Assembly (NCBI GenBank): GCA_963971535.1 | Contig: OZ020589.1 | Location: 67,991,239 to 68,055,238 of the forward strand | DNA length: 64,000 nucleotides | Direction: 5' to 3' | Source: Notolepis coatsorum | Lineage: Eukaryota; Chordata; Actinopteri; Aulopiformes; Paralepididae | In this document: positions 1-64,000 of the stretch, piece by piece | Numbering within the stretch: position 1 is the stretch's first letter | Layout of the letters: every line of letters begins with the position of its first letter | Made by a program: the position numbers and the translations under genes | Notes under the pieces: model-generated | What the model saw: only the letters and a program-made list of their open reading frames with translations | Databases searched by the model: none | What the model was told of the DNA's origin: nothing

Positions 1-767
1 TGTACTGAGCGATGACGACCCCTGCTGGATGGGCGGAACTCCCGTCGGCCGCAGGCAGCCTGGTGCAGGTCTGAGTGAAGTCCTCCGGAGCAGGCTGAAT
101 GCAGGCAGCCGGTTGCAGTTCTGGTCGAAGTCAGCCGGAGCAGAATGGTTGTTGGCCCACGCTCGTCCTGGTGTGCGCACTCTATACCGCACACTGTAAC
201 TACTATAACTCGGTAGTTAAAGACTTGGATACTTGGTTAACCGCACGTTACTTATACCGCACACAGTAACTATCATAACCCGATTGCTAGTGCCTGGCTC
301 TGCACTAATTGTTCATATACTACCGCTGGTACTGCTAGGATATCGTGTCCACTAGCCAGTACTTGTTATCACCCGTTGTCCTCTCACGGGGCCCTCTGGC
401 ATAACGTCAGCAACAGGGCTATCCAGAGCCCCCGTTAGCTGCGACTACTCGTTGTCCAAGTTCACTGCCGAAGAGAACGGCTTCCGCTTGCCTCCTCCCT
501 ATATCACCTCTCAACTCTCTCCGCCACTCTCTGCCTGCTACCGCCCCCTGCTGGTCCCGCCTGCCAGTCACAAGGGGAGACGCATTGAAGAATAGATCCA
601 GTACTGTCATTTATAATCCATATTCCAGTGCTCTTATGAAGGGGACGCTTGTGTCATTGTTCGTGTGAGTATCAATGAAACTAGTTAGAATGTCTTTGTG
701 TACAAAAGGGATATAAAACACCAGTCAGCAGTCCTGAATAATATACAATATTTTTCAGACTGCTACA
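1..767 (-). repeat. 3' LTR of the gypsy element, partial
   Basis: This stretch matches 5644-6399 almost base for base. The main difference is an 11-bp insertion near 313-324. It ends in CTGCTACA at 767, next to the purine tract. The first roughly 1.07 kb of the LTR lies outside the window. Confidence 0.9.
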
Positions 768-780
768 TTTCCCCCCACTT
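768..780 (-). promoter_or_regulatory. Polypurine tract (plus-strand primer)
   Basis: Read on the minus strand, AAAGTGGGGGGAAA abuts the TGTAGCAG LTR terminus. This is the position and composition expected of the PPT that primes plus-strand DNA synthesis. Confidence 0.75.
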
Positions 781-882
781 TGAACTTGCTAAGTCCTCTG
801 CAAGTTAACAACAGCAACAACAAGCGCATGCATGCAAACGGTCCTGAGACCAACAGTTCACACATCGATTGACAATTACACA

Positions 883-2552
883 TTATGCTAACAGTTTTAC
901 ACACTCCTTCAGGAGTTGGACACACTGTTCAGCGAACACACTCTTGAGCACGTAGTCCTGGCGATACCGAGCGGGTAGCCGACCTCTGGTGCTCCTCTGG
1001 GGCCGAGCGGGCTCCACTCTGGGGGGTTCCACCTCCCCCACCTCCGACTCCGTGTCGGATTCTTCAGTGTCCGTCGGCGGGTCATGGACCACGGCCTCAC
1101 CCTCCGGGGCCATCGGTGGACCGCCCGCGGCCTCCTCTTCAACTCCGTCTCTGCCTTCCTCCCCTTCTCCTCCCGAGGGGGTCGACTCCGCGTCGGACCC
1201 AGCGTTCGCTGCCTCTTCCGGGACGTCCCGCACGGGCCTGGGGTGGTTACACGCCCTAGGATGCGGTTCTCGGCGGCACCCGAAAGCATCTCCACTGTCT
1301 GATTCGGACGAGCTCCGCAGCGCCACAGGGGTCTGTCGAGGGGCCCTCACCCTTGCTTCTGGGTCGGAGGCTGGAAACGGACACGTCTTGAGCTGGTCTC
1401 GATGCACGGTCCTCTCGGGGCCCCCTGCTTCGGGCCTGACTGTGAACACGGGTGTCCCTTCGTGACTCTGCTTCACTACCACGTACGACGTAGGCTCCCA
1501 CTTGTCTTGTATCTTGTTACGGCCCCGGGTCCGGTGGTCGCGTATCAGGACTCGGTCCCCTGCTCGCAGGAGTGCACCTCTGCTCTTCCTGTCGTAAATC
1601 CTCTTGCGTCGCTGAGACGCCTGCTTCGCCGTGGCCTTGGCGGCCTCTGCAGCAGCCTTTAATCGCTTGTGATGACCCTGTACCCACTCGTCTAGGTCCC
1701 CCGCTCCCTCCTGGATGACGTCTCGCCCCCCAGGACATCTCGGGGCATTCGGGCGTCTCTCCTGAAGAGCAGGTAGAAGGGGGAGTACCCCGTGGAGGAG
1801 TGCACATGGCAATTGTACGTGAGTACCAACTCGGGTAGGTGCTCTTTCCAGTCTCGCTTCTTCTCTGCGGGCAGACTCCGCAGCATGTCGTGCATGGTCC
1901 GGTTGAACCTCTCACATTGCCCATTCCCCTGAGGATGGTAAGGCGTGGTGCGGCTCTTGGAGATTCCGTACAGTCGGCAGAGTTCCTTGATGACGCTCGA
2001 CTCGAAATTACGCCCTTGGTCGGCATGGAGTCGGGCAGGGCAACCGTAATACACAAACCAATGCTTGATGATGTCTTCGCCGTCTGATCTTTGGTCGGTA
2101 TGGCAATAGTGAATCTGGTGAACAAGTCAGTCAGTACCAGTACGTTCTCATAGCCACCCACTGACCTTTCCAACACGGTAAAGTCCATAGCAAGGACCTC
2201 CATGGGGGCTGTCACGTTGGTGCAGGTCATCAGGGCCTGGGCTTTAGGAAACACGTCCCGGGCTAATGCGCATCGCTTGCATTGCTGCACCCATTTCTTC
2301 ACCTTCTGCCATCCCGGTCCAGTAATAACTTCGCCTCATCAGGTCCACTGTCCCTTGCCCTCCGTAGTGTCCTCCATCTTCGTGTTGGGTCTCGTAGATC
2401 CTCCGTCGCAGGGCCGTGGGCACCACCAGCTGTAGAACCTCCTCCCCGTCCCGGGGGTCACTGACTCGTCGAAACAGTACTTGTTGGTGCAGACGGAACC
2501 GCTCCCACTGCCCGTATAGCTTGCGGAGTCTCGGGTCTGAGCACCATCTCAA
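883..2552 (-). pseudogene. Gypsy integrase remnant, frameshifted
   Basis: Three minus-strand reading frames together carry an integrase. At 2552-2250 there is an H2C2-type zinc-binding region (H-E-D-G-G-H-Y-G-G, then C-x2-C near 2275). At 2302-2060 comes the start of the catalytic core with the first acidic residue in AMDFT. At 2054-1692 are the second acidic residue in [10 protein letters not shown] and the glutamate in [11 protein letters not shown]. At 1812-883 is the C-terminal DNA-binding part (RAGDRVLIRD), then an acidic, proline-rich tail ending RSTRGRLPARYRQDYV. The frame changes near 2060 and near 1750, so no full-length integrase can be made. Upstream, the sequence runs straight from the protease tail into the zinc finger, leaving no RT or RNase H. 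Confidence 0.85.
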
Positions 2553-3216
2553 CGTCGGTCGGGTTCAACACCCGCACCGGCACTCTTCCCTGTCGGGCGT
2601 AGGTCACCACGTTCGCCACCAGCATTCCGGGGGGCAGGTTAGCACTTGGCGTGTTCTCTAGCATCACGGGGCGTCGCATCCCCACCGTCGTCTCGCAGCG
2701 GCCTGAGACGATCACTTCGCTGTGTGGGGGAATAACCACCGGCTCTCGGCCGGCCACTTTGACGTATCCCATTCTTCCCGGGGCGGTACACTCTCGGGCT
2801 TCTTGGGCCATGGCGGTGACGATACCGCGGATGGCGATGCTCTTAGCGTCGACCCGTCTTCGGCTCGCCAGACGCATCCCCTTGATTCCTCTGAACAGGC
2901 CGTCTACCCTGCCGAGCACGTTCATGCCCAGAAGTCCCTGGATGGCGTCTCCTGGTGCCACTCGGGCGGGGTCGTCCTTTAGGATGAATATGCATTTCCC
3001 CGCAAACGTCATCTCTAGGCACTGCACTTCGGCGTACAGACACCCCACCACTGGGATCTCCAACCCGTTGGCGGCGATGAGGGTGATCCAGTTGGAGGGG
3101 GTCAACCTCGACCGCGGGAAGTGTCTTCTGAAGTGACTCTCGTTCATGGTTGTGACTTCGTATCGAAGAGGCAGCGGGTCTCGACCCCGTCGATCTGAAC
3201 GTCTAGGGTGAGGCAC
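2458..3216 (-). pseudogene. Gypsy aspartic protease remnant, active site destroyed
   Basis: The 252-residue frame carries the conserved body of a gypsy retropepsin: VTTMNESHFRRHF, LTPSNWITLIAANGLEIP and the GLLGMNVL flap-distal motif. The D-T/S-G catalytic triad that should lie just before VTTMNE is not in this frame. Another minus-strand frame at about 3165-3150 reads CLFDT and then a lysine, so an indel or small deletion right at the active site both shifts the frame and removes the glycine. Downstream, the frame runs into VLNPTDVEMVLRP, normally the linker to RT, and then out of frame into the integrase zinc finger. The frame opens with GTG near 3216, so it has no true start of its own; in the intact family it would be part of gag-pol. 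Confidence 0.8.
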
Positions 3217-4507
3217 TCCCCGTGCACGTCCTGCATCCCCCTGCCTTCTGTAGCCGAGTCGGTGACTCCGGCTGTGACGCGTCCACTGCTCTTCGTGACC
3301 CGGGTCGGTATCCTGTCGGGCCCGGAGCTTCGGGGGCGGGGTTAGTGGCTATGCCTGGCCCGCGGGCTGAGCGGGGACAATCCCTGCTGATGTGGCCCGG
3401 CTGATTGCAGGCGTAGCAGATCAGCCTGCCCTCTTCATCTCGGCGGGGTGGTTCCCGTGTGGCGGCGGTCGCGTCGTCCCGGCGGCGCCGCCCAGTGGCA
3501 CCTCTCCGGGGCACGTCACGTTCCTGTTGGAAGGCCAGGAATAGTTGCGCTTGGCGCGCACCTAGCTGTTCCTGTCCTGCCTTGAGCTGCTGAATAGCTT
3601 CTTGCAGCGTGTCGACGTTCGGTGGGGCCTCTCGTCTCTCCGCGGCTGCGGCGTGTACTAAACCCCGGGAGGAGCTCTTGTCGGAGGGGAGGACCAGCTC
3701 GTCCTCCGACCAATCGATCGCCGCCTTCAGGACTTGAGGAAACGGCCGCGTCCCGTCTTCTCTCATGTACTTCCGCATTTCTCTCCTCAGGGCCTCGTCT
3801 CTGAGGCCTACTACAAACCGTTCTTGTAGCAGGGCAGCGGCGTCGGCAACCTGCGTAGGCGCCCGACGTCGTAGGCGACGGATCCTCTCTTGCAGGTCAT
3901 AGGCGAATTGGCGTACGGTCTCGCCGGCGGCCTGTCTTCGGTCGAAGAACTCCCCCAGTCGAACGCTGACCGGGACCTTGTCCCCATAGGTTTCCTCGAG
4001 GAGCGCGAACAAGCCTTCCGTGTCTGGGATAGTTCCCTCTGTCCGGAAGCGTACCATCTGCTTCGCTTCGCCTTTGAGGTGAAGCTGTACGACCTCCGCT
4101 TGTTCTTTTGCGGGCACTCGACTGGCACGGAGATGGGTCTTCATGGCCTGGATCCAGTCTTCCACAGGCAGTTCCCCTCTCTCCTTTTCACCCCCGAATT
4201 CGCTGCACTTCCGCTCTCGTTGGACGTACACCACCGGGAGGGGCGCTGGAGGGAGCTGTAGGATCATGGCTTGCGCCGCTGCAAGCGACTCCTGGCGCCG
4301 GGCCCTTTCCAGTTGTTCGGCCTGGTGGTCCAGGACGCCCGCCTGGTCTTGGAGTTGACCCTTTAGGAACTCCACTTCTGCGGCCAACGTCTGTACCGTC
4401 TCAGCTTTCTCCCCTTCTTCTTTGAGAGGGGCCGGAGGGTCATCTCGTCGCTCCGACCGGGACGGCCCGGCTTTGACCTCCGGCTTCGGGGTGTCGTCAT
4501 CCGACAT
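3203..4507 (-). CDS. Gypsy Gag polyprotein
   Basis: This is the structural (capsid/nucleocapsid) protein of the element. The first ATG is at 4507; the open frame extends a few codons further upstream only from a non-ATG codon. From the N-terminus it shows an acidic/basic leader and a predicted coiled coil (VQTLAAEVEFLKGQLQDQ). Next comes a capsid-like region with VEDWIQAMKTHLRAS and a major-homology-like segment around QFAYDLQERIRRLRRR. An arginine-rich stretch follows, then one CCHC zinc knuckle (CYACNQPGHISRDC) near 3415-3370. The frame is open across its length, making gag the least damaged gene of this copy. Its end overlaps the protease frame near 3205, consistent with a frameshift relation or a later indel. 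Confidence 0.85.
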   Translation of the reverse strand: MSDDDTPKPEVKAGPSRSERRDDPPAPLKEEGEKAETVQTLAAEVEFLKGQLQDQAGVLDHQAEQLERARRQESLAAAQAMILQLPPAPLPVVYVQRERKCSEFGGEKERGELPVEDWIQAMKTHLRASRVPAKEQAEVVQLHLKGEAKQMVRFRTEGTIPDTEGLFALLEETYGDKVPVSVRLGEFFDRRQAAGETVRQFAYDLQERIRRLRRRAPTQVADAAALLQERFVVGLRDEALRREMRKYMREDGTRPFPQVLKAAIDWSEDELVLPSDKSSSRGLVHAAAAERREAPPNVDTLQEAIQQLKAGQEQLGARQAQLFLAFQQERDVPRRGATGRRRRDDATAATREPPRRDEEGRLICYACNQPGHISRDCPRSARGPGIATNPAPEAPGPTGYRPGSRRAVDASQPESPTRLQKAGGCRTCTGSASP

Positions 4508-4553
4508 CTCAGGTCTCTGGGTCGTCACTTACGAGGGAGTGGAGTAGGATGTT

Positions 4554-4572
4554 GATCCTGTTCGTGACGCCA
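4554..4572 (-). promoter_or_regulatory. Putative primer binding site
   Basis: Minus-strand TGGCGTCACGAACAGGATC lies 2 nt inside the 5' LTR (LTR end at 4575). It starts with the TGG that pairs with a tRNA CCA end. I could not assign the tRNA. Confidence 0.6.
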
Positions 4573-4574
4573 AA

Positions 4575-6399
4575 TGTAGCAGGGTGGATTATCCCTGCTT
4601 CGTGGGAACTGTGGTGCACGGTCACTAGGTAGCGAGACACAGTAGCACTCTGGCCAGCTGCACCTCCGTCTTTGGGATCCGGAGCGTCAACTGGAGGCTG
4701 GCAGTGGGAGTGTATGAGGCCCAGGATTTACAAACCTGGTCCGGTACTCTGGTCTTCCTCCCTCTCTCTGGGGCAGTCAGCAGTACTCCCCAACACACCC
4801 TCACCCTCCACAATTGTCTCCTTAGGCCTCCCACACCTAATGACTGGATGGTAAAGAAATAACTTGGTTCCCCCCGCAAGCAGTACCCTCCCTCAGTAAC
4901 ACCAGAAACCTTACAGTGGAAATGGAAGGTGGAATAGGAAGGGGTTAATGATAGATATATTACCCGCATCAAAGGGTTAGGATTAGGGTTAGGCTCAATA
5001 AAAGACACACACACAGTGCTCCCGTTCTGGATGAATGTTATTATAACTTAGCCTAGTTACAACAATGCTACGTCTGGTGATTATTGCACCATGGGTATCA
5101 ACACAATGATTACACTGGCATAAATCAATTATAGTATTACACCCAGGCACCAAGTGCTCTCACGGTACCCAGACTAAGTGCTGCCCACGTCTGGGCTGAA
5201 CACAGTATCTACCTTCTCTAAGGAATTACCCATATACTGTTCCAGGTCGGTAATATGGGGAAGGAAGGGGGAGCATAGGGAAGGAGAATAAAAGAGATTC
5301 ACTGAACGGGAAATATTATGAAACACACACCTTATCACGCTCAAAGAAAAGGAATGAAATAAAAGAGTGAGCCCACAAAATACCGGTAAAGTCCTATCTT
5401 AATGCCGGCATATATTGTTCGGGGTACCCCTATGAAATGGTAGTAGCAACGTTACTTTCGCCCGCGGGCTGCACCACACTGTGTATTGTATAAGGAATCG
5501 GGAGCATCAATGCTCATTTGTACTCATCCGAAATGGCCGCCTCGCCACTCCACTGTTGTCCGGGAGGCAAGATGGCGTCGAACGCTCTCGGCGAGGATGT
5601 TAGCAGGCGGAGCTAGGCAGAGAGGCAGCACCGGCTGAGAGCGTGTACTGAGCGATGACGACCCCTGCTGGATCGGCGGAACTCCCGTCGGCCGCAGGCA
5701 GCCTGGTGCAGGTCTGAGTGAAGTCCTCCGGAGCAGGCTGAATGCAGGCAGCTGGTTGCAGTTCTGGTCGAAGTCAGCCGGAGCAGAATGGTTGTTGGCC
5801 CACGCTCGTCCTGGTGCGCGCACTCTATACCGCACACTGTAACTACTATAACTCGGTAGTTAAAGACTTGGATACTTGGTTAACCGCACGTTACTTATAC
5901 CGCACACAGTAACTATCATAACCCGATTGCTAGTGCCTGGCTCTGCACTAATTACCGCTGGTACTGCTAGGATATCGTGTCCACTAGCCAGTACTTGTTA
6001 TCACCCGTTGTCCTCTCACGGGGCCCTCTGGCATAACGTCAGCAACAGGGCTATCCAGAGCCCCCGTTATCTGCGACTACTCATTGTCCAAGTTCACTGC
6101 CGAAGAGAACGGCTTCCGCTTGCCTCCTCCCTATATCACCTCTCAACTCTCTCCGCCACTCTCTGCCTGCTACCGCCCCCTGCTGGTCCCGCCTGCCAGT
6201 CACAAGGGGAGACGCATTGTAGAATAGATCCAGTACTGTCATTTATAATCCATATTCCAGTGCTCTTATGAAGGGGACGCTTGTGTCATTGTTCGTGTGA
6301 GTATCAATGAAACTAGTTAGAATGTCTTTGTGTACAAAAGGGATATAAAACACCAGTCAGCAGTCCTGAATAATATACAATATTTTTCAGACTGCTACA
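4575..6399 (-). repeat. 5' LTR of the gypsy element, complete (1825 bp)
   Basis: It is bounded by TGTAGCAG at the 6399 side and CTGCTACA at the 4575 side (minus-strand reading), an 8-bp inverted terminal repeat. Bases 5644-6399 match 1-767. The LTR is long for a gypsy element and contains a short TTAGGG-like stretch near 4975-4993. Confidence 0.9.
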
Positions 6400-6540
6400 T
6401 TAGGAATCAACAAGTGCTTGATTTTGCTATTGAACAGATTGAAGTCCATACTAGAATTGTAATAAAGATATAAATAAAATATCACGATTTACGATAAACG
6501 CTTTATTATCTTTTAGAAAAACAACAGGTAAAAACATTTC
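6400..6540. other. Short unassigned spacer
   Basis: AT-rich sequence between the gypsy LTR and the LINE 3' tail. I recognise nothing in it. Confidence 0.4.
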
Positions 6541-6824
6541 CTTTTTTTCCCCAATATATCTTTATTTGCATTATTCAATTTAACAAACAGTTTGTAACGC
6601 ATAGACTTTTTCCCCATTTCCCCCCTCCCTCCCCCCTCCCTTGAGACAAGTCTATTAAGATATATGGTTCATAAACATTTGGCCTCTTCATCAGATGAGA
6701 ACAGTAAGAGAGAGAAAAAAAAGAAACAGTGACAATACTACAGTTTACGATGTTTTCAATTATAACAGACCCCCTCCCCCCAAATAATAAACACTTTCCC
6801 CCCTCCCCACAGCCCTCCCCTTTA

Positions 6825-7350
6825 CTGTCATTGTCAGAACAAGGTATCTGGGTCATATTATGGAATCCATCAGCACATATTGTGTACTGTTGCATCTGCG
6901 TACATCAGTCAGAAGTGCAAGAACTAATGTATATGAGAAATAAAATAAAATAAAGATTTTATTTTGGAAAGACAAAAAGATAACATGGATGAGGTCCTAT
7001 TATTTCCCTCCTTCTCTCTCTCATCCTTCTCCCTCCCTCTCCCTCTCTTCCCTTCTCTCTCCTCCATCCCTTTCCCCCCCTCCTTCTTCCTCCCCCTCTC
7101 TTCCTCCCCCCCCCCCCCCCTCTCTCTATCTCCCTCTTCCCCCTATCCTGTGTTTGGAGTATGAGCACATAAGATCTATACCAGAGGAAAGAAAAAAAAA
7201 AGGTAAAAACAGATAGTACAAGGTCAAGAGTAATAGATTTCAGCACTTCCTATTACTGCCATTATCCGGGCAGGGTACCTGAGTTGTATCACGGAGTATA
7301 TCAACACATGTCATGTGCAGTCACATCTGAGCAGATGAATCAGAGGTTAT
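6825..7350. repeat. Diverged direct repeats in the LINE 3' UTR
   Basis: Two related blocks, about 6825-6930 and 7249-7350, share the pattern CATTxTCxGxxCAxGGTA, GGGTCATATTATGGAAT-like text and CAGCACATATTGTG-like text in the same order, about 420 bp apart. Between them lies a CT/C-rich tract at 7009-7142 with a run of C near 7105-7120. Confidence 0.6.
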
Positions 7351-7434
7351 AAAGAATAATGTAATTTTTCTAATAGTCTAAAAGAAAAAAAAAGAAAAAA
7401 AAAACAGTCACAGTTAAAATGGCGTTCGAGGGAG

Positions 7435-8428
7435 TCACTCACACCCAGGTACCGTAGGCTGTAGGCCACGTCTTGCTAGCAGTGTGGTAAACACTATTAT
7501 GATGGAGTTAGGAGTGTTTAATTGTTCAGTATTAGTTGGGACTCCAAAAATTGCTGTCTGGGGCGAGGGTTCAAGATCGATTGAGAGGACTTCAGATAAT
7601 ATTTCAAAAATAGTAGTCCAAAAAGTATACAGTTTAGGACATGACCAAAACATATGAGTGAGATTGGCTGGAGAGAGAGTGCATCTGTCACATTTGTCTT
7701 CCACATCACGGTATATCGCTGCAAGTTTGGATTTGCAGTAGTGGAGTCTATGGACGTTTTTGAATTGGATGAGCCCAATCTAGCACAGGTGGTCGAGGTG
7801 TTAATGCAGTCTATGGCTCAATACACCATTCGTCAGAGAAGTCCTCCCCAAGCTCAGTCTCCCATTTGTTCTTTGTTTTTACTAGAAAGGTTGTGTCAAG
7901 CTCAGAGATAAAGCTTTAAATATCAGAAATGAAGCCTTTCCGCCCCGGTCTGATTGTGAAGAGATATTCCTAGGGTTGATCGCAGGGGAGATCAGGGTAG
8001 GAGGGGTAGAAGATTTGTATATAATGTCTAATCTGGAAGTAACGGAATAGATTGTTCCGGGGTAAATCATACTTGTTGCAGATTGTTCCAAAGTTATCAA
8101 ACCTATTATCGTTGAAGAGGTCTGAGAATTTCACAAGGCCTCTGTCTTTCCAGAGTGAGAAAGCAGAGTCGAGAGATGAGGGGGGAAATAAGTGGTTGTT
8201 ATCTATGGGGCCATTGATGGAACTCTCCATATATTTGAAGTGGGTACGAAATTGGGTCAAAATTTTCAGTGTAGCTATTACCACTCGGTTGAGCGTGAAT
8301 TTAGAGGGAGAGAGTGGTAGCTTGGAGTAAATCAATGCAGGAAGGCAAGTTAGACGGCAAGACCTAGCTTCCAAAGGACACCAGTCTGTCAAGGAAGAGC
8401 GAAGCCAGATGCCTCTTTTCCATTGCAT
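7435..8428 (-). pseudogene. LINE ORF2 C-terminal remnant
   Basis: The frame at 8428-7970 reads FSDLFNDNRFDNFG and YDLPRNNLFRYFQIRHYI. This matches the organisation of the corresponding region of the intact LINE at 14252-18022 (REFYDLPGESFFLYLQLR). After several frame changes, 7704-7435 carries the terminal zinc-finger-like motif CDRCTLSPANLTHMFWSCP followed by FW, which parallels CTLCSQKATGTYMHMYWDCP in the intact copy. The residues fit a family distinct from that copy. It is clearly non-functional. Confidence 0.75.
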
Positions 8429-8560
8429 AGTACCTACTCCACTCTACCCTACTCTACTCTACTCGCTTTAGGTACAGTGGTACTTCGTTCGTTTTCCACT
8501 GCAGGTAGTATTCCGTTTCATCTCCGTGTGGGGAGGCGGGGCCGCTGGCGTACAGCATGA
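8416..8560. repeat. Short MITE-like repeat
   Basis: TTTTCCATTGCATAGTACC at the left and GGTAC followed by TTTTCCACTGCAGG near 8475-8506 bracket a CTACT-rich core. This looks like a small non-autonomous DNA repeat. The ends are not well defined. Confidence 0.35.
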
Positions 8561-8688
8561 GAGCTCCGTGAGCATAGCTATGTCCGTGGGGGCTTGGAGC
8601 AAGCCCGAGTAAACACAGTTTCAATCAATCAATCAATAACAACATTAACCAGACTCTCGTTGTGTCTATTCTGCTCACGTTAACGTTA
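8561..8688. other. Spacer with one copy of a ~33-bp tandem unit
   Basis: A (AATC)n-like stretch sits near 8624-8637. A copy of the CTCGTGTCTATTCT unit near 8655-8688 reappears on the far side of the next repeat at 9294-9350. Confidence 0.5.
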
Positions 8689-9287
8689 CATTTACATTTA
8701 CATTTAGCTGACGCTTTTATCCAAAGCGACTTACAAGTTCTGTACGACAGGTCATCAGGAAGGGTACAACTCTATCAGCTGAGTAACAATATTCATCAAA
8801 GTGTTGCGTGTTACATTGTAGGTTAGTTTATTAGGACAAGTGCATGCATGACAGTAAGGTTAGTTAGGGTTAGATATTTTTTTAAACTTTAAATCTTTTT
8901 TTATTATTTCAGATAATGGTTGAAGAAGTGCGTCTTTAGTCGACGGCGAAAGATTGGACGGGATTAGGCTGTCCGAACTGGGGTGGGTAGTTCATTCCAC
9001 CATTGTGGGGCAAGGACTGAGAATAGGCGGCTTCTCTTTGATGACCCTCCCGGAGCTTGGATAGTAGTAGGTCTGAGGCGGCCAGAAGATGCAGAGCGTA
9101 GGGGTCTTGAGGGTGTGTAGTTAGAGACCATTGACTGGAGGTAGGTGGGAGCGGTTCCCTTTGTTGCACGGTATGCTAGGTGGAGGGCCTTGAAGCGGAT
9201 ACGTGCAGCAATGGGGAGCCAGTGCAGGTCCCTAAGAAGTGGGGTGACATGGGCCGACTTCGGTAGGTTTGAGATCAGGCGGTAGAC
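8689..9287. mobile_element. Common teleost interspersed repeat with 6-bp flanking duplication
   Basis: It begins with CATTTACATTTAGCTGACGC and TATCCAAAGCGACTTACA, a signature I recognise as widespread in fish genomes. It runs through a GC-rich body to 9287. ACGTTA flanks it on both sides (8683-8688 and 9288-9293), and the surrounding 33-bp tandem unit is continuous across the insertion. I cannot assign a class from sequence alone. Confidence 0.6.
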
Positions 9288-9524
9288 ACGTTACCTCTCG
9301 TGTCTATTCTACTAGCGTTAACGTTACCTCTCGTGTCTATTCTGCTAATGTGATGCCCACTAGAAGTGGTATCACGTTAATATCTTTAGATTATGTGTCA
9401 AAACAGTGTGAACATACTGGTACAGGATTACCTCCATCAGAAACAAGGTAGAACAGTCATATAATATTTAATGGGAGACATTAACATACTTTGGTCAATA
9501 GGTGGCAGTATAGGACTTGTGTTT
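9288..9524. other. Flanking unique-looking sequence with tandem units
   Basis: It contains two copies of the CGTTACCTCTCGTGTCTATT unit at 9289-9350, then AT-rich sequence. I see no gene. Confidence 0.4.
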
Positions 9525-10370
9525 AATAATAATAATAAATAATTAATTTAATTTATATATCGCTTCTCAATAACCCGAAGTCGCTGACAGTAGTCGGGAG
9601 CAGGGGTACAAACAAAGAAACGAAAGCAAAGAAACAAAAACAAAACAACAAAGAAACAAAAACAAAAGGAACATGAGACCATGGGGGAACGGGGGAGACA
9701 GCCTGATGGCACAAAAAAGACTGGAGACATATCAATCAGGTTGGAGGGGAGGGGGGGGTTTAGGGGTGGGGGGGGGTTGAAGGCAAGGGAGAACAGGTGG
9801 GTTTTGAGGCGAGCTTTGAAGGTGGAGAGTGTAGGGGAGTCTCTGATGGACTGGGGGAGGGAGTTCCAGAGTCGGGGTGCAGTGCGAGAGAAGGCCCGAT
9901 CTCCGAAGTTTTTAAGCTTGGATGTCGGGACAGTGAGGGAGGCAGTGGAGGAGGACCGGAGGGAACGGGTGGGGCGGTAGGGGAGAAGGAGATCAGTCAG
10001 GTAGGGGGGGGCCAGGCTGTGGAGGGCTTTGAAGGTGAGGAGTAGTGTTTTAAAGTTAATGCGGTGTTTGATCGGGAGCCAGTGGAGGGAGTGGAGGACA
10101 GGAGTGATGTGTTCGCGGGACCGGGTGTTAGTGAGGAGGCGGGCGGCTGAATTTTGGACCATTTGCAGTTTATGGAGGGAGCGGGAGGTGATACCAGTGA
10201 GGAGGGAGTTGCAGTAGTCCAGGCGGGAGGAGATGAAGGCGTGAATGAGGGATTCAGCAGCGGGGGGGGAGAGGCAGTGACGGATTTTTGCGATGTTGCG
10301 GAGGTGAAAGTAGGATGTTTTCACGATGGAGCGGACGTGGGGGTCAAATGAGAGTTTAGTGGCTTCGCCT
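9525..10370 (-). mobile_element. L2/CR1-type LINE 3' fragment
   Basis: Minus-strand fragment with the C-terminal part of the RT ORF and a 3' end in an (ATT/AAT)n tail near 9525-9545, as in L2-type LINEs. It is 5'-truncated near 10370. Confidence 0.8.
9548..10324 (-). pseudogene. L2/CR1 reverse transcriptase C-terminal part
   Basis: The 258-residue open frame carries the post-RT region of a fish L2/CR1-type ORF2. It shows SRLDYCNSLLTGI, LQMVQNSAARLLTNT, HWLPIKHRINFKTLLLTFKA, APPYLTDLL and FGDRAFSRTAPRLWNSLP, in that order. The catalytic RT motifs and endonuclease are missing because of 5' truncation. The frame is open, but it starts inside the domain and ends in low-complexity 3' sequence, so it encodes no working enzyme. 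The last 60 or so residues are probably translated 3' UTR. Confidence 0.8.
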
Positions 10371-10411
10371 TCCAGGGAACCGTACCTTGTCGTTTAGGGA
10401 CACACGAGGCG

Positions 10412-10502
10412 AGCTTAGTCTCACAACCGGGAGGACCCAGAACCAATAACACCATGTCTGCGCCTTCCTTGGTCAAATGACTAACTACAACCTGTTTCAT
10501 AG
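10412..10502 (+). repeat. ~85-bp direct repeat, copy 1
   Basis: It begins ACAACCGGGAGGACCCAGAA and ends CCTGTTTCATAGG. A nearly identical copy (one clear substitution) lies at 11801-11884, close to the end of the putative gypsy LTR. Confidence 0.85.
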
Positions 10503-11002
10503 GTGGGTAATATACTACAAAACACACATAAAGGTTAACAAGGATACATGCAGGATACATGACTTATTGTTATGTTTTCTTCTTGACTTGTTTAAAGAAG
10601 ACCTGTACGGCCCATGGGGACATTAACGTGTGTTGTCGGGCCCTATAAATACATTTGATTTGATTTGATTTATGCAATGTCGAGGGTCCAATGAAGTGAC
10701 TATTGTCGATGTTTGAGTCAAGTTTAAGAAGTTTAAGACGACAAGTAACGTGGTTTAGAAGTTGACCGTCTATTGATGGCGCCGTGTCTCGTGGTACATT
10801 GAAATATAGTGTTGAAATACAATTGCCCATTTAATCACTAACGTGTCGGAGTTAAGTATCTCCAAGGGGATTATAAAGGTTTATGTTTTGAAGTACATAC
10901 TGTTTGGGTTGAACTGCTGTTTAGTAAATGTGTATATTGTGTACAAGTATTGAAGACGGTTAGAGGGAAATTACTTTAGCTCAACACCGGAGCTGTCCCA
11001 CA

Positions 11003-11003
11003 T

Positions 11004-11074
<71 letters not shown>
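11003..11074 (+). repeat. (CT)n microsatellite
   Basis: Uninterrupted CT dinucleotides for about 72 bp. Confidence 0.95.
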
Positions 11075-11078
<4 letters not shown>

Positions 11079-11800
11079 CGCTCTCCGTTAAATGTAAATA
11101 TAAATCTATTCCCTTGAGTTACAATCAATCAATCAAATCAAATTTATTTATAAAGCACATTTCACATGACCATGGTCACGGTTTAGCAAATTCCTAGTAA
11201 GGTTGAGAACGGCCAGATACATATATATATAAATGCACTTTCATTGCACATTTGAGTTGCAATAGAACTTGAGCTGGAACACAAATATGAGTAACACTGA
11301 GGTGTTGAGGTATTTCTGTACACTAGAGAATAGTGGATATGACTGATGATAAACGAATGATGATAAAGGTAACAGCTATTGGTGATATAAGGAATTGTTT
11401 GACAGACAATGAGAATGACAGTGTTGTTAAAAGAAGACATACGATGGTCTCTTCCAACATGCCTAGACATGCCTAGACAGAGGTTAACAGGAGAATGTTT
11501 CCCTTCTCACGTGCTTATACTTAAGACGCCAAATATGTATAAAGACATAAGTAATTACAATGTACAGTATATAATACTGGATAACTACATTTGAAAGGAA
11601 AATGCTATTGAAGTGAACCAGGGTATCCTAAAAGGGTAGAATGTGTGTTGCAATGATGAATATGCTTTTGAATTAATAACAAGAATGGAATTATAATTGA
11701 ATGTATTAATGTATTAAAGTAATGTAACTAATTGAACTGAATGATGATACAATGATGATGATTGATTGATTATTCTGTTGAATAAATAAACGTTGTTGAA

Positions 11801-11884
11801 ATCACAACCGGGAGGACCCAGAACCAATAACACCATGTCTGCGCCTTCCTTTGTCAAATGACTAACTACAACCTGTTTCATAGG
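11801..11884 (+). repeat. ~85-bp direct repeat, copy 2
   Basis: Near-identical to 10412-10502, 1.39 kb away and in the same orientation. Confidence 0.85.
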
Positions 11885-11938
11885 TTAAATATGTCTCTGC
11901 TATCAGGTGCCATATCCTGGTACCTGTAACAGTTTATT

Positions 11939-11955
11939 TGGGGCTTGTCCGTGAT
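11939..11955 (+). promoter_or_regulatory. Putative primer binding site, tRNA-Pro-like
   Basis: TGGGGCTTGTCCGTGAT resembles the tRNA-Pro PBS TGGGGGCTCGTCCGGGAT, with one missing G and two substitutions. It lies between the putative LTR end and gag. Confidence 0.5.
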
Positions 11956-12251
11956 CAGCGCCACCTGCTGGATGGGAGCTGATCCAGAGATCATGACACC
12001 TGGATCAACCGCGACCCGATGAACCAGGAATCAACGCCCGGTGTAAAGGTCCGCCGAATGAGGGATTGATCTGCGCAGTATCGACAGCAGTGAAGTGCCT
12101 CATCTGATGCCAGACGACAACGAGAGCTGCGTCCACTACTCCACCTGACGAGAAGGAAGACCGGTGTCGTGTAGAGGAGATCCACCCACCACAGAAAGTC
12201 GCCACAGTGATCCTGAACTGAGAACCAAGTGCGAGGAATCGGGAAGCAGCC

Positions 12252-12878
12252 ATGGGAGACAGCGAGAGGAAAAGCTTGGTGTGGGACATCAAGAAGAGCC
12301 TGCTCACTCTACCTGCGGATGAACTGCTTCGCATTGCCGAGGCATTGGAACTGGTAACAGGACTGAAGGCGTCTGACCGAACCCACCTTACCGTAGATGA
12401 CGCGGAGGGGTGCTTCAACTTTATCAATGACTACCTGTACAGTAAGGTTTTACTGGAGTTAGAGGATACAGGGTTGTCTTATTTATTACAGATAAAAGAT
12501 GTGACTGATGGGCTTATGCAGAATAAGGTGGTGGGTCCAGAAGAGGGTATAACCGAGGGCCTACGGTCCACCAGTCAAGGTGATGCAGTACCAGTCGACC
12601 CCATTAGCGTCTTTTATGATGTAAGTGAAACAATTGAGAGTGTGCCCACTTCAAAAGTAAGCAACCAGGTTTTACAGCACCTGCCAAGTGTGCCACCACC
12701 CACAGCTCAGGCTGTGCCATTGAATGAGAGTGTACCAGACACCAAAAGTAAACAGGAACCCCCTGGTGTGTCGCCAGATAAACTAGTATCTTTAAGAGAA
12801 CTGTCGTACCTTCACCGCAGGGAGTTTAAGCTCCAGGGAGGTCAGATAGGAGACCAGGGATCAGACATTAGTTACAAC
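12252..12878 (+). pseudogene. Gypsy-type Gag N-terminal part, interrupted by a hAT element
   Basis: The ATG at 12252 opens a frame of about 209 residues before it enters the hAT terminus at 12879. The N-terminus (MGDSERKSLVWDIKKSLLTL) is helical and leucine-rich. The C-terminal portion, SLRELSYLHRREFKLQGGQI followed by GDQGSDISYN, resembles the start of the capsid region of fish gypsy Gag proteins as I know them. The frame is cut exactly where the CAGTGTTGGG terminus begins. The rest of gag and pol is not seen in the window. An uncharacterised host exon is an alternative, but the leader with a tRNA-Pro-like PBS 300 bp upstream favours a retroelement. Confidence 0.6.
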
Positions 12879-13056
12879 CAGTGTTGGGACTAACGCGTTA
12901 CAAAGTAACGCGTTACAGAAACGAAGTTACTTTTTGCCGCAACTAGTACTCTAACGCATTACTTTTGAAATTCAGTAACGCTACTTACGTTACTGAATGG
13001 TTCGTCACTGCGTTATTTGCGTTATATACGGCGTAGATTGATAGCGAGCGGTAGTG

Positions 13057-13088
<32 letters not shown>

Positions 13089-13698
13089 CCTCATATCCTG
13101 TCTGCCTGGCTGCGGGGAACGCTATGCTGGGGGCGTGTTTTGTTTACTATTCCTGAGATTCCTGACTGATAATGGCAATTGTCGAGCGAAAAGAAAATAA
13201 CGTTTTAGTTATGTCATTTGTGTTTTGGCTCAAAGATACTGGAGTCTAACGTTAACTACGAGGACTGTCACTCATCCAAATCCACTCGCCACCCGCGTAG
13301 AATGATACGAGGCGAGTCTGGCCACTGGCCAATCAGAAATGCGCAAACCAGAAATGCGGCTACGGAAAGAAATAGACCCTCTCTATTGTAAACAAAACAA
13401 ACGCTCGCTATGAATCTACATAAAAAGAACGCAGTAACAAACTAACAAACCATTTAGCAACTACTTGGAGAGATAATTAATATACAACATGGAAACGAGA
13501 TAAAGAACATGTTTGAGGCGCTGCTGGAGTCAACTGGACTAACGTAACGTTACTACATCTCGACCACCGCAGACTTTGGTGAGTGCAATGTGTTCACTGA
13601 AACTCAAGTTGATCAACGGAGTTTGACTGTACGAAATCTGCCAGGGAATCTCATAATACTAATCAAACAATATAAATATAGTCCTTTCATGCACAATT
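12879..13698 (+). mobile_element. hAT-like DNA transposon, left end
   Basis: The terminus CAGTGTTGGGACTAACGCG, followed by repeated AACGCGTTAC motifs, is the terminal signature of a fish hAT family I recognise. No transposase frame is visible. The body contains (ATT)n at 13057-13088. It is split by the LINE at 13716 and resumes at 21191. I could not find the right terminus, so the 8-bp target duplication (GTTACAAC on the left) cannot be confirmed. Confidence 0.7.
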
Positions 13699-13715
13699 GA
13701 TATCCTAACTATTCT
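13699..13715 (+). repeat. LINE target site duplication, left
   Basis: GATATCCTAACTATTCT, identical to 21191-21207. Confidence 0.95.
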
Positions 13716-13892
13716 TTTTTTTTTTTGATCAAATTTTTTTATTGACATTCTCACGAAACAAGACAACACATTAACCACAATCACAATACATAGAACTTCA
13801 CAAGAAAATAACAAAAACAATAATAATAATGACTAACAATTATACAGACAAAAGAAAAGAAACCAGAGTTCAACCTACTAAATTAATTCCAA

Positions 13893-14130
13893 GGGGTACT
13901 ATCTAATAAATGGTCTTTCCCAGTGTTCAGTCCCGATTCCCGGCCGTGTGACCCCATATTAATAAAACGTACAACTCCAACCCACCACAAGGACCATTTT
14001 TTGGGGGAACACGACCTGAAACCAGAGCAATGAACCTTCATGAAAAAACAAAAACCTGTAGGTGTTCCATAGACTCACAGAGACCGTGTAAAAGTGGCCA
14101 AACAGTGAAGAACTAGTTAAATAGCTGCCC
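13893..14130. repeat. MITE-like sequence inside the LINE 3' UTR
   Basis: The left part (AAGGGGTACTATCTAATAAA) matches 23605-23690. The right part (GGTGTTCCATAGACTCACAG) matches 51626-51704, where it ends ATAGTTCCCCTTT. The ends form a degenerate inverted pair. A dispersed short element therefore forms part of this LINE's 3' UTR. Confidence 0.6.
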
Positions 14131-14251
14131 CCCCATAATATCCCCAGCTAAACTCAAGATGACAAGACAAGGGACAAGACAGACAAAAACACTTCCTCCT
14201 CCCCCTCCCAAGAGACCGCCGGACTCACCCGAACACGCACCCCAACCCCGC

Positions 14252-17200
14252 TCAGCCGCACACTGCGGTCTTTACCTTCTCAGCTGCTGCGAACCACAGG
14301 TCAATTCCAGCCTGCCCCACCCCAATCACCCGGGCTGTGGATATCTCAAGATAAATCACATCCAATAGAGTTAGGGACCAGTTAATCATTGTAAGCTTCT
14401 CAGGCTCCTTCCATCTCATTGCTATTAGCTTCTTCGCTGCTGTGACGCCCGCCAGGACAACCCTTTTCAGTTGTACGGACGCGGGTAGTGTCGTTATATC
14501 GTTCAGGAGTAGCGTAACAGCTGCGAATGGGATAGTTAAGCCACACAGATCTGAAAGTTTGTCCGTTATTGACCTCCAGAAGCGGGCCACTGGTGGGCAA
14601 TCCCAATACATATGCATATAAGTGCCAGTGGCCTTTTGAGAGCACAAAGTGCACCGAGAGTCGGTTATCAGTCCCATAGCAAATAGCTTCCTAGGTGTAA
14701 GATAGGTCCTATGAATATAATTAAAATTAATTTGCTGGTGATTGGGGTTGCGGGAAGATAATGCCACATTTGCCCAAACATCATCCCAGTCAAACTCGGG
14801 GTCCAACTCCGGGATATCCACACGCCAGATTGTATCCAATGATACATTTTTATACGTGGATTGAATTAAGAGCGTATAAAAGTCGGAGACAAACCCTCTG
14901 GATGTCGTCCTGTCCACTATGAGCCTGAGGAAGGGGTGTGGGTGCAAGGCTTGAGCCCACGGTACGCCATGCGCCCTCAGTGCTGACCTTAGTTGAAGGT
15001 AAAGAAAGAAGGACTCGCCGGGAAGATCATAAAATTCTCTTAAGTCCTGAAACGCACGGAGGCCGTTCTTATCATAAATATCCTCCAGAGTATGCACTCC
15101 CCTCCTTTGCCATTGAGGAATATTAACCGGCTTGTGTCCAACAAGTAATTGCTGGTTATTAAAAATTGGAGAGTCCAGGTGCCAAGGGCATTTAACCCCA
15201 CACGACCTCTGTACATTACGCCACGTTTGGATCACGTGAGTTATGATCGGTCCATACCTCAGCCGGCATTTCGCAATAGAGACAGTGGAGTACACTACAT
15301 CCTGCAATCTTAGCGGAGACACCGCCGCCGCTTCTAAGGAGCGCCACGATACAGCCTCTACAGGGTCTAGCCAGCACATCAGAGGTCTCAGTGAAAAGGA
15401 CCAGAAATAAAGTTTAAAATCAGGGATTGCGAGGCCCCCATCTTGTTTCCTACGTTGAGTAGTAGCCCTTTTGATTCTCGGGCGTTTGTTATTCCAGACA
15501 AACTTAGATACCATCGATTGTACCTTGCGCCAGTGGTCTATTGGAGGGGGCAGGGGGAGCATTGAGCTAATAAAATTTATCCTAGGCAGGATGTTCATTT
15601 TGATTATGGAAGCCCGGGCTTGTAAGGAGTTAGGAAGGGACGACCACCTGTCTAGATCCTGGCGTATTTTATCATAAGTACCCGTGAAGTTGTACTTAGT
15701 AGTTTGGTTCAGCGTGGGGAATATCTCTATGCCCAGGTATTTAAAATGTTCTACTATGGGGATATCAGCTGGTAGTCGTACCGCCTTGGCCAGTTCATTA
15801 AGAGGTAGGCAGGCTGATTTGTTCCAGTTAATCTTAAAACCTGACAATTTACCAAAGTCGTCGATTATCCTCAATAATTTTGTGGCCGACCGGGAGGGGT
15901 CGTCCATGAAAATCAGCAGGTCATCCGCATAGAGAGCAATTTTGTGTGGAGTATTGTTGACCATTATGGGGACGATGTCCTCCGATTGCCTAATAAATTG
16001 GGCCAAAGGTTCGAGGGAAAGCGCGAACAGTCCCGGGCTCAGAGGGCAACCCTGTCTAGAAGATCTGGAGACTGGAAAGAGTGTGGAACAGTTTTTGCCT
16101 GTCAGTATCATCGCAGACGGCGAGGCATACAGGACTTTAATCATATGAATAAAACTCTTTCCAAGACCCATGACCTCAAGTACCTTCCACAGGTATGACC
16201 ACTCAAGTCTGTCAAACGCCTTCATGGCATCCAAAGACAGAACTGTGGATGGAGTTGTATTGTCTTTACTGTTATCGATTACATGCAACAGCCTCCTAAG
16301 ATTATCTGCAGCCAGACGCCCCGGGATAAAACCAGTTTGATCGCAGTGTACCAATACAGACATAAATCTCTGCAGGCGACGGGCCAGCACCTTGGCAAAC
16401 ACCTTTAAATCGGCCCCGAGAAGACTCAAGGGTCTATAGCTACCACAATCATTGGGATCTTTGTCCTTTTTGAGAAGTAAAGAAATCAACGCCATATTGA
16501 CATCTCTTGAGAACTCCCCTTGTTCGATAGCGTAATTGATCATATCGAGCATCAATGGACCCAGTTGGTCCCAGAAAGCTAAATACACTTCGGGTGGAAT
16601 ACCATCCCAGCCTGGCGCCTTACCCCTCTGCATTTCAACAATAGTCTCCCTCAATTCTACGAGAGTAATCGGTCTCCCCAGTTCCTTGGCCTCTTCCTCA
16701 GAAATGTGGGGTATCTCAAGCCCGCCGATGAACGATTCAAATCTAGAGTCATCCAGATTACCCTCTGAGCTATATAACTGTGAGTAAAACTCTTTAAAAG
16801 TGTCATTGATCTTTTTCGAATCAGTAGTGACTGCACCCTGGCTCGTCCTAATCGAGGGGATATCTGAGAAATGATCATTTGAGCGTATTTTCATTGCCAA
16901 TAGATGGCTAGGTCTGGAGCCGTGAAAATAGTAATTTTGTCTTGTCCTATGTATCAAAAACTCAGACTGTTGTTTAAGTATGGAGTTTATTTCTTTTTTG
17001 ACTATCTTACGTTGTGTGTTTAGTCGTTCATTATAGTCAGTTTGCAAGGATGCGTATAGGTCCGCATATAATGATTCCAGTCCTTCTAGCTTTTTTGACC
17101 GGGATTTTCGCAAATTGGAGGCAAATAGTGTGACATGACCCCTGATGAATCCTTTCAATGCGTTCCACAGGACCCTAGGGTCTTCTACTGTGCCAACGTT

Positions 17201-18022
17201 GATCTGCAAAAATTCTGCTAGTTTACTCCTGAACTCAGAACAGAAGTCATCGTTCTTTAGCAAGGTCGAATTAAAACGCCATCTGGGAGCTCTTGCGGAG
17301 AGCCTGCCAAAGGTTGCCGTAAGGAAAATCCCCTTGTGGTCTGAGAGAGCCAAGGGAACCAATGAGACATCGAAACTATCAAACATATTAGGGGACGCGA
17401 ATGCATAGTCAATTCGAGAGAAGCTTTTGTGTCTGGCTGACAGGTGAGAGTAATCTCTGAGGGTGGGGTTGCATAAGCGCCAGAGGTCTGAGAGCCCCGT
17501 GTCTTTGGCCCACATCCTGAGGGCCTTAGAGGCCCGTTTCTGGTCGCTCGTTTCAGAGGGCCCAGACCTATCCATCTCCGCATCCCAGCACGCATTAAAA
17601 TCGCCACCCACAATGAGAGCGTATCCATTAAGTTCCAACATATTCTTCGTGATTGTATTATAGAACGCTGAATCAAATGTGTTAGGAGCATACAATGCTA
17701 TTATAGCCATCTTCCTATGCAAGAATTCAACTTTTGCTATAGTAATCCTTCCCTCCGTGTCCGACCATACATCCAAGATTTTGATATCAAGGTTACGTCT
17801 TGTAACTATGACTACTCCTTTCGTCTTATCATCGGCTGAGGATGCGGAGATAACGTGATATTGCCGATTTGCCAGTCTTGACACGTCACCTACCATTAAA
17901 TGCGTCTCACTAAGGAGAGCAAGGTCAATATTTCTCCTCTTCAATAGCCAAAGGACACTGGCACGCTTGTGTGGGGCGTTAAGCCCTCCTGCGTTCCAAA
18001 TTAAAATATTCAATTTAGCCAT
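14252..18022 (-). CDS. LINE ORF2: endonuclease and reverse transcriptase, 1256 aa
   Basis: ORF2p nicks target DNA and reverse-transcribes the element RNA. Residues 1-235 form an apurinic/apyrimidinic-type endonuclease with N10 (ILIWNAGG), E39 (LLSETH), GGDFN with D141, and SDH at 227-229. The RT spans about 470-760: GWDGIPPEV, SYRPLSLLGADLKVFAKVLA, the first catalytic aspartate D598 in LSLDAMKAFD, SRQGCPLSP, and the YADD box at 698-701. A C-terminal C-x2-C-x9-H-x4-C motif lies at 1124-1142 (CTLC...HMYWDC). Length and order fit an intact L1/Tx1 ORF2, with no stop or frameshift. The ATG at 18022 begins MAKLNILIWN, which places the endonuclease at the very N-terminus as expected. The enzyme is plausibly active, by inference only. 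Confidence 0.93.
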   Translation of the reverse strand: MAKLNILIWNAGGLNAPHKRASVLWLLKRRNIDLALLSETHLMVGDVSRLANRQYHVISASSADDKTKGVVIVTRRNLDIKILDVWSDTEGRITIAKVEFLHRKMAIIALYAPNTFDSAFYNTITKNMLELNGYALIVGGDFNACWDAEMDRSGPSETSDQKRASKALRMWAKDTGLSDLWRLCNPTLRDYSHLSARHKSFSRIDYAFASPNMFDSFDVSLVPLALSDHKGIFLTATFGRLSARAPRWRFNSTLLKNDDFCSEFRSKLAEFLQINVGTVEDPRVLWNALKGFIRGHVTLFASNLRKSRSKKLEGLESLYADLYASLQTDYNERLNTQRKIVKKEINSILKQQSEFLIHRTRQNYYFHGSRPSHLLAMKIRSNDHFSDIPSIRTSQGAVTTDSKKINDTFKEFYSQLYSSEGNLDDSRFESFIGGLEIPHISEEEAKELGRPITLVELRETIVEMQRGKAPGWDGIPPEVYLAFWDQLGPLMLDMINYAIEQGEFSRDVNMALISLLLKKDKDPNDCGSYRPLSLLGADLKVFAKVLARRLQRFMSVLVHCDQTGFIPGRLAADNLRRLLHVIDNSKDNTTPSTVLSLDAMKAFDRLEWSYLWKVLEVMGLGKSFIHMIKVLYASPSAMILTGKNCSTLFPVSRSSRQGCPLSPGLFALSLEPLAQFIRQSEDIVPIMVNNTPHKIALYADDLLIFMDDPSRSATKLLRIIDDFGKLSGFKINWNKSACLPLNELAKAVRLPADIPIVEHFKYLGIEIFPTLNQTTKYNFTGTYDKIRQDLDRWSSLPNSLQARASIIKMNILPRINFISSMLPLPPPIDHWRKVQSMVSKFVWNNKRPRIKRATTQRRKQDGGLAIPDFKLYFWSFSLRPLMCWLDPVEAVSWRSLEAAAVSPLRLQDVVYSTVSIAKCRLRYGPIITHVIQTWRNVQRSCGVKCPWHLDSPIFNNQQLLVGHKPVNIPQWQRRGVHTLEDIYDKNGLRAFQDLREFYDLPGESFFLYLQLRSALRAHGVPWAQALHPHPFLRLIVDRTTSRGFVSDFYTLLIQSTYKNVSLDTIWRVDIPELDPEFDWDDVWANVALSSRNPNHQQINFNYIHRTYLTPRKLFAMGLITDSRCTLCSQKATGTYMHMYWDCPPVARFWRSITDKLSDLCGLTIPFAAVTLLLNDITTLPASVQLKRVVLAGVTAAKKLIAMRWKEPEKLTMINWSLTLLDVIYLEISTARVIGVGQAGIDLWFAAAEKVKTAVCG

Positions 18023-20061
18023 GGTCGAGCTTGTATAAGTGCGTAGAGAACATACCCGTGCAGCCAGGCTGAGTACAGAGGTGCCGATCCCGGCGGGCCC
18101 GGACGGTCAATCCCAGGAGTTCAGAGGAGGAACACTTACACATATATAAGACAACAGTACATAGAACACATAAAAATACCACCCCAGCTACAGCCCCCCC
18201 TCCTTCTACTCTAAACCCTAACCCACCCGTCCTACTATAAGTTCCTCTATACCCACTCTCCAATCCCCACCCTATGCCCCACCCACTGAGGATGGTCATC
18301 TTCCTATCACTTCCCACTAGAGACATGGATCAATAAGACGCTTCCCACTCCCACCCCCCTCTAGATAAACCCCTGAGTAAACCCCCACTAGTCCAATAAA
18401 CACAAATAATAATAAAATAAAATTCAATAAAGATATCGGTCGAAAACCACCTGAGCCCTGGCCCCAACATGAGACAACCATAATGGTAAAAATAGCCATT
18501 ATTAAATAATAACTCCGCATCAACCTGCAGCCCTCTATTTCGGAATCTGCGCTTCAACATCACATTGTTATAGCCCAAAAAGGTATAGGAAAATTCAATA
18601 CAAAATTAAATTAAAGCATCCCAGCCGATAGTCTAAGGCAGGTTCGGGTCACAGGTTAATTGTGCAAAATTGTGTGAACAGTGTCAATTAAACAATGACA
18701 AAAAAAAGGAAGAAGGGAAAAAAAAAAGGTTATGGTCAAAGTGCACCCCTTTAGCCGTCCCTCTGATCAGGCACAACGGCTGAAATGACCCAACCTATGT
18801 AAGATTAGAATTAAACACAATCATTCATTAATCAATCCGGGGATGGTAATAGGCAACACCTGACACCACCTGTCATCATACATTGTTTCAATAAAGATAT
18901 CGGTCGGAGCAGTTAGTCCAAGGTAGGATCGAATCACAGTTAAATTGCTCATTCAAATGCCCTTAAAACAGCGACACTAATTATTATATAATTACTCAGC
19001 ATCAACCTGTAACCATCTACCCTGGAGTCTGCATATTAATGTATCAACGTTATAGCATAAGTGCCTCACGGAAAATTCAAAACAAAATTAAGGCGAGTCA
19101 GCAGTTAGTCCAAGGTAGAACCGGATCACATTTAAATTGCTCATTCAAATGCCATTAAAACATATAGGAAAATTCAATACAAAATTAAATTAAAGCATCC
19201 CAGCCGATAGTCCAAGGCAGGTTCGGGTCACAGGTTAATTGCTCATTCAATTGCCCTTAAAACAGCGACACTAATTATTATATAATTACTCAGCATCAAC
19301 CTGTAACCATCTACCCTGGAGTCTGCATATTAATGTATCAACGTTATAGCATAAGTGCCTCACGGAAAATTCAAAACAAAATTAAGGCGAGTCAGCAGTT
19401 AGTCCAAGGTAGAACCGGATCACATTTAAATCGCGCATATAGATGACATAAAAACAGCGACAATAGGAAAGAAAAAAGAAAGGAAGAGAGGGTAATGGCT
19501 AGAGTGCAAGCCATATAACCATATAGCCATTAAGTGCAAGCCATACCCGACCCAACCTGTTATCAAATATTGTTTATGCATATTCAACCGACCTTGGCAT
19601 CTACTTTGGATCACCAAAGCTCAAAACAACCTGGATATAAAAATAAAAAGCATACCAGAAGTTAGTTAGGGACTCGGTCACTCTTGAACTGTGCAAACCA
19701 ATGTCCCTTTGAACAGCAACAGCAACCAAAATACGTAACCATTAACGAATGTCTCAGCGCAGACCATAGTCGAAGCCCGCTGGCTAGCCCGAGGCTAGCG
19801 CGTAAGCTAGTGACGAATCCGGATAGCACGTTAGCCTACTATGTACATTGTTCAGCTAGCTCGTTAGCTTCCAAAGAGGCGATACACAAGTACGACCATG
19901 AGGTCAGCTTTAGCAAGTAACAGAAGTCATTGGGAAGCCCCGCTAGTTGGATGGGCAGAGGACAGTTAGCATGTCTGGGCATGACAGCAAGTGTTTGTGA
20001 ATAGTCGACCTAATCAATGTATATAGGCCCAAACCGCCAAGTCACTCACCCTCCATAGATA
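18023..20061 (-). other. LINE inter-ORF spacer, non-coding
   Basis: About 2.04 kb without a credible ORF. It includes the repeat cluster at 18495-19440 and a GCTAGC-rich segment at 19770-19870. It could hold internal promoter or RNA-structural signals, but nothing proves this. Confidence 0.7.
18495..19440 (-). repeat. Repeat cluster in the LINE inter-ORF spacer
   Basis: Three related units at about 18495-18680, 18980-19150 and 19270-19440 share CAGCATCAACCTGTAACC, GGAAAATTCAAAACAAAATT and a GTCCAAGGTAGAACCGGATC-like segment in the same order. The last two are nearly identical and offset by 294 bp. AATAAAGATATCGGTCG also occurs twice, near 18426 and 18891. Purine-rich AAAGGAAGAAGG blocks near 18703 and 19470 accompany the units. 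Confidence 0.85.
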
Positions 20062-21015
20062 TCAAGCAACAGACTCGGGTGTCTTCGCGAGATATTCCTT
20101 CGCTTTAGCCAACGACCAAAACAAACGCTGACCACCGACCTTCTCCAACACAGATAGTTTCGCGGGAGCGAATAACGTGGGCCTCAGGCCTAGTCTCCAT
20201 AGCTTAGTCAGGACCACCTTGTACTCGGCTCTCTGAGCTTGAACCTCCGGTGTAAAGTCCTCGAAAATGGCCACTTTGTGATCGCCAAGCCTCAGAGTAC
20301 CCCTTCTGGTACGAGCCGACCGCATGATGATTTCTCTCTGTTGGAGTCTGTTCAGCTTGACTATGATGGGCCTCGGTTCTTTGTTCACGCCGGGAGAAAA
20401 CCTGCCCGCTCTGTAGGCCGACTCACAGATAGGAGGCGAGGGGAGGACGTCCGTCCCTAGTATCTTCTGCAGCAGTTCGGGCATGGTCTCAGAGAGACGG
20501 CCTTCACCGCTGGTCTCCGGTACTCCAACAATCCTGACGTTGTGGCGTCTATCCCGGGACTGCATCTCCTCCATCGCCGACTGTAGTTTGTTGACTTCAG
20601 CCTGCCTAGCCAGCAGGGCGGATTCAAGACCCGCCATCTTCTCACACTGTGATGATACCTCCGTCGTTAGCATGGCTAGTTCGTTAGCATTAGCCGATGA
20701 GGCAGCGTGAATCGTCTCCATCTTGTCTGTCAGCGGGACTACCGCCAGCCGTATTTCTTCTGATATCTCACGACGGAGGCTGATACAGAAATCCGCCAGC
20801 ACTTGCTTCTGTGCTTCAGCGATGCGTGCCTCAGAGTCTGCGTGTACTTTCTTCTGTGCTTCAGCAATGCGTGTCTCAGAGTCTGCGTGTAGCTTGGTCA
20901 TGACCAAGAGCACAGCTTCGCTTAACTCCCCGACAGCGGGAGACGGTACGGCCATGCTCGGCGGTGTCGGTGTCGTGCCTAATTCTTTCATGGCTCTGGT
21001 TTCCACCCCCGCCAT
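20062..21015 (-). CDS. LINE ORF1: RNA-binding chaperone, 317 aa
   Basis: ORF1p packages the element RNA. The ATG at 21015 lies about 175 bp from the element 5' end. Residues 40-75 contain two near-identical copies of a short helical unit (LHADSETRIAEAQKK and VHADSEARIAEAQKQ). A heptad-type coiled coil runs from about 75 to 155 (MAGLESALLARQAEVNKLQS). An RRM-like part follows (NVRIVGVPE), then the C-terminal domain (RPIIVKLNRLQQREIIMRSA). This order matches the L1 ORF1 (Transposase_22) family. It is open end to end and reads in the same direction as ORF2, 2.04 kb downstream. Confidence 0.9.
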   Translation of the reverse strand: MAGVETRAMKELGTTPTPPSMAVPSPAVGELSEAVLLVMTKLHADSETRIAEAQKKVHADSEARIAEAQKQVLADFCISLRREISEEIRLAVVPLTDKMETIHAASSANANELAMLTTEVSSQCEKMAGLESALLARQAEVNKLQSAMEEMQSRDRRHNVRIVGVPETSGEGRLSETMPELLQKILGTDVLPSPPICESAYRAGRFSPGVNKEPRPIIVKLNRLQQREIIMRSARTRRGTLRLGDHKVAIFEDFTPEVQAQRAEYKVVLTKLWRLGLRPTLFAPAKLSVLEKVGGQRLFWSLAKAKEYLAKTPESVA

Positions 21016-21190
21016 CGTAGAAAGTCGAAAAAAGTTGATGAATGTATACTAAACACGACGACCTAGCAAACAGATAAAAAACAAATAAAAATAAAATAAA
21101 GACTAATGGGGAGAAACGTATATTCAGCACGGTAGAAGGGAGCTCATGTGAAAACACGTCTACTCCATGATCGCTCAGCTCCGCCCCCCC

Positions 21191-21207
21191 GATATCCTAA
21201 CTATTCT
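21191..21207 (+). repeat. LINE target site duplication, right
   Basis: GATATCCTAACTATTCT, identical to 13699-13715. Confidence 0.95.
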
Positions 21208-21264
21208 AACGTTGCAATGCTTTGATTGATATCTTAAACAACGTTGCAACTTGCAAGATGGTGA

Positions 21265-21940
21265 ATGAATGAATGAATGAAAACTTTATTTAACAGATTG
21301 CAGAATGGGTACAATACAGTACGGCTCAATACATACAATTGTTAAAGGGATGCAGACCTGAGAAAGACGTTTGTCTTGTTTCCATCAGGGTCCCCCATTT
21401 TCAATTCATATAGACATTTATGACATACACAACATACATGACATTTATGGCATATCGACATATAGGTATTTAGTACTGATACATTTGTGACATAAACGGT
21501 ATTCAAATATACAGTACTGTTACCCCTAGCTTTGGGTAGGGCGTTCCACATTGTTGTGGCATAATTGCGAAACGTGTTTAGTCCCTTGTTTGAGCCGAAT
21601 CTGGGTTTAACATGATTTGTTGAGCTTCCTCTGGTGTAGTGGTTGTGGTATTCACTGACCTTTGGGAAGTATTTTGACATTTACATGGGTACCCCGGTCG
21701 TATAGTGTATCTTGTAGACCAGGCCCATTGCAAGTTGCTGTACTCTGTCGTCTACTCTAAGCCATCCTAGGTTGTCAAAGTGGGCAGGGGTGAGGTGGGT
21801 TCTGGGGTTCAGGTCAAGTAGTAGTCTGACCAGTTTGTTTTGTGATGTTTGTAATTTTGTTTTAAGCGCCTTTGAGGTGCTTTGGTACCATGAGGTGCAC
21901 GCATAGTCGTAGTACCCTTGAATTATAATGGTTATAACCC
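21265..21940 (-). pseudogene. LINE ORF2 C-terminal remnant
   Basis: Minus-strand translation gives YDYACTSWYQSTSKALKTKL, RVDDRVQQLAMGLVYKIH, then a stop, then VSEYHNHYTRGSSTNH and FRNYATTMWNALPKARG. This order (Y-x-Y-A, W-Y-x-S, then a T-R-G/S and W-N-x-L-P tail) is typical of the C-terminus of CR1/Rex-like LINE ORF2 proteins. The fragment lacks all catalytic motifs and carries at least one stop near 21680. A (TGAA)n tract at 21267-21285 lies at its 3' end. Confidence 0.65.
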
Positions 21941-21944
21941 AGAT

Positions 21945-22130
21945 AGCAAAAGGTGTTAATTCAATGTTGATTTATGGTCAAAATGCTTGATTTTTGGTTA
22001 AGGTCGACGATTGATGGTGAATCACCCATTAACCGCTGAGGCAATTGACTAATGTTGAAAACACGTCATTGAATCAATATTGTTTTGTGGTTGAATTTTA
22101 ATGATTGAAATGCCAAGATCTAATAAATGT
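21945..22130. repeat. Probable DNA-transposon-derived repeat
   Basis: Text such as CAGATAGCAAAAGGTGTTAA, TTCAATGTTGATTTATGG and GTTGAATTTTAATGATTGAA has the look of a dispersed fish repeat I have seen before. I could not find its ends. Confidence 0.35.
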
Positions 22131-23602
22131 TGAATCAACGTATGCTGCTCAACATATGCTGTCGTCATTGTCTCATCACCCAGACTGCACTGCACTTGTG
22201 CCCCGCCTCCCAGAATGCACCTGTGCGGCAGCTTCCTGGCTGCTACCTCATGTCTCTCTGCATCGTTAAGACTGGTGAGTACTGCATGGCAATAATGTCG
22301 ATTATGTTGTATGTTGTATGTTGTATGTATGCTTTCGATTGCAAACGCCAGCGGAGTAGTGCCGTGTTCGTTTTTACATGGTAGAGAATATTATATTAAC
22401 AGTTATTCATGCCTGCTAGCTGAAGCTAATTTAGCTAGTAACGTTAGCTGTTAGCTAGAATGAATGTTTCTTGATCTTGGTGTTATAGTGATATCCACCT
22501 GTTCACATGCATATACTGTTATACATTTTATGTAGGCTAACGTCAGTAACGTTTCAAAATGTGGCTTATGATGTATTCTTTAACAGGATACACTGGCACA
22601 ATCAGTTAGCTTAGCATTGCTGCTACCTTGCTTGCTAAAAAGTCATGGTAAACCAACAACATGGCAGGGTGCAGGCATACAGGCCGGGCCTGTCTCTCTC
22701 CCTCCCTCCCTTATTCTACATGCTTTTGTGACATGTTTGTGATGTTAATACTTGAATACGTTTGATATTAAAAACGCAAATTTTATGCAACACTCGGATG
22801 GAACAGGTTAACCTGCTGGTTGTGTGTCCCATTCACAGCTCAGTAAAAGAGAAGTGCTCCATGATCCATCTCGACTCCCGTGTCCGTTATTCACACAGGA
22901 CAGAAACACAGTGGTCACATTTGCTTCACTGATTCTAAAAAAAAAATTCTTTTCTTTAATAGGTTGAAGCTTCATCATCCTTACACAGCTTGCACAGGGA
23001 GAGATCTTATGTCCCATATGTGATGAACGGAAGTAAGCTCAACACTGCAGTGATGAGTGAAATTATTGGTTCTGTGTTTCAGGTTCATGGTAGAGGGGTC
23101 TACAGTCAAATTGTGAACTTATCATTTAACAGCATCATAATTTTTTTTGTTTGCTGTTTAGTGTTAGTCTCATTGTATTTAAAGAAGGCTAGACGCCGCA
23201 GAGAGGGAAGATGACACACTGGAGTGGCAGGAGAGTCCAGGCTGATGAGAGGTCCCTATGTGTACGGGTGGCAAAACAGCGCCAGTGTCCTCTCCATTCA
23301 CACTCCATTGGGAGCAATTAGGGGTTACAGGGGCACTGCCATGCTAGACTAACTTAGGTTATTTTGATTGAATGTTTAAATTATGTATAGATTTTGTAAA
23401 ATATGATTTCCCCCAATAGTATTGAGTTAACCTATGATTCCTTCCTATCCCTAGGTGTGTGAGGTGGGGCCCAGCAGACATACCGGACGGGGAGACAGAG
23501 GAAGCCTTGGGGGGCTTTGAAAAGGGATCTGCGGAACATCTACTCAGGCATGCAATCTACTTTACTTTTGGTGAATTGACACATGAATAAACATCCCACA
23601 TT
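22131..23602. other. No recognisable gene
   Basis: Short open frames only, none with a domain I know. Some stretches (TTAGCTAGTAACGTTAGCTG near 22430-22450) are of a type common in fish intergenic DNA. Splice-like sites occur, for example near 23457, but I could not link them to exons. Confidence 0.4.
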
Positions 23603-23690
23603 AAAGGGGAACTATCTTATAAATGGCCTTTTTGAGTGTTTAGCATTGTTTCCTAGCTATGTGAACTTATATTAATATGATCTCATCCTA
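23603..23690 (+). repeat. MITE fragment related to the LINE 3' UTR
   Basis: AAAGGGGAACTATCTTATAA and TATTAATATGATCTCATCC match 13893-13970 in order. Only the left half is evident. Confidence 0.55.
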
Positions 23691-23804
23691 ATGATTGAAA
23701 ATAAACTAAATGATTGTATTTTGTCATTTGTTTTTCATCAGAAATTTGCATGTTGCCTAATGGAGCTTGGAAGAAGGTACATTTTACCTAACTACTGCTT
23801 TTCA

Positions 23805-24950
23805 ATGTCTACAACTGCCCTACACTGTAATCACAGTAATAATAATAATCTGAACTACCCACCTCATACTATAGTCTACTCATATACTCTGTATGATAGC
23901 ATGTACAACAGTGCTTTATATACCCATATTTATACTGACATTTATATTCTTATATTTACTGCCTATATATATATACATATTTGTCTGACTATACCTGCAT
24001 ATAACCCCTCAATATGTAAGGGATAATGTATGGCTAGGAGGTCATTGTCGCAAAATAATTGACCGACACGGAGTTTAAAATACAGAGGCGCCGCGCCGAG
24101 GTGTTTTAAACGGAGTGAAGGTCAATTATTTTGCGACAATGACCGAGTAAAGCTATACATTATCCCGCTTATTACATGGCTAACTTACTAACAATATACC
24201 TAATTCATTTGACAAATCGCAGTTCTGTGGCTCTGTCAGCCCAAATAAAGTGATTATTATTATCGCGAGCAGCAGCCTCTGTTCTGGCTCCGCTGTGTTC
24301 AGGCTCCGCTCGTTGCTCCGCCCCCTGTCATCGCCGGCAGCACTGAAACAGTGTGTGTCAGTGGGCTTGATTGCGAACAGCTGCGCTCTGCGGTCATTAT
24401 TGAAAAATCTGCGGTCATTATCGAAAAATAATGACCGCAGTCGGGGGGCTGTTGACCAATCACAAGCAAGCATTTCGGCGAATGTGAAAACGCCATGTAA
24501 TAAACTTACTTATACACCTGCAAATAACCCATAGCTCTGTATGAAAGAATGTATAAATGCTGTATACACATATATTATATATATATATACATTTATTCTC
24601 ACCACATATATATCTATCCACACCTGTCTGTATTTACCTGCACATAATCCTTTTACATATCTGTAGATATATCTATATCTGTACATATCCTATTCTCTTA
24701 CTAGTTACACTGCTGGTCAGTGGTCAGTATGACTACTACCATACTGTCCTTACACCTGTATCACTGTACATATTATAGTACAACTCTGTACATACATCCG
24801 ATTACTACTACACACAGTAGTGCTAATTTGTATAATTTTGTACCCAGTTAATCACCCATACATTGTATATTGCTGTTGCACTTTACTGCTACATTTGCAC
24901 TCTGGTTGGATGCCAAACTTATCTTCGTTGTACTGTACTTGTGCTGTACA
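23805..24950 (+). repeat. Interspersed repeat, copy A
   Basis: Its sequence matches copy B at 48905-49650 along most of its length. Shared landmarks are GTCTACAACTGCCCTACAC, CACCTGTCTxTATTTAC, TGTATATTGCTGTTGCACTT and GCACTCTGGTTGGATG. The end (TACAATGAC, continuing AATACACTTTAATCTA at 42919) resembles the 3' tail of a family common in fish. It is interrupted by the foldback at 24019-24503 and by the BEL element at 24956. Confidence 0.75.
24019..24503. mobile_element. Foldback/MITE-like insertion with two hairpins
   Basis: Comparison with copy B, which lacks this stretch, places the insertion within the repeat. Arms GGGATAATGTAT (24020-24031) and ATACATTATCCC (24155-24166), plus a perfect 23-bp inner pair (24041-24063 and 24121-24143), form one hairpin. 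TTATTACATGGC (24169-24180) pairs with GCCATGTAATAA (24492-24503). A third small palindrome, CTGCGGTCATTATCG and its mirror, lies at 24406-24439. Confidence 0.75.
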
Positions 24951-24955
24951 ATGAC

Positions 24956-26298
24956 TGTTACAAAGGATCAGATTAAACCGAATATATATATTTATTTATT
25001 GATATATATTGCATAGTATTTGTATATCGTTTGATATCCCTTGTATATTCCTTGTACATATACACGGAATATCCCTTTAGCCCAGACCATAATATTTCAT
25101 TCTCCTATTGGACAGCGGTCCACAGGCGCCAGAGCCATGCCTCCGGAGTCAGGTTCAAAGTCACCGTCAAGACATGTCTGGACATGCCCGGCCTTGCCCA
25201 GGGCTACGAGACAGAAATGAGGTTGGCACTAGTTTGTTCGCCGTGCATATAAATATGGCACAGGTGAATACAGAAGCACTTAGTCAGAAGTCAGAGTTAC
25301 CCAATAAGTTGAAGCCTCACCCACGATACTCCGTGCGGTGAAGTATGGCCTGTTTGGCCCCAAAATAGAGCATTGAGACCGCGTGCGAATTAATAACTGA
25401 ATTGTCAGAGTTTGGCGCTATACCGTCGAGTGCGACATATTTCTATTAAGTCAGTAATAGTCTATTTGTGTATAGTGTATCGTGCGGCTAAAGTTCTACA
25501 GTGACCAGCATCACCAACGCTTCCTCGTATCAGCTAGAGTGCTTATCCAGGCTGGGCTGCTTTCATGGCGCTTTCACCCGAGGAGACCTAGACGAGAACC
25601 GTGTGGACATGTACACTGGATTAATCTACCCGACGACTACATAGCCCTTTGCGGCTGGATTATATTTGTTTTGGTCCTGTGATTTATGGAGCGGAGAATC
25701 GCCGACGCCTACATGTGTGGGATTTACCCTGTGAGGAGCCAGGTCGAGTCGGCGCCTCAGAGAGCCTGAGGCCGGCTAGCTTTCTTCACTGTGGAGCTAC
25801 AGTCTACGGAGAACAGCTGTATTCGTCTGTGGATCAAGAGGCTATTGCACCGTCTCCTGTACTTGGAGTCTCCTTAGTCATCGTTGACCAGACTCTCTAC
25901 TACCGACAGATCCTCTACCCCTGCTGGCTTACAACCGGGGGGACCCTTCCAGTATCTCCCGCTATATATTACTAGTGTACCATAGATATAATTCCCTAAG
26001 ATTCAGGTTGTATAATTACCTCCTGCGTAACCAGAGAATGGACATTCATTATTGATTTGCCTACGCACATTCCTTTGCCTTACAAGTGCATTCAAAGTAT
26101 AATAGAGAAGTAGTATGTACCTTTTGCTGCAATAAATACTTAAAGACAACTTTGTGTAGAACCGGTTCATTGTGGGAAGTGTTCATTATATTTATATATC
26201 ATGTACTGTATGGCCAGTAATTAAAGTACATAAAGCGGTAGTGGTTTAATGATACCATACTTATCAATACAGTCAGGGAATTGTACCCCTCAGTTACA
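24956..26298 (+). repeat. 5' LTR of the outer BEL/Pao
   Basis: TGTTACAAAGG...CAGTTACA, with inverted ends TGT(T/A)AC. A TATA-like ATATAAATA lies at 25247-25255 and an AATAAA signal at 26131-26136, giving a plausible promoter and polyadenylation site. It is nearly identical to 41571-42913. Confidence 0.93.
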
Positions 26299-26300
26299 AT

Positions 26301-26317
26301 TGGTCCTTCGAGCCGGA
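26301..26317 (+). promoter_or_regulatory. Primer binding site matching tRNA-Tyr
   Basis: TGGTCCTTCGAGCCGGA is complementary to the 3' end of vertebrate tRNA-Tyr (…CCGGCTCGAAGGA plus CCA) as I know it. It lies 2 nt downstream of the LTR. Confidence 0.85.
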
Positions 26318-26366
26318 GGGTAACTAGCGTAATATTAATATAGTGGTATTAATATTGACATGGCCT

Positions 26367-29300
26367 ATGATGAACACTCCACAAAACGGTTCTCCTAAAG
26401 TAGATCGCCCGCAGCGTAGACGGCAGACACCTCAGTACTTAGAGGATTACGTTGCCAATATACTACCTAGCTTTCTACAGACGGTAAACGCGGAAAAAGT
26501 AGATAGTAAAATTATGTCCGACCCTATCGACCAGACTACCCCGCCAATAGAGGCCCTAGTGGGTTCTAACGTAACTGACCAAGCTCACGGTAGGGACCAG
26601 GAGGGACCCGACATGACTTTACCCCCCGCCAAGACCGGAGAAGTAGTCCCCGGAGAGCTCCAGGATAAAGACAGCTCTCCAGGGATGGAACTCTACCCGC
26701 TACAAGAAGAGAGCACCCCGGAGATGGATCTCCAGGACTCACCACAGGAGAACAGATCTCCAACGAGTACTGCCAGGAGCGGATCACCTCAACCAGCGTC
26801 TTCCCCCAGCGAGGCGGACAAGATGCTGGCACAGGCATTCCTCGCCAGCCTAGCAGCCTCAACAGAGCGCGATCGACTCCAAGCACAGACGCTTAGTGAG
26901 CGCGAACATTCTTCCATGGAAAGAGAACGCCTTTAGGCGCAGCAACGGAGCGACGAAGATCGTATACGTCTAGAGATTAGACGCCTTCAGACGGAAGAGA
27001 ATATGGTAAGGGACCGGGCCGAAGCCCAGCGCGCCGCCGCCGAAGCCCAGCGCGCCGCTGCCGGTGCCCAAAGAGAAGCAGAGCGCGACCTCGCTCTCAC
27101 CAAGCGCGAAGCCGAGCGCGACCGATTACAAGCGCAGATAATGGAGCAGCTGATCACCAGGGCAACACCCCCTCCCTCCGCACGGGGTTCCAGGGCCTCG
27201 TCAAGACAAGGGTCAAGGGCACCCTCCCCTACCCGATCAAGCGACCCTGAGCCCGACCACCAGAGAGAGCCTATACCCCCCTCCGAACTCCTTCCCCGAC
27301 CGGTCCACGCGAGACCCAGCTACAAGGAAGAAACGGTCTACACCGCGGAGAGGCTAAATAGACGACTACAGGATCTAGAGGACCTGCCAGAGGAAGAAGA
27401 AGAGGGAGAGGAGGAGAGTCAAGCCCGACAGCAGCACAGTACTCCACAGGACCAGGAGGTCCAGTACAGCCCAGGCTCTACCCCCGCGGCTCTGCGCTAC
27501 AGACCCCCGACTCAATTCACGGGTGAGCTTGACGCACGACCAGCCCAGAGGAACAGCACCTGGATACGCGGGCCATGGTACCCAGCAGGTACCAGCCCAC
27601 CAAGAGGCGTAAGAGGAGACTCGCCTAGGAGGCCTCTCTTCCAACGCTCACCGATGTGCCAGCCATCCATGGCATCATACATTGGCACACCGACGTTTCC
27701 GGACTTCACCCACGAGAACAGAGCACAGTACACGGAGCTACGAATGTGCTTAGAGACAATGATGTCCGATGTAGCTGATGAACCGTACAAGTATGCTATC
27801 CTACTGAAGCACCTCAAGGTGCCCCGAGCGCACAATATAGCGCTGGCCTATGCCACCTCTACTACCCCATACACAGCGGCTCTAGCAGCACTCGACCAAA
27901 GATATGGACGCATATGGGACTACGTAATACAAGAGATAAGGCATATTGACCGCCTACCCCCAGCCACAGACAATCGCTCACTAGATGACCTGTCTATCAA
28001 GGTACAATCCCTGGTAGGGATGCTGGGGGCGCAAAGAGAAAAGGGTATGCACGAACTGTACGCAAACTCTAATGTCGAGAGGATTTTAGAGAAGCTTCCG
28101 CCCGCCCGACAAGAGCGCTTCAGGCGGCAAAGAGACCACCGTGATCCTAACGGTCCCGAGCCATCCCTCCTAGACCTAGCCGACTTCCTGGCGAGAGAAG
28201 TCAGCAGCCTACGGTTGGATACGTTCATGCGGAGCACCCCAAGCTCCAGAGAGGGACCTAGGAGAGCAAACGATGGCCGAAGATTGGTGACCGTCATGCA
28301 CCAATCAGAATCAGTACCGAGCAGCAAGAACCACAGTACCCCCTCGATGAAAGAGAAGTGGAAGATGGTGTGCCCGTACTGCAAAAAGGAACACTGGTTG
28401 TCACAATGTGACACGTTCAAGAAGATGACCGCCGACGAGGTGAGTCAATGGATAAAGTCCAACCGACGCTGTTACCGATGTGCGCGCAGTCACATGGCAG
28501 CCGATTGCCGCTTAAAGAAGAGGTGTAGTCGGTGTGACGGAGCCCACCTAGATGTCCTACACGACAGTAACAGAAGAAAGCCTGCACCCTCAAGCAGCAC
28601 AAAGGCAAGTGTTATGTACATTGACCCCGCCAGCAGCGGGGGCGCCCGGGTGCTCTTAAAGGTGGTCCGCGTAACACTGAGTTACCAAGATAAGGTCATG
28701 GACACTTACGCCGTCCTTGACGATGGGTCAGAGAAGACCCTTCTCCTCGCGTCCGCTGCGGCCCAGCTGGGGCTGCGGGGGAGCGAAAACCAGATGACGA
28801 TTCGGACAATAAGAAGAGATCTAAAGACGATAAAGGGCGAGAATGTCTCCTTCACTATCGCAGCAAGCGGGCAGCCAGAGAGACGGTATAGGATTACTAA
28901 TGCTTTCACCAGCCAAGAAATAGGCCTGTCGCAGTACACCTACCCCATCGCCAAGCTGATGGATAAATATGTGCACCTGCGTCAACTACCTATACCGCTC
29001 ATAGACGGTGCCACCCCGACCCTGCTGATAGGCTCCGACCATGCAGACCTCATCGTCCCGATTGACCGGGTCCACACAGGGCCCAGAGGCTGTCCTGCAG
29101 CAGTCGAGACCCGCCTAGGATGGACATTACAAGGCCCCCTCGCTAAGTCTCTTAACCGAACAGCAGCCACTAGCTGCCTCCACTCCAGAGTGACAGAAGA
29201 AGACACCACCCTCCTACAGCATGTCGAGAGGCTATGGACACTAGAGACAATGCCCTTTAAGAACGAAAAGAAAGACATTCGTTCCAAGGAAGACATTTAC

Positions 29301-29395
29301 GCTATAGCCCTCCTCGAGCAAGGGACAAAGAGAGTCAAAGTCAACGGAGTGATGAGATACGCAACTCCACTCCTGAGGCGAGAGGGTATGCCTAC
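26367..29395 (+). pseudogene. Outer BEL/Pao gag-protease part, one nonsense codon
   Basis: The first ATG (MMNTPQNG) is at 26367. The same frame continues to the insertion point of the inner element at 29395, except for a TAG at 26934-26936 where related copies read through. Contents in order are an acidic, proline-rich leader and a highly charged helical region with repeated AEAQRAA units (27017-27065). Next come the BEL gag core (DUF1759-like, FTHENRAQYTELRMCLE), two zinc-knuckle-type motifs (CPYCKKEHWLSQC, CYRCARSHMAADC) and a further C-x2-C-x4-H (CSRCDGAHLDVLH). Last is the aspartic protease core TYAVLDDGSEKTLL (about 28705-28740). At 29391 the codons for GMPT run into the inner LTR; the gene resumes at 38298 after the duplicated CCTAC. 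Confidence 0.88.
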
Positions 29396-30818
29396 TGTTG
29401 TGAAGGGCCAGATTAAACCGAATATATATATTTATTTATATATATATATTTAATTGTATTTGTATATTCTCTAATATTCCTTGATATCCCTTGTATATTC
29501 CTTGTACAATATGCATTGAATATCCATTCTAGCCTACTGAACATCCCATAATAGTCTCCATTCGACTATTGGTCGAGACCTTGGTGCCAGGCTGCCATAC
29601 CCCCCAGACCCAGTTCAAACGTACCGCTCAACATGTACGAACAAGTCCTAGTTCCGCGTAGGAATCTGGCTACCGCACCACTAACGGTACTATTTGTTCA
29701 TAGTGCGTATATATACTGCGCTACTAAAGTAGGACTTCCTTTTCAGTCCAGTTTCTTACCCTCCAATAGAGTGACAGACGTAAAGCCTCCCCGCGACGCC
29801 ACGTGTGGGAGTAAGGCCAAGTTCGGCCTACCATCGGTATTGAGACATCGTGTATATTAATATTTGAATAGTCATATTTGGCACTATATCGTCGAGTTGG
29901 ACGTGGTCTATTAAGCTAATAATAGTCTGTTAATATATAGTGCTTCGTGCGGTGAGAATACTATCGTAGTCAGTACCCCATCGTTTCGGGCAGAGAACTG
30001 GCTGCTTATCCAGGATGGTCGACCCCATGTGAGGCTGCACCCGAGGAGCCCCAGAGCCGACGAGCGAGTGGACCTGTATACCGGATTATTCTACCGACGA
30101 CAGCCCGCCTTCCCAGGCACGGATTATGCTTTGTGTACAGTGATTATTCCATGGATAAAGACCCCCGACACTGCCGTGTGTTGGAACCCCCCCCCCTGGA
30201 GAGGACGCAAGGTGAGGAGACGCTCTGCAAGACGAGGTCGCTTCACGTCTCTCCCCCGTGGACCGGGAGAGCCGGCTCACAGAGAGTCCAACTGCTTTCA
30301 TCTGTGGTCCAAGGATCGCTGGCGCACCGAGCTGCACAACTGTGGGTTCACCCAGGATACCCTTGGCCGGACGAGGCAGCCAGACTCTACCCCCCCCCCC
30401 CTCCTACTCCTGTTGTCTTACAAGCGACCGGATTACCCCCCTTAGTGTATCCAGTCTTATAATCATTAAAGTATCATTGCTGTTATTCCTTAACTATTCC
30501 AGGTCGTATATTTACCGCCTGCGCCACCAGAGATTGGACATTCTCTATTGATATACCAACGAATACTCTTTGCCATAAAAGTGCATACTATTTCAATTCA
30601 TAAATGTAATTAAGTGATTAAGTGCTTGCTCTACACACCATTGCTGTGTAGGAATAAATACATACTTCGACTTCGTACATTTGTGTTGGATCCGTTTCAT
30701 CTACGTGACAGTGTTCATCATAATATATTTATGCCGAGTACTGGGTGGCCGAATATTAAGTACAAAGGTAGTGGTAGTAAGTATCATATCTAGTAATACA
30801 GTCAGGGAATTGTACCCC
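29396..30818 (+). repeat. 5' LTR of the inner BEL/Pao, last 9 nt deleted
   Basis: Matches 36858-38288 with about three substitutions, one TATA-repeat length change and one C-run length change. An AATAAA signal lies near 30654. Confidence 0.92.
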
Positions 30819-30905
30819 AACGCCCAGACTACCCCGACCATAGAGGCCCCTACGGGTTCTAATGTAACTGACCAAGTTCACGGTGGGGACCAGTGGGAAC
30901 CAGAC

Positions 30906-33900
30906 ATGACTTCACACCCCGCCAGTACTGAAGAAGTAGTCCCCGATGAGTCCCGGGAGGAATACAACGCTACCGAGAGAGAACTCGGCACGGAAGAAGA
31001 CGGGGAGAGCACCGTGGAGATAGAGCTCCAAGGCTCCGCAAGGAGTACCCCGAGGGAAGGCTCCCCTATACAACCGCCTTCTCCCAGCGAGGCAGAGAGG
31101 ACCCTACAGCAGGCCTTCCTCATCAGCCTGAACGCCGCTGCTGAACGCGACCGACTGCAGATCCAGCAGCGGAGCGAAGAAGAGCATATACGTCTAGAAA
31201 TAAGACGCATTCAGAGGGAAGAGAATGTGGCCCGAGACCGAGCAGACAGCCAGCGAGCAGCTGCTGGTGCTCTACGGGACGCAGAGCGCGACAGACAGCA
31301 AGCGCAACTAATAGAACAGCTGATCAGACGGACAACACCCTCTCCCTCCGCCAGAGGCTCCAGGAACTCGTCTAGACACACCTCCAGGGCGGCATCCCCT
31401 AGCCGAGTAAACAACCCTGAACTTGACCAACAGACGAGGTCTATACCCCCCACAGACCACCTCCCCCCACCGGTCCAGGCGAGACCTAGCAACCGGGAAG
31501 GAGCAGCATATCCTGTGGAGAGGCTAAACCAGAGACTACAAGCACTGGATGACCTAACTGAAGACGAAGAGGAAGAGGAGGAGAACCACGCCCGACGACA
31601 GCACAGTACTCTACCGGACCAGGAGGTCCGGTACAGCCCAGGCTATACTCCCGCGGAGCTGCGCTACAGACCCCCGACTCTATACCCGGGTGAGCACGAC
31701 GCACGACCCGCACCGAGGAACAGCACCTGGACAAGCGGGCCATGGTACACTGCCGGTACCAGCCCATACCAAGGAGCGGGAGGAGACTCGCCTAGGAGGC
31801 CTCTCCCCCAACGCTCGCCGATGTATCCACAGTCAGCGTCATACACTGGCACGCCTATGGTACCCGACTTCACCCAAGAGAACCGGGCCCAGTATACAGA
31901 ACTCCGCATGTGTCTGGAGACCATGTTGGTGGATGTATTGGATGAACGCCATAAATACGCCATCCTACTGAAGCACTTAAAGGTACCCCGCGCACATAAT
32001 ATAGCGCTCGCCTACGCGACTTCCACCACCCCATACACAGCAGTGCTGGTAGCATTGGACCAGAGGTATGGGCGCATATGGGATTACGTGATCCAGGAGA
32101 TCCGACACATCGACCGCTTACCCCCAGCAATAGACAATCGAGCACTGGACGACCTGTCCATCAGAGTGCAGTCCCTGGTAGGGATGTTGGGAGCGCAGAG
32201 AGAGAAGGGGAGGCATGAACTTTACGCCAACTCAAATGTGGAAAGGATCTTGGAGAAGCTGCCGCCCGCTCGACAGGAGCGTTTTAGGCGGCAGAGAGAC
32301 CACCGAGACCCGAATGGCCCCGAACCGAACCTCCTCGATCTAGCAGACTTCCTGGCGAGAGAAGTCAGCAGCCTACGGCTAGATACATTCGGACGGAGCA
32401 CCCCTGGCTCCAGAGAAGGAACCAGACGACTAAATGATGGAAGAAGATCGGTGACTGTGATGCACCAATCGGAGTCAGTACCGAGCAGCAGGAGCCACAG
32501 TACCCCCTCCAGAACGGAGAAGTGGAAGATAGTGTGCCCCTACTGTGAGAAAGAACACTGGCTAGCGCAATGTGACTCCTTCCCCAAGCTGAACGCGGAG
32601 GAAGCAAGTCAATGGATAAAGTCCAACAAGCGCTGTTTTCGCTGTGCGCGCTCACACATGGCAGCCGAATGCCACTTAAAGAGAAGGTGCACCAAGTGCG
32701 ATGGAGCCCATCTGGACATACTTCACGACAGTAACAGACGGCGCCCTTCACCCGCACCATCCAGCAGCAAAGCGAGCGTCATGTACATCGATCCCGCCAG
32801 CAGCAGTGGAGCCCGAGTACTCCTAAAAGTAGTGCGTGTGACACTAAGCTACCAGAATAAAGTCCTGGACACTTACGCCGTCCTCGATGACGGGTCAGAG
32901 AAGACCCTTCTGCTCGCCTCCGCTGCGGCCCAGCTAGGGCTGCGGGGAAGCGAAACCCAAATGACAATTCGGACAATAAGACGAGATTTGAAGACGATAA
33001 AGGGCGAGAATGTCTCATTCTCTATCGCAGCAAGCGGCCAGCCTGAGCGACGGTACCAGATTACAGACGCTTTCACCAGCCAAGAAATAGGACTGTCGCG
33101 GTACACATACCCCGTCGCCAAGCTGATGGAGAAATATGCACATCTGCGCAAGTTACCGATCCCGCTCATAGACAATGCTATGCCGACCCTGTTGATAGGC
33201 TCCGACCATGCAGACCTCATTGTCCCGATAGACCGGGTTCATACCGGACCCCGAGGCTGTCCTGCAGCAGTCGAGACCCGTTTGGGATGGACTCTCCAAG
33301 GCCCGCTCGCCAAATCTCTCAACCGAAGTACAGCCACTAGATGTCTCCACTCCCGAGTCACAGAGGGAGAAACCGCACTCCTGCAACACGTAGAGCGGTT
33401 ATGGACCTTGGAACAAATGCCCTTTAAGAACGGAAAGAAAGACATTCGCTCTAAAGATGACATTTACGCCATTCACCTCCTCGAGACAGGGACCAAGAGA
33501 GTCCCGGTCAACGGCGTGTTGAGATACGCCACGCCACTCCTGCGGCGAGAAGGAATGCCTACTTTCCACGCCAAGACAGACGCCACAGAACGGTACCTGC
33601 TGAACACGGAGCAGCGCTTAGCCAAGAACCCCGCCCAAGAGAGTGTATACCGCGCTGAGATTGAGAAGCTCATCACAGCGGGACACGTCACAAAGATGGA
33701 CATTAAAGAGGCTGACCAGACCACTGAATCGTGGTACGTGCCTCACCACAAGGTCCATCACAACGGTAAAGACCGCATAGTATTTAACTGCAGCTACCAG
33801 ATCGGATCCCAAAATCTGAATAAAGAGTTACTGCCCGGTCCCACACTCGGCCCCTCCCTACTCGGCGTTCTACTCCGCTTCCGCCAGGAAAAGGTGGCCA

Positions 33901-36749
33901 ACAGCGGGGACATTAAAGGAATGTTCCTGCAGGTGAGATTAGTAGAGGAGGACAAGCCCCTGTTACGGTTCCTATGGAGAGAGAAGCCAGGAGATGAGCA
34001 CCCAGCCATCTACCAATGGGAAGTCCTCCTTTTCGGAACGACGTGCAGCCCCTGCTGTGCTACATTTGCGCTACAGAAACATGTAGCAGAGGACCCAGCA
34101 GCGGACGAAGAGGTCCGACACAGCGTAAAGAACAGCTTCTACGTAGACAACTGTCTACAAAGCCTTTCAACCCAGGAAGAAGCCGAGGCTCTCCTGATTA
34201 AACTCCGCGCCTCATTGATCAAAGGCGGCTTTGATCTCAGGCAGTGGGCCAGCAGCGATCCGCAAGTACTGCGCAGCCTCTCCTCCGAGGACAAGGCAGC
34301 CAGCAGCGAGACCTGGATGGCTACAATCCCGGGAGAAGCCCAGGAGATGACCCTGGGATTGGTGTGGCGATTCAAAACAGATTCGCTTCACTACAGACAC
34401 AAGCCCCTGACTACGGAGCAGGGAAGGCCGGCGGCGGCGCCGACCACCAGACGGAGTGTGTACACAACACTCGCCCGACAATATGACCCGCTAGGATGTA
34501 TTCTACCGTACACCACCAGGGCAAAAATGATTGTACGAGCATTGTGGGACAAGGACCAGGGCTGGGACGACCCCATTCCCGCACACCTTGCATCCACCTG
34601 GAGAGAGTGGGAGATGGAGCTCCACTCACTCCCAGGCGTTAATATGCGCCGAAGCTACTTCCCACCCACGGTGAGGCCAGAGACATGTAAAATGGACTTA
34701 CACGTCTTCAGTGACGCCTCAGAGGTCGCATACGGATCAGTAGCCTACTTGCGGGCCCAAGAAGAGGGGGGAGAGATCTACACAGCATTTGTCCTCGCCC
34801 GCTCGAGAATAGCCCCACGCAAGCAACAATCTATCCCACGCCTAGAGCTCTGCGCAGCCCTAGCCGGAGCGCACCTAGCCACGCTCATCCAACGTGAGCT
34901 CACCATACCGGTGTCTAGAACAATCCTGTGGTCAGATTCCACGACAGTACTCGCCTGGATCAAATCGGACTCATGCAAGTACAAAGTCTTCGTGGGAGTC
35001 AGAGTCACCGAGATTCAAGACTTAACCGAAGAGTTAACCGGAGAAACAGAGTGGCGCTACGTTGATACAAAACAGAACCCAGCTGACGTCATCACCCGGG
35101 GAATGCCCCTAGATGACCTCACCCGTTGCAATGTCTACAGTGACGGCCCAGCATTCCTAAAGCTCCCGGAAGGAGAGTGGCCCACGCCTATCCCGAGGGA
35201 AGCCAGTCAGGAGGAGGCTGAGAATAAGAAGCCTGTGTTCTGTGGATTGAGCACTGTTATCTCCGCAGACCCCAACATAGATGATTGCACTACCATAGAG
35301 AGTGCACAACAAAGGACATTCCTGCGGCACCACCCGGAGTGTAAGTCCCCCGCTGAAATGTCAGCAGCTAACTACGAGGAAGCAGAATTGCTTCTACTGC
35401 AGCGAGCCCAGAGAGACTCGTTCCCCGATGAATTGGCCTGTCTACAGGGAGGAAAGCCCGTCCCATCCGACAGCAGATTAATTCATCTGGCCCCCGAGAG
35501 CGACGCTCATACCCTCATCAGAGTGGGTGGTCGCCTACGCAGAGCCCCCAATCTACCGGATGACATTAAATACCCGATCGTATTGGACAGCCGACACAAG
35601 GTCACAGAGCTGATTATAAAGAAATACGATGAGGATGTACATCACGCAGGAGCAGAAAGAGTCTTCGCGGAAATCAGACGTCGTTACTGGATCCTACAAG
35701 GAAGAGAGGCGGTACGACGCTTCCAGCGAACATGTCTAGACTGCCGCAAGTGGCGCGCGCAGCCCAGCATACCAAGGATGGCTGACCTTCCTCCATGTCG
35801 CCTCCGAATCGGTGACAAGCCATTCCACTCAACGGGTATGGACTGCTTTGGCCCGCTGCACATAAAGAAAGGAAGAGGAACCGAGAAGCGGTGGGGTATT
35901 GTATTCAAATGCATGACCACCAGAGCGATACACATCGAGCTTCTCCCGACCATGAGCACAGACTCATTCCCTGTGGCCTCCCGTGGATTCACATCACGGA
36001 AAGGAAGACCGTCTACACTGTTGTCCGATCATGGGACAGACTTCGGGGGCGGCGAAAGAGAGCTGAGAGAGAGCTTCCAAGCTATGGGCCCAGAACTTAA
36101 GACCCACCTCGCTCCAGCACAGATTGACTTCCAATTCAACCCCCCAAACGCACCCCACTTCGGTGGTACTTGGGAACGGGAAGTGCGTTCCATAAAGACA
36201 GCCCTGTACGCAGTACTTGGGGCCCAGACTGTGGCGGAAGAAGTCCTAATGACAGTCCTCACGGAGATTGAGGGAGTATTGAACTCTAAGCCCCTCGGCT
36301 ACGTCTCCAGCGATGTGGCGGATATCGACCCAGTTACCCCCAACACACTCCTGATGGGGCGGCTAGATCCCGCGTTACCCCAGACAATGTACCGGCCTGA
36401 AGAAGCGAACGGCCGACGAATGTGGAGGTACAGCCAAGTATTAGCCGACAAGTTTTGGAGCAGTTTCCTACTGCACTACCTACCGTCTCTACAGACCCGC
36501 CAGAAGTGGGTAAAGGAGAGAGACAATTTGACAGAAGGAACAGTCGTCATGATTATTGATCAATCACTGCCCAGAGCTATGTGGCCGGCCGGCCGCGTAA
36601 GCAAAGTGATCACCGGTGCCGACGGCAAGGTCCGAGCAGCTGAAGTGCTTGTCCAGGGTCGCACTTACACCCGTCCCGTGGCGAGGCTCATAGAACTGCC
36701 CCGACTCCCAGACACAATCGATGATGACCATGACCCTATAACCCTATGA
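30906..36749 (+). CDS. Inner BEL/Pao Gag-Pol polyprotein, N-terminally truncated
   Basis: One frame stays open to 36749. Its upstream 75 codons come from the LTR and have no ATG, so the first usable ATG is 30906 (MTSHPAST), inside what is normally the gag leader. In order it has a charged coiled-coil leader, gag core (31870-32350), zinc motifs CPYCEKEHWLAQC (32535-32575) and CFRCARSHMAAEC (32634-32673), and protease VLDDGSEKT (32880-32906). RT follows with SGDIKGMF and YVDN (34140-34151), RNase H HVFSDAS (34701-34721), integrase zinc finger (35641-35757) and core (GMDCFGPL, LLSDHG, FGGTWERE), then the C-terminal module. Several changes set it apart from the outer and third copies: VLLFGTT instead of VLPFGTT in RT, and TDFGGG instead of TNFKGG near the second integrase aspartate. 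Long and open, but probably impaired. Confidence 0.9.
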   Translation: MTSHPASTEEVVPDESREEYNATERELGTEEDGESTVEIELQGSARSTPREGSPIQPPSPSEAERTLQQAFLISLNAAAERDRLQIQQRSEEEHIRLEIRRIQREENVARDRADSQRAAAGALRDAERDRQQAQLIEQLIRRTTPSPSARGSRNSSRHTSRAASPSRVNNPELDQQTRSIPPTDHLPPPVQARPSNREGAAYPVERLNQRLQALDDLTEDEEEEEENHARRQHSTLPDQEVRYSPGYTPAELRYRPPTLYPGEHDARPAPRNSTWTSGPWYTAGTSPYQGAGGDSPRRPLPQRSPMYPQSASYTGTPMVPDFTQENRAQYTELRMCLETMLVDVLDERHKYAILLKHLKVPRAHNIALAYATSTTPYTAVLVALDQRYGRIWDYVIQEIRHIDRLPPAIDNRALDDLSIRVQSLVGMLGAQREKGRHELYANSNVERILEKLPPARQERFRRQRDHRDPNGPEPNLLDLADFLAREVSSLRLDTFGRSTPGSREGTRRLNDGRRSVTVMHQSESVPSSRSHSTPSRTEKWKIVCPYCEKEHWLAQCDSFPKLNAEEASQWIKSNKRCFRCARSHMAAECHLKRRCTKCDGAHLDILHDSNRRRPSPAPSSSKASVMYIDPASSSGARVLLKVVRVTLSYQNKVLDTYAVLDDGSEKTLLLASAAAQLGLRGSETQMTIRTIRRDLKTIKGENVSFSIAASGQPERRYQITDAFTSQEIGLSRYTYPVAKLMEKYAHLRKLPIPLIDNAMPTLLIGSDHADLIVPIDRVHTGPRGCPAAVETRLGWTLQGPLAKSLNRSTATRCLHSRVTEGETALLQHVERLWTLEQMPFKNGKKDIRSKDDIYAIHLLETGTKRVPVNGVLRYATPLLRREGMPTFHAKTDATERYLLNTEQRLAKNPAQESVYRAEIEKLITAGHVTKMDIKEADQTTESWYVPHHKVHHNGKDRIVFNCSYQIGSQNLNKELLPGPTLGPSLLGVLLRFRQEKVANSGDIKGMFLQVRLVEEDKPLLRFLWREKPGDEHPAIYQWEVLLFGTTCSPCCATFALQKHVAEDPAADEEVRHSVKNSFYVDNCLQSLSTQEEAEALLIKLRASLIKGGFDLRQWASSDPQVLRSLSSEDKAASSETWMATIPGEAQEMTLGLVWRFKTDSLHYRHKPLTTEQGRPAAAPTTRRSVYTTLARQYDPLGCILPYTTRAKMIVRALWDKDQGWDDPIPAHLASTWREWEMELHSLPGVNMRRSYFPPTVRPETCKMDLHVFSDASEVAYGSVAYLRAQEEGGEIYTAFVLARSRIAPRKQQSIPRLELCAALAGAHLATLIQRELTIPVSRTILWSDSTTVLAWIKSDSCKYKVFVGVRVTEIQDLTEELTGETEWRYVDTKQNPADVITRGMPLDDLTRCNVYSDGPAFLKLPEGEWPTPIPREASQEEAENKKPVFCGLSTVISADPNIDDCTTIESAQQRTFLRHHPECKSPAEMSAANYEEAELLLLQRAQRDSFPDELACLQGGKPVPSDSRLIHLAPESDAHTLIRVGGRLRRAPNLPDDIKYPIVLDSRHKVTELIIKKYDEDVHHAGAERVFAEIRRRYWILQGREAVRRFQRTCLDCRKWRAQPSIPRMADLPPCRLRIGDKPFHSTGMDCFGPLHIKKGRGTEKRWGIVFKCMTTRAIHIELLPTMSTDSFPVASRGFTSRKGRPSTLLSDHGTDFGGGERELRESFQAMGPELKTHLAPAQIDFQFNPPNAPHFGGTWEREVRSIKTALYAVLGAQTVAEEVLMTVLTEIEGVLNSKPLGYVSSDVADIDPVTPNTLLMGRLDPALPQTMYRPEEANGRRMWRYSQVLADKFWSSFLLHYLPSLQTRQKWVKERDNLTEGTVVMIIDQSLPRAMWPAGRVSKVITGADGKVRAAEVLVQGRTYTRPVARLIELPRLPDTIDDDHDPITL

Positions 36750-36857
36750 CTTTGTGAAGTTGACTGACCCCTACAGCAAACCCTTATGTGTAAATAGACA
36801 ACGCGATTAATCTGTCTCTGCTTAACTGATTAGGTCTGGGACCAATCAGGGGGTGGC

Positions 36858-38297
36858 TGTTGTGAAGGGCCAGATTAAACCGAATATATATATATATTTA
36901 TTTATATATATATATTTAATTGTATTTGTATATTCTCTAATATTCCTTGATATCCCTTGTATATTCCTTGTACAATATGCATTGAATATCCATTCTAGCC
37001 TACTGAACATCCCATAATAGTCTCCATTCGACTATTGGTCGAGACCTTGGTGCCAGGCTGCCATACCCCCCAGACCCAGTTCAAACGTACCGCTCAACAT
37101 GTACGAACAAGTCCTAGTTCCGCGTAGGAATCTGGCTACCGCACCACTAACGGTACTATTTGTTCATAGTGTGTATATATACTGCGCTACTAAAGTAGGA
37201 CTTCCTTTTCAGTCCAGTTTCTTACCCTCCAATAGAGTGACAGACGTAAAGCCTCCCCGCGACGCCACGTGTGGGAGTAAGGCCAAGTTCGGCCTACCAT
37301 CGGTATTGAGACATCGTGTATATTAATATTTGAATAGTCATATTTGGCACTATATCGTCGAGTTGGACGTGGTCTATTAAGCTAATAATAGTCTGTTAAT
37401 ATATAGTGCTTCGTGCGGTGAGAATACTATCGTAGTCAGTACCCCATCGTTTCGGGCAGAGAACTGGCTGCTTATCGAGGATGGTCGACCCCATGTGAGG
37501 CTGCACCCGAGGAGCCCCAGAGCCGACGAGCGAGTGGACCTGTATACCGGATTATTCTACCGACGACAGCCCGCCTTCCCAGGCACGGATTATGCTTTGT
37601 GTACAGTGATTATTCCATGGATAAAGACCCCCGACACTGCCGTGTGTTGGAACCCCCCCCCCTGGAGAGGACGCAAGGTGAGGAGACGCTCTGCAAGACG
37701 AGGTCGCTTCACGTCTCTCCCCCGTGGACCGGGAGAGCCGGCTCACAGAGAGTCCAACTGCTTTCATCTGTGGTCCAAGGATCGCTGGCGCACCGAGCTG
37801 CACAACTGTGGGTTCACCCAGGATACCCTTGGCCGGACGAGGCAGCCAGACTCTACCCCCCCCCCCCCCCCTCCTACTCCTGTTGTCTTACAAGCGACCG
37901 GATTACCCCCCTTAGTGTATCCAGTCTTATAATCATTAAAGTATCATTGCTGTTATTCCTTAACTATTCCAGGTCGTATATTTACCGCCTGCGCCACCAG
38001 AGATTGGACATTCTCTATTGATATACCAACGAATACTCTTTGCCATAAAAGTGCATACTATTTCAATTCATAAATGTAATTAAGTGATTAAGTGCTTGCT
38101 CTAAACACCATTGCTGTGTAGGAATAAATACATACTTCGACTTCGTACATTTGTGTTGGATCCGTTTCATCTACGTGACAGTGTTCATCATAATATATTT
38201 ATGCCGAGTACTGGGTGGCCGAATATTAAGTACAAAGGTAGTGGTAGTAAGTATCATATCTAGTAATACAGTCAGGGAATTGTACCCCTCAGTTACA
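36858..38297 (+). repeat. 3' LTR of the inner BEL/Pao
   Basis: Complete LTR ending CAGTTACA, preceded by a G-rich tract (CAGGGGGTGGC) and followed by CCTAC. The frame through its last 150 bp runs on into the outer pol, but it has no ATG there. Confidence 0.92.
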
Positions 38298-41200
38298 CCT
38301 ACCTTCCACGCCCCAAAAGAAGCGACGGAGCGGTATCTATTGAACACAGAGCGGCGCCTAGCCAGAGACCCCGCTCAAGAGACTGTGTACCGCGCTGAGA
38401 TTAACAAGCTAATCACAGCGGGACACATAAAGAAAATTGACATTAAAGAGGCCGATCAGACGACCGAATCATGGTACGTGCCGCACCACAAAGTCCACCA
38501 CAACGGCAAGGATCGTATTGTGTTCAACTGCAGCTACCAGATCGGATCACAAAATCTGAATAAAGAGCTCTTGCCCGGCCCAACACTCGGCCCCTCTCTA
38601 CTAGGCGTGTTACTACGTTTCCGCCAAGACAAGGTGGCCATCAGCGGCGACATCAAAGGGATGTTCCTGCAGGTGAGACTAGTGGAGGAGGACAAGCCCC
38701 TGCTGCGGTTCCTATGGAGAGAGAGGATCGGGGATGAGCAACCAGCCATCTATCAATGGGAAGTCCTCCCTTTCGGAACCACATGCAGCCCATGCTGTGC
38801 TACGTTTGCACTGCAAAAACACGTCGCAGAGGACCCAGCAGCTGATGAAGAGGTCGACAAAGTGTAGGAAATAGTTTCTACGTGGACAACTGTCTGCAAA
38901 GCGTCTCGACGCCAGAAGAAGCCGAGGCCCTTCTACTCAAGCTCCGCGCCTCCCTGATCAAAGGCGGCTTTGATCTCAGGCAGTGGGCCAGCAGCGACCC
39001 GCAAGTATTGCGCAGCCTCTCCCCCGAGGACAAGGCAGCAAGCAGCGAGACCTGGATGGCGACCATCCCAGGAGAAGCCCAAGAAATGACATTAGGACTA
39101 GTCTGGCGCTTCAAAACAGACTCGCTCCATTATAAACACACACCCCTGACCAAGGAGCAGGGAAGGTCGACTGCACTACCGACCACCAGACGGAGTGTAT
39201 ACAGAACACTCGCCAGACAATATGACCCGTTGGGATGTATTCTACCTTACACCACCAGGGCAAAGATGATTGTAAGAGCGTTATGGGACAAGGACCAGGG
39301 CTGGGACGACCCCATACCCGAACACCTTGCATCCACATGGAGAGAGTGGGAGACGGAACTCAGCTCACTCCCAGGTGTCAACATACGCCGCAGCTACTTC
39401 CCACCCACAGTGAGGCCGGAGACGTGCCAGATGGACCTGCACGTCTTCAGCGACGCCTCCGAAGTAGCCTACGGTTCGGTGGCCTACTTGCGTGCCCGAG
39501 AGGAGGGAGGAGAAATACATACTGCTTTCATCCTGGCTCGCTCAAGAATAGCCCCACGAAAGCAACAATCTATCCCGCGTCTAGAGCTCTGCGCAGCCCT
39601 AGCAGGAGCGCAACTCGCCACGTTAATCCAACGTGAACTCACCATTCCGGTGCAAAGAACAATCTTGTGGTCAGACTCCACGACAGTACTCACATGGATC
39701 CGGTCTGATTCGTGCAGATACAAGGTCTTCGTGGGAGTCAGAGTCACAGAGATTCAAGATTTAACAGAAGTAGCAAGCTGGAGGTATGTGGACACAAAAC
39801 ACAACCCAGCTGACGTCATCACCCGGGGAATGTCCCTGGATGACCTCACCCGTCACAACCTATACAGTGACGGGCCAGAGTTCCTCAAGCTCCCGGAAGA
39901 AGAGTGGCCTACACCCACCCCACGGGAAGCGAGTAAAGAGGAGGCCGAAAACAAGAAATCTATGTTCTGTGGATTGAACACACTCGTCTCCACAGACCCC
40001 GACATAGACGATTGCCTCACCCTAGAGAGTGCGCAGCTAAAGACATTCCTGTGGCACCACCCAGAGGTTCAGCTCACTACTGACATTACAGCAGCTGACT
40101 ACGAAGAAGCAGAACTTCTTCTACTACAACGAGCCCAGAGAGACTCGTTCCCCGATGAGCTAGACTGTCTACAGGGAGCAAAGCCCGTCCCATCAGACAG
40201 CAGACTGCTCCACCTAGCCCCCGAGAGCGACGCCCATGGTCTCATCAGAGTGGGTGGTCGTCTGCGGAGAGCTCCAGACTTACCGGATGACGTCAAGTAC
40301 CCGATAGTCTTAAACAGCCGACACAAGGTTACAGAGCTGATCATAAAGAAATACGACGAGGATGTGCATCACGCCGGGGCAGAGAGAGTCTTTGCGGAGA
40401 TCAGACGTCGTTATTGGATACTGCAACGGAGAGAAGCAGTGCGGCGCTTCCAGCGAACCTGTCTAGACTGTCGTAAGTGGCGAGCGCAGCCCAGTATACC
40501 CCGGATGGCTGACCTACCTCCCTGTCGCCTCCGACTCGGCGACAAGCCTTTTCACTCCACCGGTATGGACTGTTTCGGCCCGCTGTATATAAAGAAAGGA
40601 AGAGGAACCGAGAAGCGGTTGGGTATTGTATTCAAATGCATGACCACCCGAGCGATGCATATAGAACTCCTTCCAACCATGAGCACAGACTCATTCCTTA
40701 TGGCCTTCCGAAGATTCACATCGCGGAAAGGCAAACCGTCTATATTATTGTCTGATCACGGGACAAACTTCAAAGGCGGAGAAAGAGAGCTGAGAGAGAG
40801 CTTCCAAGCTATGGGCCCAGAACTTAAGACCCACCTCGCTCCATCCCAGATTGACTTCCAGTTTAACCCCACGAACGCACCTCACTTCGGTGGAACTTGG
40901 GAACGAGAAGTACGTTCAATAAAGACAGCCCTGTACGCCGTGCTTGGGGCCCAGACCGTGGCGGAAGAAGTCCTAATGACAGTCCTCACGGAGATCGAGG
41001 GAGTATTGAACTCAAAGCCCCTCGGTTACGTCTCAAGTGATGTAGCAGATGTCGACCCAGTCACCCCCAACACACTCTTGATGGAGCGGCTGGACCCCGC
41101 GCTACCACAGACAATGTACAGGCCTGAAGAAGCGAACGGCCGAAGAATGTAGAGGTACAGTCAAGTATTGGCTGACAAGTTTTGGAACAGCTTCCTACTC

Positions 41201-41473
41201 CACTATCTACCGTCTCTACAGACCCGCCAGAAATGGGTGAAAGAGAGAGACAATTTGACAGAAGGAACAGTCGTCATGATTATCGACCAGTCACTACCCC
41301 GAGCTATGTGGCCGGCTGGCCGCGTAAGCAAAGTGATCACCGGTGCCGACGGAAAGGTCCGAGCAGCCGAAGTGCTCGTCCAAGGACGGATCTACACCCG
41401 ACCCGTGGCGAGGCTAATAGAACTGCCAAGGCTCCCCGATACTATCGATGACGACCATGACCCCATGACTTTG
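38298..41473 (+). pseudogene. Outer BEL/Pao RT, RNase H and integrase part, frameshift and nonsense
   Basis: This is the rest of the outer pol, resuming at CCTAC (38298). RT begins TESWYVPHHKVHHNGKDRIV, has SGDIKGMFLQV with the first catalytic aspartate, VLPFGTTCSPCCA, and the YVDN box near 38878-38889. A 1-nt deletion near 38855 (AGGTC-GAC) shifts the frame just before that box. RNase H follows (HVFSDASEVAYGS near 39440). Integrase shows a zinc finger (HHAGAERVF...CLDCRKW, 40368-40480) and core residues in GMDCFGPL (about 40566), LLSDHGTNF (about 40752) and FGGTWEREV (about 40886). A TAG at 41150-41152 replaces a tryptophan codon seen in related copies. The last frame (to 41476) holds the BEL C-terminal module, PRAMWPAGRVSKV. 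The integrase core itself looks intact. Confidence 0.88.
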
Positions 41474-41570
41474 TGAACTGACCGACCCCTCACAACAGAC
41501 ATTGAGTAGTGGACAGTGCGGTTAATCTGTCTCTGCTTAGCTAATTAGGTGGGACTAATTAGGGGGCGGC

Positions 41571-42913
41571 TGTTACAAAGGATCAGATTAAACCGAATAT
41601 ATATATTTATTTATTGATATATATTGCATAGTATTTGTATATCGTTTGATATCCCTTGTATATTCCTTGTACATATACACGGAATATCCCTTTAGCCCAG
41701 ACCATAATATTTCATTCTCCTATTGGACAGCGGTCCACAGGCGCCAGAGCCATGCCTCCGGAGTCAGGTTCAAAGTCACCGTCAAGACATGTCTGGACAT
41801 GCCCGGCCTTGCCCAGGGCTACGAGACAGAAATGAGGTTGGCACTAGTTTGTTCGCCGTGCATATAAATATGGCGCAGGTGAATACAGAAGCACTTAGTC
41901 AGAAGTCAGAGTTACCCAATAAGTTGAAGCCTCACCCACGATACTCCGTGCGGTGAAGTATGGCCTGTTTGGCCCCAAAATAGAGCATTGAGACCGCGTG
42001 CGAATTAATAACTGAATTGTCAGAGTTTGGCACTATACCGTCGAGTGCGACATATTTCTATTAAGTCAGTAATAGTCTATTTGTGTATAGTGTATCGTGC
42101 GGCTAAAGTTCTACAGTGACCAGCATCACCAACGCTTCCTCGTATCAGCTAGAGTGCTTATCCAGGCTGGGCTGCTTTCATAGCGCTTTCACCCGAGGAG
42201 ACCTAGACGAGAACCGTGTGGACATGTACACTGGATTAATCTACCCGACGACTACATAGCCCTTTGCGGCTGGATTATATTTGTTTTGGTCCTGTGATTT
42301 ATGGAGCGGAGAATCGCCGACGCCTACATGTGTGGGATTTACCCTGTGAGGAGCCAGGTCGAGTCGGCGCCTCAGAGAGCCTGAGGCCGGCTAGCTTTCT
42401 TCACTGTGGAGCTACAGTCTACGGAGAACAGCTGTATTCGTCTGTGGATCAAGAGGCTATTGCACCGTCTCCTGTACTTGGAGTCTCCTTAGTCATCGTT
42501 GACCAGACTCTCTACTACCGACAGATCCTCTACCCCTGCTGGCTTACAACCGGGGGGAACCTTCCAGTATCTCCCGCTATATATTACTAGTGTACCATAG
42601 ATATAATTCCCTAAGATTCAGGTTGTATAATTACCTCCTGCGTAACCAGAGAATGGACATTCATTATTGATTTGCCTACGCACATTCCTTTGCCTTACAA
42701 GTGCATTCAAAGTATAATAGAGAAGTATTATGTACCTTTTGCTGCAATAAATACTTAAAGACAACTTTGTGTAGAACCGGTTCATTGTGGGAAGTGTTCA
42801 TTATATTTATATATCATGTACTGTATGGCCAGTAATTAAAGTACATAATGCGGTAGTGGTTTAATGATACCATACTTATCAATACAGTCAGGGAATTGTA
42901 CCCCTCAGTTACA
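41571..42913 (+). repeat. 3' LTR of the outer BEL/Pao
   Basis: 1343 bp, the same length as the 5' LTR. A G-rich tract (AGGGGGCGGC) directly precedes it. It is followed by ATGAC, the target duplication. Confidence 0.93.
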
Positions 42914-42918
42914 ATGAC

Positions 42919-43302
42919 AATACACTTTAATCTATCTATTTAGAAATTGTGTTAATGATGTTTTGCCTGTTGGGCAAACTAATTTCAATTATACACTACA
43001 ATCAATCTCTACCCAATTCAGCAGGACGGGACATTGACCCTTGTAGACCTGTAGTAATCACCTATATATTTGTTTAGCTATAATCATATTCTTCTAATGT
43101 ATTTGTTTAATATTATTATTATTATTTCCCCTTTTCTTATGATTTAAATTGTTACCTCACCTGCACGTCCACTTTATAAACATTGTATAGTATATTTCTA
43201 TGGTGTATTTTTATGTGTGTGAATAAAATTAAATCAAAATTAAATCAAATTGGCAATAATCTGAAGAAAAATTACTTGTTTCAATCCCCTTTCTGTCCTC
43301 AG
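42919..43302 (+). other. Intron tail, end of interspersed repeat copy A
   Basis: Resumes the repeat (AATACACTTTAATCTA), then AT-rich sequence, ending in a pyrimidine tract and AG at 43301-43302 before the first mucin-like exon. Confidence 0.6.
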
Positions 43303-43480
43303 GTCATTGAGAAGTGGACGTCCGGCTGTGAGGACTGTGTGTGTGAGGAGGAGACACCGGGTGTCACTCAGATCAGCTGTAAACCTGTGCCCTGCAAAGT
43401 CCAGCCACCCCTCGTCTGTGACCAGGAAGGTCAGGTCAAGGTCAAAGAGACTGTGGGCTGCTGTGAGAAGCAAGTGTGCA
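43303..43480 (+). CDS. Exon 1 of 5 of a mucin/VWF-type secreted protein (partial gene)
   Basis: This 178-bp exon lies between TTTCTGTCCTCAG and GTGAGT. It encodes 59 residues with eleven cysteines, opening with VIEKWTSGCEDCVCEEETPG and including QISCKPVPCKVQPPLVC and TVGCCEKQVC. The spacing CxxCxC ... CxxxxC ... CC ... C is that of a von Willebrand factor type C module, as in the C-terminal part of gel-forming mucins and VWF-like proteins. Such proteins are secreted, disulfide-linked polymers. It ends in phase 1 and joins the next exon to give CKCEGNC. Earlier exons must lie upstream of the BEL insertion or outside the window; I found none. It could belong to a mucin, VWF or otogelin relative. 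Confidence 0.8.
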
Positions 43481-43559
43481 GTGAGTATTCTGACCTGGGA
43501 TCAGTCAGTCTAATTACAAAAAAATAAGAAGAGAGAGAGCACAAGTACAGATGATAATT

Positions 43560-44110
43560 ATAGTATGAGAAGATAGAAATATAGATAGAAATAGAAATAC
43601 TTTAATCATGCCGATGGAAATTTTGCACTACAAATCGCTCACAGTAAACATTTAGGTAAAACAATTAGTCACGAATAGGAATAAAAAATAAGCCTAAGAA
43701 TAAAGAATAAAATAAGCCTAAGAATAAAATAATAATAATATACGGTCCGGGATTTACATTTCCTATGTTATGTATATACATTCTAATATAAAATATACAG
43801 TAAAAATATACCGAAATCTACAGTAAGTGCACAGTAAGTGTAATATTGAACAATGTTGTTTTAAAAGTAAAAGTCCAGGAAGATGGTAACTGTCACCCTG
43901 TGCTCAGTGATGCAGTGAGGGACAGTGATGCAGTGAGGCACAGTGATGCAGTGAGGCTCAGTGATGCAGTGAGGCTCAGTGATGCAGTGAGGCACAGTGA
44001 TGCAGTGAGGCACAATGATGCAGTGAGGCACAGTGATGCAGTGAGGCACAGTGATGCATTGTAAAGTCTGATGGCTGTCGGAATGAAAGACTTCCTGCAG
44101 CTTCACATTC
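43560..44110. repeat. Teleost repeat with an 18-bp minisatellite
   Basis: CAGTGATGCAGTGAGGCA is tandemly repeated at about 43905-44055 (18-bp period, about 8 copies). Text on both sides (GATGGAAATTTTGCACTAC; TCTGATGGCTGTCGGAATGA and CTTCCTGCAGC) fits a dispersed fish repeat. Long frames here are products of the 18-bp period, not genes. Confidence 0.7.
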
Positions 44111-44685
44111 ATAATTAATTATATGCCAATATTAAATCAATTTGATGCTTTGAAGGCACAACAATTGCATTTCCCATTATTAGGTTAGAAAATACATTTG
44201 CCAGATTTAACGTGATTTAACGGATTTAAGTCAAAACGTATTTGATTACATCTATTCCCATCTTGTATTGTACAGTAAAATAACAAAATAAATAATAAAA
44301 AAAATTATTGTGGTATAAACACTTACGTTCGTCTATCCGAATACAGATACAGATATTTGTGTTGGTTGAATAGATACAGATACAGATACAGATACAGATA
44401 ATGACATCTCCGCACACCCCTACTAGGCAAGCGTCTATGTTATTTAAGCATGGAGGAAGCATGGAGCCATTCTAAACAAACCCTTCATTTCATCGTTTTG
44501 TTTCACCAAAGTAATCATTTCTAATATATAATCTTGTATTTAAGAGATTCACTGAAAATAAATGATAGTTTCCGAGCATGGATTCCGTTCAAACCCCAGC
44601 AGGGGGCCTTTCTGCGTGGAGTTTGCATGTTCTCCCCATGAGTTTTTGAAAATGTAAGAAATACTGGTAGAAAATTGTTATTTAT
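44111..44685. other. Intron sequence with a (GATACA)n tract
   Basis: Hexamer GATACA repeats at about 44337-44400. Near 44585-44645, CCAGCAGGGGGCCTTTCTG and GTGGAGTTTGCATGTTCTCC belong to a very common fish repeat. I see no exon. Confidence 0.5.
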
Positions 44686-44690
44686 TTATT

Positions 44691-44831
<141 letters not shown>

Positions 44832-44861
44832 GCAGCTTTAACTATTTGTGTCTTTTGACAG

Positions 44862-44957
44862 AGTGTGAGGGGAATTGTTCTACTGTTGAGCCTTCTTGCC
44901 CCGCCGGAGAAAAGCTAAATACCACCAGGGGAGTCTGCTGCCCCAAGTTCACCTGCG
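44862..44957 (+). CDS. Exon 2 of 5 of the mucin/VWF-type protein
   Basis: 96 bp between TTTTGACAG and GTAAGT. Phase 1 at both ends. It encodes CEGNCSTVEPSCPAGEKLN and GVCCPKFTC, continuing the cysteine pattern (C...C...C...CC...C) of mucin C-terminal modules. It is squeezed between an (ATT)n tract that ends 30 bp upstream of the exon and a (GT)n tract that starts 4 bp into the downstream intron. Confidence 0.8.
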
Positions 44958-44959
44958 GT

Positions 44960-44960
<1 letters not shown>

Positions 44961-45048
<88 letters not shown>
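44961..45048 (+). repeat. (GT)n microsatellite at a splice donor
   Basis: About 88 bp of GT starting at the fourth base of the intron after exon 2. Confidence 0.97.
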
Positions 45049-45049
<1 letters not shown>

Positions 45050-45574
45050 ACGCGTGCGCGCGCGTGTGTTGCCTATACTCAATTTATACCTACTGTACCC
45101 AGGGCCGTAGCCAGGGTTTAGAAATTAGGGAGGTCCATTTATTTTTTTGGCCCAGACCGGCCCACTATAATCGGTCGGACACCACCCACCAGTACACCAT
45201 CCTTACGGTCCCCTTAAATATGCGTACCTACTGTACTATTCCCCCCCCCCAACCCATTACAAAGCTGGGTAGTAAGTGCCATGGACAAGTGGACCAGTGT
45301 ACTCACTCGCTCTTGGCTGAATCTTGTTTTGGGTGGTGATGTAAAAACACCTGCATCATAGCAGGCTCAGGATGGGCAACGTAGTCTATAGCCTGTTCGC
45401 GTGAATATTAAAGGCAACCAACTTGTGTTCGGCTTTTCTCTGATTGGCCCCGCCCCCACGCGCAGGCAAGCGCAGTCGTCCCACGTCCCAAATGAAATCC
45501 AAGGAGCGCAAGCGAGCGGCAGCGCGGGCAACCAACTTGTGTCAACCAACTTGTGTTCAGCTGCGGTAGCAGTG

Positions 45575-45738
45575 GAGCGCTATGCAATGCGCTGAACTAG
45601 AAAGCGTAACGTTATTATGTTTCGCGTCACTGTACACCAGATTCACTCGTGTATAAACAAAGCCCATACAGTTATGAAATGGGCTGAACTAGAAAGCGTA
45701 ACGTTATTATGTTTCGCGTCACTGTACATCACTTCAGC

Positions 45739-45772
<34 letters not shown>

Positions 45773-46345
45773 CCGTTGTACTACCAGATTCACTAGTGTA
45801 TAAACAAAGCCCATACAGTTATGAAATGCGCTGAACTAGAAAGCGTAACATTATTATGTTTCGCGTCACTGTACATCACTTCAGCTCCAGCAGCAGCAGC
45901 AGCAGCACCGTTGTACTACCAGATTCACTAGTGTATAAACAAAGCCCATACAGTTATGAAATGCGCTGAACTAGAAAGCGTAACATTATTATGTTTCGCG
46001 TCACTGTACATCACTTCAGCTCCAGCAGCAGCAGCAGCAGCACCGTTGTACTACCAGATTCACTAGTGTATAAACAAAGCCCATACAGTTATGAAATGCG
46101 CTGAACTAGAAAGCGTAACATTATTATGTTTCGCGTCACTGTACATCACTTCAGCAGCAGCAGCACCGTTGTACTACCAGATTCACTAGTGTATAAACAA
46201 AGCCCATACAGTTATGAAATGCGCTGAACTAGAAAGCGTAACATTATTATGTTTTTCGCGTCACTGTACATCACTTCAGCTCCAGCAGCAGCAGCACCGT
46301 TGTACTACCAGATTCACTCGTGTATAAACAAAGCCCATACAGTTA
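45575..46345 (+). repeat. ~122-146-bp tandem array with internal (CAG)n
   Basis: Six copies of a unit containing CCAGATTCACTAGTGTATAA, GCTGAACTAGAAAGCGTAAC and a CAG/GCA run. CCAGATTCAC starts at 45637, 45783, 45919, 46053, 46177 and 46308. The CAG tract shortens from about ten repeats to three along the array, which explains the period change. Confidence 0.92.
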
Positions 46346-46347
46346 TG

Positions 46348-46490
46348 CTCATATTTTGCGAATGCATAAACTATATCTTAAATTATGGCTATGTGTCTAA
46401 TATGGCTGTCGCTTATCAATGACTTCGCGACAGCCATATTAGACACATCGCCATAATTTAAGATATAGTTTATGCATTCGCAAATATGAG
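46348..46490. repeat. 143-bp near-perfect palindrome
   Basis: Arms of about 65 bp (46348-46412 and 46427-46490) pair with one substitution and one 1-base indel around a 14-nt loop. The left arm starts CTCATATTTTGCGAATGC; the right arm ends GCATTCGCAAATATGAG. Confidence 0.95.
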
Positions 46491-47927
46491 AGCTCTGTCA
46501 TTGAAGTGGGTGGTGGCACTAACAGTAGCGATTTTTATTGTTTTGTCATGACCAAACATAATCCCAACATAGATAGGAGGTGTACTGTATGTCAAATGTC
46601 GGTCATGTGGGCATGGTGGAAGAGTTTAGTACAGTCACACAACAGAACACCAGTGGCATTAACCAACAAGGGCGCTCCTCTCAAGAGTACCTGGGGGAGC
46701 CTCATGCGCATGCGCGTCTGCCGCGTCTCGCCGCGTCTCTCGAGTCTCTCTTGCCGCGAAGGGCGTGTGCTAGTGGATTGATTGATTGGCTGTGTGGCCA
46801 ATCAGAGAAACGCTGAACGAAAAGCTGAACACAAGTTGGTTGCCTTTAATATTCACGCAGCCTGTTCATCCCTGTCTCTCTCCTCCACAACCTGGCTTGA
46901 CTAGACATAAGGAGAGAGATGATTACAATTAACTGGTACATTCAGGTCCAGAATTGTTGGAATCCCCTGACAAAGATGTGCAAAAAGCTGTACAATTTAA
47001 ACAATACCATACTGGTAATGAGAAAATAGTTGTTTATTCAATGAATGCATGGAGCAGTTACATCTTATTTCATTTGATACTAACTACTCAGTTCATACAG
47101 ATTTCAAGTATTCAAATATCAATGATGAATATTGCATAAGGTTTACACAGTTAATAGATCACCTTCTTGTTTTATATTCATCTTATATGGCAATTAAATC
47201 AATGGTGTGTTTGTTTGGGGAGTTTGACCTATGTGCCTACCACGTGAAGGTGCATGATCAATGGACAGCACAAAAACAATTTGTGTAGGTGGAGACTAGA
47301 GCTACCACAGATAGTAATAAGTTATTAAGAGTAAGTAATCCATACCATATATATCCTAATAGTTACCTTATTACCATACTTGGCTGAAAACAAACTTTGC
47401 TGCCTGTTGTGAATGTGTTTTTCCCTGTAGGCTAATACATAAGTAGGCATACATTTTTGCAGTTGAGGAAAAATTTGCAGTTGAGTAGGCTATAATGTGC
47501 TGTGTTTTTATGTCTTCCATCGAGGATCACCTTGGAAATAAGTGTTAATGCTTGTTAATGAATGCTTTTAGGTGATATCCTCAGGAATACAAATTGGTCA
47601 AGATCATTTGTTTTTATGATGTGTTTTTAATTTCCAAATAAATCTAATCAAATAAAAAAGCAGTTTTTGCAGTTGAGCTACTGGTGTTGTATATTATACA
47701 GCCTTTTCATGCATCTTTATCAAGGGAACCCTTATCCTAATGATTTAAAAAATAATATTATGATGATACGATATGGACCTAGTAGTTGGGTCATCTGTGG
47801 CACTTCGTTTCTCAATGGATTTTTTAAAAAGGCGGGGGAAATTTGTGAGAGACCAAAATCCAAAATGGCTGCCGTGGAAATTAACTTTTTAATGGTTTGA
47901 CCTACAATGATGCCCAATACATGGTAC

Positions 47928-48665
47928 CAGCCCCCTCTCAGTCATGTACCAGCCCCTCTCAGTCATGTACCAGCCAGCCCCTCTCAGTCATGTACCAGCC
48001 CTCTCTCAGTCATGTATACCAGCCCCCTCTGTCATCTACCAGCCCCCTCTCAGTCATGTACCACAGCCCCATCTGAGTCATGTACCAGCCCCCTCTCAGT
48101 CATGTACCAGCCCCCTCTCAGTCATGTACCAGCCCCCTCTCAGTCATGTACCAGCCCCCTCTCAGTCATGTACCAGCCTCCTCTCAGTCATGTACCACAG
48201 CCCCATCTCAGTCATGTACCATAGCCCCATCTCAGTCATGTACCACAGCCCCCTCTCAGTCATGTATACCAGCCCCCCTCTCAGTCATGTATACCAGCCC
48301 CCTCTCAGTCATGTACCAGCCCTCTCTCAGTCATGTACCAGCCAGCCCCCTCTCAGTCATGTACCAGCCAGCCCCCTCTCAGTCATGTACCAGCCCTCTC
48401 TCAGTCATGTACCACAGCCCCCTCTCAGTCATATACCACAGCCCCCTCTCAGTCATGTACCACAGCCCCCTCTCAGTCATGTACCAGCCCCTCTCAGTCA
48501 TGTACCAGCCCCTCTCAGTCATGTACCAGCCCCCTCTCAGTCATGTACCACAGCCCCCTCTCAGTCATGTACCAGCCCCATCTCAGTCATGTACCAGCCC
48601 CCCTCTCAGTCATGTACCAGCCCCATCTCAGTCATGTACCAGCCCCCCTCTCAGTCATATACCTG
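47928..48665 (+). repeat. 22-bp minisatellite
   Basis: Some 33 units of CAGTCATGTACCAGCCCCCT (plus CT), with 21- to 25-bp variants. The long proline/glutamine/serine-rich frames through it are produced by the repeat. Confidence 0.95.
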
Positions 48666-48904
48666 CACGACTGGCGGGGGGGGGTGCTTAGTAAGAGATG
48701 TGATTGGGCCAGCCCAGTGTCAGTCAGTACCAATGGGCCGATGTCTCAGCCTAGTAGTGGGCCGGTCGTTGACCAAAAAAAAAAAAAAAAAAAATTTATA
48801 AAAAAAAAAATTATATAATTTTTTTTTTTTTTTTAATAGTTACAAATAGTTACCGAGGTCCGGACCTCGGTGACCTCATAGCTGGCTACGGCCATGACTG
48901 TACC

Positions 48905-49655
48905 TACTGTCTACAACTGCCCTACACTGTAATCATAATAATCTTAACTACCCCCTCATACTATAGTCTACCAATTTACTTTATAACAGTGCTGTATATA
49001 CCGCAATAACCGCATATTCACATTCATATTTTTATATTTACCGCATATATATATCAACTTCAACTTCAAATTACTTTATTTTCCTTTCGGAACTTCATTT
49101 GTGCAGTGGTTAAAAGACAAACATACAGTCACAATACATAGACACTCACCACTACAGTACTCTATATACATTATTTATCTGAATATACCCGCATATAACC
49201 CTTCTATATACTTACTTATACACCTGCATATAACCCGTAGCTCTGTATGATAGCATGTACAATAATACTGTATATTTATTCTCACCACATATATATCTAT
49301 CAACACCTGTCTCTATTTACTGCACATACTGTAGTCATTTTAAATATCTGTAGATACTATTATCTATACTGTATCTGTACATATCCTAGTTGCGCTGCTG
49401 GCCAGTATGACTTACTACCATAGTATCTTTATATCTGTATCACTGTACATGTTATACTACAACTCTGTACATACATCTGATTAGCACTACACTCAGTAGT
49501 ACTAATTTGTATATTTTTTACCCAGTTTAAATCACCTGTACATTGTATATTGCTGTTGCACTTTACTGTTACATTTGCACTCTGGTTGGATGGCAAAATT
49601 ATTTCCGTTGTACCTTGTGCTGCATGATGACAACATGTGAATCTAATCGAATCGA
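48905..49655 (+). repeat. Interspersed repeat, copy B
   Basis: Related to copy A at 23805-24950; it has no foldback at the homologous site (about 49203-49215) but carries its own ~115-bp insert near 49056-49170. The 3' end reads GAATCTAATCGAATCG, a typical terminus of this fish family. Its start is separated from the preceding intron by the hAT-like element. Confidence 0.75.
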
Positions 49656-49743
49656 TTTGTGTGGTTACCTTGTGACACACAACTACCACGCCTTGCGTTC
49701 TGTACCATTGTTAAAAGTCGTGTCCTTGTTCTTTCTCCCACAG

Positions 49744-49787
49744 TCGATAATCATCACGTGTGCGTTTTCAACAACGCTGAGTATAAG
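49744..49787 (+). CDS. Exon 3 of 5 of the mucin/VWF-type protein
   Basis: 44 bp between TCCCACAG and GTGAGC. It enters in phase 1 and leaves in phase 0, encoding VDNHHVCVFNNAEYK with the shared first codon. The C-V-x-N-x-x-E-Y-K text is a typical entry to a VWC-like module (C-x-x-N/D-G-x-x-Y). The intron upstream of it is 4.8 kb because of nested transposons. Confidence 0.75.
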
Positions 49788-50137
49788 GTGAGCGATCACA
49801 AGTGACTCCAAATGGATCCCGTATAAATAGAATTGAATTGAACTTATTTGAGCTATTTTACAATGAAAACGTGTGACTCTGGTGTGATGGTGGTGAGTGA
49901 TACAGATCACACATGTGACATGTGAATACTGTATAGAGGAGCAGCACAGTGCCACACGCCACGAGGCAATGACACTTTAAAGGGACAGTTCACCCCAAAA
50001 TGTTCCCCTTATATCACACAAAAACGTTCTGGATGGATAGATAGTGGGTTTAAAAAATTATTCTGAATATGAATGTGTACAGTGATCCATCAACTTGTCT
50101 GATCGACCCCCCCCTCTCCTCAACTTTCCCCATCCAG
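49788..50137 (+). other. Intron 3 of the mucin-like gene
   Basis: 350 bp with short fish-type repeat text (AAAGGGACAGTTCACCCCAA at 49980). It ends in a C/T tract before exon 4. Confidence 0.6.
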
Positions 50138-50257
50138 CCTGGAGACGTTGTGTCTGTCATGCAATGTCTGAAGTGCATTTGTACTGACACGGTCGGTCCC
50201 GACCACCGCTTTGAAGTGAAATGTAACCCTATACCATGTGACATACACTGCCCACTG
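50138..50257 (+). CDS. Exon 4 of 5 of the mucin/VWF-type protein
   Basis: 120 bp, 40 codons, phase 0 at both ends, between TTCCCCATCCAG and GTAAGA. It encodes PGDVVSVMQCLKCICTDTVG, then RFEVKCNPIPCDIHCPL. Directly after exon 3 it completes the EYK-PGD join, the usual VWC sequence (Y-K-P-G-D). The donor is followed 12 bp later by 430 bp of (TCTG)n/(TC)n. Confidence 0.8.
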
Positions 50258-50269
50258 GTAAGAGCTTAG

Positions 50270-50704
<435 letters not shown>

Positions 50705-50914
50705 GTGTCTGTGATTTGGATCTTGTCCTATATTATCTTTTCTGTTGTTGCCAGCTTACTTGATTGTATTGCATTTCAAACTATGCATGCTATGAGAAAA
50801 GTTATAGAAGACAGAGTATCTGTTTTAGGTTTGAATGTTCAACCTATGTCTGTGCCTGTGTCTGTGCGTGCGCGCGCGCGCTGTGCGCGTGCGTGTGTGT
50901 GTGTGTGTCTTCAG

Positions 50915-51013
50915 GGTTATGAGTACCGTGTAACCCCTGGCAAATGCTGCGGGACCTGCGTCCAGACAAGTTGTGTCGTCTTGCTACCAGGAAACCTCAC
51001 TCACACGGTCAAG
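50915..51013 (+). CDS. Exon 5 of 5 seen of the mucin/VWF-type protein
   Basis: 99 bp, 33 codons, phase 0 at both ends, after a TG-rich tract and TCTTCAG, before GTTTGT. It encodes GYEYRVTPGKCCGTCVQTSC and VVLLPGNLTHTVK. The P-G-K-C-C-G-x-C-V-Q-T-x-C text is highly characteristic of mucin/VWF VWC modules. The next mucin exon would be expected downstream in phase 0; I found none before the window end, so the gene either continues beyond 64 kb or has lost its 3' end. Confidence 0.8.
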
Positions 51014-51852
51014 GTTTGTGTGTGCATACTGAGGACCCCCCCTAGGCACCTAAAACACATGGAAATCACATGACATAAATCTGTTTCTATCATTTATTTG
51101 GTCACTACCGCCATGGTAGTGACCAAAGAAGTACAGTATGCCATGTACCACTGTAACATCAGTGGCATGGTGTAAAGTGGATTATACCATGGTGTAATAT
51201 CTATGGTTCACAGAGTCGACATTATGTTTATTCTATTCAGTGAGTTGGTAATGTTTAGTTCCAACCTACAGAGGGCGCTCTATGTTTTACTCCTCAAGAG
51301 CAAGACTTTATTTTTTTTTCCAGGGAGAAGTTTTGTTGTGCTAGTTTTAGCCATGACAGCAGTGTCTCAAAATTCTCATATTGGCGCATTCTTCCAATTC
51401 TCCTCTCACAATATTCACCCTCACTGAACTGAGTCGTTTGAAAATGTGCCTATATGTGATGTCATATAGTCACTGCTGCATGTTAATGTGGCTCCTCAGG
51501 CACCTGCACCGCACCCCAGTCCACATTAGCTCAAAACGGCTCGTGATCTTGAGGTAGAAAAATGCTGTTTTTGAGGACTTGATTAGAAATACAAAACAAT
51601 GAATAAAAAAAATATATATATTACAGAGGTGTTCCATAGACTCACAGGAATTGTGTAAAAGTGCCCAAATAGTGAAAGAAATAGTAAAATAGTTCCCCTT
51701 TAAGCAAAAAGGCCACCTTAATATTCAGAATGAGTAATGATGAGATAGCATGAAATTAAAGGTTTGCCACTCAATTTCCCAGAGGTGGCAACATCAAATT
51801 TAATTGTTGTTACTTGGGTACTCATTACATGTATTTGTATGTCTGTACACAG
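51014..51852 (+). other. Intergenic or intron sequence with a MITE fragment
   Basis: No exon is recognised. The MITE right half is at 51626-51704 (GGTGTTCCATAGACTCACAG ... ATAGTTCCCCTTT). Confidence 0.5.
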
Positions 51853-52210
51853 AGGAAGGGATGGGTGGGGCAGAGAGCAGAACTTCTGATGGAGAGGACC
51901 TACGTCATCCTGCAGCGGTACTTGAACAAAATGCCTGCACCAATGATGGTGGAGCTCAAAGAGGAATGGCCTTTTCTCTTCGCTCAGACGGGGCTTTTCT
52001 CCCACTTTGGCCTCCTGACAGACACCGATGCCCTTCAAAAGATCCAAGATGCCCTGGGTCAGAGAGGACGGACCATCCTGCAGTTCTGCCAGAAACTGGA
52101 CAACCCGGAGATCAGGGAAGTTCTGGCCAGATATGATCCAGAGGCTTCGAAGAAGACTCCTTATGGTGTACTTCAAGGAGCCTACGGAGAAACTGCTGCT
52201 CGGAGTTGAT
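51853..52210 (+). pseudogene. SAMD3-like exon, frameshifted
   Basis: After an acceptor (TGTACACAG) the frame reads RKGWVGQRAELLMERTYVIL, then LKEEWPFLFAQTGLFSHFGL, RGRTILQFCQKLD and YDPEASKK. This resembles the C-terminal half of the large fish family of SAM-domain-containing protein 3-like proteins (the W-P-x-L-F and h-L-x-F-h pattern). Near 52145-52165 the conserved continuation (VYFKEPTEKLLLGVD) appears only in the next frame, so an indel breaks the exon. A donor-like GTACGT starts at 52211. The SAM domain itself is not seen. Function unknown; a different uncharacterised family is possible. Confidence 0.5.
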
Positions 52211-52261
52211 GTACGTTTTATGTATTTAAATATTAAAATATTTGAAATGCTAAATGATTAC

Positions 52262-53731
52262 AAACCCTACAAACACTGTGATAGACCCTCTAAACACTGT
52301 GATAGACCCGACAAACACTGTAAACACTGTGATAGATCTATCACAGTGTTTAGAGGGTCTATCACAGTGTTTAGAGGGTCTATCACAGTATTTAGAGGGT
52401 CTATCAGTGTTTAGAGGGTCTATCACAGTGTTTGTAGGGTCTATCACAGTGTTTGTAGGGTCTATTACAGTGTTTAGAGGGTCTATCACACCCTCTAAAC
52501 ACTGATAGACCCTCTAAACACTGGGACAGACCCTCTAAACACTGTGACAGACCCTCTAAACACTGATAGACCCTCTAAACACTATGATAGACCCTCTAAA
52601 CACTGTGACAGACCCTCTAAACACTGTGACAGACCCTCTAAACACTGTGACAGACCCTCTAAACACTGTGATAGACCCGACAAACACTGTGATAGACCCT
52701 CTAAACACTGTGATAGATCTATCAGTGTTTGTCGGGTTTATCACAGTGTTTAGAGGGTCTATCACAGTGTGTGTAGGGTCTATCACAGTCTTTAGAGGGT
52801 CTATCAGTGTTTAGAGGGTATGTCACAGTGTTTAGAGGGTCTATCACAGTGTTTATAGGGTCTATCAGTGTTTAGAGGGTCTATCACAGTGTTTAGAGGG
52901 TCTATCACACCCTCTAAACACTGATAGACCCTCTAAACACTGTGACAGACCCTCTAAACACTGTATCAGACCCTCTAAAACTGTGACAGACCCTCTAAAC
53001 ACTGTGATAGACCCTCTAAACACTGTGATAGACCCTCTAAACACTGATAGACCCTCTAAACACTGTGACAGACCCTCTAAACACTGTAACAGACCCTCTA
53101 AACACTGTGACAGACCCTCTAAACACTTTGATAGACCACACAAACACTGTGATAGACCCTCTAAACACTGTGATAGATCTATCACAGTGTTTGTCGGGTC
53201 TATCACAGTGTTTAGAGGGTCTATCAGTGTTTAGAGGGTCTATCACAGTGTTTAGAGGGTCTATCACAGTGTTTGTAGGGTCTATCACAGTGTTTAGAGG
53301 GTCTATCAGTGTTTAGAGGGTATGTCACAGTGTTTAGAGGGTCTATCACAGTGTTTATAGGGTCTATCAGTGTTTAGAGGGTATGTCACAGTGTTTAGAG
53401 GGTCTATCACAGTGTTTATAGGGTCTATCAGTGTTTAGAGGGTCTATCACAGTGTTTAGAGGGTCTATCACAGTGTTTGTAGGGTCTATCACAGTGTTTG
53501 TAGGGTCTATCACAGTGTTTAGAGGGTCTATTACAGTGTTTAGAGGGTCTATCACACCCTCTAAACACTGATAGATCTATCAGTGTTTAGAGGTGTCACA
53601 GTGTTTGTCGGGTCTGTCACAGTGTTTAGAGGGTCTGTCACAGTGTTTAGAGGGTCTGTCACAGTGTTTAGAGGGTCTAGCAGTGTTTAGAGGGTGTGAT
53701 AGACCCTCTAAACACTGTGATAGATCTAGAA
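52262..53731. repeat. Orientation-switching 21-bp minisatellite
   Basis: The unit begins ACACTGTGATAGACCCTC (21 bp). It runs forward at 52262-52336, reverse to about 52490, forward to 52717, reverse to about 52909, forward to 53177, reverse to about 53556, forward to 53576, reverse to about 53703, then forward to 53731. Every forward-to-reverse switch is the palindrome GATAGATCTATC (52331, 52712, 53172, 53570). Reverse-to-forward switches centre on AGAGGGTCTATCACACCCTC. Because 21 is divisible by 3, the many open frames here mean nothing. Confidence 0.95.
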
Positions 53732-54079
53732 GTGCATGGATACACATTGTATTGCCTAGCCCTAGATGGTGTCAGGCTAGGCGATTGCTTCTCTTTCCTG
53801 TCCAGTCTAACTGGATGCTGACTGTAGCTTGTTACTGTAGACCTACAGAGTGAGTAATTGAGTGATTAAAAAAAATCGCACTTGTGTGAAGTGAGGGGTG
53901 CTCTTATCATCGTACATCATCTCACCTCTCTTCCTCACTTTTTTATTTTTGTGTCTATCAGCTGCTGCTCGACAGTTTGACCCCAAGCTGACTGACCAGG
54001 ACTACAGCTAAACTGTCAAGAAGTGGCTTCGTTATGCGCCAGACCGGGAGGGAGGCATCTCAAGGAACCGAACTTAAGT
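53732..54079 (+). other. Unassigned, possible last exon
   Basis: An acceptor-like site (TTGTGTCTATCAG) at 53961 precedes a short frame ending at 54011. I could not join it to the broken exon at 51853-52210 in a consistent phase. Confidence 0.25.
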
Positions 54080-54385
54080 CAAGCGAACCAGAGTCAAACT
54101 TAGGGTACCCCAGCACAGCACACACTGTTTCCCTGGTACAAGGAATTACCCTCATGGACACTGTTCTTCCATGGACGGCATCTACTTGAATGACTTGCTG
54201 CTTCAGCCTGTTCTTGGAACCGAAGTGACCCAAACTCAATTGTCAAGCGAACCAGAGTCAAACTTGGGGTACCCCAGCACACTGTTTCCCTGGTTCATAC
54301 AGTACAAGGAATTACCCTCATGGACACTGTTCTTCCATGGACGGCATCTACTTGAATGACTTGCTGCTTCAGCCTGTTCTTGCAG
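54080..54385 (+). repeat. Tandem duplication, ~165-bp period
   Basis: Two copies (54080-54215 and 54244-54380) begin CAAGCGAACCAGAGTCAAAC and share CATGGACGGCATCTACTTGA and GCTTCAGCCTGTTCTTG, with small indels near the middle. Confidence 0.92.
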
Positions 54386-54512
54386 TGTTTATTTTGTTTA
54401 TTTTGTATTTTAACCTTTATTTACGCAGGGTAGGTTCGCTGAGCACGGATGCTCTTTTTCAGCTACGCCCTGCTTCACATTCACAGAGTTCCATTCACAC
54501 CTGGGAGCTGCC
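54386..54512 (+). repeat. Common teleost repeat, left part
   Basis: TTTTAACCTTTATTTACGCA through ACACCTGGGAGCTGCCCA belongs to a family I recognise from many fish. It continues at 54859-54879 (CCAGTACAACCACAGTCTGAC) and, after the BEL insertion, at 63233-63340 (CACTGTTGGCCACTGAGCAA ... TGCCTTGCTCAAGGGCAC). Confidence 0.75.
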
Positions 54513-54858
54513 CAGGCCTAACAAAATTAATAGTTGGTTTCAGGTTGCCGACCGACCCTGCCGATGTAGGTGCGACCCAATATATTTTATGAGTTTTTAG
54601 AAAAAAATTATAAAAAAAAAAGAAAATAATTTTTAATAAAGTTTCATAGAAATCTTAGTCAAACATTTAGTATTATGGATATTAAACATGCTGGCAGAGT
54701 ACATGCATCCATGTTGTTGTGAACATTTTAATTAAATAAAGAAATCCCCTATCCATAGTCGCCGTGGGAAAGAATAAAAAAAAATAAAAAATAATTCCCT
54801 ACCTACCCATGGCCAAACTGACAACCAACCTGAAACCAACTATTAATTTTGTTAGGCC
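54513..54858. mobile_element. 346-bp MITE with 23-bp or longer terminal inverted repeats
   Basis: GGCCTAACAAAATTAATAGT at the left pairs with the right end (ACTATTAATTTTGTTAGGCC). The arms extend about 34 bp, to the GGTTTCAGGTTG segment. CCA flanks both sides and matches a 3-bp duplication in the host repeat (GAGCTGCCCA|GTACAAC). Confidence 0.8.
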
Positions 54859-54879
54859 CCAGTACAACCACAGTCTGAC

Positions 54880-56314
54880 TGTAACTGAGGGGTACAATTC
54901 CCTGACTGTATTACTAGATATGATACTTACTACCACTACCTTTGTACTTAATATTCGGCCACCCAGTACACGGCACAAATATATTATCATGAACACTCTC
55001 ACGTAGATGAAACGGATCCAACACAAATGTACGAATTAGAAACAAGTCTTTATTGCCTACACAGCGATGGTGTGTAGACTAAACACTTAATCACTTAATT
55101 ACATTTATGAATTGAAATAGTATGCACTTTTATGGCAAGGAGTATTCGTCGGTATATCAATAGATAATGTCCAATCTCTGAAGGCGCAGGTGGTAAATAT
55201 ACGACCTGGAATAGTTAAGGAATAACAGCAATGATACTTTAATGATTATAGGCTGGATACACTAGAGGGGGTTAATCCGGTCGATTGTAAGCCGACAGGA
55301 GTAGGAGGGGGGGGGGGGTAGAATCCAGCTGCCTCGTCCGGCCAAGGGTATCCCAGGAGAACACACTGTAGTGCCGTTCAATGCGCCGGCGATCCTTGGA
55401 CCACAGATGACAGCAGGTGGACTCTTTGTGGGCCGGCTCTCTCCGGTCCACGGGGGAGAGATGTGGAGAGACCTCGTCTTGCAGAGCGTCTCCTCACCTT
55501 GCGACCTCTCCAGGGGGGGGGGGGTTCCAACACACGGTAGTGTCGGGGGTCTTTATCCATAGAATAATCAAAGTATCCAAAGCATAATCCGTGCCTGGGA
55601 AGGCGGGCTGTCGTCGGTAGAATAATCCGGTATACAGGTCCACTCGCTCGTCGGCTCTGGGGCTCCTCGGGTGCAGCTTCACATAGGGTCAACCACCCTG
55701 GGTAAACAGCCAGTTCTCTGCCCGAAACGATGGGGTACTGACTACGGTAGTATTCTCACCGCACGAAGCACTATATATTAACAGACTATTATTAGCTTAA
55801 TAGACTACGTCCAACTCGACGATATAGTGCCAAATATGACTATTCAAATATTAATATACACGATGTCTCAATACCGATGGTAGGCGAACTTGGCCTTACT
55901 CCCACACGTGGCATCGCGGGGAGGCTTTACGTCTGTGACTCTATTGGAGGGTAAGAAACTGGACTGAAAAGAAAGTCCTACTTTAGTAGCGCAGTATATA
56001 TACGCACTATGAACAAATAGTCCCATTAGTGGTGCGGTAGCCAAATTCCTACGCGGAACTAGGACTTGTTCGTACATGTCGAGCGGTACGTTTGAACTGG
56101 GTCTGAGGGGTATGGCAGCCTGGCACCAAGGTCTCGACCAATAGTAGAATGGAGACTATTATGGGATGTTCAGTAGGCTAGAATGGATATTCAATGCATA
56201 TTGTACAAGGAATATACAAGGGATATCAGGGAATATTAGAGAATATACAAATACAATTAAATATATATATATAAATAAATATATATATTCGGTTTAATCT
56301 GGCCCTTCACAACA
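54880..56314 (-). repeat. 3' LTR of the third BEL/Pao
   Basis: TGTAACTGAGG at the low end and TTCACAACA at the high end. It includes a minus-strand AATAAA near 55050. Confidence 0.93.
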
Positions 56315-56423
56315 GCCACCCCCTGAATAGGTCCCAGACCTAATCAGTTAAACGGAGACAGATTAATCGCGTTGTCTATTTACACATAAGGGTTTGCTGT
56401 AGGGGTCAGTCAACTTCACAAAG

Positions 56424-59400
56424 TCATAGGGTTGTAGGGTCATGGTCATCATCGATTGTGTCTGGGAGTCGAGGCAGTTCTATGAGCCTTGCCACGGGAC
56501 GGGTGTAAGTGCGACCCTGGACGAGCACTTCAGCTGCTCGGACCTTGCCGTCGGCACCGGTGATCACTTTGCTTACGCGGCCGGCCGGCCACATAGCTCT
56601 GGGCAGTGATTGATCAATAATCATGACGACTGTTCCTTCTGTCAAATTGTCTCTCTCCTTTACCCACTTCTGGCGGGTCTGTAGAGACGGTAGGTAGTGC
56701 AGTAGGAAACTGTTCCAAAACTTGTCGGCTAATACTTGGCTGTACCTCCACATTCGTCGGCCGTTCGCTTCTTCAGGCCGGTACATTGTCTGGGGTAATG
56801 TGGGATCTAGCCGCCCCATCAGGAGTGTGTTGGGGTCTCTGCGTAGGCGACCACCCACTCTGATGAGGGTATGAGCGTCGCTCTCGGGGGCCAGGTGAAT
56901 TAATCTGCTGTCGGATGGGACGGGCTTTCCTCCCTGTAGACAGGCCAATTCATCGGGGACCGAGTCTCTCTGGGCTCGCTGCAGTAGAAGCAATTCTGCT
57001 TCCTCGTAGTTAGCCGCTGACATATCAGCGGGGGACTTGCACTCCGGGTGGTACCGCAGGAATGTTCTTTGTTGTGCACTCTCTATGGACGTGCAATCGT
57101 TTATGTTAGGGTCGGTGGAGGCTACGGTGCTCAATCCACAGAACACAGACTTCTTAATTTCCACCTCCTCTGGACTTGCTTCCCTCGGGATAGGCTTGGG
57201 CCACTGTCCTTCCGGGAGTCTTAGGAATGCGGGGCCGTCACTGTAGACATTGCGACGGGTGAGGTCATCCAGGGGCATCCCCCGGGTGATGACGTCAGCT
57301 GGGTTCTGTTTTGTATCAACGTAGCGCCACTCTGTTTCTCCGGTTAACTCTTCGGTTAAGTCTTGAATCTCGGTGACTCTGACTCCCACGAAGACTTTGT
57401 ACTTGCATGAGTCCGATTTGATCCAGGCGAGTACCGTCGTGGAATCTGACCACAGGATTGTTCTAGACACCGGTATGGTGAGCTCACGTTGGATGAGCGT
57501 GGCTAGGTGCGCTCCGGCTAGGGCTGCGCAGAGCTCTAGACGTGGGATAGACTGTTGCTTGCGTGGGGCTACTCTCGAGCGGCCGAGGACAAATGCTGTG
57601 TAGATCTCTCCCCCTTGGTCTTGGGCCCGCAAGTAGGCTACTGATCCGTATGCGACCTCTGAGGCGTCACTGAAGACGTGTAAGTCCATTTTACATGTCT
57701 CTGGCCTCACCGTGGGTGGGAAGTAGCTTCGGCGCATATTAACGCCTGGGAGTGAGTGGAGCTCCATCTCCCACTCTCTCCAGGTGGATGCAAGGTGTGC
57801 GGGAATGGGGTCGTCCCAGCCCTGGTCCTTGTCCCACAATGCTCGTACAATCATTTTTGCCCTGGTGGTGTACGGTAGAATACATCCTAGCGGGTCATAT
57901 TGTCGGGCGAGTGTTGTGTACACACTCCGTCTGGTGGTCGGCGCCGCCGCCGGCCTTCCCTGCTCCGTAGTCAGGGGCTTGTGTCTGTAGTGAAGCGAAT
58001 CTGTTTTGAATCGCCACACCAATCCCAGGGTCATCTCCTGGGCTTCTCCCGGGATTGTAGCCATCCAGGTCTCGCTGCTGGCTGCCTTGTCCTCGGAGGA
58101 GAGGCTGCGCAGTACTTGCGGATCGCTGCTGGCCCACTGCCTGAGATCAAAGCCGCCTTTGATCAATGAGGCGCGGAGTTTAATCAGGAGAGCCTCGGCT
58201 TCTTCCTGGGTTGAAAGGCTTTGTAGACAGTTGTCTACGTAGAAGCTGTTCTTTACGCTGTGTCGGACCTCTTCGTCCGCTGCTGGGTCCTCTGCTACAT
58301 GTTTCTGTAGTGCAAATGTCGCACAGCAGGGGCTGCACGTCGTTCCGAAGGGGAGGACTTCCCATTGGTAGATGGCTGGGTGCTCATCTCCTGGCTTCTC
58401 TCTCCATAGGAACCGTAACAGGGGCTTGTCCGCCTCTACTAATCTCACCTGCAGGAACATTCCTTTAATGTCCCCGCTGATGGCCACCTTTTCCTGGCGG
58501 AAGCGGAGTAGAACGCCGAGTAGGGAGGGGCCGAGTGTGGGACCGGGCAGTAACTCTTTATTCAGATTTTGGGATCCGATCTGGTAGCTGCAGTTAAATA
58601 CTATGCGGTCTTTACCGTTGTGATGGACCTTGTGGTGGGGCACGTACCACGATTCAGTGGTCTGGTCAGCCTCTTTAATGTCCATCTTTGTGACGTGTCC
58701 CGCTGTGATGAGCTTCTCAATCTCAGCGCGGTATACACTCTCTTGGGCGGGGTTCTTGGCTAAGCGCCGCTCCGTGTTCAGCAGGTACCGTTCTATGGCG
58801 TCTGTCTTGGCGTGGAAAGTAGGCATTCCTTCTCGCCGCAGGAGTGGCGTGGCGTATCTCAACACGCCGTTGACCGGGACTCTCTTGGTCCCTGTCTCGA
58901 GGAGGTGAATGGCGTAAATGTCATCTTTAGAGCGAATGTCTTTCTTTCCATTCTTAAAGGGCATTTGTTCCAAGCTCCATAGCCGCTCTACGTGTTGCAG
59001 GAGTGCGGTTTCTCCCTCTGTGACTCGGGAGTGGAGACATCTAGTGGCTGTACTTCGGTTGAGAGATTTGGCGAGCGGGCCTTGGAGAGTCCATCCCAAA
59101 CGGGTCTCGACTGCTGCAGGACAGCCTCGGGGTCCGGTATGAACCCGGTCTATCGGGACAATGAGGTCTGCATGGTCGGAGCCTATCAACAGGGTCGGCA
59201 TAGCATTGTCTATGAGCGGGATCGGTAACTTGCGCAGATGTGCATATTTCTCCATCAGCTTGGCGACGGGGTATGTGTACCGCGACAGTCCTATTTCTTG
59301 GCTGGTGAAAGCGTCTGCAATCTGGTACCGTCGCTCAGGCTGGCCGCTTGCTGCGATAGAGAATGAGACATTCTCGCCCTTTATCGTCTTCAAATCTCGT

Positions 59401-61487
59401 CTTATTGTCCGAATTGTCATTTGGGTTTCGCTTCCCCGCAGCCCTAGCTGGGCCGCAGCGGAGGCGAGCAGCAGGGTCTTCTCTGACCCGTCATCGAGGA
59501 CGGCGTAAGTGTCCAGGACTTTATTCTGGTAGCTTAGTGTCACATGCACTACTTTTAGGAGTACTCGGGCTCCACTGCTGCTGGCGGGATCGATGTACAT
59601 GACGCTCGCTTTGCGGCTGGATGGTGCAGGTGAAGGGCGCCGTCTGTTACTGTCGTGAAGTATGTCCAGATGGGCTCCATCGCACTTGGTGCACCTTTTC
59701 TTTAAGCGGCATTCGGCTGCCATGTGTGAGCGCGCACAGCGAAAACAGCGCTTGTTGGACTTTATCCATTGACCTGCTTCCTCCGCGTTCAGCTTGGGGA
59801 AGGAGTCACATTGCGCTAGCCAGTGTTCTTTCTCACAGTAGGGGCACACTATCTTCCACTTCTCCGTTCTGGAGGGGGTACTGTGGCTCCTGCTGCTCGG
59901 TACTGACTCCGATTGGTGCATCACAGTCACCGATCTTCTTCCATCATTTAGTCGTCTGGTTCCTTCTCTGGAGCCAGGGGTGCTCCGTCCGAATGTATCT
60001 AGCCGTAGGCTGCTGACTTCTCTCGCCAGGAAGTCCGCTAGATCGAGGAGGTTCGGTTCGGGGCCAGTCGGGTCTCTGTGGTCCCTCTGCCGCCTAAAGC
60101 GCTCCTGACGAGCGGGCGGCAGCTTCTCCAGAATCCTTTCCACATTTGAGTTGGCGTAAAGTTCATACTTCCCCTTCTCTCTTTGCGCTCCCAACATCCC
60201 TACCAGGGACTGCACTCTGATGGACAGGTCGTCCAGTGCTCGATTGTCTATTGCTGGGGGTAAGCGGTCGATGTGTCGGATCTCCTGGATCACGTAATCC
60301 CATATGCGCCCATACCTCTGGTCCAATGCTACCAGCGCTGCTGTGTATGGGGTGGTGGAAGTCGCGTAGGCGAGCGCTATATTATGTGCGCGGGGCACCT
60401 TTAAGTGCTGCAGTAGGATGGCGTATTTGTGGCGTTCATCCAATACATCCACCAACATGGTCTCCAGACACATGCGGAGTTCTGTATACTGGGCCCGGTT
60501 CTCTTGGGTGAAGTCGGGTACCATAGGCGTGCCAATGTATGACGCTGACTGTGGATACATCGGCGAGCGTTGGGGGAGAGGCCTCCTAGGCGAGTCTCCT
60601 CCCGCTCCTTGGTATGGGCTGGTACCGGCAGTGTACCATGGCCCGCTTGTCCAGGTGCTGTTCCTCGGTGCGGGTCGTGCGTCGTGCTCACCCGTGTATA
60701 GAGTCGGGGGTCTGTAGCGCAGCTCCGCGGGAGTATAGCCTGGGTTGTACCGGTCCGGTAGAGTACTGTGCTGTGTTCGGGCGCGGTTCTCCTCCTCTTC
60801 CTCTTCGTCTTCAGTTAGGTCATCCAGTGCTTGTAGTCTCTGGTTTAGCCTCTCCACAGGATATGCTGCTCCTTCCCAGTTGCTAGGTCTCGCTTGGACC
60901 GGTGGGGGGAGGTGGTCTGTGGGGGGTATAGACCTCGTCTGTTGGTCAAGTTCAGGGTTGTTTACTCGGCTAGGGGATGCCGCCCTGGAGGTGTGTCTAG
61001 ACGAGTTCCTGGAGCCTCTGGCGGAGGGAGAGGGTGTTGTCCGTCTGATCAGCTGTTCTATTAGTTGCGCTTGCTGTCTGTCGCGCTCTGCGTCCCGTAG
61101 AGCACCAGCAGCTGCTCGCTGGCTGTCTGCTCGGTCTCGGGCCACATTCTCTTCCATCTGAATGCGTCTTATTTCCAGGCGTATGTGCTCTTCTTCGCTC
61201 CGTTGCTGTATCTGCAATCGATCGCGTTCACCCTGGAGTCTATCGCGTTCAGTAGAGGCTTTCAGGCTGACGAGGAATGCCTGCTGTAGGGTCCTCTCTG
61301 CCTCGCTGGGAGAAGGCGGTTGTATAGGGGAGCCTTCCCTCGGGGTACTCCTTGCGGAGCCTTGGAGCTCTATCTCCACGGTGCTCTCCCCGTCTTCTTC
61401 CGTGCCGAGTTCTCTCTCGGTAGCGTTGTATTCCTCCCGGGACTCATCGGGGACTACTTCTTCAGTACTGGCGGGGTGTGAAGTCAT
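56424..61487 (-). CDS. Third BEL/Pao Gag-Pol, integrase zinc finger and core missing
   Basis: The open frame of 1687 residues starts at ATG 61487 (MTSHPAST). The true gag start lies further upstream (ATG 61729, MMNTPRNDPP) but is separated by a 1-nt loss near 61508. Order: charged leader with two adjacent ERDRLQ units, gag core, zinc motifs CPYCEKEHWLAQC and CFRCARSHMAAEC, protease VLDDGSEKT, RT with VLPFGTTCSPCCA and the YVDN box (58231-58245), and RNase H HVFSDASEVAYG. At about 56834 GGRLRRD jumps directly to PNTLLMGRLD. Compared with the inner copy (35545-36336), 264 codons are missing, holding the integrase zinc finger and all three acidic residues. The C-terminal module (AMWPAGRVSKV) follows in frame. 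The protein should lack integration activity. Confidence 0.92.
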   Translation of the reverse strand: MTSHPASTEEVVPDESREEYNATERELGTEEDGESTVEIELQGSARSTPREGSPIQPPSPSEAERTLQQAFLVSLKASTERDRLQGERDRLQIQQRSEEEHIRLEIRRIQMEENVARDRADSQRAAAGALRDAERDRQQAQLIEQLIRRTTPSPSARGSRNSSRHTSRAASPSRVNNPELDQQTRSIPPTDHLPPPVQARPSNWEGAAYPVERLNQRLQALDDLTEDEEEEEENRARTQHSTLPDRYNPGYTPAELRYRPPTLYTGEHDARPAPRNSTWTSGPWYTAGTSPYQGAGGDSPRRPLPQRSPMYPQSASYIGTPMVPDFTQENRAQYTELRMCLETMLVDVLDERHKYAILLQHLKVPRAHNIALAYATSTTPYTAALVALDQRYGRIWDYVIQEIRHIDRLPPAIDNRALDDLSIRVQSLVGMLGAQREKGKYELYANSNVERILEKLPPARQERFRRQRDHRDPTGPEPNLLDLADFLAREVSSLRLDTFGRSTPGSREGTRRLNDGRRSVTVMHQSESVPSSRSHSTPSRTEKWKIVCPYCEKEHWLAQCDSFPKLNAEEAGQWIKSNKRCFRCARSHMAAECRLKKRCTKCDGAHLDILHDSNRRRPSPAPSSRKASVMYIDPASSSGARVLLKVVHVTLSYQNKVLDTYAVLDDGSEKTLLLASAAAQLGLRGSETQMTIRTIRRDLKTIKGENVSFSIAASGQPERRYQIADAFTSQEIGLSRYTYPVAKLMEKYAHLRKLPIPLIDNAMPTLLIGSDHADLIVPIDRVHTGPRGCPAAVETRLGWTLQGPLAKSLNRSTATRCLHSRVTEGETALLQHVERLWSLEQMPFKNGKKDIRSKDDIYAIHLLETGTKRVPVNGVLRYATPLLRREGMPTFHAKTDAIERYLLNTERRLAKNPAQESVYRAEIEKLITAGHVTKMDIKEADQTTESWYVPHHKVHHNGKDRIVFNCSYQIGSQNLNKELLPGPTLGPSLLGVLLRFRQEKVAISGDIKGMFLQVRLVEADKPLLRFLWREKPGDEHPAIYQWEVLPFGTTCSPCCATFALQKHVAEDPAADEEVRHSVKNSFYVDNCLQSLSTQEEAEALLIKLRASLIKGGFDLRQWASSDPQVLRSLSSEDKAASSETWMATIPGEAQEMTLGLVWRFKTDSLHYRHKPLTTEQGRPAAAPTTRRSVYTTLARQYDPLGCILPYTTRAKMIVRALWDKDQGWDDPIPAHLASTWREWEMELHSLPGVNMRRSYFPPTVRPETCKMDLHVFSDASEVAYGSVAYLRAQDQGGEIYTAFVLGRSRVAPRKQQSIPRLELCAALAGAHLATLIQRELTIPVSRTILWSDSTTVLAWIKSDSCKYKVFVGVRVTEIQDLTEELTGETEWRYVDTKQNPADVITRGMPLDDLTRRNVYSDGPAFLRLPEGQWPKPIPREASPEEVEIKKSVFCGLSTVASTDPNINDCTSIESAQQRTFLRYHPECKSPADMSAANYEEAELLLLQRAQRDSVPDELACLQGGKPVPSDSRLIHLAPESDAHTLIRVGGRLRRDPNTLLMGRLDPTLPQTMYRPEEANGRRMWRYSQVLADKFWNSFLLHYLPSLQTRQKWVKERDNLTEGTVVMIIDQSLPRAMWPAGRVSKVITGADGKVRAAEVLVQGRTYTRPVARLIELPRLPDTIDDDHDPTTL

Positions 61488-61778
61488 GTCTGGTTCCCAC
61501 TGGTCCCCACGTGAACTTGGTCAGTTACATTAGAGCCCGTAGGGGCCTCTATGGTCGGGGTAGTCTGGGCGTTGGGGTTAGACATACTTTTACTTTCTAG
61601 TTTTACCGCGTTTACTGTTAGTAGAAGACTAGGTTGTTGACTGACAGCGTAAGCCTCTAAGTACTGAGGGAGCCGTCGTTCGCGCTGCGGGCGTTGGTTA
61701 GGAGGATCGTTTCGTGGAGTGTTCATCATAGGCCATTTCAATATTAATAACACTATATTAATATTACACTAATTACCC

Positions 61779-61795
61779 TCCGGCTCGAAGGACCA
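61779..61795 (-). promoter_or_regulatory. Primer binding site matching tRNA-Tyr
   Basis: Minus-strand TGGTCCTTCGAGCCGGA, identical to the outer BEL PBS, 2 nt from the LTR. Confidence 0.85.
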
Positions 61796-61797
61796 AT

Positions 61798-63232
61798 TGT
61801 AACTGAGGGGTACAATTCTCTGACTGTATTACTAGATATGATACTTACTACCACTACCTTTGTACTTAATATTCGGCCACCCAGTACACGGCATAAATAT
61901 ATTATCATGAACACTCTCACGTAGATGAAACGGATCCAACACAAATGTACGAATTAGAAACAAGTCTTTATTGCCTACACAGCGATGGTGTGTAGACTAA
62001 ACACTTAATCACTTAATTACATTTATGAATTGAAATAGTATGCACTTTTATGGCAAGGAGTATTCGTCGGTATATCAATAGATAATGTCCAATCTCTGAA
62101 GGCGCAGGTGGTAAATATACGACCTGGAATAGTTAAGGAATAACAGCAATGATACTTTAATGATTATAGGCTGGATACACTAGAGGGGGTTAATCCGGTC
62201 GATTGTAAGCCGACAGGAGTAGGAGGGGGGGGGGGGTAGAATCCAGCTGCCTCGTCCGGCCAAGGGTATCCCAGGAGAACACACTGTAGTGCCGTTCAAT
62301 GCGCCGGCGATCCTTGGACCACAGATGACAGCAGGTGGACTCTTTGTGGGCCGGCTCTCTCCGGTCCACGGGGGAGAGATGTGGAGAGACCTCGTCTTGC
62401 AGAGCGTCTCCTCACCTTGCGACCTCTCCAGGGGGGGGGGGGTTCCAACACACGGTAGTGTCGGGGGTCTTTATCCATAGAATAATCAAAGTATCCAAAG
62501 CATAATCCGTGCCTGGGAAGGCGGGCTGTCGTCGGTAGAATAATCCGGTATACAGGTCCACTCGCTCGTCGGCTCTGGGGCTCCTCGGGTGCAGCTTCAC
62601 ATAGGGTCAACCACCCTGGGTAAACAGCCAGTTCTCTGCCCGAAACGATGGGGTACTGACTACGGTAGTATTCTCACCGCACGAAGCACTATATATTAAC
62701 AGACTATTATTAGCTTAATAGACTACGTCCAACTCGACGATATAGTGCCAAATATGACTATTCAAATATTAATATACACGATGTCTCAATACCGATGGTA
62801 GGCGAACTTGGCCTTACTCCCACACGTGGCATCGCGGGGAGGCTTTACGTCTGTGACTCTATTGGAGGGTAAGAAACTGGACTGAAAAGAAAGTCCTACT
62901 TTAGTAGCGCAGTATATATACGCACTATGAACAAATAGTCCCATTAGTGGTGCGGTAGCCAAATTCCTACGCGGAACTAGGACTTGTTCGTACATGTCGA
63001 GCGGTACGTTTGAACTGGGTCTGAGGGGTATGGCAGCCTGGCACCAAGGTCTCGACCAATAGTAGAATGGAGACTATTATGGGATGTTCAGTAGGCTAGA
63101 ATGGATATTCAATGCATATTGTACAAGGAATATACAAGGGATATCAGGGAATATTAGAGAATATACAAATACAATTAAATATATATATATAAATAAATAT
63201 ATATATTCGGTTTAATCTGGCCCTTCACAACA
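61798..63232 (-). repeat. 5' LTR of the third BEL/Pao
   Basis: 1435 bp and nearly identical to 54880-56314, including the lengths of two 12-base G runs. Flanked on the right by CTGAC. Confidence 0.93.
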
Positions 63233-63340
63233 CTGACACTGTTGGCCACTGAGCAACTCCACTGGAGCAGTTGGGGGTTTAGTGCCTTGCTCAAGGGCAC
63301 TTCAGCGGTTGGTGTTAAGGGTATGGGAGAGAGTTATATG

Positions 63341-64000
63341 GGAGAGAGTTATAGAAACATTAGGGGTGTAACGGTACACAAAATCCACGGTTCGGTACGT
63401 ACCTCGGTTTTGAAGACACGGTTCGGTATTATTTTCGGTACAGTGGGGGGGGGGGGGGGGGGGGGGAATCCAAAAAAAATTGCTTTTCATTTATCTATTT
63501 ATTTAACTGTATTAAACAATATAAAACGAATTGGCCATAATTGACTGAGCAAACTAATGCTTACTGCTGTAACCTACTAATAACACTTAAGTAAATCTGA
63601 AGATTATTATATAGCAGATGCCTTGGAGGATAAGTCGTGGACAACTGTAGATCATCTAAGCTCCACTGTGTTTAAATTCAAATCCTCTGCCATTGTTATT
63701 TAACCCTTGTGTCTGAAAACTAAAGTATTATACTCTTATTAGGGGACTAAATTGAAAAACTCCATAAAAAGATTATGTTGAAATAATTTCCCACTTTCTT
63801 TTCCATAAATATTTTATTCAACTTCAGCCCTCATCATAACCATTTTTTATATTATTTTTGTAATGAAATACTCCCACTTTTCTGAAAAGAGTTGTTAAAT
63901 ATGACAAAAAAAACAATATGTGGTGGTTATGATCGGGCTGAAGTGGAATAAACAATTTATGAAGAGTAAAAAAAAAATAATAATAATTAAAAGATTATGC
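63341..64000. mobile_element. Probable left end of a DNA transposon, runs off the window
   Basis: TAGGGGTGTAACGGTACACA, followed by CGGTTCGGTACGTACCTCGG, is a terminal signature I recognise from common fish DNA transposons, probably hAT. A G-run of about 20 lies near 63447-63467. The remaining AT-rich sequence to 64000 shows nothing I can name, and no right end is in the window. Confidence 0.5.

What the first reader, a model, noticed from the sequence alone, without database searches (positions are those of the whole stretch)
52262..53731. Minisatellite that alternates strand in blocks joined by AGATCT palindromes
A 21-bp unit runs for 1.47 kb in about nine blocks of opposite orientation. 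Forward-to-reverse turns always use the same GATAGATCTATC palindrome and reverse-to-forward turns share another near-palindrome. Ordinary slippage gives only head-to-tail arrays. Repeated use of the same turn points suggests template switching at hairpins, amplification of an inverted dimer, or a foldback-type mobile element. The region should form cruciforms.
Basis: partly seen in the sequence, partly recalled or inferred. Interest (0 to 1): 0.85.

Follow-up and report, generated by a model that had tools for sequence, protein, structure and literature searches.

The report
Transposon-borne strand-alternating minisatellite in fish
A short repeat that keeps flipping strand is not a one-off accident at this spot: it is carried inside a jumping element copied to many places in what is probably a fish genome, and the flips look inherited and re-copied rather than made anew each time.

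Summary
Window 52264-53728 is nine alternating blocks of a 21-bp unit; all four forward-to-reverse turns are GATAGATCTATC. Three of four reverse-to-forward turns have loop CTATCAC; the fourth has its reverse complement. The array is not private to this locus: 36 further stretches from 18 contigs carry it with at least one shared flank. It is a module of a dispersed repeat, 'E' (6.6-8.2 kb in three copies), with ends CCCAGATAGCAAAA...TTTTGCTATCTGGG and 2-bp target duplications in 4 of 4 complete copies. Over 37 loci, 229 of 253 F-to-R and 238 of 252 R-to-F turns are the same two junctions. Blocks resemble same-orientation blocks more than opposite ones (275 to 26, 4 ties). Multi-turn segments are duplicated at 635/635 and 833/836. 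One inversion in an ordinary array can give both turns. So it is an inverted-dimer higher-order repeat, amplified in tandem and spread by a probably non-autonomous DNA transposon. Template switching at every turn is not supported.

The parts
52264..52336 (+). block F1 of the 21-bp unit (conserved array start)
   Evidence: left anchor of the array present in 30 of 37 loci, window included
52337..52489 (-). block R1
52490..52717 (+). block F2 (GACAG-rich)
52718..52908 (-). block R2
52909..53177 (+). block F3 (GACAG-rich)
53178..53555 (-). block R3
53556..53575 (+). block F4 (one 19-mer)
53576..53694 (-). block R4; its variants are those of an F block, i.e. probably an inverted copy
53695..53728 (+). 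block F5 (conserved array end, F34)
   Evidence: array ends in F34 in 23 of 23 loci with both flank anchors, window included
52331..52342 (.). F-to-R turn T1 GATAGATCTATC
52712..52723 (.). F-to-R turn T2
53172..53183 (.). F-to-R turn T3
53570..53581 (.). F-to-R turn T4
52483..52489 (.). R-to-F turn U1, loop CTATCAC
52902..52908 (.). R-to-F turn U2, loop CTATCAC
53549..53555 (.). R-to-F turn U3, loop CTATCAC
53696..53702 (.). R-to-F turn U4, flipped loop GTGATAG
21938..21951 (+). 5' terminal inverted repeat of element E (CCCAGATAGCAAAA)
   Evidence: 40 of 40 scored genome places (983 candidates) match the first 200 bp at 98% or more
21938..23604 (+). element E, first segment (host of the array)
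51700..54879 (+). element E, second segment, containing the array
63233..64000 (+). element E, third segment; E ends 992 bp beyond the window (L049:992)
51853..52206 (+). exon-like stretch of a SAMD3-like gene carried by E, left of the array
   Evidence: P0001, P0002 and P0003 at 68-80% identity
23605..51699 (.). later insertion into this copy of E, TTAA target duplication, ends AGGGGAACTAT/ATAGTTCCCCT (not part of E)
   Evidence: empty site in L028
54880..63232 (-). BEL/Pao-like LTR element inserted in this copy of E (not part of E)
   Evidence: the two LTRs 99.86% identical over 1435 bp; homology to other E copies resumes at 63233

Best explanation
The feature is an internal higher-order repeat of a dispersed, probably non-autonomous DNA transposon-like element E. 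An ordinary head-to-tail 21-bp minisatellite in E suffered one internal inversion, or an equivalent inverted insertion, that created both turns at once: T (AGATCT, no loop) and U (7-nt loop). The resulting F-T-R-U unit was then duplicated and deleted in tandem, so turns multiplied by descent. Some higher-order units were later inverted, for example the conserved right end R4-F5 with its flipped loop. E spread array and flanks together, and copies then diverged in block number. Shown: alternation at many loci, shared flanks, two dominant junctions, variant identity by orientation, near-exact multi-turn duplications, TIRs and 2-bp TSDs. Inferred: the founding single inversion, unequal exchange or replication slippage as the engine, and a transposase supplied in trans.
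For: 37 loci (36 fetched plus the window) alternate and each has at least one E anchor: 30 left, 30 right, 23 both, 0 neither. 229 of 253 F-to-R turns share one junction; 194+44 of 252 R-to-F turns share one junction in its two orientations. At CTATCAC turns (n=194) the ACAG variant makes up 5.4% of R-side and 37.8% of F-side units; at flipped-loop turns (n=44) it is 38.9% and 13.4%, swapped as inversion of a whole unit predicts. Same-orientation blocks closer 275, opposite 26, tie 4. 635/635 and 833/836 duplications spanning several turns. In the window GACAG is 10 of 24 units in F2+F3, 0 of 34 in R1-R3, 3 of 4 scored in R4. Inversion geometry reproduces T, U and flipped U. TSDs AA, CC, TT, TA in 4 of 4 complete copies. 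Joined-flank query: 40 of 40 scored places (1615 candidates) match one side only, so no array-free copy was seen. 10 of 10 copies taken from the left-flank hits that I had not already fetched begin with array units; 8 of 10 show T within about 250 bp.
Against: 24 F-to-R and 14 R-to-F turns are of other types; many look like small changes at T or U, but some (e.g. AGAGGGCCCTCT, six times in L021, L027, L041, L043) could be new turns. The modelled inversion needs a 13-nt loss at one breakpoint and a 1-nt duplication at the other (set up). Unit-order tests in the window alone are mixed: R1/R3 0 of 1000 shuffles, R2/R3 2, F2/F3 51, R1/R2 809; comparisons with R4 were uninformative. F3 and R3, of opposite orientation, share 72 exact bp. 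Opposite blocks are still about 95% alike, and same-orientation blocks are almost as alike between loci (0.974, 0.977) as within (0.978, 0.983), so exchange between arms and older shared ancestry are possible. The CC duplication lies in a run of C. Loci were found with the array as query and are related, so counts are not independent. No transposase profile search was run on E. Predicted 5' ends were not found in 4 copies checked (L050, L052, L054, L067).
Confidence: 0.83

Rival explanations
1. Repeated template switching: polymerase jumps strand again and again at the same hairpins, so each block is a fresh mirror copy of its neighbour.
For: Each turn is a strong single-strand hairpin (z -5.55 to -13.12); a few turns are unusual, some with perfect mirror arms of 23-35 bp.
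Against: Neighbouring mirror blocks are less alike (median 0.947, 114 pairs) than same-orientation blocks in the same locus (0.978 for F, 0.983 for R). 275 versus 26 in the balanced comparison. Two junctions account for 467 of 505 turns. F and R blocks carry different variants.
Confidence: 0.06
2. Foldback-type element: the array itself is the long terminal inverted repeat of a mobile element.
For: Tandem repeats in opposite orientations in a mobile element, as in Tetris (PMC4079207; abstract and one section read).
Against: The array is internal. E ends in separate short TIRs far outside it, array and flanks travel together, a search of about 60 bp on each side of the array found no direct repeat of 7 bp or more (a 2-bp one would not have been seen), and loci hold up to 29 blocks rather than two arms.
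Confidence: 0.03
3. E was spread by segmental duplication or recombination of host DNA, not by transposition; the array is simply part of an amplified gene fragment.
For: E carries SAMD3-like exon sequence. Some copies are local: three left flanks on C1585 spaced about 4.75 kb, two arrays on C1 about 48 kb apart.
Against: Ends at CCCAGATAGC and GCTATCTGGG with unrelated flanks and 2-bp duplications in 4 of 4 complete copies; 3' end sharp in 4 further copies (L023, L051, L053, L055); first 200 bp of E matched at 98% or more in 40 of 40 scored places.
Confidence: 0.08
4. Assembly artefact: collapsed or flipped reads created the alternation.
For: Inverted repeats are hard to assemble; raw reads could not be examined.
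Against: The same architecture, turns and array ends occur in 36 other fetched stretches on 18 contigs.
Confidence: 0.01

Closest known systems
Tribolium madens TmSat1/TmSat2 satellites with macro-dyad symmetries (PMC13081366; passages read)
   Same: Tandem repeats whose subunits or subarrays change orientation, with conserved inversion sites and predicted hairpins; the same paper mentions a T. brevicornis satellite with about 470-bp inverted segments.
   Different: Beetle (peri)centromeric satellites of megabase scale from a basic sequence of about 110 bp; here a 21-bp minisatellite of 1.2-6.1 kb per locus dispersed inside a transposon-like element.
Tetris foldback element of Drosophila virilis (PMC4079207; abstract and section 10 read)
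   Same: Apparently non-autonomous DNA element that carries tandem repeats of variable copy number.
   Different: Tetris repeats (about 220 bp) lie within its long TIRs, TSD 8-10 bp; in E the repeats are internal, the identical TIR stretch is 14 bp, and the TSD is 2 bp.
Helentron-borne satellite-like arrays of the Pacific oyster (PMC7492417; search listing and start of abstract only)
   Same: Tandem arrays dispersed by a non-autonomous mobile element.
   Different: Helentrons lack TIRs of this kind (recalled); strand alternation was not mentioned in what I saw.
Inverted-unit amplification and fold-back template-switch models (PMC10766183, PMC11724301; search listing and start of abstracts only)
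   Same: They offer ways in which inverted segments first arise.
   Different: Here they are needed at most for the founding turn pair and a few unusual turns, not for each turn.

Membership tests
Higher-order-repeat satellite built on an inverted dimer | Basic units organised in a larger unit that itself recurs in tandem | tested here: met
   635/635 (L013) and 833/836 (L041) multi-turn duplications; same-orientation blocks closer 275 to 26
Higher-order-repeat satellite built on an inverted dimer | Constant junctions between opposite subunits | tested here: met
   229 of 253 and 238 of 252 turns
Non-autonomous TIR DNA transposon | Terminal inverted repeats at both ends | tested here: met
   CCCAGATAGCAAAA at both ends of 4 complete copies; 5' end not found where predicted in 4 other copies
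Non-autonomous TIR DNA transposon | Target-site duplication of fixed length | tested here: met
   AA, CC, TT, TA in 4 of 4 complete copies; the CC case is ambiguous in a C run
Non-autonomous TIR DNA transposon | No transposase of its own; mobilised by an autonomous partner with the same ends | tested here: inconclusive
   No ORF over 200 aa in L036, which holds most of copy A; no profile search of E and no search for a partner element was made
Foldback element | Long TIRs containing the tandem repeats | tested here: not met
   Repeats are internal; the TIR is short
Ordinary minisatellite | Head-to-tail units only | tested here: not met
   Nine alternating blocks; three control arrays in the window show no inverted self-match

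The most novel reading that the evidence does not exclude
The strand-alternating array is kept by selection as a working part of the element, for example as a transcribed fold-back (double-stranded RNA) or cruciform-forming module. That would explain why no array-free copy was seen in the places scored, why both array ends are fixed while the middle varies, and why alternation persists in the copies examined.
Probability: 0.1. Interest if true: 0.75.

Novelty: new variant of a known kind. Interest (0 to 1): 0.5.

Why it matters
Inverted-unit satellites are often buried in heterochromatin, where their history is hard to read (general knowledge). Here a similar architecture exists as many dispersed, highly similar copies with shared outer ends. 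Each copy can serve as a replicate of how an alternating repeat grows, shrinks and inverts. That makes the question 'are strand flips made anew or inherited?' directly testable, and here the answer points to inheritance.

Tried and rejected
Template switching per turn, foldback TIR and assembly artefact were considered and rejected for the reasons given. A target duplication directly around the array was sought and not found (only one 6-bp match). Viral contigs held no exact match to a 24-bp unit pattern. Four strings of the array unit and the TIR occur in no paper of the library searched (0 papers). Paper searches on repeats, foldback and SAMD3 gave the beetle satellites and Tetris as nearest; a search on the TIR gave nothing on this element in its 8 listed papers. 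Pfam gave no family for three translated window stretches. The unit-order permutation test within the window was only partly informative and was replaced by the many-locus comparison. In one search the L041 comparison used wrong block numbers (730/836 and 680/859); one search repeats it with the right ones. In one search the perfect-arm figures for usual R-to-F turns are unreliable, because the search centre was set a few bases off; they are not used. The 109 of 114 figure favours the same-orientation side, because it takes the best of several; the balanced one search is used instead. One search printed 22 of 23 arrays ending in F34; one search showed that the exception, L024, also ends in F34 and has a chance 26-base match further on, so 23 of 23. 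L066 was fetched to follow one interrupted array and holds no unit.

Full report
Observation. The array 52264-53728 consists of nine blocks of a 21-bp unit in alternating orientation: F73 R153 F228 R191 F269 R378 F20 R119 F34. The four forward-to-reverse turns (T) are all GATAGATCTATC (0.01 expected in the window). The four reverse-to-forward turns (U) are 15-bp perfect arms around a 7-nt loop, CTATCAC in U1-U3 and its reverse complement GTGATAG in U4. Three other minisatellites in the window have no inverted self-match. Every turn folds well as single-stranded DNA, z -5.55 to -13.12, 0 of 200 shuffles as stable.

What the blocks say within the window. Forward and reverse blocks carry different unit variants. 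GACAG-type units are 10 of 24 in F2+F3, 0 of 34 in R1-R3 and 3 of 4 scored in R4 (two further R4 units, one unscored and one at its end, were left out; Fisher P 4e-5 for F2+F3 and 5e-4 for R4, each against R1-R3, treating units as independent). TAC/TAT heads are 0 of 24 in F2+F3 against 9 of 34 in R1-R3 (P 0.007). R4 therefore looks like an inverted F block, and it lies next to the only flipped U loop. Exact matches mostly point the same way: R2/R3 113 bp, F2/R4 70 bp, R1/R3 61 bp; but F3/R3, of opposite orientation, also share 72 bp. Unit-order tests were mixed: R1/R3 0 of 1000 shuffles, R2/R3 2, F2/F3 51, R1/R2 809; opposite-orientation pairs of F2, F3 with R1-R3 gave 343 to 782, and comparisons with R4 were uninformative.

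The array is not unique to this locus. In the window's own genome (3.42 Gb, 4787 contigs) the array query gave 735 candidate places, 38 scored and 296 matches. From the printed part of that list I fetched 36 further stretches on 18 contigs. All 36 alternate. With the window, the 37 loci have 7 to 29 blocks and 1.2 to 6.1 kb of array each; L016 holds two arrays, and a few block counts include chance matches. The array start and end are shared, and so are the flanks: 30 loci keep the left anchor, 30 the right, 23 both, none neither, window included. All 23 with both anchors end in the same 34-base block. The array is therefore a module inside a larger dispersed repeat, which I call E.

E is transposon-like. 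Comparing the window with two wide copies (A, C13:138.35 Mb; B, C13:107.53 Mb) shows common sequence that starts at CCCAGATAGCAAAA and stops at TTTTTGCTATCTGGG, with unrelated flanks. Copy A is 6.8 kb and copy B 8.2 kb. The window's copy begins at 21938 and ends 992 bp beyond the window. It is split by two later insertions: 23605-51699 (TTAA duplication; L028 has the site empty) and a BEL/Pao-like element at 54880-63232 (LTRs 99.86% identical). Without these it is 6.6 kb. The dinucleotides flanking complete copies are AA (window), CC (A, in a C run), TT (B) and TA (L027): a 2-bp duplication in 4 of 4. The 3' end is also sharp in L023, L051, L053 and L055. The first 200 bp of E match 40 of 40 scored places at 98% or more, of 983 candidates. 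The left flank of the array matches 40 of 40 scored places at 97% or more, of 704 candidates. The family thus looks large and young, but only 40 places per query were scored and the copy number is not known. Not all copies keep the predicted 5' end: L050, L052 and L054 and L067 did not show it where expected. E carries SAMD3-like exon sequence left of the array (three proteins, two from Dissostichus eleginoides and one from D. mawsoni).

Does every copy carry the array? Ten copies taken from the left-flank hits, none of them among the loci already fetched, were read for about 250 bp. All ten begin with array units and eight show the T turn; of the other two, one runs into sequence that by eye matches an LTR of the window and the other into unrelated DNA. 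A query made of the two flanks joined without the array found 40 of 40 scored places matching one side only (39 right, 1 left), none spanning the joint, of 1615 candidates.

Where the turns come from. Over 37 loci (two L016 arrays are identical, 1382/1382) there are 253 F-to-R turns, 229 at the same phase, and 252 R-to-F turns: 194 with loop CTATCAC and 44 with GTGATAG. Many of the remaining 24 and 14 look like small changes at T or U. At the 194 CTATCAC turns the ACAG variant is 5.4% on the R side and 37.8% on the F side. At the 44 flipped turns it is 38.9% and 13.4%, which is what inversion of a whole unit predicts; for the 13 internal flipped turns alone it is 37.5% and 22.5%, a weaker contrast. 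Adjacent mirror blocks are less alike (median 0.947, n=114) than same-orientation blocks of the same locus (0.978 and 0.983); same-orientation blocks of different loci are almost as alike (0.974 and 0.977), so much of the likeness is older than the single locus. In a balanced comparison the best partner has the same orientation 275 times, the opposite 26, tie 4. L013 repeats a three-block segment at 635/635 and L041 a four-block segment at 833/836. These duplications copy turns with their contents. The counts are not independent, because the copies are related and were found with the array as query.

Mechanism. If a segment of a head-to-tail array is inverted with the breakpoints given by the junctions (a 13-nt loss at one side, a 1-nt duplication at the other), both T and U appear at once, and the reverse complement gives the flipped loop. 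One inversion, or one inverted insertion, followed by tandem duplication and deletion of the F-T-R-U unit therefore explains the main features. Spread by E explains the many loci. Unequal exchange or replication slippage as the engine is inferred, not shown. Whether hairpins caused the founding inversion cannot be told.

Comparison. Beetle satellites with macro-dyad symmetry and conserved inversion sites (PMC13081366, passages read) are the nearest architecture. Tetris (PMC4079207, abstract and one section read) is the nearest case of tandem repeats borne by a DNA element, but its repeats are in the TIRs. E's array is internal, made of a 21-bp unit, and alternates many times. I found no report of four strings of this unit and TIR in the library searched. 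I rate it a new variant of a known kind.

Noticed in passing
window 23605-51699: Insertion with TTAA duplication and terminal AGGGGAACTAT/ATAGTTCCCCT, empty in L028. By eye it holds cysteine-rich VWC/mucin-like exon stretches near 43.3, 44.9, 50.1 and 50.9 kb, so a TTAA-type element may have carried part of a host gene; Pfam gave nothing for the one stretch tried (50873-51073).
   Followed up: partly
window 54880-63232 and about 24963-42913: BEL/Pao-like LTR elements (named by eye); the first has LTRs 99.86% identical and by eye a 5-bp duplication CTGAC. The second region looks like one such element nested in another.
   Followed up: partly
L016 and G000:C1585:136474-146239: Three copies of E's left flank at about 4.75 kb spacing; the two arrays fetched are identical (1382/1382). 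It may be a tandem array of whole E sequences or a recent local duplication.
   Followed up: no
L022, L024, L031, L033, L041, L042, L043: A shared insertion of about 325 bp starting CCAGTGGTGCCCAACC inside the first array block marks a subfamily of E; the end resembles hAT elements (recalled).
   Followed up: no
L018, L025, L030: Three copies share the same abrupt right end of the array (..GACAGACCCTC|atgtatgttaattt), apparently an inherited deletion or insertion.
   Followed up: no
window 54078-54382: A 166-bp tandem duplication (1.8 copies) in E just right of the array; matches to it are multiple in other copies.
   Followed up: no
window 43905-44058, 45631-46347, 47924-48663: Three ordinary head-to-tail minisatellites (18, 135 and 22 bp) within 10 kb of the array.
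   Followed up: partly
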